This document shows positions 1-64,000 of a DNA stretch of 64,000 bases, in pieces; position 1 is the stretch's first letter, and each line of letters opens with the position of its first letter. Origin of the DNA: Ecdyonurus torrentis (Eukaryota > Arthropoda > Insecta > Ephemeroptera > Heptageniidae); contig CASGGR010000026.1 of assembly GCA_949318235.1 (NCBI GenBank), forward strand, positions 493,744-557,743. The letters are read 5' to 3'. Under the pieces are notes generated by a model that did no database searches, was not told where the DNA came from, and saw only the letters and a program-made list of their open reading frames with translations. Position numbers and translations under genes: made by a program.

Positions 1-96
1 CATTCCTATTATAATCGAAACCACTCTAAAATGAAAATAATAATATTAAAAATAGAGTAAATTTAAGTAAAAAAACATTACTCTTACACACACACT

Positions 97-141
<45 letters not shown>

Positions 142-3100
142 AAATACATTGCAAATTAATTTCCACCATAAAAATGATAAAAAGTCATATTTATGTTACA
201 AAATGATGGATTAAAATCTTGATTGTCTTCACTATACTTATTTTAATAAACATTTTATAAATTTTTTAGTAACATGAATGACACGTATAAAGGAGAGTAA
301 TATTTTTAATATTTCGTAATAAAAATAAGATTAAAGATGAGACCAATCTAATACACAATCCAAAATACCTGATCATTGTGACCCATTCTTTCTTATGAGT
401 ATTTACTACTGCTTTGATGTTTCCTCCTTGAGCAAAAGCACTTCTGATTACTGCAGCAGCTTTACTGAACAGCTCCCTGTCCGAAGTGTTAAATTGCTCT
501 TTCAATGCGCCCGCTATTGCTTCAGTAGCCATGCTGTGTGAAGCGTCATAGGCCTTTTGTGTAACATTTTTGGAGTTATCTTTGGATACATTAGATTGAT
601 ACGAATTCAGTGCTTTAATTGCGACAGTTATCGAGTTGTAAAGATCCACATCATTTTCATTAAATCCCTTAAACGCTTCACAGTAGTGAAGATATTTTTT
701 AAGCCCTTGAACGTAGTTCATTAAGCTTTCACTGGCCATCTGCAACACATTTTTAAAATAAAGTCAAGTTACTTGCCTAATTAGTTACTTAAAAATAGTA
801 TACAAGATTCTTACTGAAGTTTTCTTTAATTCTTCAAAATATTCGCGAATGTTAGTAAACTCGCATATTACATTGATGTACTTTATCTCAGCATCAGTAT
901 CTAATGGGTTGATATTATGTTTGTTACACAAGTACATGGCCATTTTACTCATGATTGATAAGTATGTCTTGCGAGCTGATTCAGACACCTTACACATATT
1001 TTTTAAATAATGTTCTTCATAGTTAGTGTAAAGTTTACATGTTACAGGAAGTTTTTGATCTAATCCCTGTAAAGCTATTAAAGATTTGACCTTAGAACTG
1101 TGATGCATTGTGTTGCTGGTATCAGCAGAAGCATCATCATCATCATCATCATCTTCTTCATCATCATCATCATTATTATTATCATCTGACTCATCTTCTT
1201 CATTTGAATCTGTGACTTCAACTGCTTCAGTGGACAACTTTTCAAACACGCATAGCTTTTCATTCCATTGTAATTCATTTAATTCGTCACATAATATACC
1301 TCCCATTGATTTCAGCATTTGGTAACCTGAAAAAAAAAATACTGAATAAAAACAATATAGATTATAAAATAATTTATTATAATATACTATATCATAATAT
1401 AATATAATATAATATAATATAATATAATATAATATAATATAATATAATATAATATAATATAATATAATATAATATAATATAATATAATATAATATAATAT
1501 AATATAATATAATATAATATAATAAAATATAATATAAAATAATATAACATATTATAATATAATATGTTACAATACATTATACTATAATATATATTTAAGA
1601 AATTTCCGAATTTATTGTGCATATAGTAGAATACGAAATAACTTTAATTAGAAATATTTCTTCTTTTATTTTAAATTTAATATATTTATAAATTTATACT
1701 AACATGTTTTCCGAGTTTCTTCTGTTTGCCAAGCTGATCCTACTGCTTTTTGCAACAAATTCAAGGGAATGAATGGCGTTCCCGAATAGAAATTTCTTCT
1801 CGTTTCACAAATCACATTTTGAAATTTCGTCTCATCAAATACTTGATTTCTCATGAAATATTTATAGTGATGTTTTCGCATGTGTTGCCTAAGGTCGCCT
1901 CTTTTACGAATACCACAGATCAAACACATTATGCTAGCTTTATTTACTGATATTTCATCTGAGCTTTCAGATTTAATTTTTCCGTCATTGTTTTCATTCT
2001 TTCGCAGTAGTTTTAAAGCGGTTTGGTTTTCATCACTTTTTATAATATCATCTTCAGATTCATTTGAGTCCATTTCAGAGCTAGGCGGTGCAAAATCTAA
2101 TACTTCATTTATCTCTTTTTGAGATAATCTTCTCTTTATTTTAGATGCTACGTCTGGTGTATTTCTGAGTTTTACTTGATCAAAATCCTGTTGACCACTG
2201 TGAACATTTTCTTCTTTCTTTTTCTTCTCTTGTTCTTCTTGAGTAGAATCATCTAAACTTTGAGATTTAATTTTGTTGTCATTATTTTTATTCTTTAGCA
2301 GTAGTTTCAAACCGGTAAAGTTTACATAACTTTTTTTGTCATCATCATCAGATTCATTTGAGTTACTTTCAGAGCTCGGCGGTTCAAAATCAAACTCTTC
2401 ATCACCCTCTTTAAACGATAATTTCCTTTTCTTGTTCTTAACAAACTTGTCATTTTCCCATTTTTTCCCGTCCGTTGGGCCAACTGGCGTAAAGTTTGTA
2501 TTGGTTAAGTCTGATGCAATTTCAAATTCTTCTTGATCAATATCCTCCTGACCACGTTCAACATTTTTTTCGCTCTTTCTTTCTTCTTGTTCTACTTGAT
2601 CAAATATATCTTCTTCTCGGTCAACCTTTTTTTCTTTTTTTCTAATTTTCTTTTTTTTATTATTTGAACTAAGACATAAATCTTCATTGGATTCATCTAA
2701 CATTTCTTGTAATAATTCTACTTCATGATGGTCAATACTAACTTCGTCTATGACTACTTTTGCTTCTTTTTCTTGTCTCTCAGTTTTACCCAAATTGTTT
2801 TCTAATTGCTGAGATTTTTTTTCTTCTGCGTTTTCGAGCACTACTTGATGCAAATCCTCTTCACCACTGTCAATTTTTTTTTGTCTCTTTCTGTCTTCTT
2901 GTTCTTCTTGTTTTTTTGGTTCTTCTTGCTCTTCATGTTGTTCTTGCTCAGATATTTCTTCCTCTCGGTCAACTTTTTTTTGTTTTCTTCTCATTTTTTT
3001 ATTTGTATTTTTTGAACTAACACATAACTCGTCATTTGATTCATCTAACATTTCTTGTAATAATTCTACTTCATGATGGTCAATACTAACTTCATCTATG

Positions 3101-3531
3101 ACTACTTTTGCTTTTTTTTTTCGTTTTTTAGTTTTACCCAAATTGTTATCTAATTGATGAGATTTTTTTTCTTCTGCGTTTTCCAGGGCTACATGATCGA
3201 AATCATCGTCACCACTGTCAAATTTTTTTTCACCTTTTCTGTCTTTTTGTTCTTCTTGTTGTATTGGTTCTTCTTGTTCTTCTTGGTCTACTTGATCAAT
3301 AATCTCTTCATCTGGGTCAATATTTTTTTCTGTCTTCCTTCTTTTTTTCTTCTTTTTATTTGCTTTTGAACGAAGTTTGACATTGGAATCAGCTGTCCTT
3401 ACATGCAATAAATCTGCTTCATCTTTGTCTTTTTTTGAATTTTTGTTTTTTTTTCTTTTTCGCGAATTAGAATTTGTTGTGGCTTCCAAAGTAGCTTGTG
3501 CCAATAATTGATCTAAAGCCTTTTTGCTCAT
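1..3531 (-). CDS. Tyrosine recombinase-SET mobile gene, copy 1 (5' part, cut by window edge)
   Basis: Four exons are visible on the minus strand: 3531-1704 (from the ATG), 1326-815, 739-369 and 25-1 (partial). All junctions are GT-AG and keep frame: phase 1 after exon 1, phase 0 after exon 2, phase 2 after exon 3. Exon 1 is an open 608-codon stretch, very rich in Lys, Glu and Asp, with internal duplications (a block containing DHHEVELLQEMLDESN occurs twice). It ends in a C2H2-type finger, CLICGIRKRGDLRQHMRKHH. Exon 2 has an Asp/Asn/Glu run followed by a probable helical domain. Exon 3 begins MASESLMNYV and ends at MIR. The recombinase and SET exons known from copy 2 would lie left of the window. 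A 3' splice site (tttctacag) sits just before the ATG, so an upstream exon is likely. The chromatin-targeting role of the finger and acidic tract is inference. Confidence 0.7.
100..137. repeat. (TA)n microsatellite in intron 3 of gene copy 1
   Basis: A short CA-rich and TA dinucleotide run sits between exons 3 and 4. It matches the longer run at 24353-24437 in copy 2. Confidence 0.85.
1139..1192. repeat. Asp-codon repeat in exon 2, copy 1
   Basis: A run of cat/atc trinucleotides, interrupted by ctt and att, codes on the minus strand for Asp with a few Glu and Asn. It is shorter than the matching run in copy 2 and is followed by an Ala-Ser-Ala interruption. It lies inside the coding exon. Confidence 0.75.
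1381..1600. repeat. (AATAT)n microsatellite in intron 1/2 of gene copy 1
   Basis: A nearly pure pentanucleotide array of more than 25 units with decayed ends lies between exons 1 and 2. On the plus strand the unit is A-rich (AATAT). Confidence 0.9.
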
Positions 3532-5656
3532 TTTTATCACTGCCTGTAGAAATAGACAGAAGAGAATATATTAAATAAACTCTTAAAAAAGGTACAAAAG
3601 AAGGAAATCGCACTACTATGCAAATTAGTTGTTTTGAACAAAACATATTAAATTTAAATTGATAATGTGAAAAAAAAATAATAAAAAAAATATAAAAAAA
3701 TAGACAATACTAAATCAAAATTTTAAACATAATATATTATTTAAACAACATTAAAAAAATATATCATGCTAAACTAGAACTCTATATTCAATAATTGACC
3801 AAGAAAAAGACGACAATAATTTTATAATATCTTGATAGCATTTTCTTATTAATATTTAAATTAAAAGCTTCTTGGCATAGGCGTAATATTTTTTATATTT
3901 TTTTGGTAAAATCTTCTTGCCCTACATGTTCTTTATTAAATATTTAAATATGTTACATAACAAACATTATTTGAAAATTAACATATTTATACTCATTGTC
4001 GAAAAAAAAGGATGTGTTGATGGTTACAATGAATCTCGTTTGTACACTATTATATTATGGTATATGTGTGTGTATAAAAATATGTTTATAAATGTTTATA
4101 AACATGATGTTTATAATATGTTATATGTTTATTTATGTCTATAAATATTAATAAAATTATTAGATTCCATGTAAAGGCATACTATTGTTAAAATTTCTAA
4201 GTGGAATTTTCCTCCCCTACATGTTGTTTATTTATTTTAAATTGATACATAACGTTGTTAGTTTTTCTATTTCTATGGTGATGAATGTTAGACTCTAATA
4301 GAGGCCCCTTATACAAAGCCGATTATAACGTCCTATATATTGGGAACCTTTGATCGGGATAATATTTAATAATACATATATATATATATATATATAACTA
4401 TACGCTTTTGCATTCATACATCAATGAAAACAATTAAACTTACACAATTTTACTCCAAAGTAAATTTGAAAAAGAGCTTTGAAAAATTTGAGATAGATTT
4501 ATACAGATTTTTAAGTGAGTCCCGGGAAGCACTCCCAACTATATTAATAAAGATGCTAGAAACTATTTGTCGGTAAAAATGTATACCTAAATATAAATAT
4601 TTAATTAATGCAAACATTCATTAAACGATGAAAACATTACATATGTTGCTATATTAAATGAGAACATGCCACACTTAATTATATTAAAAATATTTTAATT
4701 TTTCAACGTTCACCAGTTTTCTTTAAAGTGTTTCTTTTATAATAACGGAATTTAATGAAGTTTGATAGAGATGCTAGAAAAAAAACCCAAAGAAAAGCTT
4801 CCTTTTTACTTAAATAAAATTTGTTGTTTAAATAAATTAATTAAGTAACATGAAAAATACAATTATTTTACTACACTAGATTTTAATATTCATTATTTGA
4901 ACAAAAAAAGAAGACAAAAAGGCAAACAAACATAAGTATGGAGAATAATAGTATTACAACATCAGGTTTAAATATCATTTTAAATTTATAATTTGGCCAA
5001 AATAAACATTAAAATTATTTAAACATAAAAAAATAATTAATCTGCTCAACTAGAACTTGAAATTCAATAATTGAGCAAGAAAACAAAAAATAAATCTTGG
5101 TCAAATATTTTTTTAAAATAACTATTTCACCAAATGAAATATTATTATTTTTGATTAAATAATTTTTTAAAATTTATTATCTTTGTCAATTATAACTTAA
5201 AATTTATTATTAAAGCAATTAATAGAACAGACATAAAATATTGATAAAATTATTATTAAAGTTAAAAGCTTTCTAGAATAGGCATATTAATTTTATAATA
5301 TTTTGATTGCAAATTTGCCTAAAATGTTGTTTCAGTAATTTAAATAAGTTAATTAACATGCAGATACTAATATCAGAAAGGATTGTTTAAATTATAATTT
5401 AAATACTATAATTTAAATTAAAAGCCACCTAGTATAAGCATAATATTTTAATTTTTCTTCTGGAAAAAAAAACTTCTTGCCCTACATGTTCCTTTTTGAT
5501 TATAAATTGATTACATAATTAAGATTATTTCAAAATAAAAATATTAATATTAATACTCAATGTTAAAATAAAATTAAGAATACGTGGATGGTTTCAATGC
5601 ATTTCGTTTGTACACTATAGCATGATTGTATATATTAAAATGTAGAAAAATATTTT

Positions 5657-5727
5657 GCATGCCATGGTCACATCTCCTTACAACTATGTTATAAGTGTAG
5701 ATGTAAGGAGATTTTACCATGGCATGC
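5657..5727. repeat. Hairpin in array unit (first of five)
   Basis: An inverted repeat begins GCATGCCATGG and ends CCATGGCATGC. Arms of about 30 bases share the ATCTCCTTACA core. Related hairpins are at 7277-7347, 8876-8946, 10481-10551 and 12072-12140. Units near 4060 and in array 2 (near 28150 and 30050) lack it and run straight from a tataaaaatat-like block to gttaagcaaatat, so it looks like a small inserted element that was then amplified with the array. Confidence 0.75.
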
Positions 5728-7276
5728 GCGATATGTTTAAGCAAATATGCATAAAATTTTTTTTACAGTAAAAGCTTTCTGGTAAAGTCATAATATTTTT
5801 TAAACTTATCGGTGGAATCTTCTTCCCCTACATGTTCTTTATTTATTTTAAATTGGTTACGTAACGTTGTATGTTTTTCTATTACTATGGTGATGCATAT
5901 TAGTTCCCAATAGAGGTCCCGTATACACTGCAGATTATAACAATCCAAATATTGGGAACTATTTATCAGGAGAATTTTTATTCATATATATATATATATA
6001 TAATTATACGCTTACGCATTTATGCATCGATAAAAACATTCTAGTATCATCATTTGATTCCGAAGTAAATTTTAAGAGCATTGATAAGAATTTGTGATAA
6101 GTATTTAGATAAATATTTATAAGTAAGGACCAGGAACCACTCCCAACCATATTATTAAAGATATTAAGAACTATTTGTCGGGAAAAAATATAAACCTAAA
6201 TATAAATATTTAATTAGACGCTTACATTCATTAAACGACGAAAACATTGCATATGTTGCATAATATTTAAAACGTTTATTCTTCAGAAACAGTATAATAT
6301 AATGGAGTTAGATAGAAATGGGGGAAAAAACACAATAAAAGCTTTCTTTTTGTTTTAAAATGTTACAGAAATTTTAAAATGTAACTTTAAATAACTTATA
6401 AAAAAATACTCGTTTTCGAATCAAAAAGTTTACATGAAATGTTTCAATAAATTATTTAAACAACATTGAAAATACAATTATTTTGCTATACTAGATTTCA
6501 ATTTTAATTATTTGACCAAAAAAAATAAAGACGACAAAAAGGCAAACAAAACATAAGTATGGAGAATAAAATTATTACAACATCTGGGTCAAATATTATT
6601 TTAAATTTATAATTTGACCAAAATAAAAATAAAAATTATTTAAACATAAAAAAAATAATTAATCTGCTCAACTAGAACTTGAAATTCAATAATTGAGCAA
6701 GAACAAAAAAATATATATATAAATCTTGGTCAAATATTTTTTTAAAATAATTATTTCACCCAATGGAATTTTATTATTTTTGATTAAATAACATTTAAAA
6801 ATTTATTATCTTTGTCAATTAGAACTTAAAATTTATTATTAAAGAAATAATTAGAACAGACATAAAATATTAATAAAAATTGATAAATTTATTATTAAAG
6901 TTAAAAGCTTTCTAGTATAGGCATATTAACTTTATTATGTTTTGATTGCAATTATTTGCCTAAAATGTTGTGTTTAGTAATTTAAATAAGTTATTTAACA
7001 TGCAAATAATAATATAAGAAAGGATTGTTTAAACTATAATTTAAAATAAATGCTCCCTAGTATAAGAATAATATTTTAATATTTCTTTTGGAAAAAAAAT
7101 CTTCTGGCACTACATGTTCCTTTTTTATTATAAATTGATTACATAAATTAGTTTATTTAAAAATAAAAATATTAATACTCAATGCTAAAATAAAATTAAG
7201 AATACGTGGATGGTTTCAATGCATTTCGTGTGTACACTATTGCATTATTGTGTATATATATGTATAAAAATATTTT

Positions 7277-7347
7277 GCATGCCATGGTCACATCTCCTTA
7301 CAACTATGTTATAAGTGTAGATGTAAGGAGATTTTTCCATGCCATGC
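7277..7347. repeat. Hairpin in array unit (second)
   Basis: This is the same 71-base inverted repeat. One arm has GCCATGC where the first copy has GGCATGC. Confidence 0.7.
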
Positions 7348-8875
7348 GCGATATATTTAAGCAAATATGAATAAATTTTTTTTTACAATAAAAGCTCCCT
7401 GGGAAAGTCATAATATTTTTTAATCTTATCGGTGGAATCTTCTTCCCCTACATGTTCTTTATTTATTTTAAATTATTTACATAACGTTGTATGTTTTTCT
7501 ATTACTATGGTGATGCATATTAGTTCCCAATAGAAGCCCCGTATACACTGCAGATTATAACAATCCAAATATTGGGAACTATTTATCAGGAGATTATTTA
7601 TTTATACATACGCTAACGCATTCATACATCGATAAAAACATACAACTAATATCATTTATTTCCAAAGTAAATTTAAATAGAGATTAAAAAAGAATTTGTG
7701 ATAAGTATTTAGATAAAGAATAATAAGTAAGGACCGAGAACAACTCCCAACCATATTAATTAAGATATTGGGAACTATTTGTCAGGAAAAAATAATACCT
7801 AAATATAAATATTTAATTACACGCTAACATTCATTAAACGATGAAAACATTGCATATGTTGCATATGTTTAAAGCGTTTCTTCTTCAGAAACAGTATATA
7901 ATGAAGTTTGATAGAGATGGTATGAAAAAAATACAAGAAAAGCTTTCTTTTTGTTTAAAAATGTTACAGAAATTTTAAAATGTAGCTTTAAATAACTAAT
8001 AAAAAAAAATAGTTTTTGAATCAAAAAGTTTACATGAAATGTTTCAATAAATTATTTAAACAACATTGAAAATACAAATATTTTGCTAACTAGATTTCAA
8101 TATTAAATATTTGACCAAAAAAAAGCAGACAAAAAAAAAAGGCAAAATAAACATCAATATGGAGAATAATAGTATTACGACATCTGGGTCAAATATCATT
8201 TTAAATTTATAATTTGACCAAAATAAACATTAAAATTATTTAAACAATTTAAAAAAATAATTATTCTGCTCATCTAAAACTTGAAATTCAATAATTGAGC
8301 AAGAAAAAGAAGAAAAAAACATAAATCTTGGTCAAATATTTTTTTAAAATAATTATTTCACCAAATAAAATATTATTATTTTCTATTAAATAACATTAAA
8401 AAATTTATTATCTTTGTCAATTAGAACTTAAAATTTATTATTAAAGAAATAAATAGAACAGACATAAAATATTAATAAAAATTGATAAGTTTATTATTAA
8501 AGTTAAAAGCTTTCTAGGATAGGCATATTAATTTTATAATATTTTGATTGCAATTATTTGCCTAAAATGTTGTTTCAGTAATTTAAATAAGTTAATTAAC
8601 GTGCAAATAATAATATAAGAAACGATTGTTTAATATATAATTTAAAATTAAAGCTCCATAGTATAAGCATAATATTTTAATATTTTTTTGGAAAAAAATG
8701 TTCTTGCCCTACATGTTCCTTTTTGATTATAAATTGATTACATAATTAAGATTATTTAAAAATAAAAATATTAATACTCAATGCCAAAATAAAATTAAGA
8801 ACACAGGGATGGTTTCAATGCATTTCATTTGTACACTATTGCAAGATTGTATATGTATATGTATAAAAATATTTT

Positions 8876-8946
8876 GCATGCCATGGTCACATCTCCTTAC
8901 AACTATGTTATAAGTGTAGATGTAAGGAGATTTTACCATGGCATGC
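8876..8946. repeat. Hairpin in array unit (third)
   Basis: This is the same inverted repeat, with both GCATGCCATGG ends intact. Confidence 0.7.
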
Positions 8947-10480
8947 GCAATATGTTTAAGCAAATATTAATAAAAAAAATTTTACAATAAAAGCTCCCTG
9001 GTAAAGTCATAATATTTTTTAAATTTATTGGTGGAATCTTCTTCCCCTACATGTTCTTTATTTATTTTAAATTGGTTACGTAACGTTGTATGTTTTTCTA
9101 TTACTATGGTAATGAATATTAGTTCCCAATAGAAGCCCCGTATACACTGCAGATTATAACAATCCAAATATTGGGAACTATTTATCAGGAGAATTTTTAT
9201 TCATACATATATATAATTATACGCTTACGCATTCATGCATCGATAAAAACATTCTACTATCATCATTTGATTCCGAAGTAAATTTTAAGAGCATTGATAA
9301 GAATTTGTGATAAGTATTTAGATAAAGATTTATAAGTAAGGACCAGGAACCACTCCCAACCATATTATTAAAGATATTAGGAACTATTTATCGGGAAAAA
9401 ATATAAACCTAAATATAAATATCTAATAAGACGCGAACATTCATTAAACGATGAAAACATTGCATATGTTGCATAATGTTTAAAGCGTTTATTCTTCAGA
9501 AACAGTATAATATAATGAAGTTAGATAGAAATGGGGGAAAAAACACAATAAAAGCTTTCTCTTTGTTTTAAAATGTTACAGAAATTTTAAAATGTAACTT
9601 TAAATAACTTATAAAAAAATACTCGTTTTCGAATCAAAAGTTTTACATAAAATGTTAAATAAATTATTTAAATAACATTGAAAATACAATTATTTTGCTA
9701 CACTAGATTTCAATTTTAATTATTTGACCAAAAAAAAAAAAGTAGACAAAAAGGCAAACAAAACATAAGTATGGAGAATAAAAGTATTACAACATCTGGG
9801 TCAAATATTATTTTAAATTTATAATTTGACCAAAATAAAAATAAAAATTATTTAAACAACATAAAAAAATAATTATTCTGCTCAACTAGAACTTGAAATT
9901 CAATAATTGAGCAAGAAAAAAAAAGAAAAATATATAAATCTTGGTCAAATATTTTTTTAAAATAATTATTTCACCCAATGGAATTTTATTATTTTTGATT
10001 AAATAACATTTAAAAATTTATTATCTTTGTCCATTAGAACTTAAAATTTATTATTAAAGAAATAATTAAAACAGACATAAAATATTAATAAAAATTGATA
10101 AATGTATTATTAAAGTTAAAAGCTTTCTAGTATAGGCATATTAACTTTATTATGTTTTGATTGCAATTATTTGCCTAAAACATTGTGTTTAGTAATTAAA
10201 TAAGTTATTTAACATGAAATAATAATATAAGAAAGGATTGTTTAAATGATAATTTAAATTAAATGCTGCCTAGTATAAGAATATTATTTTAATATTTCTT
10301 TTAAAAAAAAAAATCTTCTGTTCCTTTTTTATTATAAATTGATTACATAATTAAGTTTATTTAAAAATAAAAATATTAATACTCAATGCCAAAATAAAAT
10401 TAAGAATACGTGGATGGTTTCAATGCATTTCGTTTGTACACTATTGCATGATTGTGTATATATATGTATAAAAATATTTT

Positions 10481-10551
10481 GCATGCCATGGTTACATCTC
10501 CTTACAACCATGTTATAAGTGTAGATGTAAGGAGATTTTTCCATGACATGC
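10481..10551. repeat. Hairpin in array unit (fourth)
   Basis: This is the same inverted repeat with a point change in each arm (ggttac; ccatgacatgc). Confidence 0.7.
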
Positions 10552-12071
10552 GCGATATATTTAGCAAATATGAATAAATTTTTTTTACAATAAAAACTCC
10601 CTGGGAAAGTCATAATATTTTTTAAACTTATCGGTGGAATCTTCTTCCCCTACATGTTCTTTATTTATTTTAAATTGGTTACATAACGTTGCATGTTTTT
10701 CTATTACTATGGTGATGCATATTAGTTCCCAATAGAGGCCCCGTATACACTGCAGATTATAACAATCCAAATATTGGGAACTATTTATCAGGAGATTATT
10801 TATTTATACATACGCTTACGCATTCATACATCGATAAAAACATACAACTAACATCATTTATTTCCAAAGTAAATTTAAAAAGAGATTTGAAAAGAATTTG
10901 TGATAAGTATTTAGAAAAAGATTAATAAGTAAGGACCGAGAACCACTCCCAACCATATTAATTAAGATATTAGGAACTATTTGTCGGGAAAAAATAATAC
11001 CTAAATATAAATATTTAATTACACGCTAACTTTCATTAAACGATGAAAACATTGCATATGTTGCATATGTTTAAAGCGTTTCTTCTTCAGAAACAGTATA
11101 TAAAGATGTTTGATAGAGATGGTGGAAAAAAAAAATACAAGAAAAGCTTTCTTTTTGTTTAAAAATGTTACAGAAATTTTGAAATGTAACTTTAAATAAC
11201 TAATAAAAAAATAATAGTTTTTGAATCAAAAAGTTTACATGAAATGTTAAATAAATTATTTAAACAACATTGAAAATACAAATATTTTGCTAACTAGATT
11301 TCAATATTAATTATTTGACCAAAAAAAAAAAAAAGCAGACAAAAAAAAGGCAAACTAAACATCAATATATTACGACATCTGGGTCAAATATCATTTTAAA
11401 TTTATAATTTGACCAAAATAAACATTAAAATTATTGAAACAATTTTAAAAAATAATTATTCTGCTCATCTAGAACTTGAAATTCAATAATTGAGCAAGAA
11501 AAAGAAGAAAAAAACATAAATCTTGGTCAAATATTTTTTTTAAAATAATTATCTCACCAAAGAAAATATTATTATTTTCTATTAAATAACATTAAAAAAT
11601 TTATTATCTTTGTCAATTAGAACTTAAAATTTATTATTAAAGAAATAAATAGAACAGACATAAAATATTAATAAAAATTGATAAATTTATTATTAAAGTT
11701 TAAAGCTTTCTAATTTAGGCATATAAATTTTATAATATTTTGATTGCAATTATTTGCCTAAAATGTTGTTTCAGTAATTTATTTAAGTTAATTAACATGC
11801 AAATAATAATATAAGAAAGGATTGTTTAATATATAATTTAAATTAAAAGCTCCCTAGTATAAGCATAATATTTTAATTTTTTTTCGGAAAAAAATCTTCT
11901 TGCCCTACATGTTCCTATTTGAGTATAAATTGATTACATAATTGAGATTATTTAAAAATAAAAATATTAAAACTCAATGCAAAAAAAAAATTAAGAACAT
12001 GGGGATGGTTTCTATGCATTTCATTTGTACACTATTGCAAGATTGTACATGTATATGTATAAAAATATCTT

Positions 12072-12140
12072 GCATGCCATGGTGACATCTCCTTACAACA
12101 ATGTTATAAGTGTAGATGTAAGGAGAATTTACCATGGCAT
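12072..12140. repeat. Hairpin in array unit (fifth)
   Basis: This is the same inverted repeat; the right end has decayed to ggcataagc. Confidence 0.65.
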
Positions 12141-13391
12141 AAGCAATATGTTTAAGCAAATATTAATAAAAATTTTTTACAATAAAAGCTCCCTGGTAAA
12201 GTCATAATATTTTTTAAATTTATTGGTGGAATCTTCTTCCCCTACATGTTCTTTATTTATTTTAAATTGGTTACGTAACGGTGTATGTTTTTCTATTACT
12301 ATGGTGATGCATATTAGTTCCCAATAGAGGCCCCGTATACACTGCAGATTATAACAATCCAAATATTGGGAACTACTTATCAGGAGAATTTTTATTCATA
12401 CATATATATAATTATACGCTTACGCATTCATGCATCGATAAACATTCTACTATCATCATTTTATTCCGAAGTAAATTTTAGGAGCATTGATAAGAATTTG
12501 TGATAAGTATTTAGATAAAGATTTATAATTAAGGACTGGGAACCACTCCCAACCAAATTAATAAAGATATTAGGAACTATTTGTCGGGAAAATAATATAT
12601 ACCTAAATATAAATATTTAATTACACGCTAACATTCATTTAACGATGAAAACATTGCATATGTTGCATATGTTTAAAGCGTTTCTTCTACAGAAACAGTA
12701 TATAATGAAGTTTGATAGAGATGGTGGAAAAAAAATACAAAAAAAGCTTTCTTTTTGTTTTAAATGTTACAGAAATTTTGAAATGTAGCTTTAAATAACT
12801 AATAAAAAAATACTCGTTTTTGAATCAAAAAGTTTACATGAAATGTTAAATAAATTATTTAAACAAAAACATTGAAAAAACAATTATTTTGCTACAGTTG
12901 TTTCCAATATTCATTATTTGACCCAAAAAAAAAGAAGACAAAAAAAAGGCAAACTAAACATCAATTATGAAGAATAATAGTATTACTACATCCGGGACAA
13001 ATATTTTTTAAATTTATATTTTGACCAAAATAAACATTAACATTATTTAAACAACATAACAGAATAATTAATCTGCTTAATTAGAACTTGAAATTCAATA
13101 ATTGAGCAAGAAAAAAAGAAAAAAATTACATCTTGATCAAATATTTTTTTAAAATAATAATTTCACCAAATCAATTATTTTTATATTAAATTAAATAACA
13201 ATAAAAAATAAGTATCTCTGTCAATTGAAACTTTAAATTCAGAAATAAGGTAATAAATAGACAGACATAAGATATTATTAAAAATTGATAAATTTATTAT
13301 TAAAGTTAAAAGCTTTCTAGTATATATGCATATTAACAGATTTATATAAATTTTATTTTAATTTCCTTTTTTTAATTTTTATATATATTTA

Positions 13392-14460
13392 ATATGCTAC
13401 GAACACGTGGCGTTGACTGCCATTATTAGTAAAAAAAGCATCAACCCTAACATCCCTGCGTAATAAAATGTAAAATCGATTTAACATAATTACGTTTAAG
13501 GACAGCCGTCATTCTTATCCCCTTTTCTTAGCGCAGCGATAAGAGCTTGGACAATGCAAACTTTATGGACGCTATCGCAGGGGTGGGATAAGAATTGCGA
13601 TAAGAAACGACCGCTGTCCTGATTATATATTTTTTCTTACCTCAGCAATCTCAGCATGTATATTGTCAGCAGATTCTTCTAGATGATCTTATAAGCTACT
13701 CGAAGATTAGCCGGTAACGTCCGTTCTTTACGGATGTGTAAACGACACGATGTGCCTGGGCCTGGTGCCTATCAAGTATCAACTTAGTAGCTGGCAGAAG
13801 CATAGGCCAAACTACCAATGAAAGAGCCGGGCTTCTCAACCCGGTGCTACGAGCCGGCTACGAGCACGACAGAGCGCTTTTGTTCCGTGACAGTGATGCC
13901 AAATTGGTAAAATGTTTTTCTGTGCAATGTTGTTTGAATTCCGTAAGGGAAAGGGGGAAATTCAGAGTAAAAACGCAATTGAAGGGGGAATTTTTTTAGC
14001 TGATCTGAAAAAAAAAAAAAACACTACACTATTTCCACTTCACTTTAACTATGACCTATGGTCAATATGTCCTCCTCTGCACCGCACTCCACGTGGTAAA
14101 CGATTATGAAAATGCATATACGACTATGAAGCCGGTGCCTGGTAGTAACAAATTAGTGGAAAACGAAGACAATAGGTTTACAAAGGAGAAGTGGTTAAAA
14201 GGAAGACGGAAAGACAAGAATTAACGGCACAATAGGAAAGTTTACAGGCACCGGCATAGGTATCGATGCATAATACTCGCCATCTTGCGCGAAACCTCGC
14301 CAAGAACAGCATTGAATACACAGCTGATTTCTCTATGACGTCACAACCAAAAAACAAAAGCGAAATGCCAATTATGGCGCCAACCATTCTTCTTCATTTG
14401 ATTTTCTTTACTGCATGGAACAACTACTTTTGGTTCACAAAAGCATCATTTTACCTGTAA
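13392..14460 (-). promoter_or_regulatory. Block B1: non-repetitive, GC-richer, promoter-like region shared with B2
   Basis: It opens with atgctacgaacacgtggcg, almost identical to 34400. It then shares long patches with B2 (cttataagcta, aggccaaac, agccggg, cagtgatgccaaat). It is clearly less AT-rich than its surroundings. On the minus strand a TATA-like cttataag (13688-13695) lies about 50 bases before a conserved splice donor GAG|GTAAGA (donor GT at 13640-13639). The left end of gene 1 exon 1 has a matching acceptor at about 3545. The part right of 13920 has no B2 counterpart and includes a CRE-like tgacgtca near 14337. The promoter role is inferred from conservation between diverged copies. 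Confidence 0.4.
13499..13620. mobile_element. Small inverted-repeat element (MITE) inside B1
   Basis: 122 bases run between AGGACAGCCGTC and the inverted GACCGCTGTCCT, with imperfect arms (attcttatcccc / gggataagaatt). The matching stretch of B2 (near 34520) lacks it. The target duplication is not clear. Confidence 0.6.
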
Positions 14461-14937
14461 TAGCGATATCGTTAATCTTAAATATTTTTTATTTACTTTA
14501 GTTTTTATATTTGTAAGGGAATCAAAATAAATTGTCTAGCTTACAGGACTTAAATCATATTCTCAACGTAGCATTCCACAAAATACACAAATGCACCCTT
14601 GCAAGTTTTTATATCAATTTTTAATATTATTATTATTATTATTTGATGTTAAGTAACCAATTTAAATTAATTATGGAACATGTAAGGCAAGATGATTCAA
14701 CCAAAAAAATTCAAAAATATTATGCCTATAAGAGGGAGCTTTTTATTCCAAAAAAAATACCTAAATTTTATAATATTATTTACTTGCAGGTTGATATGTA
14801 ACTTTTTTTAATTACTCAAATAACATTATCGGCCAAAAATGTTAATATAAAATAAAACAGGAAAACATATATTTTTTTATACACATACCATCACATCCTT
14901 GTTAAAAAAATATATATTTTTCCGATATTTTGTTATT
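14461..14937. repeat. Inverted-orientation copy of the array unit
   Basis: Blocks such as aacatgtaaggcaagatga and tataagagggagctttt are the reverse complement of the array 1 blocks (aaagctccct, tgccctacatgtt). Related copies are near 35210, 42240 and 43540. I see no gene. Confidence 0.7.
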
Positions 14938-14945
14938 CATTATGG

Positions 14946-15866
14946 CAGGGTTTCTCAACCTTTTTGAGCTGCGGAGCACTTTTGGGAGTAAGGAGAGCTC
15001 ACGGAGCACTGGGGGGTTTGGGGGCGTAGCACCCCAAAAAAGCCCGCCGCAGGCGCGATTTTTTTGTCCAACCACGTGACCGTTTTTTAGGCAATTTAAG
15101 TGAATTTAAGTGAACATAATTTCAAGAAGATTAACATTCACCCCATTAAAAACCCTAGCTAAAATTACAGCTTTAAATTTTACAAATATAATGGAATCAA
15201 GGAAAAAATTAAGTAATAAATTTGTAACTGCAGAGCAGAAATTGTATGGTTAATTGAAAAATAATAAAATAAATTGTTTTTAAAAGCGTAATTTTAAACA
15301 TTTTTGAACTATTTTACGATTTTAAATGTAATTTTGAGAAATAATATTTTTCTGAAAATATTCGGTATATAGAACTGTCACAAATACTGCCTCCTGTTAA
15401 AAAAAAAAAAAAAAAAAATCAAAACGATTCTGTCAAAAAATTGAAAAATTTACTTGAATTTATATTTTGGAAAACTAAGGCTGCTTAGAAAATACAATAC
15501 TGTCCTAAGTTTCAACCTTCAGTATTTACTGAAAGTTTAAACTAGGGACCTTAATAATTTTCAAAACTAAAATAATGTAACTAAAATTAATAAAATTGTT
15601 AATAATACATTAACTGTCATTAACAGGTATTCTTCAGAAACACAATATTCATAAAAATTGAGACGTTTTGTACTGTATTGTTTAAAAATTATGAACATAA
15701 TTATATTTTTTTCTTCTTTTCTTTCTTTCTTTTTTTCTTTTTTTTTCCTCCCTTTTTTTCTCCTTTTTTTTTTTTTTTTTTTTTTTGACTTTCTAAATTC
15801 TGGGGAGCACCTGAAACCATCTCGCGGAGCACTAGTGCTCCGCTGAGCACCGGTTGAGAAACCCTG
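14946..15866. mobile_element. Non-autonomous hAT element with 8-bp target duplication
   Basis: The ends are CAGGGTTTCTCAACC and its exact inverse GGTTGAGAAACCCTG. Both sides carry the 8-bp duplication cattatgg (14938-14945 and 15867-15874). Subterminal gcggagcac motifs are repeated at both ends. The related repeat copy near 35478 has a single uninterrupted tcattatgg, an empty site. There is no transposase; the interior holds A-runs and T-runs only. Confidence 0.92.
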
Positions 15867-15907
15867 CATTATGGCAATTAGTTCCTAATTAATTTTGCTT
15901 AATATAG

Positions 15908-18900
15908 CCTGTTGCACAACAACGTTCTAGGAACGTTCGTTTAACGTTTTTTTGGGTACAAAAATTGATTCCACTTAGGTTCCGTTGAACGGTCTATGTA
16001 CCTAAATAGTGTCTCAAAAAGGTACCTTTATAGAACCGTTCAAATTGCAACCGTCTTGAACTTCGTGGAACCATTATTATATTTGGCAGGCTTGCAGATT
16101 GTTCCTTGCAGATTTTGAGCTTTTTATGACTTAACCTTAGTATTCCCTATTTAGTTTCATACTTTGCACTCAATGTGACTCCTTTTTCTCAATCGGAACA
16201 GAAGTGGAACCAACCTTGTACTTTCAGGGAACCATTATATTTATAACAATTAACCCGTGATTGTTATCATTGGTAGGTGGGTACGTATATAGTCATAATA
16301 TTGTTCTCGGACATTACAAAAACCACCTGCAATACAGTATAGATAACAAAGCAGTACAGTCCTCAAGCCCCTGCTTCCAGTGATAGGTGGGTACGTGTAG
16401 TCATTATACTAGCCTCGGACATCACCAAAACCATCTGCAATACATTAATAGATACCATTGCAGTATAGTCCTGAAGTCCCTGCTATCAATGGTAGTTGGG
16501 TACATGTAGTCATTATATTAGCCTCGGACATCACCAAAACCATCTGCAATACATTAATAGATACCATTGCAGTATAGTCCTCAAGTCCCTGCTATCAATG
16601 GTAGTTGGGTACATGTAGTCATTATATTAGTCTCGGACATCACCAAAACCGCTATCAATGGTAGTTGGGTACATGTAGTCATTATATTAGCCTCGGACAT
16701 CACCAAAACCTTCTGCAATACATTAGATGCCATTGCAGTATAGTCCTGAAGTCCCTGCTATCAGTGATACGTGGGTACGTGTAGTCATTATACTTACCTC
16801 GGACATCACCAAAACCATCTGCAATACATTAGATACCATTGCAGTATAGTCCTGAAGTCCCTGCTATCAATGGTAGTTGGGTACATGTAGTCATTATATT
16901 AGCCTCGGACATCATCAAAACCATCTGCAATACATTAGATAACATTGCAGTAAAGTCCTGAAGTCCCTGCTATCAGTGATAGGTGGGTACGTGTAGTCAT
17001 TATACTAACCTCGGACATCACCAAAACCTTCTGCAATACATTAGATGCTATTGCAGTACAGTCCTCAAGTCCCTGCTATCAGTGATAGGTGGGTACATGT
17101 AGTCATTATATTAGCCTCGGACATCACCAAAACCATCTGCAATACATTAGATAACATTGCAGTATAGTCCTGAAGTCCCTGCTAGCAGTTGTGCATGGTT
17201 ACGTAAAGTCATAACATTGCTCCGGACATCAGAAATATACCCTACGTATAAATCCAGTGCTGTACTGGTGTTGTTGATACCATTAGTCATATGACCCCTC
17301 GGCAAAGATGTAGCATAATGGCACTGCAAAATACAAAAAATTACTTGATAAAAATAATGCTGCAGGTATAACCCATACTTTACTTGAGTATGTATATGAA
17401 GATTCTCGAGCCAGGGCACAGTCAGTTCAGGTCAGGTGTATTCCTATCATCATCATCAAAGGCGGCTAGCTGACCTAAAACATAAAGTAAACATATTCAT
17501 CAGTAAAACGGATAAAATGCATGGTTTTTATTTTTATGTTACAGTTTAATTTTACCCCGTTTGGACACAATTATTATGATAATTTTTTACCTTTATAGCA
17601 TATTGCGGTTATACATTTATCAATTATAAAATATATTAACATACCTTTACGTTTAAACGCTGACTAATTATCCTTTACCTAAATTTGTAGCAAGTATTAT
17701 ACCATATACATTTGAGATTCATTGCTGAAAAATTTTACAAAATACATAATATGTTCCTTTCAAACAAAAATATGTATTTAATACCTTCAATCAAAGTTCA
17801 GATATATATTTAATATCAAAAAATACAAAAACTAAATAAACAAACACGAACATTTACATACATAGAATAACATCACAAATCAGTTTTAAATAAAAGTAGG
17901 TCAATACGTACCGGTATACCTGTAATATATAGTAAACAAACACTCAAAATCACACAGTAAATCTGTACTCACAATTTCACAAAAAAATAAAAAATAACGT
18001 CAAAATATATAAAGCGCTACGAACCTTAAGAAATCTGAAACAAAACACAGATTACAATGCACAAAATTCATATATAAAACATATACATTTATACAGGTCA
18101 TAGAAAAATAATATGTACAAAACATACAGTTTAGGAAGCAAAATATTACGTATATCACTTCAAATTAACATGATACACACTTAAAATATATCACTTCATA
18201 AAATAAAAAAGACAGTTACTTACTTACATAAGGTAAAACTTACAAAAGTGACCTCAAAATTTCATAAAATCTTCCTCGCGGCAGCTTATAAAAAAGTTTG
18301 CATCGCCAAATCGTCCATACTTTTCCTCGACAGCAAATGCAGAGCAAACGTTCTCAATGTCATGAAACAAAAAACAAAGAGCTCATTAACAACTTGATAT
18401 ATTTACATCATGCAGAACAATAGTTTGTTTCAATTTACCTGTCGTAATTCGGAAAGATAAAGAAAAAAACAGCATCTCATGTCATGTATGTACAGTACAC
18501 TGGTGCAATGTTGACACTCGGCGGCAATGACAATTCCGAGCAAATGGCGGTGGTGCTACCGTCCGTGACGTCACAAAATAAATATTTACCGCAAAATTTT
18601 TTAAAACTATTTTACAAATGTGGATTTTTATAGAAAGTTTTATAATTAAAAGTATAATTTATGTGCAAAAATATTATATAACATTTTTTTTTTAAATAAC
18701 CACTGAAAGCATTGATAGATAAAAAAAATTACATAATATTTTGTATTTTTATTGAATTAATTTGCATGTAAAATATTGATATTTTTAGATCAAAGTCACT
18801 ATAAAAGTCTTAATTGACAATTTTTATTAACATCAAAACTGTATGTTATTACTTGTGGTAAAAATAAAGGCAATTATCCAAAGTTAAAAACCTTCGTTCC

Positions 18901-19163
18901 GAAATGGTTCCCAGCCCAGGCCGTTCAGTTTGAACCAATAGCTCGACAAAAATGATTTTCTTTGAAATTATACCTAAAAAAATGAAAATTAATATAAAAT
19001 TTTATAATTTTTTCATAATTAAAATTTTTTGGGCCAATTTACAATAAAAACTCAAATTCTTAAAAAAAACATTGGTTCGGTTTTGGTTCCACTTTAGTTC
19101 AGGAACGGCTTGTCCCAATATGTACCCAGATGGAACCAAATGCTGCACCATTCGTGCAACAGG
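15908..19163. mobile_element. 3.3-kb non-autonomous element with short terminal inverted repeats
   Basis: It starts CCTGTTGCAC and ends GTGCAACAGG. The inner ends share ggttcc/ggaacc-rich inverted stretches (near 15960-16070 and 18890-19140). The paralogous stretch near 35520 continues from the sequence left of the element to that right of it, so this is an insertion. The target duplication is not clear. No transposase is seen; it carries the minisatellite at 16255-17230 and a CRE-like gtgacgtcac near 18567. Confidence 0.6.
16255..17230. repeat. Minisatellite of about 105-115 bp units
   Basis: About nine units carry gtgggtacgtgtagtcatta, cctcggacatcaccaaaacc and ctgcaatacattagat blocks. One unit near 16660 has an internal deletion. 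The short open frame it creates (17147-17419) is not a gene. Confidence 0.9.
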
Positions 19164-20560
19164 GTTGCTGTGATATCAAAATAATTTAATTTTTAGCAAA
19201 AGTTTATAATTAAAAAAATATTTGTAAGAGTTATATATTGCAATATCTGTTTTTTTGTATGTTTTTTTTTATTTCCCATTAAATAGTTCCCAATATCTGG
19301 ACAACTAAATTTGGGAGTGATGCAGGGGATCAGCATTGGGAATCTTAAATTTAATTATATTAAAAAAATTAAATCAACAAAAATGCAATATATAAATAGT
19401 TTAATTTTTAAAAAAATGACAAAATTTTTGAGTTAACTGACCACAAGAAAAACCAGACGTTTTCTCTAGAAAAATTGCAAATTTTAAAATTTATTTAATT
19501 GGTTGCATAGTTGCATATTTTATAATGTATCTTAAATTAGCATTTTCAAAGTATATTTTTACAGACAATAAATTTATCGAGGTGTTTTGATAATGTTTCT
19601 TCATTTGTATAGTAACAAAATATAAAAATAAGTTTTAGCTTTGGTTGTGAAGTTCCTCTCCATTAAATGCTGATTTTTTATACCCGAAATACCTAGAACA
19701 AATTCTCTTCAAAGCTCGTTTTCTACTTTGCTACTGTACGAGACGCCTTAAGTTTACTATTTTTTAACAAATAATAATTGCAGACAATAAAAGAGTTCCT
19801 ATTTAGGAACAATTTATCGTTATGTACATAATTATACTAAAAAACATGTAACTTTATTTTTTTTTATGTAATAAATACATTAAAGATTTAATTTCAATTT
19901 TTTTTTGAAATACCCAATTCTTAAAGAAATTTTAAACAGTTTTAAATTTCATAAATTTTTTTTAAAATATATTTTATTTTCCTAATTAATAGTTCCCATG
20001 TTTAGACTACTATGTTCGGGATTGAACCAGGGGATTTGCATTCGGAATCCCAAATTTTATTAAATTTGATTTATTTTTCAAATCTACATAAATACAATAT
20101 TAATTATAGTTTATTTAAAAAAGAAAAAAAAATAGGGTTAAATGACCACAAGAAAAACAAGACGTTTTCCCCAGAGTAATGTACAAATATTATTTAATTT
20201 ATTTTATTGTGGCATATACTTTATGATGTAATTTAAATGAGAATTTGCTTATTATATTTTTACAAACAACAAATATATTGAGGTAGTTTCATCATGTGTC
20301 TTCTATTGTACGATATCAAAATATAAAAATAATTTTTTAAGCTTTGGTTGTGAAGTTCCTCTTCACAAAATACTGATTTTTTTACCGTAAATAACATGCA
20401 CAAATTCTCTTAAAAACTAGTTTTCTAATTTGCTACTGTACGAGACGCCTTGAGTGTACTGTTCTTATCAAAGTATGAATTAAGACAATATAAAAAAGGT
20501 CCTATTTGGGATTAATTTATCGTTATATTTTGTTTCGATAAATCCTATTTTTTTGTAAAC
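19164..20560. repeat. Two inverted-orientation units of about 700 bp
   Basis: The block gttcccaatatctgg...gggagtga near 19286 recurs in altered form near 19991. The block tttgctactgtacgagacgcctt occurs near 19725 and 20435. These are diverged relatives of the 730-bp satellite at 36360-45540. I see no gene. Confidence 0.7.
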
Positions 20561-21330
20561 GCTCCTAAATTATAACGGTCCACTTATTATTAAACTCAAT
20601 TCGACTACCACCGTGTACATTGTATGGTAATTTATCGTCTGATTGTATCATACACTTTCGCATTTTTACTTCAATGAAAACAGTAAACTCACGGTAGCAT
20701 GTACCATGGCAAATTCGAAGATGAAATGTGAAGAGCATTTAAACCATTTTTATTAGTACATAAATGAATGATTGAAGGCACGCTGCTTACCAGATAGTAA
20801 TAAAAAAGAAACATAAAGTGATAAAATGAAAAAAAAAGACAATGAATGAAGTTAAACAAGAAGAAAAAATGAAAAATAAAATCAAAAGTAATTTTATTCA
20901 AAATTTCTTGCTTTTTCTCTGTATAATTGTATTTATTAAGCATGAGTATTACAAGCCAATGTTTCATATAATTGTGCATTATATGACTTCATACATACTA
21001 TGACTTCACTTCATATATCGATAAAAATAGTAAACTCACTGCATCTTTTTTCGAAGCAAATTGGAAGAGGAGATTTAAAGATATTTAGCGACAGTATTTT
21101 AGTAACAGTAAAAATATACAACATTTTAAAGAGAAAAACTTCACGACTAAAGCTGAAGCACATTTATGTACACTGATAATATACAAACATTTAAAAATGT
21201 GGCATGTACTAATTTTATATACCAACATATGCAATATCATGAAGTTTCTATCATCAAAATACAATTTTGTTGTCTCCAATATCCTCACAAATTAAGTAAA
21301 CAAAAATAAATAGCATAAAAAAATAATAAT
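20561..21330. other. AT-rich spacer without a recognisable gene
   Basis: It contains fragments of the inverted repeat units (atcgataaaaatagtaaactcac near 21018, also near 20670). Short frames here have no family signature. Confidence 0.5.
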
Positions 21331-22020
21331 TATAATACAACATTAGTCGAATAGAATTTTAAATATAATATTTGACCAAATTACGTAAAACCAAATATAA
21401 ACGAATTATAAAATGGATTATTTACATAAATCATCATAATAATTTTTGATCCATTAGAACTTGATATCCATTACAGAACCAAAAATTAACAAAATAAAAA
21501 AAAAGAATATAACATTAGTCGAATAGAATTTTAAATTTAATATTTGACTAAATTACGTAAAACCAAATATAAAAAAATTATAAAATAAATACTTTACATA
21601 AATCAGCATACTAATTTTTGGTCAATTAGAACTTGAAATTCATTAAGTAACCAAAAATAAACAGAAAAAAAAAGGAAACAATAATATAACCATAGTCGAA
21701 TAAAATTTTAAATTCAATATTTGACCAAATTACATACTACCAATATGAACAAATTATAAAATAAATACTTAACATAAATCATCAAATTAATTTTTGGTTC
21801 ATTAGAACTTGAAATCCATTAAGTAACCAAAAATAAACAGAATAAAAAAAAAAGAATAATATAACATTACGCAAATAGAATTTTAAATTCAATATTCGAC
21901 CAACTTACGTATATGCAAATATGAAAAATTTATAAAATGGATAATTTTACATAAATTATTATATTTAACCTTAGTCCATTTTAACTAAAGAAAATAATAT
22001 AAAAAGATCAAGAAAAATTT
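21330..22020. repeat. Tandem repeat of about 175 bp, four units, next to the gene 2 3' end
   Basis: The block tagtcgaatagaattttaaat recurs near 21345, 21516, 21692 and 21866. Each is followed by atttgacca...ttataaaatggat and gaacttgaaatccatta. It begins about 160 bases after the gene 2 stop codon. Confidence 0.75.
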
Positions 22021-22177
22021 AAATAGAAGAACATTATATGAATACTAGTTACGAATAGTTGATGCAATTTGAGGGCTCAAAGTTAAAATAAGCCGTTAAT
22101 ATTGGTAAATAATAGTACATAATATATATTGATAAATATATTTCAACAATTATTTATATTACAATTTACGGAACAAA

Positions 22178-23206
22178 TTATGTTATCTGCATATTTTTAC
22201 AATTTTTGTTTCCACAATTACATTTGAATGTTTGCCTATCACCAAGCGATACAAAGATTTCTTCACCACTTCTGATTTCTCTGATAGTTTGTACACCGAC
22301 CTTATTTTTCGATACGTCCAAGAGCTATAACATGATTATTATATTAGTTGCATGGCAGTTTTCTTATAAAGTAATGTTAAGATATTTACCTTACAGTTTG
22401 GAGCACAACTGTAATTCACAAATGCTATGGGACCGAGCACCAGAACAGGTCCAACAATATCATTTACAGTCATGACAGCAAAATCTCTTCTTGTAGCACA
22501 CAAAAATAGAACATCATCGTCTGAGAGTTTGACTGTACTTCCGTTCAGATTTGGAATAATAAAGTCCTTCTGCCTAAAAAAAGCACAATTATTTTGATAG
22601 TATATACTTATATATGTATATTTATATACATATCTGTGTGTGTGTGTGTTTGTGTGTATGTAGCATTAAAACAAATCTTCACTTACAAATCTGTGCATGC
22701 TGTAACTCCTGCACTATCAGCAACATCGTTTTCATATTGCAAACAACTTTTAATTTCCACAGTATTTTCCTCAATAAGTGATTTGTAGTTCAAGACCTGC
22801 GAATTTATATAAGAAATTGTATCTCAGATATGAAAATTTTGGTAAATTTTGCTATTTACTTACGTGTTTCAAAAGTCGTTCTTCATTTCTTTCATCAAGC
22901 GCAATAGGCAAAACCAACTTTTTGACTGCATAATCGATCTCTTTTTCGTATTCACTGTCTAGTTTGCCATTTATAATACTAATTGATATATTTTCTGTGG
23001 TTTCCAAGGAACTGTTGTTAACAAGGAATATTACCTTAATACATGATGCAATCATTCAAGTTATTTTTACCTTACCGTAAATGCATCTTGTGTGTATGAA
23101 GTCTCAAATTTGTGTCCAACAGGAATTTCGTAGCAAAATCGTCGAAGAAAGAGAGAGAAAAAATTGAAATTTTTCTTCGACTCACGTCTTCATTGATTGA
23201 GGTTTT
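22178..23206 (-). CDS. Exons 7-11 of gene copy 2: SUV4-20 (KMT5B/C)-like SET domain, probably catalytically altered
   Basis: Exon 7 (23206-23076) encodes DDFATKFLLDTNLRLHTHKM, matching the N-terminal helical block of SUV4-20 enzymes, which have a D-D-x-A-T...THKM pattern. Exons 8-9 are the more variable middle. Exon 10 (22573-22390) has DFAVMTVNDIVGPVLVLG followed by GPIAFVNYSCAPNCK, the counterpart of the family's GPAAFINHDCxPNCK substrate/cofactor motif. Exon 11 (22324-22178) has GVQTIREIRSGEEIFVSLGD and the terminal FKCNCGNKNCKN cysteines, then TAA. SUV4-20 enzymes methylate histone H4 Lys20. Two canonical residues are changed: His of the NH pair is Tyr, and the catalytic Tyr before GD is missing (SLGD for YYGD-like). 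The domain may therefore bind rather than methylate; that is inference. Confidence 0.7.
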
Positions 23207-24353
23207 CTTATACACATACAATAATTTCAATATTTTTATCAAGTAAATAAATTAATAATAAATAAACAAATTCAGATTTTTTTAAAGCATATTATATTAC
23301 CTTTTCTGAGACCCAAATATCTTCCACCTCTTTGATGATTATCTTAGTTTGTCCACCATGCTCTGAAGCGAGTTTATTAACTTTGTCAACTGGGAAGCAT
23401 TGACTTTTTTCTAATTTTCTTGCTATGTTAACTGCTATTGCAATATTATTTGTTGACAACCACTTTATTCTGATTAAATTAATATAATTTTCGTTAAGTT
23501 TTGTGCCGTATGCTTTATAAATCAATTCAATAGCTGCTTCTGTTGATGGGAATTCCTTATCTCTAGGGTTACCAAATAATTTTTCCAGGTTGCAGCAAGA
23601 TTTGTCAAATACTGTACTTACTGAATAGTAAAAAAAATCAAAAATTTATTAGTCAACATTTGAATATTTGAAAACATAATACTTATGTACCCAATCTTTC
23701 AACAGTTTACCTTGTTCAGTGTTGAGTACAGTCTCCCTGAGCATTGACGCAGCATCAATTGAAGGTAACGTGTAACTTCTTTTTGCTACAATTCCAGTAT
23801 GCGCCAGATAATCAGCACAATTTTGTCGAGAACTTTCATCCATCATATTTTTAGTATATAACGATTTCCTTGAGGTCGTTATTGTTAATATGGCTTTACC
23901 TTGATTCTTTTGGTAGCGTGTTAAATGCTGAGAAATTTTTTTTTCAGGGTTGCATTTGCTGTTTATAAGAAAATTTTTAATTTCTACTGGAACTTGTTTT
24001 CTTAACATGTAATATCTGTAAATAAGGAAGAAAATCGTTTCAAAAGGAGTGAACAATTGCTCAGTAACTCAGTTTTTACTTACTCATTCAGTATTTTGTA
24101 TTCATCAGGAAGTAAAGCAACCGACACTGGTTTTGTGGTTGATGTTTTGTGCTCTACAATGTGAAAAACATATTTTCCATCTTTTGCTGATTTACCTTCT
24201 TCAAACTCTGATATTTTCATATGAGATAAAGCACTCTGTCTCTGGTAGTTTTGCATTCCCATTATAATCGTAATCACTCTAAAATGAAAATAATAATATC
24301 AAAAATAGAGTAAAAATAAGTAACAAAAACATTGCTCTTACACTCACACACAC

Positions 24354-24426
<73 letters not shown>

Positions 24427-25417
24427 TATATATAACAAAATACATTGCAAATTAATTTCCACCATAAAAATGATAAAAAGTCATATTTATGTTACAAAAT
24501 GATGGATGAAAAACTTGATTGTATTCACTATACTTATTTTGAGAAAATTTTTATAAAATTGTCAGTAACATGAATGACATGTATAAAGGAAAGTAATATT
24601 TTTAATATTTCGTAATAAAAATAACATTAAAGATGAGACGAATATAATACACAATCCAAAATACCTGATCATTGTGACCCATTCTTTTTTATGGGTATTT
24701 ATTATTGCTTTGATGTTTCCTCCTTCAGCAAAAGCATTTCTGATTACATCAGCAGCTTTGCCGAACAGTTCCTTGTCCGCAGTGTTGAATTGCTCTTTCA
24801 ATGCGCTCGCTATTTCTTCATTAGCCATGATTTGTGAAGCGTTATAGGCCTTTTGTGCAACATCTTTGGAGATATCTTTGGATACATTAGATTGATACGA
24901 ATTCAGGGTTCTAATTGCAACATTAATGGCGTTGTAAAGATCCACATCATTTTTATTAAAACCCTTATACGTTTCACAGTAGTGAAGATATTTTTTATGT
25001 TCTTTCACGTAGTTCATTAAGCTTTCACTGGCCATCTGCAACACATATTAAAAATAAAGTTAAGGTAATTGCTTATATAGTTACTTAAAAAATAGTATAC
25101 AAATTTCTTACTGAACATTTCTTTAATTCTTCAAAATATTCACGAACGTTAGTAAACTCGCATATTACATTGATGTACTTTATCTCAGCATCAGTATCTA
25201 ATGGGTTGATATTATGTTTGTTACACAAGAACATGGCCATTTTACTCATGATTGATAAGTATGTCTTGCGAGCTGATTCAGACACTTTACTCATATTTTT
25301 TAAATAATGTTCTACATAGTTAGTGTAAAGTTTACATGTTACAGGAAGTTTTTCATCTAATCCCTGCGAAGCGATTAGGGCTTTGACCGTAGAACTGTGA
25401 TGCATTGTTTTGCTTGT

Positions 25418-25465
<48 letters not shown>

Positions 25466-27572
25466 TTCTTCATCATCATCATCATTATTATTATCATCTG
25501 ACTCATCTTCTTCATTTGAATCTGTGACTTCAAATGCTTCAGTGGATAACTTTTCAAACACGCATAGCTTTTCATTCCAATGTAATTCATTTAATTCGTC
25601 ACATAATATACCTCCAATTGATTTCAGCATTTGATAACCTTAAAGAAAAAATTACTGAATAAAAATAATTTAGATTATATTATAATATATTATGTTAAAT
25701 TATATTATAATATAATATATTATGTTATATTATATAATATTATATTATATTATATTATATTATATTATATTATATTATATTATATTATATTATATTATAT
25801 TATATTATATTATATTATATTATATTATATTATATTATATTATATTATATTATATTATATTATATTATATTATATTATATTATATTATATTATATTATAT
25901 ATTTTAGAAATTACTAATTTGAATGTGCATAGTATAATACGAAATTACTTTAATTTCAAATTATTTCTTCTTTTTTTTAATTAAATATATTTATTAAATT
26001 ATACTCACATGTTTTCCGAGTTTGTGCTATTTGCCAATCTGATCCTACTGCTTTTTGCAACAAATTCAAGGGAATGAATGGCGTTCCTAAATAGAAATGT
26101 CTTCTCGTTTCATAAATCACATTTTGAAACTTTGTCACATCAAATACTTGATTTTTCATAAAATATTTAATGTGCTGATTTCGAATGTGTTGCCTAATGT
26201 CGCCTCTTTTACGAACACCACAGATCAAACACATTATTCTAGCTTTATTTACTGCTTTTTCATCTTTACTTTGAGGTCTAACTTTGTCGTCATATTTTTT
26301 ATTCTTTCGCAGTCGTTTCAAAGCGGTATTGCTTACATCACTTTTTTTATTATCATCATCACATTTGTTTGAGTCTGTTTCAGAGCTTGTTGGTACATAA
26401 TCTATGTCATCATCACTCTTTTCATGAGATAATTGATTTTTCTTGTTCTTTTCAATCATGCTTTCCATTATTTTATTCCAGCCTGGTGGGCCAGCTGGCG
26501 TAAAGTTTTTGTGGGTATTATCCAAAGTTTTGTTTAGTTTTTTGGATTCTAAGTCAGGTGTACTGCCGAGTTCTAATTGACTAATATCCTCCTGATCACT
26601 GTCAACATTTTCTGCACTCTTTCTCTTCTCTTGTTCTTCTTGATCAGAATCACTTAAACTTTGAGGTTTCATGTCTTTTTCATTTTTTTCATTCTTTCGC
26701 AGTAGTTTTAAAGTGGTTTGGTTTTCATCACTTTTTTTATCATCATCATCAGAATTATTTGAGTGTTTTTCAGAGCTTGGTGAAACTTCATCAATCACTT
26801 TTTGAGAAATTTTTTCCTTCTTGTTCATAACAAACTTGTTCTTTTTCCATTTTTTTTCACCTGGTGTGCCAGCTGGCATACATTTTGAATGGGTATTATC
26901 TAAAGTTTTATTTAATTTTTTTAGATGCTAAGTCTGGTGCATTTCCGAGTTTTACTTGATCATTATCTAACTGACCACTGTCAACATTTTCTTCTCTCTT
27001 TCTCTCTTCTTGTTCAATTATATCTTTGTCTAAGTCAACATTTTTATCTTTTTTTCTTATTTTCCTTTTTTTACTATTTGAACTATGACATAAATCGTCA
27101 TCGGATTCATCTAACATTTCTTGTGATAATTCTACTTCATGATGATCATTAATAACTTTATCTATGACTTCTTTTGCTTTTATTTTTCGTTTTTTAGTTT
27201 TACCAAAATTGTTATCTAATTCTTGAAATTTTTTATCTTCTGCGTTTTCGAGTTCTAATTGATCAAAACCCTCTCTCTTTCTGTCTTCTTGTCCTTCTTT
27301 TTGTTTTGGTTCTTCTTGATGATCTTGTTCTTCTTCTTGATCAAAAATCTCTTGGTCAACATTTTTTTCTCTCTTACTTCTTTTTTTCTGCTTTTTATTT
27401 GCTTTTGAACGTATTTTGACATTGATATCAGCTGCGTTTCCATGTAATACATCTGCTGCATCTTTATTTTTTTTTGAATGAATTTTTTTTTTCTTTTTTG
27501 GGAATTAGAAGTTGTTGTGCCTTCCAACCTAGCTTGAGCCAATAATTGATCTATCAAAGCGTTATTGCTCAT
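22178..27572 (-). CDS. Tyrosine recombinase-SET fusion gene, copy 2 (11-exon model, two frameshifts in exon 1)
   Basis: Exons on the minus strand: 27572-26009, 25638-25112, 25035-24665, 24278-24084, 24015-23711, 23620-23301, 23206-23076, 23011-22864, 22796-22687, 22573-22390 and 22324-22178 (TAA). Every intron is GT-AG and every junction keeps frame, so recombinase and SET exons form one reading frame of about 1.3-1.4 kb-codon scale, with no stop after exon 1. Predicted order: Lys/Glu-rich region, C2H2 finger, Asp run, helical N-domain, tyrosine recombinase, linker, SUV4-20-like SET, terminal Cys cluster. Crypton elements encode a DUF3504-type tyrosine recombinase that moves DNA without a DDE transposase. 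A fused SET domain is not part of the family as I know it. Exon 1 carries two frameshifts in poly-A runs, which may be decay or sequencing error. Two adjacent genes instead of one is the main alternative; the phase-0 join of exons 6 and 7 argues against it. Confidence 0.68.
23301..23620 (-). CDS. Exon 6 of gene copy 2: linker between recombinase and SET domains
   Basis: The acceptor is tattcag at 23621 and the donor GAAAAG|GTAATAT at 23300. The exon completes a Val codon with exon 5 and encodes about 106 residues, including STVFDKSCCNLEKLFGN and ending EDIWVSEK in phase 0. I recognise no domain. It has a Cys-Cys pair and mixed charged helices. Its only clear role is to connect the recombinase, whose last recognisable block is at the end of exon 5, to exon 7. 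Confidence 0.55.
23711..25638 (-). CDS. Exons 2-5 of gene copy 2: N-domain and tyrosine recombinase catalytic core
   Basis: Exon 2 (25638-25112) holds an uninterrupted run of Asp codons and then a probable helical region; exon 3 (25035-24665) is also predominantly helical. Such a region normally forms the core-binding domain of these recombinases. Exon 4 (24278-24084) contains QRQSALSHMKISEF, which places the first catalytic Arg, and HIVEHKTSTTKPVSVAL, the beta-strand Lys region. Exon 5 (24015-23711) contains ITTSRKSLYT (second Arg; the usual His of HxxR is Thr) and LAHTGIVAKRSYTLPS, with the conserved His and, nine residues later, the nucleophilic Tyr. The LPS after the Tyr and the downstream NTEQGK are typical of animal DUF3504/Crypton-like proteins. 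All four core positions apart from the HxxR His are present, so activity is plausible. The subfamily assignment is from memory of motifs. Confidence 0.72.
24353..24437. repeat. (TA)n microsatellite in intron 3 of gene copy 2
   Basis: A CA-rich start is followed by about 80 bases of TA dinucleotides. It is intronic, at the same place as in copy 1 but longer. Confidence 0.88.
25420..25494. repeat. Expanded Asp-codon repeat in exon 2, copy 2
   Basis: An almost pure (ATC)n trinucleotide run gives about 15 consecutive Asp residues before a Glu pair, longer than in copy 1. The reading frame is kept, so this is a length variant of an acidic linker. Confidence 0.8.
25681..25903. repeat. (ATATT)n microsatellite in the same intron of gene copy 2
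   Basis: This array is in the matching intron, but its plus-strand unit is ATATT, the reverse complement of the copy 1 unit, even though the two genes have the same orientation. The reading frames it creates are products of the repeat and are not genes. Confidence 0.9.
26009..27572 (-). pseudogene. Exon 1 of gene copy 2: charged region and C2H2 finger, two homopolymer frameshifts
   Basis: The exon starts MSNNALIDQLLAQARLEG, parallel to MSKKALDQLLAQATLEA of copy 1, and ends in the same finger (CLICGVRKRGDIRQHIRNQH). The frame is lost in an A10 run near 27485-27494 and regained with a one-base shift. A second shift lies in an A-run near 26922-26930. Between these the correct frame is fully open and matches copy 1 residue for residue over long stretches. 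Both breaks sit in homopolymers, so assembly error cannot be excluded. A 3' splice site (cctacag) lies about 12 bases before the ATG, as in copy 1. The donor is ACAT|GTGAGT at 26009. Confidence 0.65.
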
Positions 27573-28433
27573 TTTGATTACTGCCTGTAGGAATAGACAC
27601 AAGAGTACGATTTAAATAAAACTTGGAAAAAAAGTACAAAACAAGGAATTGCAAATGAAAAGTTACGAACAAAACAATGTAGCTTTAAATTACTTATGCG
27701 CCAAAAATATACGCATGTTCAAATCCAAAATTTTATATGAAATGTTACATAAATTTTTTAAACAACAATGAAAAAAAAAACATGCTAAACTAGAACTTAA
27801 TATTCAATACCTTACCAAGAAGAAGAAGAAATTAATTTTATAATATTTTGATGGCAATTTTTTGAATTAAATGTGGTTTCGGTAATTTAAATAAGGTAAC
27901 TAACATGCAAATAATTATATAATTAGTAAGCATTTATAAATTATTATTTAAATTAAAAGCTCCCTGGCATAGATATAATATTTTTATATTTTTTTATTAA
28001 TGTCTCTATGCCCTACATGTTCTTTATTCAATATAATAGGTTATATAACCAACATTATTTGAAAACATTTATATTTATACTCAATGTCGAAAAAAATTAA
28101 AGATTGCGTTGATGGTTTTAGTGCTTCTCGTTTGTACACTATTACATGATGGTACATGTATAAACATATGTGTTAAGCAAATATACAAAATATATAAAAA
28201 TTAATAAAATTATGTTTTAAAGTAAAAGCTCCCTAGCAAAGGCATAATATTTTTTAAATTTCTTGGTAGAATCTTCTTCCTGTACATGTTTTTTGATTAT
28301 TTTAAAATGTTTACATAACGTTGTATGTTTTTCCATTTCTATGGTGACGCATATTAGTTTCCAATAGAGACCCAGTATACAGTGCCGATTATAACAATCA
28401 AAATATTAGGAACTATTGATCGGGAGAACCTTT

Positions 28434-28610
<177 letters not shown>

Positions 28611-28846
28611 CGCTTTCGGATTAATACATCGATAAAAACATTGAACTAATATCATTGAATTCCAAAGTAAATTTGAAAATAATTGTGATAGTTATTTAGT
28701 CAAAGAGTTATAAGTGCGGCCCAGGAACCACTCCCGACTATATCAGTCCAGATATAAACAACTATTTGTCGGGAAAAATATATACATAAATATAAATATG
28801 TAATTAAACACTATTGCATTCATTAAACGATGAAAACATTGCATAT

Positions 28847-28980
28847 CAGGTCTTCCGGATAGAAATGTCGTTGTAGAGTTTTTTTTGTGATGCGACCTTG
28901 AATCTTACCTGTTCTTTTCATAGAGCTCATAGTCGCATGGCAAAAAAACTCTACAACGACATTTCTATCCGGAAGAACTG
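28847..28980. mobile_element. 134-bp MITE with 4-bp target duplication
   Basis: The ends CAGGTCTTCCGGATAGAAAT and the inverted ATTTCTATCCGGAAGAACTG form arms of about 39 bases (one mismatch near the tip). It is flanked by atat on both sides (28843-28846 and 28981-28984). The sister units near 30646 and 32406 read gcatatgttg without it. Confidence 0.88.
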
Positions 28981-30335
28981 ATATGTTGGTATATCAAATG
29001 AGAACATGTTATACTTTATTAAATTCAAAATATTTCAATTTTTCAACATTTGCCAGTTTTCTTTCAACCGTTTCCTTTATAATAACGGAATACAATATAT
29101 TTTGCTAGAAATAGTGAAAAAAACAATAGAAAAAGCATTCTTTTTGCTTTAAAAAGATTACAGAAATTATTAAATGTAGCTTTAAATGATTAATACAAAA
29201 TCCTCGTGTTCAAATCAGAAAGCTCTACATTAAGTAATAAATAAATTACTTTAACAACAAAAAAAATTTATTTTGCTATACTAGATCTCGATTTTTAATA
29301 ATTAAAAAAAAAAAGGAAGACAAAAAAAAAAAGGTAAAATATAACATTAGTATGGAGAATAATAGCATTACAAAATCTGGCACAATTATTATATTAAATA
29401 TATTATTTGACCACATAAACATAAATACTATGTAAACAACATTAAAAAATAATTAACTTGGTTAATTAGAACTTGAAATTCATTAATTGACCAAGAAAAA
29501 GAAGAAAAAAAATACATATTGGTCAAATATCTTTTTAAAATAATTATTTTACCAAAACAATTATTATTATTTTTTAATAAAAAACATTAAAAAATTAATT
29601 ATCTTCGTAAATAAGAACTAAAAATTCATTTATAAAGCAAGAAATAGAACAGACAAAAAATAATAATTATAATAAAAATTGATAAATTTATTATAAAAAT
29701 CAGAAGGTTTCTAGTATAGGCATATTATTTTATAATATTTTGATGCCAATTATTTGGCTTTAATGTTGTTTCAGTAATTTAAATAAATTAACTAACATGC
29801 TAATAATAATAATATTAGTAAGCATTGATTAAAATAATATATAAATTAAAAGCTCTCTGGTATAAGCATAATATATATATATATTTTTTTTTGTGAAATC
29901 TTCTTGCCCTACATGTTCCTAATTGAATATAAATTGGTTATATAACTAAGATTAATTAAAAATAATAATGTTAATTAATACTCAAAGCCAGAAAAATTTA
30001 AAGAATGAGTTCATGGTTTCCAAGCATCTCGTTTGTACACTATTGCATGATGGTATATGTATAAAAATATGTGTTAAGCAAATATACAAAATATATAAAA
30101 TTTTCTAAAATTATTTTTTAAAGTAAAAGCTCACTAGTAAAGGCATAATATTTTTAAAATTTCTTGGTAGAATTTTCTTCCCCTACATATTCATTAATTA
30201 TTTTAAATTGTTTACATAACGATGTATGTTTTTCGATTTCAATGGTGATGCATATTAGTTCCCAATAGAGGCCCAGTATACAGTGCCGATTATAACAATC
30301 AAAATATTAGGAACTATTGATCGGGAGAATCTTTA

Positions 30336-30336
<1 letters not shown>

Positions 30337-30397
<61 letters not shown>

Positions 30398-30400
30398 ATT
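30337..30400. repeat. (TA)n tract in second unit of array 2
   Basis: About 60 bases of TA dinucleotides at the same unit position as 28437. Confidence 0.85.
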
Positions 30401-31527
30401 ATACGCTTTCGGATTAATACATCAATAAAAACAGTGAACTTATATCATTGAATTCCAAAGTAAATTTGAAAAGAGATTTGAAAAGAATTGTGATAGTTAT
30501 TTAGTCAAAGAGCTATAAGTGCGGCCCAGGAACCACTCCCGACTATATCAGTCCAGATATAAACAACTATTTGTCGGGAAAAAATATATACATAAATATA
30601 AATATGTAATTAGACACTATTGCATTCATTAACCGATGAAAACATTGCATATGTTGTTATATCAAATGAGGACATGCCATACTTTATTAAATTCAAAATA
30701 TTTCAATTTTTCAACATTTGCCAGTTTTCTTTCAACTGTTTTCTTTATAATAACGGAATATAATATATTTTGCTAGAAATAGTGAAAAAAACAATTGAAA
30801 AAGCATTCTTTTTGCTTAAAAAATATTACAGAAATTATTAAATGTAGCTATAAATGACTAATACAAAATCCTCGTGTTCAAATCAGAAAGCTCTACATTA
30901 AGTAATAAATAAATTTCTTAAACAACTTTAAAAAAATTTTGCTATACTAGATCTCGATTTTCAATAATTAAAAAAAAAAAAGGAAGACAAAAAAAAAAGG
31001 AAAATATAACATTAGTATGGAGAATAATAGCATTACAAAATCTGGCACAATTATTATATTAAATATATTATTTGACCAAATAAACATAAATACTATGTAA
31101 ACAACATTAAAAAATAATTAACTTGGTTAATTAGAACTTGAAATTCATTAATTGACCAAGAAAAAAGAAAAAATACATATTGGTCAAATATATTTTTAAA
31201 ATAATCATTTTACCAAAACAATTATTATTATTTTTTAATAAAAAAGATTAAAAAATTAATTATCTTCGTAAATAAGAACTAAAAATTCATTTATAAAGCA
31301 AGAAATAGAACAGACAAGAAATAATAATTATAAAAAAATTGATAAATTTATTATAAAAATCAGAAGGTTTCTAGTATAGGCATATTATTTTACAATATTT
31401 TGATAACAATTATTTGGATTTAATGTTGTCACAGTAATTTAAATAAATTAACTAACATGCTAATAAAAATAATATTAGTGATCATTGATTAAAATAATAT
31501 ATAAATTAAAAGCTCTCTGGTATAAGC

Positions 31528-31528
<1 letters not shown>

Positions 31529-31565
<37 letters not shown>
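31529..31565. repeat. (TA)n tract, second site within the unit
   Basis: A short TA run after tataagcata. The sister unit near 29869 has a shorter run. Confidence 0.8.
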
Positions 31566-31567
<2 letters not shown>

Positions 31568-31983
31568 GACATCTTCTTGCCCTAAATGTTCCTAATTGAA
31601 TATAAATTGGTTATATAACTAAGATTAATTAAAAATAATAATGTTAAATAATACTCAAAGCCAGAAAAATTTAAAGAATGAGTTCATGGTTTCCAAGCAT
31701 CTCGTTTGTACACTATTGCATGATGGTATATGTATTAAATATAAAATATTATAAAATTATTTTTTATAGTAAAAGCTCCCTAGTAAAGGCATAATATTTT
31801 TAACATTTCTTGGTACAATTTCCTTCCCCTACATATTCTTTAATTATTTTAAATTGTTTACATAACGTTGTATGTTTTTCGATTTCAATGGTGATGCATA
31901 TTAGTTCCCAATAGAGGCCTAGTATCCAGTGCTGATTATAACAATCAAAATATTAGGAACTATTGATCGGGAGAATCTTTATT

Positions 31984-32164
<181 letters not shown>

Positions 32165-33480
32165 GCTTTCGGATTAATACATCGATAAAAACATTGAACT
32201 AATATCATTGAATTCTAAAGTAAAAAAAAAAAGAGATTTGAAAAGAATTGTGATAGTTATTTAGTCAAAGAGCTATAAGTGCGGCGCAGTAACCACTCCC
32301 GACTATATCAGTCCAGATATAAACAACTATATGTCGGGAAAAAATATATACATAAATATAAATATGTAATTAGGCACTATTGCATTCATTAAACGATGTA
32401 ATCATTGCATATGTTGGTATATCAAATGAGAACATGCCATACTTTATTAAATTCAAAATATTTTAATTTTTTAACGTTTGCCAGTTATCTTTCAACCGCT
32501 TCCTTTATAATAACGTAATATAATATATTTTGCTGAAATAGTGAAAAAAACAACAGAAAAAGCATTCTTTTTGCTTAAAAAAGATTACAGAAATTATTAA
32601 ATGTAGCTATAAATGACTTATACAAAATCCTCGTGTTCAAATCAGAAAGCTCTACATTAGGTAATAAATAAATAATTTAAAAAACATTAAAAAAACAATT
32701 ATTATGCTATTCTAGATCTTGATTTTCAATAATTAAAAAAAACAAGAAGACCAAAAAAGAAAGGAAAACATAACAAAAGTATGGAGAATAATAGCATTAG
32801 AAAATCTGGCTCAATTATTGTATCTCAAGAATGTGAGAAAGATATAAATAAATAACAAAAATTTAACTGATGTCGCTAAGAAACATTAGCCACAAATGTT
32901 TGTCATTATGCTGAGACGCTGAGCAGTGTTATTCATTACTCCAGTATGGTGTGTACCTATATATTTACCAATATCCAATAAAATTATTTTTTTAAAGTAA
33001 AAGCTTCCTAGTAAAGGCATAATATTTTTAAAATTTCTTTGTGGAATCTTCTTCCCCTACATGTTCTTTAATTATTTTAAATTGGTTACATAACGTTGTA
33101 TGTTTTTCCATTTCTATGGTGATGCATATAAGTTCTTAATAAAGGCCCCGTATAAAGTGCCGATTATAACAATCTATATTGGGAACTATTGATCGTGACA
33201 ATATTGTTTCATATACATATATATAATTATACGCTTTTGCATTCATACTCGATAAAAACATTCAACTAACATCATTTAATTCCGAGGTAAATTTTAAGAA
33301 GAGCTTGGAAAATAATTTGTGTTATTTATTTATTTAAAGAGTTATAAGTGTGGCCGGAAACAACTCCCGACCATATTAGTCCAGACATTGGGAACTATAA
33401 TTATATTGGGAAAAATTTATACCTTAATATTTATTATTTACATGTTAAACAACAATAAAAATACATTATAGTTGTTAATT

Positions 33481-34397
33481 AGAATTTGAAATTTACTATT
33501 CAACGAAGAAAATAAAGAAACGTCATAAAAAATAATTATAATTATGAAAATTAATAAATTTATTATCAAAATTATAAGCTTTCTAGTATTGAGATATTAT
33601 TTTAATATATGTTTATGGCATTTTTTTGTTCATTATAATCTCTAAGGTATTTTACTAAGTTTTATTACATGCAAGTAAGAACATGCAGGTAAGAACATGT
33701 AAGTAACAATATTACTAAGAATAGAGAAGGAACAGTGCTGCTCAATTACAGACCTCTTAGTATTGGGCCAAATTAAACATGAATAATATTTAAACAGTGA
33801 AAAATAATAAACTTGGTCAATTAAAACTTGAAACACATTAATTGACCAAGAAAAAGAAGCCAAAAAATGACAGTTTGGTTAAATATTATTTTAAATTTAT
33901 TATTTGACCAAAATAATCTTTATTGTATTAACTAAACTTCAATAAAAAATTATTATCTTTGTCAATTAGAACTTGAAATTCATTATTAAACCAAGAAAAA
34001 GTAGAGACATTATAAATTTTTTTATTATAATAATTAAAATTTATTATTTAAATTAAAAGCATTCTATTATAGGCATATTTATTTTAAAGTATGTGGATGG
34101 CAATATTTTGTTCATTATATTCAGTAATTTTATTAATTTTCGTTACGTGTAATAAAGAATATAAGTCAGAATTAAGACGGACCAGGGCAATGTAAATAAA
34201 TGAATGCAAGTATATGCATGTGGTCATGCATATCGTTTTATATACGTATGTACAATAAAACTAGCAAATTATTGTTAAACTATTTACAGTCCATTACTGA
34301 ATGAGGCGTGCGTTTGGCCTTATTCCAAAGAAAAAAAATCAGATTTCTTTCAATTTTATTGTATTTTTATTAATATTGTTATTTTTTTCATATTTTT
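33481..34397. other. Decayed array sequence up to block B2
   Basis: Blocks such as attagaacttgaaattcatta recur at irregular spacing (near 33824 and 33966), so these are degenerate unit fragments. I see no gene. Confidence 0.5.
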
Positions 34398-34830
34398 AAT
34401 ATGCTAAGAACACGTGGCGTTGACTGCCATTTTAAGTACCAAAGCATCAACCCTAACGTCCCTAACGTCGTATATATAAATAAAATCTGCGCTTATTATT
34501 TAATTCAATTAAACATATTTACGGTCATGTATTATATTATAATCATATTTTTTCCTACCTCAGTATATATTCAGCAGATTGTTCCATCTGATCTTATAAG
34601 CTAGTCCCACGAATATACTAGCCGGTGCGCATTCTGAACGAGTGTGAAAACGACTCGATGTGCCTAACAACCCTTACCAACTTAGTAGGTGGCAGTAGCA
34701 TAGGCCAAACAACTAATGAAAAAGCCGGGTTTCTATACCCGGTGCTTTGCAGCGCGCTTGCGCTCCGCAACAGTGATGCCAAATGGAGACACATTCTTTT
34801 GTGCAGGAATTTTCCATTCTGATTTTTGTT
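34398..34830 (-). promoter_or_regulatory. Block B2: promoter-like region paralogous to B1
   Basis: It starts atgctaagaacacgtggcg, as B1 does. On the minus strand a TATA-like cttataag (34593-34600) lies about 35 bases before a splice donor GAG|GTAGGA (donor GT at 34558-34557), matching B1 in order and spacing. Gene 2 exon 1 has a splice acceptor at about 27591, so a non-coding first exon joined across a 7-kb intron is possible. It lacks the MITE and the right part of B1. There is no transcript evidence. Confidence 0.4.
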
Positions 34831-36360
34831 CAGTAAATACCTTGCACAAATTCCCTTCAAAACCAGTTTTCTAATTTGCTACTGTTCGTTCGAGACACCT
34901 TGACTTTACAGTTTTTATCAAAGTACACATGCAGACAATATGAAAAATATCCTAATTGAGAATCATTTATATTTATATACATAATAGTTCTAAAAAAGCC
35001 ATAAAACTTTATTTTATAATTTTTTATGTAATCAATAAATTATATATTTAATAACTAATAATTTCTTTTTTTTAAAAAAAACTAATTAATATAGAAAATT
35101 TTAATAGTTTTAAATTGCATTAAATTTTTTTAATATTTTTTATTTCCCAATTAACAGTTCCTAATGTTTGGACTTCTATGGTCGGGAGTGTTCCTTGGGT
35201 TCATAAGGGAACATGTACGGCAAGATGATTCATTTAAGAAATTTTAAAAATATTATGCTTATAAGAGGGAGCTTTTATATCCAAAAAATTAATTATTCTA
35301 ATTAAATTGTATAATATTATTATTTTCATGATTTGTAACTTTTTTAAATTACTCAAAGAACATTATCGGCAAGAAATTTTAATGTTAAATTAAAAAAAAA
35401 AGAACATATTTTTTTCTACACATACCATCACATCATATTGTAAGAAAAAAAAAACATGCATTTTCCGATATTTTGTTTATCATTATGGTTAATTGGGTCC
35501 CTAATTTACTTTGCTTAGGTATTGTTGGCTTAAATTCAAAATTATTAAATATTTAGCAAAAGTATATAATTAGAAACACTTGTAAGAGTTTTATATTGCA
35601 TTATCTCTTTTTTTTTATATATTTTTTTTATTTCCCGATAAATAGTTCCCCATATCTGGACTGATAAATTAAAAAGTGATCCAGGGGATCTGTAAAGGGA
35701 ATCCTGAATTTTATTTTAATAATTTCAAATCTACAAAAATACAATATAACTTAAAGTTTAATTAAAAAAAAATGACAAAATTTTTAAGTTAACCGACCTC
35801 AAGAATAAAGGGACGTTTTCTCTAGAAAAATGCACAAATTTTATAATTGATTTCCCAATACATAAAAACGTCCCAAGTGTCTTTCAGATTGTTGGTTTTC
35901 AAACTTCCAAAAGTTTGAAAATAAATAGGTAATGTACATATTTGATCCTTTTCATAAAACAAAAATTAGTTTCTGCATAAAAGTATATTTTAATGCTAGT
36001 CATTCTATAACGTCTCATTTGACGTTCCCATTCCAAGCTCTAATCAGATGATAAAGGCGTCTGATAAGCCGTTCCATCCCAGACTCACATCTTTTCAGAC
36101 GTATAACATGTCTTATTAGACGTCCCATTTCCATTCCAAAAGCAAGCTTCCCAGACGTCTCATTAGACTCTTCTTTCTCAAACTTGCAAAAAAAAAAAAA
36201 AAAAAAAATACATAATTGCACCTTTTCAAAGTAAAGAATATGAAAAACGTACCTAATGTTTTACTATATTTTGACACTTATAATTTTTTTGAAAAAACAA
36301 ACACAATATTTACATTATTGCATATTTCAAAGTACAAAAATATATTTCACCTTAATAAGC
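34831..36360. repeat. Inverted-orientation repeat units right of B2
   Basis: The order matches that right of B1: tttgctactgttcg...cgagacacctt near 34876, agttcctaatgtttgga near 35155, aagaggga near 35267, and an uninterrupted cattatgg near 35479. Around 36010-36180 short irregular repeats of agacgt(c)tcatt/cccatt occur that I cannot assign. I see no gene. Confidence 0.65.
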
Positions 36361-39300
36361 TGATTTTAATGTTTGTTAACGTTTGGTTGTTATGAAAGTA
36401 TGAATTCGGACAGTATAAAAAGGTTAATTGCTATTTTATATATATTTATATCTTAATAATAGTTGTTTTAAGCAATAATAAATAATTCTTATTTATATCA
36501 TAAATTTTATATTCTATGTGATAAATAAAATAACGATTTTATTTCAGATTGTTTAATGTTTTGAAAAACTGTATTATTAAAGAGAAATGAAATAGTAATA
36601 TATTGCAATATCATTTTTTTATATGATTTTATTATTTACCTATTTTTGTTCCCAATACCTGGACTGCTATGTACAGGGGTGGATTTTTGGGAAATGTCTT
36701 AAGAATATTTAATTTTAATAAATAAGATCTATTATTCAAATCTACAAATATTCTATATTATACCTGGTCAAATTAATTATAAAATTTAAAAAACATTTGG
36801 GATAAGACACTACAAGAAAATTTAAACGTTTTCCTGAATGTGAATATAAAATGCTACAACTTAAATTACTGTACATAGCTTTCTGTTTATAGCAATTACA
36901 AATAAGAATTTTAAGGTTATATATTACAGAAGTAAATATATTGAGAAAATTAAACATTTTTACTTCATTTGTTTGTTCACGGCGTAAAAATATGTTTTTA
37001 GCGTTGGTCTTAAAGTTTCTTTCTACAATATGCAGCATTTTGACCGTAATTATTTTGCGCAAATTCGCTTCACAACTCATCCTTCATTTTGCTGTTGTAC
37101 GAGATGCCGTGAGTTAACTGTTTTTATGGAAGTATGAATTCGGACAGTATAAAAAGGTTAATTGGTATTTTATATATATTTATTTTTTAATAATAGTTAT
37201 TTTAAGCAATAATAAAAAATATTTATTTATATTATAAGTTTTATTTTCTATATGATAAATAAAATAATGATTTAATTTCGGACAGTTTAATATTTTGCCA
37301 AACTGTATTAATAAAAAGAAATGAAATAGTAATATATAATTCAATATCTGTTTTTTATATGATTATATTATTTCCCAAATTTTTTCCCAATATCTGGAGT
37401 GCTATGTTCAGAGGTAGATTTTTGGGAAATGTATTAGGAATATTAAATTTTAATAAATAAGATCTATTATTCAAATTTACAAATTTGCTATATTATACCT
37501 GGATAAATTAAGTAAAAAATTTAAAAAATATTTTGGATAAAACACTAAAAGAAAACAAAAACGTTTTCCTGAATGTGAATATAAAATGCTACAACTTAAA
37601 TTACTGTAGCTTTCTGTATATAACATATATTATCTAAGAATTTTTAAGTTATATATTACAGAAGTAAATATATTGAGGTAATTAAACATTGTTACTTTAT
37701 TTGTTTGTTCACGGCGTAAAAAAATGTTTTTAGTTTCTAGCGGTGGTCTTAAAGTTTCTTTCTACAATATGCAGCATTTTGACCGTAATTATTTTGCGCA
37801 AATTCGCTTCACAACTCGTACTTCAGTTTGCTGTTGTACGAGATGCCGTGAGTTAACTGTTTTTATGGAAGTATAATTTCAGACAGTATAAAAAGGTTAA
37901 TTGCTATTTTATATATATTTATTTCTTAATAATAGTTATTTTAAGCAATAATAAAAAATATTTATTTATATTATAAGTTTTATTTTCTATATGATAAATA
38001 AAATAATGATTTAATTTCGGACAGTTCAATATTTTGCCAAACTGTATTAATAAAAAGAAATGAAATAGTAATATATTGCAATATCTGTTTTTTATATGAT
38101 TTTAATATTTCCCGTTTTTGTTCCCAATACCTGGAATGCTATGTACAGGGGTGGATTTTTGGGAAATGTCTTAAGAATATTTAATTATAATAAATAAGAT
38201 CTATTATTCAAATCTACAAATATTCTATAATATACCTGGGTAAATTAATTAAAAAAATTAAAAAACATTTGGGATAAAACACTACAAGAAAATTTAAACG
38301 TTTTCCTGAATGTGAATATAAAATGCTACAACTTAAATTACTGTACATAGCTTTCTGTTTATAGCAATTACAAATAAGAATTTTAAGGTTATATATTACA
38401 GAAGTAAATATATTGAGAAAATTAAACATTTTTACTTTATTTGTTTGTTCACGACGTAAAAATATGTTTTTAGCGTTGGTCTTAAAGTTTCTTTCTACAA
38501 TATGCAGCATTTTGACCGTAATTATTTTGCGCAAATTCGCTTCACAACTCGTCCTTCATTTTGCTGTTGTACGAGATGCCGTGAGTTAACTGTTTTTATG
38601 GAAGTATGAATTCGGACAGTATAAAAAGGTTAATTGCTATTTTATATATATTTTTTTCTTAATAATAGTTATTTTAAGCAATAATAAAAAATATTTATTT
38701 ATATTATAAATTTTATTTTCTATATGATAAATAAAATAATGATTTAATTTCGGACAGTTAAATGTTTTGCCAAACTGTATTAATAAAAAGAAATGAAATA
38801 GTAATATATTGCAATATCTGTTTTTTATATGATTATATTATTTCCCAAATTTTTTCCCAATATCTGGAGTGCTATGTTCAGAGGTAGATTTTTGGGAAAT
38901 GTTTTAGGAATATTAAATTTTAATAAATAAGATCTATTATTCAAATTTACAAATTTTCTATATTATACCTGGATAAATTAAGTAAAAAATTTAAAAAACA
39001 TTTGGGATAAAACACTACAAGAAAATTTAAACGTTTTCCTGAATGTGAATATAAAATGCTACAACTTAAATTACTGTAGCTTTCTGTATATAACATATAT
39101 TAACTAAGAATTTTTAAGTTATATATTACAGAAGTAAATATATTGAGGTTTTTAAACATTGTTACTTCATTTGTTTGTTCACGGCGTAACAAAATGTGTT
39201 TAGCGTTGGTCGTAAGGTTTCTTTTTACAATATGCAGCATTTTGACCGTAATTATGTTGCACAAATTCTTTTTACAACTCGTACTTCAGTTTGCTGTTGT

Positions 39301-41280
39301 ACGAGATGCTGTGAATTAACTGTTTTTATGAAAGTATGAATGCGGACAGTATAAAATGGTTAATTGCTATGTTATATATATTTATATCTAAATTATAGTT
39401 TTTTTAAGCAATAATAAAAAATACTTAATTATATTATAAGTTTTATTTTCTATGTGATAAGTAAAATAATGATTAAATTTCATATTGTTTAATGATTTGC
39501 AAAACTGTAAAAAGAAATGAAATAGCAATATACTGCAATATCTGTTTTTTATATGATTTTATATTTTCCCGATTTTTTTTCCCAATACCTGGACTGCTAT
39601 GTTCAGGGTGGATTTTTGGGAAATGTGATATAAATATTTAATTTTAAAAAAAAAGTTCTTTTATTCAAATCTACAAATATTCTATATTATACCTGGGTAA
39701 ATTAATTAAAAAATTTAAAAAACATTTGGGATAAAACACTACAAGAAAATTTAAACGTTTTCCTGAATGTGAATATAAAATGCTACAACTTAAATTACTG
39801 TAGCTTTCTGTTTATAGCAATTACAAATAAGAATTTTAAGGTTATATATTACAGAAGTAAATATATATTTGAAAATAAAATATTGTTACTTCATTTGTTT
39901 GTTCACGGCGTAAAAATATGTTTTTAGCGTTGGTCTTAAAGTTTCTTTCTACAATATGCAGCATTTTGACCGTAATTATGTTGCGCAAATTCGATTCACA
40001 ACTCGTACTTCAGTTTTCTGCTGTACGAGATGCCGTGAGTTAACTGTTTTTATGGAAGTATAATTTCAGACAGTATAAAAAGGTTAATTGCTATTTTATA
40101 TATATTTATTTCTTAATAATAGTTATTTTAAGCAATAATAAAAAATACTTATTTATATTATAAGTTTATTTTCAATGTGATATATAAAATAATGATTTAA
40201 TTTCAGATTGTTTAATGTTTTGCAAAACTGTAATATTAAAGCAAAATGAAATAGTAATATATTGCAATATCTGTTTTTTATATGATTTTATTATTTCCCG
40301 AATTTTGTTCCCAATACCTGGAATGCTATGTACAGGGGTGGATTTTTGGGAAATGTCTTAAGAATATTTAATTTTAATAAATAAGAACTATATTATTCAA
40401 ATCTACAAATATTCTATATTATACCTGGGTAAATTGATTAAAAAAATTAAAAACTATTTTAGATAAAACACTACAAGAAAATCAAAACGTTTTCGTGAAT
40501 GTGAATATAAAATGCTACCTTAAATTACTGTAGCTTTCTGTATTTAACATATATAAAATAAGAATTTTTAAGTTATATAATACAGAAGTAAATATATTGA
40601 GGTAATTAAACATTGTTACTTTATTTGTTTGTTCACGGCGTAAAAAAATGTTTTTAGTTTTTAGCGGTGGTCTTAAAGTTTCTCTCTACAATATGCAGCA
40701 TTTTGACCGTAATTATGTTGTGCAAATTCGATTCAAAACTCGCGCATCAGTTTGCTGTTGTACGAGATGCTGTGAGTTAACTGTTTTTATGGAAGTATGA
40801 ATTCGGACAGTATAAAAAGGTTAATTGCTATTTTATATATATTTATATTTTGATAATAGTTGTTTTAAGCAATAATAAATAATACTTATTTATGTTATAA
40901 GTTTTATTTTCTATGTGATTAATAAAATAATGATTTTATTTCAGATTGTTTAATCATTTGCAAAACAGTATTATTAAAGAGAAATGAAATAGTAATATAT
41001 TGCAATATCATTTTTTTATTTGATTTTATTATTTCCCGATTTTTTTCCCAATACCTGGACTGCTATGTTCAAGGGTGGATTTTTGGGAAATGTATTAAGA
41101 ATATTTAATTTTAAAAAATAAGATCTATTATTTAAATCTACAAATATTCTATATTATACATGGGTAAATTAATTAAAAAATTTAAAAAATTATTTGGGAT
41201 AAAGATAAAACACTACAAGAAAATTTAAACGTTTTCCTGAATGTGAATAAAAATGCTATAAATACATTAAAACAGCATTA
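36361..41280. repeat. 730-bp satellite, about 6.7 units
   Basis: The block cagtataaaaaggttaattg recurs near 36412, 37143, 37872, 38612, 40073 and 40806, at a spacing of about 730 bp. Each unit has cctggactgctatgttcag, ggatttttgggaaatgt and gttcacggcgtaaaa. Frames of 65-112 codons on the minus strand recur with the unit and are broken differently in each, so I do not call a gene. Confidence 0.88.
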
Positions 41281-41514
41281 TACTTTTTTTAAGTTAAAAT
41301 GAACATTATTAAATAATTAAGGATGAACACACCACATGCAAAACGGAACGTTTTCGTCTTATTAAATAATTTACTTTTCATTAATGAAAAAGTAATGCAC
41401 ATTATCTGTCATTGTATATTATTAATAAAACAAATCGCCATACTTAACATCAATTAATCAATTTATTAAAACTGTAAGCATTTTATTCCTCCAGATAATA
41501 AGATATGTGTATTC

Positions 41515-41527
41515 ATTCAGTGTATAA
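41515..41527 (+). promoter_or_regulatory. Candidate TATA box upstream of the 41586 exon
   Basis: The sequence tcagtgtataaac lies about 60 bases before an ATG that opens a clean acidic reading frame. The core-promoter call rests on position alone. Confidence 0.3.
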
Positions 41528-41585
41528 ACTTCGCAAGCCGTACACGTTCACTTAATTCATCCTTCTATATCTATTTTCCTTTACA

Positions 41586-41701
41586 ATGGATATTCTCGCC
41601 GAATTTGAAGGAATTGAATTAATTCTCAATGATCCAATTCACCATGAGTTGTTCGATGAGCTTGAAGCATTTGCAGCGTTAATTGATGAAGATGATGAAG
41701 G
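41586..41701 (+). CDS. Candidate first coding exon, unknown protein
   Basis: The ATG opens 38 codons beginning MDILAEFEGIELILNDPIHH, with balanced non-repeat codon use, then a splice donor GG|GTATGT. If unspliced it stops five codons later. The composition (acidic, amphipathic) resembles first exons of PIF/Harbinger-type transposon genes, but that is only an impression. No acceptor exon was recognised in the next 4 kb, which is repeat. It sits between two blocks of the 730-bp satellite, at a place comparable to B1 and B2. Confidence 0.35.
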
Positions 41702-41879
41702 GTATGTGTCTTCTTAATTATCACCTAATCACCAATAAATCAGCCCTTTTAAGGGCTAACATTCAATTTAGAATTGAGAAAAGTTTTTTCACTAGCAAGC
41801 ATGAAAGTATGCTAAATTACACAAACAGAGTTTTTACTTTGAAACAATTTTGTTCCTTCACAATTTTAAAAAGTTTTCA

Positions 41880-43720
41880 ATTGCAGATTCACAAAGTATT
41901 CAAATGCACCCATGCAAGTTATATTATTATTATTTATTGCATGCTATGTAACCAATTTAAAATAATTAGGTAACATGTAAATACTGTTTAAAATATTATT
42001 TTTCTATTAGAGAGCTTTTAATTCAATTAATAATTCAATTTATAATAATGAATTTTAATATTTGTTTGATTTTTTTCATTTTTGAACTACAAAAATAACA
42101 TTATGGGCAAAAATTTGAAAGCAACATATTTACACAATATAAAGCCTACAAGAAAGCTTTAAATTTATTTATAAAGTTATCAATTTTTATAATTATTACT
42201 ATTCGCATGTAATGTAACAAATTTTAATTAATTAGGGAACATGTATGGCATGATGATGCAACCAAAAAAAATTAAAAATATTATTACAATAAGAGGGAGC
42301 TTTTTATTTGAAATAAATTAACTTTATTTGTATTAATATTTGCATAATTTGTATATTTTTAAATTACTCAAGAACAATATCGGCTTTCCTTATTATGTAA
42401 ATAACATTAGAGTGTGCATATAATGTTTTTACAGATGATAACTAGATTGAAGTACAAAATGCTGCTTTTTGACTGTAATTTTATTTTATTTATTTCTTTT
42501 ATTTTTAATGTTGTAAATAATTTATAAATTTGATTTATAATATCTTAATATTGAAATTTTGTGTAACGTAATTATGAAAGTATTTTTAATAGTTTATTAT
42601 TGCCTTATATGTTTTTAAAATGTTTTTTGTTAAATTTCCCGATAAATAGTTCCCATTATCAGTAATGCTGAGTTCGGGAGTGAAATTTTGGATTTGTTTG
42701 TGATTATTTATTTTATTAGATTTTAATATTTTTCCAATCTACAAATTTAAAATAATATATATATGGCTTAATTAAAATAAAAAAACAAGAAATTAATCTT
42801 GGGTTAAACAAGCACAAGCAGAACGCAACGTTTTCCTCAGAGTATGTAATATATACGAATTTTATAATTTATTTGATTGTGGCATTCTTTATAATGTAAA
42901 TAACATTAGAATTTGCATATTATATTTTTACAGATAATTATTAAATTGAAGTAATAAAGTAATGTTACATCATTTGTATTTTATTGACGTATAAAAATGT
43001 GTTTAAGCTTTGGCCTTGAAGTTTCTCTTTACAAAATGCTGCTATTTGACCGTAAACTACTGACACGATATCACGTCACATGACGTGCATCTACTTTCCA
43101 CTGACTAGATGACACGAGTGCATTGTTTTTATAGAATAATGAATGTAGACAATAATAATCATTTGCTATTGGGAATATTGTAATGATATATTATAGTCCT
43201 CGGAAAAAAAATAATTTAATTTTCTCCTAATAATTAATTAATTAATTGGTTCCTTTCATTTTAATTAGTTACTGTACATGTAAGTACTGTTTAAAATATT
43301 TTTTTTTTATTAGAGAGCATTCAATTGAATTAATAATTTAATTGATAATAATAAATATTATTAATTGTATGATTTTTTTCTTCTTTGAATTACTAAAAAA
43401 ACATTAAGGGCAAAAAATTGAAAGCAACATATTTACACAATATTTAGCCTACACTAGAAAGCTTTAATTTTATTTATAAATTTATCAATTTTTATAATTA
43501 TTACTATTCGCATGTAATGTAACCAATTTAAATTAATTAGGGAACATGTAAGGCAAGATGATGCTACCAAAAAATTTTAAAAATATTATGCCTATAAGAG
43601 GGAGCTTTTTATTCCAAAAAAAATTTACTTAAATTTTATAAGATTATTATTCGCATGTTAAGTAACTTTTTTATACTATCAAATAACATAATCGACAAGA
43701 AATTTTAAAATTTAATATCT
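41880..43720. repeat. Two inverted-orientation units between satellite blocks
   Basis: Blocks attagggaacatgta and tataagagggagctttttatt occur near 42228 and 43537, and gcacccatgcaagtt near 41907 matches 14594. These are the same units as at 14461-14937. I see no gene. Confidence 0.68.
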
Positions 43721-45545
43721 GTATTATTAAAGAGAAATGCAATAGTAGTATATTGAATAATCTGTATTTTATATGATTTTATTATTTCCCGAATATTTTT
43801 CCCAATACCTGGACTGCTATGTTCAGGTGTGGATTTTTGGGAAATGTATTAAGAATATTTAATTTTAATAAATAAGATCTTTTATTCAAATCTACAAATA
43901 TTCTATAATATACCTGGGTAAATAAATTAAAAAATTTAAAAAACATTTGGGATAAAACACTACAAGAAAATTTAAACATTTTCCTGAATGTGAATATAAA
44001 ATGCTACAACTTAAATTACTGTAGCTTTCTGTTTATAGCAATTACAAATAAGAATTTTAAGGTTATATATTACAGAAGTAAATATATTGAGAAAATTAAA
44101 CATTTTTACTTCATTTGTTTGTTCACGGCGTAACAAAATGTGTTTAGCGTTGGTCGTAAAGTTTCTTTTTACAATATGCAGCATTTTGACCGTAATTATG
44201 TTGCACAAATTCTTTTTACAACTCGTACTTCAGTTTGCTGTTGTACGAGATGCCGTGAGTTAACTGTTTTTATGAAAGTATAATTTCAGACAGTATAAAA
44301 CAGGTTAATTGCTATTTTATATATACTTATATCTTAAAAATAGTTATTTTAAGCGATAATAAAAAATACTTATTTATATTATAAGTTTTATTTTCTATGT
44401 GATATATAAAATAATGATTTAATTTCAGATTGTTTAATGTTTTGCAAAACTGTAATATTAAAGCAAAATGAAATAGTAATATATTGCAATATCTGTTTTT
44501 TATATGATTTTATTATTTCCCGATTTTTGTTCCCAATACCTGGAATGCTATGTACAGGGGTGGATTTTTGGAAATGTATTAAGAATATTTAATTTTAATA
44601 AATAAGATCTTTTATTCAAATCTACAAATATTCTATAATATACCTGGGTAAATAAATTAAAAAATTTAAAAAACATTTGGGATAAAACACTACAAGAAAA
44701 TTTAAACATTTTCCTGAATGTGAATATAAAATGCTACAACTTAAATTACTGTAGCTTTCTGTTTATAGCAATTACAAATAAGAATTTTAAGGTTATATAT
44801 TACAGAAGTAAATATATTGAGAAAATTAAACATTGTTACTTCATTTGTTTGTTCACGGCGTAAAAATATGTTTTTAGCGTTGGTCTTAAAGTTTCTTTCT
44901 ACAATATGCAGCATTTTGACCGTAATTATTTTCCGCAAATTCGCTTCACAACTCGTCCTTCATTTTGCTGTTGTACGAAATGCCGTGAGTTAACTGTTTT
45001 TATGGAAGTATGAATTCGGACAGTATAAAAAGGTTAATTGCTATTTTATATATATTTATTTCTTAATAAAAGTTATTTTAAGCAATAATAAAAAATATTT
45101 ATTTATATTATAAGTTTTATTTTCTATATGATAAATAAAATAATGATTTAATTTCGGACAGTTTAATGTTTTGCAAAACTGTATTAATAAAAAGAAATGA
45201 AATAGTAATATATTGCAATATCTGTTTTTTATATGCTTATATTATTTCCCAAATATTTTCCCAATATCTTGACTGCTATGTTCAGAGGTAGATTTTTGGG
45301 AAATGTATTAGGAATATTAAATTTTAATAAATAATTTATTATTTAAATCTACAAATATTCAAAATACCTGGGTAAATTAAAAAAAAAAAATCGGATAGAC
45401 CACTACAAGAAAGTTAAGTTTTCCTCAATGTGAATATAAAATGCTATAAATTATTTCATATTGTAGCTTTCTGTATAATATACATAAAATAAGAATTTGT
45501 AAACTATATATTACAGCAGTAAAGATATTGAGGTAAATAAATATT
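43721..45545. repeat. 730-bp satellite, about 2.5 further units
   Basis: The same blocks as in 36361-41280 recur (cagtataaaa near 44291 and 45020). The last unit is cut at gttactt by the 5S-like SINE. Confidence 0.85.
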
Positions 45546-45550
45546 GTTAC

Positions 45551-45940
45551 TTGGTCATCAAGCTAATACGCTACCACTTCTAATATGCGTCCAGTTGGCT
45601 TTTTGCGAGCAAAATTTAATATCACCTTAATTTCAACCTAGACCCCGCACTTACACTCTTTTGGGATCCAAAAACCAAATCTGTGTTACATCATCGGACC
45701 AGTGCTCTTTAACGTGAAATCATGTTTCCGTTTGAATGGCCGCACATGATGGCAGAACCCAATTAAGGGAGCACATGGTCATGCCATCATGTGAGGACAG
45801 CTACACGCTTAATCATTACCTGAATGAGAACGAGACTTTTTACAGTCGTTCACCCATCCAAGATTACCACGCTCACCGTTGCCGAACTTCGGTGATCACA
45901 TGGTAAACGGTTCAGACAATGCGATAAGGCTGCCCGAGTA
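45551..45940 (-). mobile_element. 5S-rRNA-derived SINE (SINE3-like)
   Basis: On the minus strand the head reads gatcaccgaagttcggcaac and then cttggatgggtgaacg, the internal promoter region of 5S rRNA with changes. The body of about 300 bases has no 5S similarity and contains an inverted catgatggca/tgccatcatg pair. It interrupts a 730-bp satellite unit. A standalone 5S gene is excluded by the missing 5S ends. SINE3 elements use the pol III promoter of 5S RNA. Confidence 0.6.
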
Positions 45941-46174
45941 TTCTATTTATTTTTTTTTTACTTTTGTTAATGCTAAAATATAATGCTCTTAGGTATTTTT
46001 TATTGTTAATTTTATTTGTCAACCTCTGAATAATTTTAAACCTATATTAATACATTTTTTTAAATTGATTTACAAAATTTGCTACCAAAAATTATTTTCT
46101 TAGCAAAACCCTAAAATTTTCTTAGATTGTGGCTGCTTCGCAAATTAAAAATAAAGCACTGTTTATACATCAGC
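45941..46174. other. AT-rich spacer, nothing recognised
   Basis: This is the end of the satellite zone. I see no repeat block or open frame of note. Confidence 0.4.
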
Positions 46175-46178
46175 TTAA

Positions 46179-46833
46179 GGTACTACTTTAGGGTAGGAGT
46201 GAAATTTTTTTATTATGACTTGGAATAAAATTAAGGTGTACCCAAAAATGAAATCAAAAAAATTCTATCTTAAAAACTCGCATCGCAACAGAGCGTCCAA
46301 GTATCGCAAATGCCCCGCCCCCTAATGCTAATGAATCTATATTTGGACCCTAATTTTGAATAACTTCAAATTTTTTTCAGCGGTTAAAAAAAATACTAGC
46401 TTGTTCTTCGTGTTGATTTTTAATGAAAAATGATTTTTCATATTTTTCTAGAACGAATCTGCCGAGAAAAAAATTATCGCAAATTGACCCATGTTAATGT
46501 GAATATGCAATCTTCATTAATTTTTTTCTCTATAAATGTCTCGTAAAAATCGTTTAAAAAGTCAAATTCATTAAAACTTGATCTATAGAACACACTAGTA
46601 TTTTTTGTTTAGAAGTTGGTCAAGAAAAATTTTGCACACGGGGAGCTTGAAGTTTTGTATGTTTTGCGTGTTAAAGGGGGCGTATCCCAACGACTTTTAA
46701 TGCTAATTTGCGGAAGATTTGATTTGAGCCGAAACTTTTTGGAGTATAGAGAATTGTTCCTTGGTTCATTATGAGCCTAAAAATTGATATTAAATTAAAT
46801 TTTACGACAACATCGCTACCCTAAAGTAGTACC
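46179..46833. mobile_element. Non-autonomous piggyBac-like element, TTAA target
   Basis: Terminal repeats GGTACTACTTTAGGGTAG and the exact inverse CTACCCTAAAGTAGTACC are flanked by TTAA on both sides (46175-46178 and 46834-46837). The 655-bp interior has no transposase. The TTAA target is the hallmark of the piggyBac superfamily. Confidence 0.88.
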
Positions 46834-46837
46834 TTAA

Positions 46838-48240
46838 AGAACGTTTTTTTCTTCTTTAATTGACATAAACAAATTTAAGTTTATTCAACATTTGTTTTAG
46901 AAATAACGTTGGTTGCAGTTAAACATTGCTCAACATCAATGCGAACGCTATTTACTTTTATGACATAAATGGGTCTTTAATCTATTTATATATATTATAT
47001 ATTAATATTTAAACATAACTTTGAAACTCACTAATTGAATGTTTGAAAAAATTTAGAACATTCCCGCGGTATTTAACAATTGAAGTTTTTTTATAAAGTA
47101 ACAAAAACATAACAAATTGCGAATTTCTGTAATCATGCACATGTGTCAAATCCAATATGGCGGCATGGAAACAAAGCATGCATGATTCATGACAAAGCAG
47201 TGTTTTACTCTATTTCTATATGGATTGTGATCCTTTAATTATGTACCTTATGTTTAAATACATTTGTTTCCTTATGCAAAGTATGTAAAAATAATAATAC
47301 CGAAAAGGTCATCGTAAAGATTTGTTCGCTAAATTCAGTGATTCAGAAGCTGTCACCATGACCATTGTGTTTGTAAATGTCGAGCATCCTTTACTTTTTA
47401 GTTGATCAAGTAAGTATAGTAATTATGAATTAATATGAGTTGCTTGAAGTAATTATGATTTACTAAAATATTGTATTTTATTGTACCTTTTCTGAAATAT
47501 TAAGAATTATTCTTTTAAAAACAAAGAAATATCAACGCACGTACATTTGTACCGTTATGTATGTATGTAAGTACTGTAAATATTGTAATGTATTCTTCTT
47601 TGGTGCTATTGTGTACAATATTTTGCTATAAATTAAAGATTATAGTTATTTTAGGTTCTTTATACACCAAAATTATATTATATATTGCGTGTGGAGTAAT
47701 TTAGGGGTGCATATCCAATATTTTTAATACACGATAAAGAGGCAAGATAACAGTGTACGCATACATACTGTGTGTGAAGGTGGTCGCGTATTGCCGTTTT
47801 TGCGTCGCTGTTCGTTTACAGCGATTTACAGAATTTCCAAGATTTGTGAGCGTTACAAAAAGCAATATAAGCAAATATTAATGCAAATTATATTTAATAT
47901 TTGCTTGGTTTGAAGGTTTGCACAAATCATGGAAATTCTTCATTATTAATTGAAAGATTTTTAGTTTAGGGAATAAAATAAGATGACGGATTCTAAAAAT
48001 TATGATGATTTTTATTTTCTGCTCTTATTATTTATTTTTTTTTTTTATTGTTATCACTTTTTTTTAACGAATGCGAAGCCCAACGGAAGCTAAATTCAGT
48101 ATAGCAGACATTAAATTTTTTATTTTGTTCTATAAATAAAAATTTTGGGAGCACGAAATTTAGAGTTTGATTTCTCTCTCTCTCTCTTAGTACTGTAATG
48201 TACAGCAAAAAACAGTACAAAGCAATCAAATGTAATATAT
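46838..48240. other. AT-rich region without recognised gene or repeat
   Basis: A less AT-rich stretch near 47140-47400 (aatatggcggc, then gctgtcaccatgacc) could be a transcription start region, but no supported exon follows. Short open frames elsewhere are not coding-like. Confidence 0.35.
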
Positions 48241-48245
48241 TTATT

Positions 48246-48275
48246 ACAGCACGGTAAGTAACTTTACCGTGCTGT
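48246..48275. repeat. Perfect small hairpin
   Basis: Arms ACAGCACGGTAA and TTACCGTGCTGT have a 6-base loop. It lies beside a run of tactgtac/gtacagta short palindromes (48290-48365). Confidence 0.7.
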
Positions 48276-48422
48276 TATATACTACACAGTAATCTACTAC
48301 TGTACTGTGCTTTGCTGTACAGTACTGTATTGCCATGTACAGTAAAGTACGTACCATACAGTACTCAGATTACTCAGCCTCAGATATTGGTCTGCAGTTA
48401 TTTAGAATTATTATGTTACAGT

Positions 48423-48630
48423 CTGCTGAAGTTCAGGACCATCGTCTCCTCCTGCGGGTACTGAAGTCAGGAAAAAAAAAAAAAGTGACTAGTCTTAAGT
48501 GTGCTTCTGCTACTGAAGTTCAGGGCCATCGTCTCCTCCTGCGGGTACTGAAGTCAGGAAAAAAAAAAAAAGGTGACTAGTCTTAAGTGTGCTTCTGCTA
48601 CTGAAGTTCAGGATCATCGTCTCCCCCTGG
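48423..48630. repeat. 88-bp tandem repeat, about 2.3 units
   Basis: The block ctgaagttcagg(a/g)ccatcgtctcc starts at 48425, 48513 and 48601, with an A13-like run in each full unit. It forms part of an 81-codon frame that I take to be incidental. Confidence 0.85.
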
Positions 48631-49000
48631 TAAATCCAGAGCGTGTTTTTCCCATAAAAACAACATTGCAAATTTAGCCAAGTTTTTGAATGGTAAAAAT
48701 TCTTATCAAGTTCATGTGTACATTACTGTACAATATGACACAGCACATTAATGTACAGCTCTGGCCATTTGTTTAAGAACGGGGGGCAGCGGTGGCTGCA
48801 GCGTTCTCTCACAACGATAGCAAAGTGAAGCGGGTTGCTTATATAAATTGTTCTCAAACTTTTGGCCAAAGCTGTACATTTCAGCGTAGTACAGTACACA
48901 TGATGGAGTTAATACAAGAAAAATAAATGACTCTGGCCCTGCCAAATCATGAACGTTGATATTTAGTTTTGTTATGATATTAAACAAGTTTTTTGTTTAA

Positions 49001-49127
49001 GGAGGTAAGGGACCGTAGATATAGCAGCACAGGGAAATTTCCATAAGAAAAAGTCAGACATATTTGATAACAGCTGATGCTTTCCTATCTTAAATTACCG
49101 TGCTGCCATCTACGCCCCCTTACCTCC
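49001..49127. mobile_element. 127-bp hairpin element, TTAA target
   Basis: The ends GGAGGTAAGGG and CCCTTACCTCC continue as imperfect arms (cgtagat...gcagcac). It is flanked by TTAA at 48997-49000 and 49128-49131. The arms differ from those of 46179-46833, so it is another family. Confidence 0.75.
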
Positions 49128-49131
49128 TTAA

Positions 49132-49854
49132 GGTGTTTTATGATGAAAAGAAAAAAAAAATAATAATAATAATAACAATACAGCAATAATAAAAAAAAGA
49201 AAAATCATATTGGAGATATAAAGGAAAATATACCATCGTGGTTAGGTATAATACATTTGAAAGCAAGTAACAATATGATAAACCAGAACTGGTCTTAGAA
49301 TAAAGAGAAGAGTCGAACAGTTTGGTAAAATCTTGGTAGCTCAGAGGAAAAAAAAAAAAAGATAGCGTTCTGCTCTAATCTACAAGATAAAAGTTGTATA
49401 TTAGTGACACAAGCTATCCACTATGTTTATAACCTGTTTACTAGGAAAGATTGTCACCAAACTAGGGGACGCTTTTAACTTTATTCTAAAACCAGCGCTG
49501 AATTATTCTATCATTATTTCCTTTCAAACTTAACATAAATTTATATCTCTGTAGACCTCGAGTTCGTGTGCACTATCACTCGCCGATTCGCGATGCGCAT
49601 GAATTAGCATTGCGAATTAATTTTAAATGTAATTTGCAAATTTGGAAACGATGATGTAGAGAAAAAAATTGTACCAGAAGAAAGGTGCGATTTTTATACA
49701 TACAATGAATGTAAAAAAATTTGAAAATGACATTTATTTAGTATTTATAACGTAAAAAACTATTTTATATTATTGAATGAGGCCGATTAAATGATTATAA
49801 TAATATATTACGGAATGCATGTATATGTTAAGCGAAGTTTTTACTACATACAAA

Positions 49855-49902
<48 letters not shown>

Positions 49903-49990
49903 TATATTATAAGTATATGTATGTGTTTGTGTCGTAGAAATTTATAACTTTTATAACAATTATTTAATTGCACTATGCATTTCTGTAGAA
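49132..49990. other. AT-rich spacer with a (TA)n run
   Basis: A TA dinucleotide run of about 45 bases lies at 49857-49900. I see no gene. Confidence 0.5.
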
Positions 49991-49997
49991 CGAAGTA

Positions 49998-51291
49998 CGA
50001 GGATCGGATGAAAAGTTCTGAGAACGCATATAAATATTTATATTAGGACAAAATAAAAAACTATCCATATATCAGTAATATTTCAATAGACAAACTTTAA
50101 AATTTCATACCTCTGTGACATTTATTAAGTGTAAGGTGGTAACTTATGTGAAGCAAAGTCAGTTGCTCTAAAAAATGACCCGCATAAATGCGCTGCGGAC
50201 CAGCATCAAGTACCTGGCAGAGAAACAAAAGTATGCAATGGAATTTCTTGATGTCAAATTTAAAACAATAAGAGACAATGTTCTATCATATTGTGCAGTT
50301 TTCAAATGGATAACTAAATTTTAGACTAGTTATACTGACCGTTGAAGTTGACCCCTCTAAAATGGCTCAAATCTGTTCCCGCTGTTAATATGATTAAAAA
50401 TATATAATATATTTTCCTTCAACACCAACGTATGATATATCATCAAAAAGCCTAGACTTTGGGCTATAACATGATATAACAAAAAGTTATACAAACACAA
50501 AATTTCAGGGTAAAAACACTGCTAGAAAAAAGGGTGCCGCGAATGGGCAACAAAAACTTGTCCAATTGCGGTACCCATTTTTCCAACAGTTTTAATACAC
50601 TGAATTTTTTTGTTTCCGTAATTTTTTTTATTTCATGTAATATCCTAGAGTCTTATGGCTTTCTGCTGTTATATCATACGTTGATGTTGAAGCCAAATTA
50701 GTTGTACTTTTTTAATCATATTAACAGCGGGAGCAGACTTTGACTATTTTAGAGGGGTCTACTTCAATGGTCAGTATAACCAGTCTAAAATTTAGATATC
50801 CATTTCAAAACTGCAATATATGATAGAACGTTTTTTTTTTTATTGTTTTCAATGCAACATCATGAATTTCGATTGCGTACTTTTGTTTCTGTGGCAGATA
50901 CTTGATGCCGGTCCGCAGCACATATTCTTGGTCATTTTTGGTAAAACAATCAACAAATAACAACCCCTTTAAATAAACAATTTCTAACTGGGTACGTAAA
51001 ATGGTTACAGAAATTGAAAGATAGGTTCATTACGTAACACATGAACCCAAGAAACAGACATGGCAAGGTACACATTGAGTGTTAAACGTACTCTAAGTAC
51101 GCTAACTGTGAAAAAATAGGCATTTTGAGGTCCTCCCACAACCACCCCATTATATTTGCATTAAGGGATGGGAGAGTGACTGGACCAAGTTCCATAGTCT
51201 CAAGGGATACCAGGTGGACAAATAGGACCATTGGTAAACTTTAACTCATTTCGTACATATGCGTTTCTCAGAACTTTTCATCCGACCCTCG
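49998..51291. mobile_element. Mariner-like element with fold-back interior
   Basis: Terminal repeats CGAGG(A/G)TCGGATGAAAAG, continuing ttctgagaa, are flanked by TA on both sides (49996-49997 and 51292-51293), the Tc1/mariner target. The interior is a long imperfect inverted repeat: 50171-50545 pairs with 50560-50945 (for example gcggacc...catcaagta against tacttgatg...ggtccgc). No D,D34D-type transposase is seen. Confidence 0.82.
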
Positions 51292-51374
51292 TATTTATAT
51301 ATATTAAAAATTAGGTCACAATACATTTTAAAATATGATCTAGTGCTTTTATGATATCACTGCCAGCACTGCGT

Positions 51375-51398
51375 ATTCTCTCTCTCTCTCTCTCTATC

Positions 51399-51440
<42 letters not shown>

Positions 51441-51445
51441 GCTGT
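51375..51445. repeat. (TC)n microsatellite
   Basis: A simple dinucleotide tract with a few interruptions. Confidence 0.9.
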
Positions 51446-51795
51446 TTATTATGTTGTAAATAGCATTAAACTTGGAAGAGTGTAAAACTTGCATTTTTAT
51501 CTAGGAATAATGTAAAGATAATATGTTCCCTGTCATGATTTAAAATATATTGAAAAAATAAGGTCTTACTTTCTATGTACAATGAACATTGGCGTAGGTG
51601 AAACATCTAAATATCGTTGCTATTGCATCCTCGTGTAACGAGCTTTTTTACAGAAATATTTCAATTTTACAATAAAATATGCCACACACAAATATACAGT
51701 AACATAGTAACACTTCAAAAGTCAAGCTCACACTAAACGTGGTGACTAATCTCGTCTTTCTTTTCTCACTCGTCACTATTTCATTTTAGAGATGG

Positions 51796-51796
<1 letters not shown>

Positions 51797-51870
<74 letters not shown>
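51797..51870. repeat. (GA)n microsatellite
   Basis: A simple dinucleotide tract, complementary in sense to 51375-51445 about 400 bases away. Confidence 0.9.
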
Positions 51871-51872
<2 letters not shown>

Positions 51873-52722
51873 ATGCAAAACAGTAGTATTTAAAAATGGA
51901 AACATTATTTTTTTATAAATTATTATTCTGATTCGTCACTTAATTAAAAAGTTTTTTTTTCCTTATTAGTTTTTTAAAATTTTAAAACAGTCGCACCCTC
52001 ACTATATCAGCTAACCGAGTCAAACTAGTGTATCGTGTTGAGTTGCATTGTGAATCATTGGTTTTTTATTCGTGCTACATTCTTCCAACTAGCATTATAT
52101 ATTATTTATAAATAAATACTCTATGGTATGTATTATTTATTGCATTATTTTTACTATATTATAATAATCAGCTGTAATATTACTTATTTAATTATCATAA
52201 ATGTGCATAATTTTATACACAGTATTGTATAATCATACTGCATTACACATAATTTATACATTTCATTTTTTACGCAATGCAATGTAGTTATACATTGATA
52301 TAGCATATGTATACACACACACACATATATTATTATATACTTGTTGTTTTAAATAAAGAACAAATTTTTTTATTGTATCTTTTATATCATAGTTTTGTAG
52401 ATTTTGCTACAGTCAATGTTTCATAACAAAAACGATGATGACATTCCTTAATATTTTTTTTATAACATTTAAATACGTTCAGCATGTTAAAGAAACCAGA
52501 GAGTTTAAAGTTTAAAATACTGTCAAATAAATATAAGGAAACTTATGAAAATTATTATACTAAATATATTAACACTATATAACATATTATGCTTTATAGT
52601 TACGTTGTTTTGAAGAGAATACGAGAATAGTATGAGCATTCATTCATCTATGGTTTAGTTGGGGTTGCATTTTTTTCCGAGAAGGCCATGGGATATCTCA
52701 ATTGCACCCTTGAAATAATTTT
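51871..52722. other. AT-rich spacer, nothing recognised
   Basis: It contains a short (CA)n run near 52313. I see no coding signature. Confidence 0.4.
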
Positions 52723-52907
52723 TAGCTTTAAATTTAAGATATACAGCGCGAGATCAGTTATTTTAATTATTTATTGCAAAAAGATTGGCCCGCGCTTGCA
52801 GACAAAAAAAAATGACAATTAAAGAAAAACAGAACATTTGTGAAAAATTATATTTCTTATAATTTAATTAAATAACTGATCTCGCGATGTATATGTTTAA
52901 TTTAAAG
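52723..52907. repeat. Imperfect inverted repeat, arms about 50 bp
   Basis: tagctttaaatttaagatat...gcgagatcagttatt pairs with aataactgatctcgc...gtttaatttaaagc around a loop of about 85 bases. It may be a decayed MITE. Confidence 0.6.
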
Positions 52908-53491
52908 CGAAATAGTTGGCTCAGAGTGCGGGAGGCGTTTTATTACATGCTACTTGGAACTGGCTGCTGGTAAAAATTCATCTATTTTATACACTTTTTG
53001 GAGTACTAAATCTCACAAAAACTTGAATTGTCCTTATCCACATTATTAAACAACATATTTTGTAAATGTTTTGTGCATTAAGAAGCAAGAAATAACTCTA
53101 TTTAATTAATTAATAACTAATTAAAAAGATTAAATTATTTTTCGTTTCACGCGTTTCGCAATATGATGCTCATTTGCTATTTATTCCACCAATTTTAAAA
53201 ATACAAGCAATTCATCACCTTTGCTTGATTTATCGGCATTATTATTTTATTTAAGCTAAGACCATGTTCATAAAGTTGAAAATACTTTAAGTAAAAGCTA
53301 CTTAGCCATAATTTTGTGTCACTCAGTAAGTATAAGTCTCAATCGTTTAGGAATTTGAATATTATTTAAAATATATAGATTATATTATAATCTGCTCTTT
53401 TGATTAACATATTACAATTTTACAGTACAAAATTGAAAACGAATTATATTTTCTTCTGATTGAAAATGATATATCTGTGCTTAGAGAATTG

Positions 53492-53560
53492 TATGAGAGA
53501 GAGAGAGAGAGGGAGAGAGAGAAAGAGTCGAGAGGGAGAGAGAGAAAGAGAGAGAGAGAT
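53492..53560. repeat. GA-rich tract in left arm
   Basis: An interrupted (GA)n with gtcgagaggg inside. The inverted partner is at 57068-57130 and a direct copy at 62738-62781. Confidence 0.85.
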
Positions 53561-54058
53561 GTTTAAACACACTATGCACTTTCTTATTGACCAATATATT
53601 GACCAACTATAGTTTCTGAACTTTTCAGAACTGTAATCCAAATAATATCAGTACCAATAAAGTCAATAAAAACAATTTTCCTCTGTTAGTTACGTAATTA
53701 TACATGAATTGATTATAGTTTTTACAAAATCATATAACTTTATACGTATAATATAAGATTTTTTTTTTTTTTTTTGATTGTTTGTTATTTTTGTTACAGA
53801 ATAAAAGTCACTTTTATACTCATCATTATGTACATCAAACATTATTTCTTTTAATTTTTTTCTTTACGTAGGAAAAGACTTAATCATTATGCAATATATA
53901 ATAATATGTTCACATATCGTTGTATTATTTATATTTTTGTCTTAACAAAATAAACATGACGATATTATTAATTACTTATTAGTCTTTATAGAAAATATAG
54001 TCACTATCATAAAACTATTACATTACATTATTTACTTTTAAATTTTATAACACCTGCA

Positions 54059-54089
<31 letters not shown>

Positions 54090-54401
54090 TTTGCTTTGCT
54101 TTTTATTTGATATAATTATGACTAAATAGTCATATCTTAATTAAATAAATGAATATATGATATATAAATATTTTGAAATATTTGAAATATATTTTAAACA
54201 ATTATTAAAATACATAATAGTAATTTTGCAATTTTATGCTTAACTAAAAGAGGAAGTTATGTTTTTTCAACTTATTTTATGAAATTCTTATAATGACTGA
54301 TATTAGGATTTGAGTTTTGGGTGTTTGTATTCACATTAAAATTGACGCATTATATGTGAACATGCAATATATAACTTGGACAAAACGACACCAAAAACAT
54401 A

Positions 54402-56109
54402 CACGGAGAAAAATACTTATCCGGTAAACGGATAAATCGTGATGGTAATCTTGTAAATGGATAGAATGTTAGTAAAAATCAGGATAAAAAGCATAAATCA
54501 TTAAAATTAATCATTTTTAATATAAAATAATATCGTTTTGCATGATACATTGTTATCCATAGTTCCAGACAGAATTTAAGTACGAAAAAAGGATACCAGT
54601 TAAACTTATTTTCGGATTCAATTTAAAGTTTTTCCCCTGATTGTATTTGAACAAGAAACACATTATTAAAAATAATCATTTTACAGGATAGATTTTAAAG
54701 CAAATAGTGAATTGCAGTCATTTTTCTATCCTGTAAACAGATTAAATCTAAAAACGGAGACTGGATAAAAAACGATCTGTATACAAAAGTTTATTTTCTA
54801 TCTTTTCACGTTCTTGAGTTTAATCCAGAAACAGGATAACCACTGATGTAAAATCAATTTTCTATCCTGTATACAGTTTAAATCTAAGAATGGAGACAGG
54901 ATAAAAAACAATCGGTGTATACGTATTTATTTCCTATCACGTAACGTTCTTGGGTTTAATCCTGAAACAGGATAACCTCCCTATGACGCGGCGCAGAACA
55001 ATGCGCACTACCCCTGGCCTACGTGACAGACGCTGTTTTTGACCTCAGTCAGTGTTTTCTGTGTTTAGAAGCAACATCTACGATGAAATCTTTTAAATGT
55101 TTTAAATTTTTGAAAATTAGAATTATTTTTGCAGTGCCACAATGTTATAAAATATGTTTTTAATTTTTTTTGGACGTGAAGTTGTTATATTTTAATTGTG
55201 TTTATAGATAGTTGCTTGCGTAGCATGTAAAAAAAGAACTATATTATACAAGTGATTTTCATTCCACGAAAAAACTTATGAACTAAACAAATAATATGAT
55301 TTCAATAAAGTTATGCCCATTTCACCTACTGATCTACACCTCTGAATTTTATAATAAATATGCCATAATATATAATAATTAATATATTATAATATTCTAC
55401 AATATATTATATGACCAATACGGCTACATACAGTTATACTTTATTTTCTTACCTACAGTAGTTCGACTAATTAAAAAGAAATGAAAAAGGTGGTTTATTT
55501 TAATGTTTTGATCTCATTATTTTATATCTTACTTCATGATAAAAAAGTGTGTTTTCTGATATTTGCTGCGAGTTTATAACTTCAAATATTCAACAGTCAA
55601 CGTTACAATACTAAGTTATTGGAATTTTGACCGTTGGAAATTTGAAGTTATATAAACTTTCAGCAAATATTATAAAGCAACTTTTTATCATGAAATAAGA
55701 TATAAATTAATAAGAATAAAATATAAAAATTAATCAATTTTGAAAGGTTAAATGCAATCTAGTAGCAAGGATTCCAAATAATCAAGCAACAGGATAACTT
55801 CTTATCCTGTAAACACATGTATACATGCTAGCTTTCTATCCGTTTGCTCGATTACTATTAAGACGAGTTACTAGTATAACATTCAATCCGGCTACAGGAT
55901 AACTTTTCATCATGTTTACATTCTTACATTTTAACGCGCTGACATGATAATTTTTAATACAAAAAACGTATGAAAAGTAAGCTGAAATTAGGATAGTTTT
56001 AAATCAAACTTACAGTATTAATTTTAATACTGTAATTCTTATGCCATCACTTTTTATCCATTAAAAGGATTGAAATTAACACCCAAGTGGATTACGTTTT
56101 TTGTCAGTG
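54402..56109. mobile_element. 1.7-kb CAC...GTG element with empty site elsewhere in the window
   Basis: It begins CACGGAGAAAAA and ends TTTTTTGTCAGTG (inverse CACTGACAAAAAA). The sister copy at 63616-63630 reads straight through (aacatacattttttt), defining the insertion; the duplicated target is TA or TAC, depending on which terminal base belongs to the element. The interior is full of GGATAA/TTATCC-type motifs and has a hairpin at 55517-55705. There is no transposase. The termini resemble CACTA/Chapaev-like ends. Confidence 0.78.
55517..55705. repeat. Inverted repeat inside the CAC...GTG element
   Basis: Arms of about 80 bases: tatttgctgcgagtttataact pairs with agttatataaactttcagcaaata, and cttcatgataaaaa with tttttatcatgaaa. 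Confidence 0.65.
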
Positions 56110-57336
56110 TACATTTTTTTCAGCTTTAAAATGCTTGCCCCCCTTTTTTTTAATGAAGATTAAATAAATAAACTTGGACGTTATATTTGGCAATTATTAA
56201 AGGTTTCATATTAAAGAAACACGTATCATTTTTTAATTTTTTTTTTGGAAAAAAAATTAATTACTCTTATTTTCCTTTTAACATTTTTCTCACAAAAAAA
56301 CAATTAAAAACAAACCTGTTAACAGAGAGTTCATCTAAAAAAAATTTGATAGAATTTTTGAACTGAAAGATATATATATATATATATTTTTTTTCCTTTT
56401 AGTCCAAGTAATTTATTGCTCACATATTGCCTTAAATTTAAATTAATGCAACAACCCCACACTCAAATTCAAATATTGACTATATATACTCAAAATTGTA
56501 TCATATAAAAAGCAAAAGCAACAGCAAGAGCAAAAAAAAAAATAAAAAAAAAAAAATAATAATTTTTTTTTAAGTGTTTTATGATAGTGACTATACTTTC
56601 TATAAAGACTAATAAGTAATTAAATATATATCGTCATGTTTATTTTGTTATCCACAAAAATATATAAATAATACAATGATATGTATATGTACATAATATT
56701 ATATTTCATAATGATTATGTCTTTTCCCACGTAAATCAAAAAATATATAAGAATGTTTGATGTACGTACGCGTATAAAAGTAACTTTTATTCTTTATTAT
56801 TTATATTTTATTTTTCTTTATTATAAAAAAAATGACAAACACTGAAAAAAAATGACATCCTATATTTTATATAGTTATATGATTTTGTAAAAACTATAAT
56901 GATTTCATGTATAATTACGTAAATAACGGAGGAAAATTGTTTTTATTTACTTTATTCGTACATGAAATATGTATGTGCCTGATATTTGAATTACAGTTCT
57001 GAAAAGTTCAGAAACTATAGTTGGTCAATATATTGGTCAATAAGAAAGTGCATAGTGTGTTTAAACATCTCTCTCTCTCTTTCTCTCTCTCCCTCTCGAC
57101 TCTTTCTCTCTCTCCCTCTCTCTCTCTCATACAATTCTCTAAGCACAAATATATCATTTTCAATCAGAAGAAAATATAATTCGTTTTCAATTTTGTACTG
57201 TAAAATTGTAATATGTTAATCAAAAGAGCAGATTATAATATAATCTATATATTTTAAATAATATTCAAATTCCTAAACGATTGAGACTTATACTTACTGA
57301 GTGACACAAAATTATGGCTAAGTAGCTTTTACTTAA

Positions 57337-59728
57337 AGAGGAAGTTCAGGGGTTAGACAAGTATTTTTTAAACATTAGAAATGTTTATTGTAGAAAAAAT
57401 TACACCTATTTTATTTTTCTGCGTCACTCTGGTAATTAAAGAAAAAATTACTCAGGTAGCTTGCTCTCGTAAGTATGACGTACAACATACAAGACGGCAT
57501 CACTGCACTTCAGGTAAAGAGGGGGGGAGGTCGTAAATACTACATCACATAAACGACAGTCAGGGTAGATAAAAATATTACCTTCTCTAAACATTTGACA
57601 AATATTTTTACAACTTTTTTTAACGAATCCGTATTGTACGCGTCAGGTGCAATAGCAGAGATTTGTATTGGCTGCATGGTTCATTTCTCTCCCGCTTAGT
57701 AAGAGAAAATGACATTTACAGCCAATTGTCAAATGTATGCTTTTGCATCTGACTCGTCTATACTATGGTACGCCAGGTAGGGCTGTTTTGTTTTGCACAT
57801 ATTATAATATAAAATAGTTATATCATATATTTTGATATTTGCTCCACTAACGCATATTAAAATAAGTATTTTATAAGCTGTGTGAAAGAAAGATGAGCTA
57901 CAATAACAAAAAATTAGATAAATAAATGCAGTCGCGAAAAGAATTAAGAAAAATACTGCGCACCTGCAAAGTTTTGTAACTTTATATAATGCAAAAAAAA
58001 AAAAAAATGAATAGAAAAAATATGGAACTGTAATATTTGCAAGGATTACTCAAAAATTACTCTTTTCAGTATTTTTTTTTTTATTTTGTTCGTTCGACCA
58101 CATGCAATCATTTATTAATTTATGTAATTTAAAATGTGATATATTATCAGAGACGTAAATTTTGAGCAAAATGAAAAATAAATAAATAAAAGTTAGAAAT
58201 ACTATATTATCATGTAGAGTCTCAACACGTAACATTTGTTTTTTAATTGAATTGGCTGTTTGCTAAATTTATTTGTTTACGCGGATAGCAATCTCGTAAT
58301 CAAGTGTGAAAAAAAATGCTTTTCACGATGATAACCAAATAATGCAATCGGTATAACCAGTTACCAGCTAATCTGAGAAATTCACAATCTATGAATTGTT
58401 TTAAATCACGATTAAAAAAAATTATTATTCGATCGATACTTAGATTCATGATTAATTATTTAGCATATTATTATGTGTGTTGCTCACAAAATGTATTATA
58501 AATTTCTCAATTACTATTTTAGTGTTAAAGATTCTCAATTTTCTTTTTTCTTTCTCAAAGTATTATTAAATGTATATATATTATCAATTAAAATTTTAAA
58601 TAAGAGAAAATAAATTTTTCCTAATAAAATTGTGTACTATAAAATTAAAATTATAGTTAACGGTTTAAATAATTTAATTATAAATTATATCTGACATATG
58701 TCAAATTTAACATTATTAATGTTTATTGTAACTGACTGAACTGTAAAACAGTTGGGTTAAATTGAGAGGTTGTAATGCCTGATTTTGCCCAATAAAAGCC
58801 GTTAATTATTATTATGATATAAACTTAAATTTTGTGCATTATTGAAACTTGTTAAAACAAAAACTTTTTTTTTTTGTTTTTGTTTTTTTCAACGTTTCGA
58901 TAATTTTTGCAGCAACACTTATTCACGTAATTTTATATATTCGATCGAGATGGCATTTATACCTATCTATTCAAATTTATTTATTATTATTATTTTTATC
59001 GCTTGCGTTTTCGCAAGAATTGTCGTTAGAAAGAGAGCGATGTATCGACGAAAGTCTGTATTTATTATTATTATTAATATATATATATATATAATTTTTT
59101 TTTTTAAATATTTTTGGCTGATTTTTTTCCTTTTTTGGACTTCGCTATTACGAAATTTCGTTATTACGGGGTTTGCCTATGCTTTTACATGTAATTTTCG
59201 GTGGGACTGGCGAAATTACTTCGCTATAATGAAATTTCGCTGTATTCGAGTTTGCTACATCGAGGTTTTACTTTATGAGTTAATTCTATTTATTATTATT
59301 TTATTTATTCATTATTATTTTACCATATATATGGTTATTGAATTTATATAAGTATATTTTAATAAAATATAAAATCATATAATATACGTATGAATATGAA
59401 AATAATATTAGTGAAATAATAATAACTGTAAAAAAAAAATAGAGACTTATTTTTATTTGTCACAATTTGTGCTTTTGCTTTTTATTTTACCTGGGAGTTT
59501 CTCCTAACTCCAAGCAGCCACATTTTTTTTATCTCTCCCTTTCTCCCTATAGTATATAATATCTACCTCGCGCTGTTGCCGAATATTTTTATCGCATTGG
59601 GCGATCAAATGTATAATTACGAATTAAAATTAGAATATGTAAAAAATTTATGCAATCTTGGTTTAAAGCTACTGTTTGTGATACTTCTCAAAGCATATCA
59701 ATAGTTTTTAAACCCCTGAACTTCCTCT
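57337..59728. mobile_element. TTAA-flanked element T1, complete, non-autonomous
   Basis: Terminal repeats AGAGGAAGTTCAGGGGTT and the exact inverse AACCCCTGAACTTCCTCT are flanked by TTAA at 57333-57336 and 59729-59732. The uninterrupted opposite arm has the empty TTAA at 53287-53290. The 2.4-kb interior has no transposase. A pogo/Tigger-like end (cgctattacgaaatttcg ... catcgaggttttact) lies at about 59140-59275. Recurrent AT-rich frames at 58842-59351 are not coding-like. Confidence 0.82.
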
Positions 59729-59750
59729 TTAAAGAGGAAGTTCAGGGGTT
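59711..59750. repeat. Perfect 40-bp palindrome at the T1/T2 junction
   Basis: AACCCCTGAACTTCCTCTTT is followed by its exact reverse complement. It consists of the right end of T1, the shared TTAA and the left end of T2. Confidence 0.95.
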
Positions 59751-61804
59751 AGACAAGTATTTTTTAAACATTAGAAATGTTTATTGTAGAAAAAATTACA
59801 CCTATTTTATTTTTCTGCGTCACTCTGGTAATTAAAGAAAAAATTACTCAGGTAGCTTGCTCTCGTAAGTATGACGTACAACATACGAGACGGCATCACT
59901 GCACTCCAGGTAAAGAGGGGGGGAGGTCGTAAATACTACATCACATAAACGACAGTCAGGGTAGATAAAAATATTACCTTCTCTAAACATTTGACAAATA
60001 TTTTTACAACTTTTTTTAACGAATCCGTATTGTACGCGTCAGGTGCAATAGCAGAGATTTGTATTGGCTGCATGGTTCATTTCTCTCCCGCTTAGTAAGA
60101 GAAAATGACATTTACAGCCAATGTCAAATGTATGCTTTTGCATCTGACTCGTCTATACTATGGTACGCCAGGTAGGGCTGTTTTGTTTTGCACATATTAT
60201 AATATAAAATAGTTATATCATATATTTTGATATTTGCTCCACTAACGCATATTAAAATAAGTATTTTATAAGCTGTGTGAAAGAAAGATGAGCTACAATA
60301 ACAAAAAATTAGATAAATAAATGCAGTCGCGAAAAGAATTAAGAAAAATACTGCGCACCTGCAAAGTTTTGTAACTTTATATAATGCAAAAAAAAAAAAA
60401 AAAAAAAATGAATAGAAAAAATATGGAACTGTAATATTTGCAAGGATTACACAAAAATTACTCTTTTCAGTATTTTTTTTTTATTTTGTTCGTTCGACAA
60501 AATGCAATCATTTATTAATTTATGTAATTTAAAATGTGATATATTATCAGAGACGTAAATTTTGAGCAAAATGAAAAATAAATAAATAAAAGTTAGAAAT
60601 ACTATATTATCATGTAGAGTCTCAACACGTAACATTTGTTTTTTAATTGAATTGGCTGTTTGCTAAATTTATTTGTTTACGCGGATAGCAATCTCGTAAT
60701 CAAGTGTGAAAAAAAATGCTTTTCACGATGATAACCAAATAATGCAATCGGTATAACCAGTTACCAGCTAATCTGAGAAATTCACAATCTATGAATTGTT
60801 TTAAATCACAATTAAAAAAAATTATTATTCGATCGATACTTAGATTCATGATTAATTATTTAGCATATTATTATGTGTGTTGCTCACAAAATGTATTATA
60901 AATTTCTCAATTACTATTTTAGTGTTAAAGATTCTCAATTTTCTTTTTTCTTTCTCAAAGTATTATTAAATGTATATATATTATCAATTAAAATTTTAAA
61001 TAAGAGAAAATAAATTTTTCCTAATAAAATTGTGTACTATAAAATTAAAATTATAGTTAACGGTTTAAATAATTTAATTATAAATTATATCTGACATATG
61101 TCAAATTTAACATTATTAATGTTTATTGTAACTGACTGAACTGTAAAACAGTTGGGTTAAATTGAGAGGTTGTAATCCCTGATTTTGCCCAATAAAAGCC
61201 GTTAATTATTATTATGATATAAACTTAAATTTTGTGCATTATTGAAACTTGTTAAAACAAAAACTTTTTTTTTTTGTTTTTGTTTTTTTCAACGTTTCGA
61301 TAATTTTTGCAGCAACACTTATTCACGTAATTTTATATATTCGATCGAGATGGCATTTATACCTATCTATTCAAATTTATTTATTATTATTATTTTTATC
61401 GCTTGCGTTTTCGCAAGAATTGTCGTTAGAAAGAGAGCGATGTATCGACGAAAGTCTGTATTTATTATTATTATTAATATATATATATATATATTTTTTT
61501 TACATATTTTTGGCTGATTTTTTTCCTTTTTTGGACTTCGCTATTACGAAATTTCGTTATTACGGGGTTTGCCTATGCTTTTACATGTAATTTTCGGTGG
61601 GACTGGCGAAATTACTTCGCTATAATGAAATTTCGCTGTATTCGAGTTTGCTACATCGAGGTTTTACTTTATGAGTTAATTCTATTTATTATTATTTTAT
61701 TTATTCATTATTATTTTACCATATATATGGTTATTGAATTTATATAAGTATATTTTAATAAAATATAAAATCATATAATATACGTATGAATATGAAAATA
61801 ATAT
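59733..61804. mobile_element. TTAA element T2, 3'-truncated copy of T1
   Basis: It is nearly identical to T1 from the left terminal repeat to about 59410 of T1, then abruptly joins the fold-back arm (tttcaactttatgaac). It lacks the right end of about 320 bases. It shares the single TTAA at 59729-59732 with T1, head to tail. Confidence 0.82.
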
Positions 61805-62155
61805 TTTCAACTTTATGAACATGGTCTTAGCTTAAATAAAATAATAATGCCGATAAATTAAGCAAAGGTGATGAATTGCTTGTATTTTTAAAATTGGTGG
61901 AATAAATAGCAAATGAGCATCATATTGCGAAACGCGCGAAACGAAAAATAATGTAATCTTTTTAATTAGTTATTAATTAATTAAATAGCGTTATTTCTTG
62001 CTTCTAAATGCACAAAACATTTACAAAATATGTTGTTTAATAATGTGCATAAGGAGAAATTCAAGTTTTTGTGAGATTTAGTTCTCCAAAAAAGTGTATG
62101 AAATAGATGAATTTTTACCAGCAGCCACTTCCAAGTAGCATGTAATAAAACGCGT

Positions 62156-62737
62156 GCGGGAGAGAGAGAGACGAAAAATGTATACAGAAGGAGGAACAAA
62201 ATTTCTGCTGATGAGGCGGTTGCTAGCTATGAGACAGCGTACGCGGACGTAGCTTCCTTACATCTATCCCCCCCTCCAACATTTCTTAGGAGGCGTGCGC
62301 AGCGTTGTCAAGCCAGAGCAAAGCATAAAGCATCATTGCTCAGTAGTGGCTTGACACTTGTTGAGTAAAGTTGTGTTTTGTTGACTCCTTAAAAAAACTA
62401 TTTATAAATTGTGAACACTTTTGATATCCCTGCTTTTGTGCAAGTGCTTTGCAGTATGGTAGATATTCCAAAATGTAAGTTATAATTTTTATCATTCTAT
62501 ACTTAAATATGAACTTTGTATTTTTTTTATCGCTTTTTGTTTGTTTATTAGTTAATTTTAGCAATTTAACGGGGTACATAAATGAAATTTGTGACACTAA
62601 GTTGGTGGGATGGCGTTTGTTGTCTTCTATGTATACCTTATGGTGATTCGTTTTTTTATACAGATACGGTCATCCAGCAACATTTTTGACTTTATTTTTA
62701 AATCATTTTTATCGGTATTGATTTATCTACTTATCGA
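62156..62737 (+). other. Unique stretch with a candidate promoter and six-codon first exon
   Basis: This is less AT-rich up to 62380. A TATA-like tttataaat (62401-62409) precedes an ATG at 62456 that gives MVDIPK and then a strong donor T|GTAAGT at 62475. No downstream exon is seen before the window ends. It could equally be chance. Confidence 0.25.
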
Positions 62738-64000
62738 GAGAGAGAAAGAGTCGAGAGGGAGAGAGAGAAAGAGAGAGAGAGATGTTTAAACACACTATGC
62801 ACTTTCTTATTGACCAATATATTGACCAACTATAGTTTCTGAACTTTTCAGAACTGTAATCCAAATAATATCAGTACCAATAAAGTCAATAAAAACAATT
62901 TTCCTCTGTTAGTTACGTAATTATACATGAATTCATTATAGTTTTTACAAAATCATATAACTTTATACGTATAATATAAGATTTTTTTTTTTTTTTTTGA
63001 TTGTTTGTTATTTTTGTTACAGAATAAAAGTCACTTTTATACTCATCATTATGTACATCAAACATTATTTCTTATAATTTTTTTCTTTACGTAGGAAAAG
63101 ACTTAATCATTATGCAATATATAATATTATGTTCACATATCGTTGTATTATTTATATTTTTGTCTTAACAAAATAAACATGACGATATTATTAATTACTT
63201 ATTAGTCTTTATAGAAAATATAGTCACTATCATAAAACTATTACATTACATTATTTACTTTTAAATTTTATTACACCTGCACTTTTTTTTTTTTTTTTTT
63301 TTTTTGCTTTTGCTTTGCTTTTTATTTGATATAATTATGACTAAATAGTCATATCTTAATTAAATAAATGAATATATGATATATAAATATTTCGAAATAT
63401 TTGAAATATATTTTAAACAATTATTAAAATACATAATAGTAATTTTGCAATTTTATGCTTAACTAAAAGAGGAAGTTATGTTTTTTCAACTTATTTTATG
63501 AAATTATTATAATGACTGATATTAGAATTTGAGTTTTGGGTGGTTGTATTCACATTAAAATTGACGCATTATATGTGAACATGCAATATATAACTTGGAC
63601 AAAACGACACCAAAAACATACATTTTTTTCAGCTTTAAAATGCTTGCCCCCCTTTTTTTTAATGAAGATTAAATAAATAAACTTGGACGTTATATTTGGC
63701 AATTATTAAAGGTTTCATATTAAAGAAACACGTATCATTTTTTGAATTTTTTTTTGGAAAAAAAATTAATTACTCTTATTTTCCTTTTAACATTTTTCTC
63801 ACAAAAAAACAATTAAAAACAAACCTGTTAACAGAGAGTTCATCTAAAAAAAATTTGATAGAATTTTTGAACTGAAAGATATATATATATATATATTTTT
63901 TTTCCTTTTAGTCCAAGTAATTTATTGCTCACATATTGCCTCAAATTTAAATTAATGCAACAACCCCACACTCAAATTCAAATATTGACTATATATACTC
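62738..64000 (+). mobile_element. Second, partial copy of the fold-back element
   Basis: It matches 53515-54401 followed directly by 56110-56490 in the same orientation, running off the window. It starts in the GA tract, so its outer part is missing or lies in another arrangement. It carries the empty site of the 54402-56109 element at 63622. Confidence 0.85.

Follow-up and report, generated by a model that had tools for sequence, protein, structure and literature searches.

SETMAR, a SET domain fused to a mariner transposase, and the PRDM proteins, in which a SET-like PR domain accompanies C2H2 arrays, offer points of comparison for the gene described here, which joins a recombinase-like half to a SUV4-20-like SET module in the mayfly Ecdyonurus torrentis. 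As in SETMAR, a histone-methyltransferase type of domain is combined with a putatively transposon-derived protein, but the SET class, the transposon class and the domain order differ. The sister genes C, E and G described below likewise have both a SET domain and a C2H2 array, as PRDM proteins do; here, however, the SET domain is of the SUV4-20 type and C-terminal. The SET module resembles the H4K20 methyltransferases KMT5B and KMT5C over both the N-terminal part (DDFATK..THKM) and the SET domain (in the alignment with KMT5B, 55 of 189 residues are identical) but, unlike in those enzymes, it is fused behind a recombinase-like front end.

The domesticated Crypton (DUF3504) genes KCTD1, KIAA1958, ZMYM2-4, QRICH1 and WOC likewise hold a putative recombinase domain in a host gene beside finger or regulatory domains (Kojima and Jurka, 2011; PMC3212892). 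In that account, recombinase-derived domains of host genes are proposed to bind DNA or protein, several of the genes are transcriptional regulators, and WOC is also found at telomeres. According to its abstract, most of the catalytic tetrad is missing from DUF3504, whereas two of our copies (A and C20) retain, by eye, R-K-R-H-Y; the DUF3504 profile matches neither of them. The term "SET domain" is absent from its main text. The animal Cryptons, CryptonA and CryptonI, are a possible source of the recombinase-like part; they are described there as having no C-terminal domain, whereas here exon 6 and the SET module follow. In the literature, judged mainly on titles and abstract openings, we found no recombinase-SET or Crypton-SET fusion. 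A paper that surveyed the SET genes of 147 arthropods (PMC5459927) has a main text without the terms recombinase, fusion, transpos-, Suv4-20, SUV420 and KMT5, and in the retrieved passages of PMC9406493 and PMC10380595 the relevant terms co-occur, but in separate contexts.

Structure of the fused gene and its paralogues

The window analyzed is a stretch of 64,000 nucleotides of contig CASGGR010000026.1 (here C37; positions 493,744 to 557,743 of the contig, assembly GCA_949318235.1). Its main copy of the gene, copy A, lies on the minus strand with its 3' end at 22178 and comprises eleven exons, with a single open frame over GT-AG introns (Table 1). The initial annotation had joined ten exons (exon 2, 25638-25112, to exon 11, 22324-22178); all of their junctions are GT-AG and the frame is open. 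To these we added an upstream exon 1, from an ATG at 27572-27570 to a last base at 26009. An acceptor-like CTACAG stands directly 5' of this ATG in copies A, B and C20, and TTACAG in copy D. Every motif read earlier in the product, QRQSALSHMK, ITTSRKS, LAHTGIVAKRSY, DDFATK...THKM, LGPIAFVNYSCAPNCK and GEEIFVSLGD, was found in copy A. No Pfam finger exceeded the cut-off for the C2H2-like finger of exon 1 in the copies scanned (B, C20 and D), and the C20 counterpart of the exon 6 linker had no Pfam match.

Table 1. Features of the fused gene and its surroundings, in window positions
Feature	Positions	Strand	Basis or remark
Copy A exon 1: lysine-rich/acidic low complexity, then one C2H2-like finger (CLICG...H...H)	26009..27572	-	in-frame counterparts in B, C20, D
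Copy A exon 2: acidic run and beginning of putative core-binding (SAM-like) part	25112..25638	-	GT-AG, phase 1 in; intron position and phase as in B, C20
Copy A exon 3: precedes putative recombinase catalytic domain	24665..25035	-	splice model, paralogue comparison
Copy A exon 4: putative box I (QRQSAL) and HKTSTTKP	24084..24278	-	splice model, paralogue comparison
Copy A exon 5: putative box II (ITTSRK) and LAHT...RSY tyrosine motif	23711..24015	-	splice model, paralogue comparison
Copy A exon 6: linker domain, about 106 residues, common to zinc-finger SUV4-20 genes	23301..23620	-	splice model, paralogue comparison
Copy A exon 7: SUV4-20 module begins (DDFATKFLLD...THKM)	23076..23206	-	splice model, KMT5B match, paralogues
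Copy A exon 8	22864..23011	-	splice model, paralogue comparison
Copy A exon 9: 110 nt, length equal in zinc-finger SUV4-20 genes	22687..22796	-	splice model, paralogue comparison
Copy A exon 10: SET core with LGPIAFVNYSCAPNCK; 184 nt, length equal in zinc-finger SUV4-20 genes	22390..22573	-	splice model, KMT5B match, paralogues
Copy A exon 11: SET end (EEIFVSLGD), CxCx4C post-SET-like cluster, stop codon	22178..22324	-	splice model, alignment
AT-rich tandem array, period about 172, directly 3' of copy A gene	21291..21963	.	homologue 3' of gene in B, F, C20
Copy B exon 1: ATG at 3531, intact frame	1704..3531	-	
Copy B exon 2	815..1326	-	
Copy B exon 3	369..739	-	
Copy B exon 4, first 25 nt	1..25	-	remainder of exon 4 and exons 5-11 left of window, C37:493743-491676

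The gene is duplicated, as first noted: copy B occupies positions 1-3531 and continues past the left edge of the window. Counted from the exon 1 finger on, 787 of 885 residues are identical between copies A and B. The paralogue C20, on another contig, is identical to copy A at 535 of 868 residues (61.6% over the aligned length), shares with it the position and phase of all ten introns, and contains no stop. In both B and C20, exon 1 is open from the ATG and the gene finishes at a stop codon. Two further copies are incomplete. In copy F, exon 4 is degraded, the R, H and Y residues are lost, and there are one stop and a 1-nt jump in exon 10; copy D consists of exons 1-6, with the SET module absent and box II missing. 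Both were aligned with a custom spliced aligner that produced spurious small exons and "introns" of only 1 nt (F) and 7 nt (D); only their long matching exons count as evidence, and dN/dS was counted for A, B and C20 only.

Between A and C20, dN/dS is 0.56 (bootstrap 0.46-0.68). Both halves show selection against amino-acid change, with ratios of 0.44 for exons 4-5 (bootstrap 0.28-0.71) and 0.49 for the SET module (bootstrap 0.33-0.72). Neutral change simulated at half of the A-C20 divergence produced on average 30 stops (minimum 16 in 500 runs) against none observed, so the open frame is not due to chance. Because the C20 paralogue keeps all ten introns, has no stop and evolves at this ratio, we conclude from the sequences that the fusion of the recombinase-like half and the SUV4-20 SET in one gene is real and old. 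The fusion, originally a matter of the splice model, is thus upheld by the open spliced frame in A and by an exon plan kept in the diverged C20.

The SUV4-20 module and its front ends

The SET module corresponds to the C-terminal 240 residues. The Pfam SET profile scored above cut-off in copy A (E 2.4e-7) and also in C20. KMT5B matched the module with E 8.3e-16 over residues 18-222, that is, over the N-terminal part and SET, and a four-member profile searched against the PDB gave SUV4-20 with E 1e-30, the best 10 of 60 rows all being SUV4-20. These matches bear out the SUV4-20 identity first read from the motifs.

Several residues of the module are changed. The YG tyrosine of KMT5B and SUV420H2, which we take to be the catalytic residue, is L or F in all four fused copies that have a SET module (A, B, C20 and F) and is retained (NYG) in the three zinc-finger copies, C, E and G. 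The VMY tyrosine is T in the same four fused copies, Y in C and G, and R in E. The NHxC motif reads NYSC in copy A only and NHSC in B, C20 and F, and PNCK is kept in 4/4 fused copies. Given L or F in place of the YG tyrosine in the recombinase-like branch and two frame changes in the first exon of copy A, it is doubtful, as far as residues can tell, that copy A is an active enzyme. The canonical SUV4-20 gene of the genome was not found in the loci read for 8 of 34 SET matches or in stretches near 12 further places. A tblastn search with the copy A exons over loci L001-L013 gave only short matches outside the cluster (L001, L008), and one with the SET modules of C20 and C over the loci from L044 on matched only the C20 gene at L044 and copy G at L047.

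Genes C, E and G, on the contig of the window, carry the linker and SET module behind a C2H2 array, with shared introns and no stop in any of the three; in C, the one that was scanned, C2H2 and SET both exceed the Pfam cut-off. In our reading, the members of this family are host chromatin proteins whose DNA-binding front ends can be exchanged. Its common plan would be the exon 6 domain and a C-terminal SUV4-20 SET, preceded by a presumed DNA-binding front end that is either a C2H2-like finger with a recombinase-like domain (four copies, one degraded) or a C2H2 array (the three genes on the same contig). With moderate confidence, we favor copy A as a host gene in a small SUV4-20-like chromatin protein family in which the front end targets the SET module. 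Most likely, the front end would bind a particular DNA sequence, probably in repeats, and would thereby bring the SUV4-20 module to nucleosomes at the bound DNA. For the recombinase-like branch, neither recombinase activity nor strong methyltransferase activity would then be expected; the protein would rather serve as a tethered scaffold or reader, or methylate H4K20 weakly.

Together with the zinc-finger sisters, the gene suggests that in this animal locus-specific H4K20 chromatin proteins evolve by front-end exchange while the SET module stays fixed; elsewhere, the DNA-binding parts of PRDM and KRAB zinc-finger genes vary in a comparable way. If this is true, how SUV4-20 reaches particular repeats becomes directly testable. 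Should a recombinase origin be confirmed, the gene would represent a further host recruitment of a transposon recombinase; we know of no earlier one joined to a SUV4-20 module.

The recombinase-like half and the question of mobility

R ... K ... R ... H ... Y, in this order, is the pattern expected of a tyrosine recombinase. All five putative catalytic residues, assigned by eye, are present in A and C20; in B the box I R is replaced by K, and K, R, H and Y are identical in the three complete copies (A, B and C20). The recombinase motifs of the initial annotation fit the pattern by eye, but its Crypton-type identity drew a negative from every profile and database search, and the proposed check against two profiles came out for SET and not for DUF3504. 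Integrase and other recombinase profiles also gave no match for A or C20. There was no integrase match in PHROGs or NCBIfam, no recombinase match by profile in the PDB, and no match to this half among 50,697 phage records; viral contigs matched neither the recombinase-like part nor SET. The protein database gave no match either; its searches did not return even ordinary SUV4-20 proteins, so this collection is uninformative for animal proteins and absence from it means little. A profile-profile comparison, in which three of 160 viral loci were used (nearly all copies of two proteins), gave a probability of 0.13% each with Cre and lambda Int, against 0.83% for the positive control (Cre-Int) and 0.54% for the negative one (SET-Cre), and thus had no power. 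AlphaFold predictions of single exons had pLDDT values too low to use (42.8 for exon 5, 47.8 for exon 6). The lack of profile and database matches is what one would see if the N-terminal half were a real, conserved DNA-binding region but no tyrosine recombinase, its motif matches being due to chance. However, the residue order does fit a recombinase, if by eye, and domains of the DUF3504 type are diverged as well; we regard this alternative as unlikely.

The gene had also been taken for part of a mobile unit. A Crypton-like element that is moved by its recombinase and whose recombinase gene captured a SUV4-20 SET, with the SET steering or protecting the unit in chromatin, would account for the identity of K, R, H and Y in the complete copies and for the box I R in A and C20. 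It would also agree with the extent of homology between C20 (22 kb) and C37:448000-557743, which is confined, as for a moved unit, to about 8.5 kb comprising the gene and the 3' tandem array, with a flank match of 124 nt only. Against mobility, a whole-genome protein search returned at least 55 exon matches on two contigs and at least four fused copies in 503 Mb, three of the four within about 67 kb; B has lost the box I R, F and D have lost further recombinase residues or box II, and the A-B duplication takes in the flanking repeats. Eleven exons would, moreover, be unusual for an animal Crypton. A mobile element thus seems quite unlikely, and the fused copies appear to stem from a host gene through gene and segmental duplication. 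For the suggested link of insertion or excision to chromatin state we found no evidence. It would be a long shot that the C20-like copies, with R, K, R, H and Y kept, encode a recombinase that still cuts or joins DNA and that its own SUV4-20 module tethers to a chosen chromatin state. Such a chromatin-guided recombinase would act at repeats and would belong to one branch of a family in which a single H4K20 module receives different DNA-binding front ends.

Decay and gene boundaries

Copy A itself may be decaying, because its divergence from B is near neutral (dN 0.051, dS 0.075; ratio 1.43 in exons 4-5 and 0.91 in SET), its exon 1 contains two frame changes (at about 27.5 kb and 26.92 kb) that are absent from B, C20 and D, A and C20 resemble each other about as much in their introns as in their exons, and the A-C20 ratios of exons 1 and 6 are compatible with 1. 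The near-neutral divergence and the frame changes, together with the stop and the 1-nt jump of the degraded copy F, would also suit a decaying pseudogene family in which copy A arose by duplication of a B-like gene and is now dead. But the reading frame runs uninterrupted from ATG to stop in B and C20, A is open across exons 2-11, the A-C20 ratio is below 1, and both frame changes sit in A-runs and could be assembly errors. We therefore find a pseudogene family very unlikely.

It is hardly conceivable that recombinase-like exons 1-5 and SUV4-20-like exons 6-11 are two adjoining genes joined by the splice model only: an unspliced intron 5 in A would end the first protein 20 residues past exon 5, and copy D stops short of the SET, but A, B, C20 and F agree in the place and phase of introns 5 and 6, and in all four intron 5 is 90 nt long; the SET half lacks a conserved start codon, since from the start of exon 6 to THKM there is no methionine in A or B and a single one in C20; and in C, E and G the exon 6 domain and the C2H2 array share one uninterrupted exon of 1413-1419 nt, so that the linker is there translated from its upstream partner.

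The fused reading frame and its copies

The gene rebuilt as copy A, on the minus strand of the AT-rich window (C37:493744-557743; 26% GC), consists of an exon 1 with a C2H2-like finger, exons 2-5 encoding a recombinase-like part, exon 6 encoding a linker domain, and exons 7-11 encoding a SUV4-20 SET module. Exons 2-11 coincide exactly with the ten exons of the initial annotation. The introns, ten in number, follow the GT-AG rule throughout; their phases are 1, 0, 2, 2, 1, 0, 2, 0, 2 and 0, and the spliced frame is open over 1118 residues, counted from a chosen start point inside exon 1.

Features of copy A (window positions) and of related genes on contig C37
Feature	Position	Strand	Description
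Exon 1	last base 26009	-	copy A
Exon 2	25638-25112	-	copy A
Exon 3	25035-24665	-	copy A
Exon 4	24278-24084	-	copy A
Exon 5	24015-23711	-	copy A
Exon 6	23620-23301	-	copy A
Exon 7	23206-23076	-	copy A
Exon 8	23011-22864	-	copy A
Exon 9	22796-22687	-	copy A
Exon 10	22573-22390	-	copy A
Exon 11	22324-22178	-	copy A
F	C37:454689-457029	+	limited to exons 4-11, which hold one stop and a 1-nt jump
D	C37:479538-475381	-	homologues of exons 1-6, 191/644 identical
C	C37:487085-484318	-	C2H2 array and exon 6 domain, then SET exons
E	C37:450415-453135	+	C2H2 array and exon 6 domain, then SET exons
G	C37:620067-622737	+	C2H2 array and exon 6 domain, then SET exons

A search of the genome (503 Mb, 117 contigs) with the spliced protein gave at least 55 exon matches, all on C37, which carries the window, and on contig C20. 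The gene on C20, which gave matches at C20:377383-383250 on the minus strand, has all the exons, in the same order as in A. Spliced alignment of A with C20 showed 535 of 868 residues identical, ten introns at the same positions and phases and no stop; one 3-nt pseudo-exon placed by the aligner inside intron 1 was disregarded. Copy B, on the minus strand at the left edge of the window (1-3531, continuing to C37:491676), is identical to A at 787 of 885 residues, with the same ten introns and no stop. Exon 1 is open from an ATG in both B and C20; B terminates with TAA, and C20 with a stop beyond its last aligned residues. At the level of the gene model, we regard the single fused reading frame of C20 and B as established; the initial annotation had proposed a fusion of the recombinase-like and SET parts for copy A. 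Intron 5, which joins the recombinase-like part to the rest, is 90 nt long in A, B, C20 and the degraded copy F, and intron 6 measures 94, 89, 84 and 79 nt, respectively. Between the start of exon 6 and the THKM motif there is no methionine in A or B and one in C20.

The Nei-Gojobori dN/dS ratio between A and C20 was 0.56 overall (bootstrap 0.46-0.68), 0.44 for exons 4-5 (0.28-0.71) and 0.49 for the SET part (0.33-0.72); the bootstrap ranges for exon 1 (0.35-1.93) and exon 6 (0.42-1.34) both include 1. Neutral simulation of half of the A-C20 divergence produced a mean of 30 stops and a minimum of 16 (500 runs). The A-B comparison gave a dN of 0.051 and a dS of 0.075; the ratio was 1.43 for exons 4-5 and 0.91 for the SET part. 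The introns of A and C20 (68-87% alike over aligned columns) are about as similar as exons 2-11 (73-81%). These near-neutral A-B ratios, together with the similarity of the introns, indicate that selection in the family is moderate. Moreover, copy A shifts frame twice within exon 1, at about 27.5 kb and 26.92 kb, both in runs of A nucleotides; the corresponding places in B, C20 and D are open. Copy A may be dying or mis-assembled.

A SET module with two kinds of front end

The SUV4-20-like character of the SET half was borne out. Both A (2.4e-7) and C20 (9e-9) scored over the Pfam SET cut-off, and A matched KMT5B in the PDB (E 8.3e-16). With a profile built from copies A, B, C and C20 the match to KMT5B reached 1e-30, and the best ten PDB rows were all SUV4-20, ahead of other SET classes.

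A survey of 110 kb of C37 (C37:448000-557743) plus 620-623 kb, out of 1.9 Mb, found A and B, F, D and the zinc-finger genes C, E and G; the cluster may be larger than found. A single exon of 1413-1419 nt encodes both the C2H2 array and the exon 6 domain of C, E and G; four SET exons follow, and none of the three genes contains a stop. A Pfam scan of C placed both its C2H2 and its SET part over the cut-off. Their introns, of phases 0, 0, 2 and 0, lie at the exon 6/7, 8/9, 9/10 and 10/11 junctions of the fused genes, and the equivalents of exons 9 and 10 are, as in those genes, 110 and 184 nt long. Given these common intron places and phases and equal exon lengths, the sequences indicate that the SET modules of both branches and the exon 6 domain have one common ancestor, and that it is the front end that differs. 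Gene D, downstream of which a SET was sought and none found, shows that the exon 6 domain can also sit behind the recombinase-like part alone. Exons 1-3 of F were looked for and not found. Between its exons 4 and 5, F also carries an additional exon-8-like piece that runs the opposite way (C37:455087-454941, minus strand), a sign of local rearrangement.

The two branches differ at a motif ending in YYG in KMT5B and FYG in SUV420H2, the tyrosine of YG being what we take to be the catalytic residue of SET domains. The motif ends in NYG in C, E and G, but in SLG in A and B and in SFG in C20 and F. The zinc-finger branch therefore looks able to methylate, whereas the recombinase-like branch looks weakened. 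NHxC reads NYSC in copy A only. The tyrosine of VMY, present in KMT5B, C and G, is replaced by R in E. Other SET reading frames encountered in the genome look like Ash1 and Su(var)3-9, which points to an animal, probably an insect. Several SET frames of about 330 residues elsewhere (L049, L050 and further places) look SMYD-like to us. They recall SmydA, whose expansion is among the points made on arthropods in a SET-gene survey (PMC5459927).

The recombinase-like half and its possible role

The N-terminal half had been annotated as a Crypton-type tyrosine recombinase. By eye, a putative catalytic set can be read in order: the box I R (QRQ), K (HKT), R (TTSRK), H (LAHT) and Y (RSY or KNY). All three complete copies agree at K168, R238, H261 and Y270 (C20 numbering); at the box I position, A and C20 have R and B has K. 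In F, exon 4 is degraded and R, H and Y are gone; in D, box II is absent. Pfam, a PDB profile, PHROGs, NCBIfam, the protein database and phage records gave no support for a recombinase family, so that the name is a motif reading, one that we nevertheless regard as likely to be right. A weak Pfam match (2.7e-4, under the cut-off) between C20 exons 3-5 and a bacterial Ig domain was taken as chance, and profile-profile comparison, having no power as a recombinase test, was discarded.

On the reading that we find the most likely, though only slightly more likely than not, a DNA-binding front end would bring the SUV4-20 module to chosen sites and, in the recombinase-like branch, that module would probably read or scaffold rather than strongly methylate. 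DNA or protein binding is among the roles proposed for recombinase-derived domains in host proteins (PMC3212892). Literature searches, judged mostly from titles and the starts of abstracts, yielded no recombinase-SET or Crypton-SET fusion. The main text of the SET-gene survey, on 147 arthropods, does not contain recombinase, fusion, transpos-, Suv4-20, SUV420 or KMT5, but for each genus its table counts 3 to 31 SET genes as 'Other', meaning arthropod-specific or unclassified (PMC5459927), among which relatives of the fused genes could be hidden. The parts are of known kinds; their combination is new to us.

Duplication and repeat surroundings

That the gene is duplicated along with its repeat surroundings, as noted initially, agrees with the A-B homology, which extends past the gene into upstream arrays of about 1.6 kb units. 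That it belongs to a mobile unit, as also suggested, is not supported. The small number of copies found and their clustering fit gene duplication. The homology between C20 and C37 would suit a moved unit: it covers about C20:375960-384530, with the gene and, on its 3' side, a tandem array with a period of about 172, apart from one 124-nt match in the compared 22 kb of C20.

These upstream arrays, built of AT-rich units of about 1.6 kb, number one per gene copy (window 4224-13335 and 28208-34173) and are about 69-87% alike between the two. The window also holds a tandem array (36260-45342) whose units measure about 734 bp and are some 96% alike, and an array of 106-109 bp units (16265-17324). 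At 52935-63000, nested long inverted repeats of 268 nt (96%) and 238 nt (98%) flank a 2.4 kb tandem duplication, which looks recent, its matched pieces being 95-100% identical.
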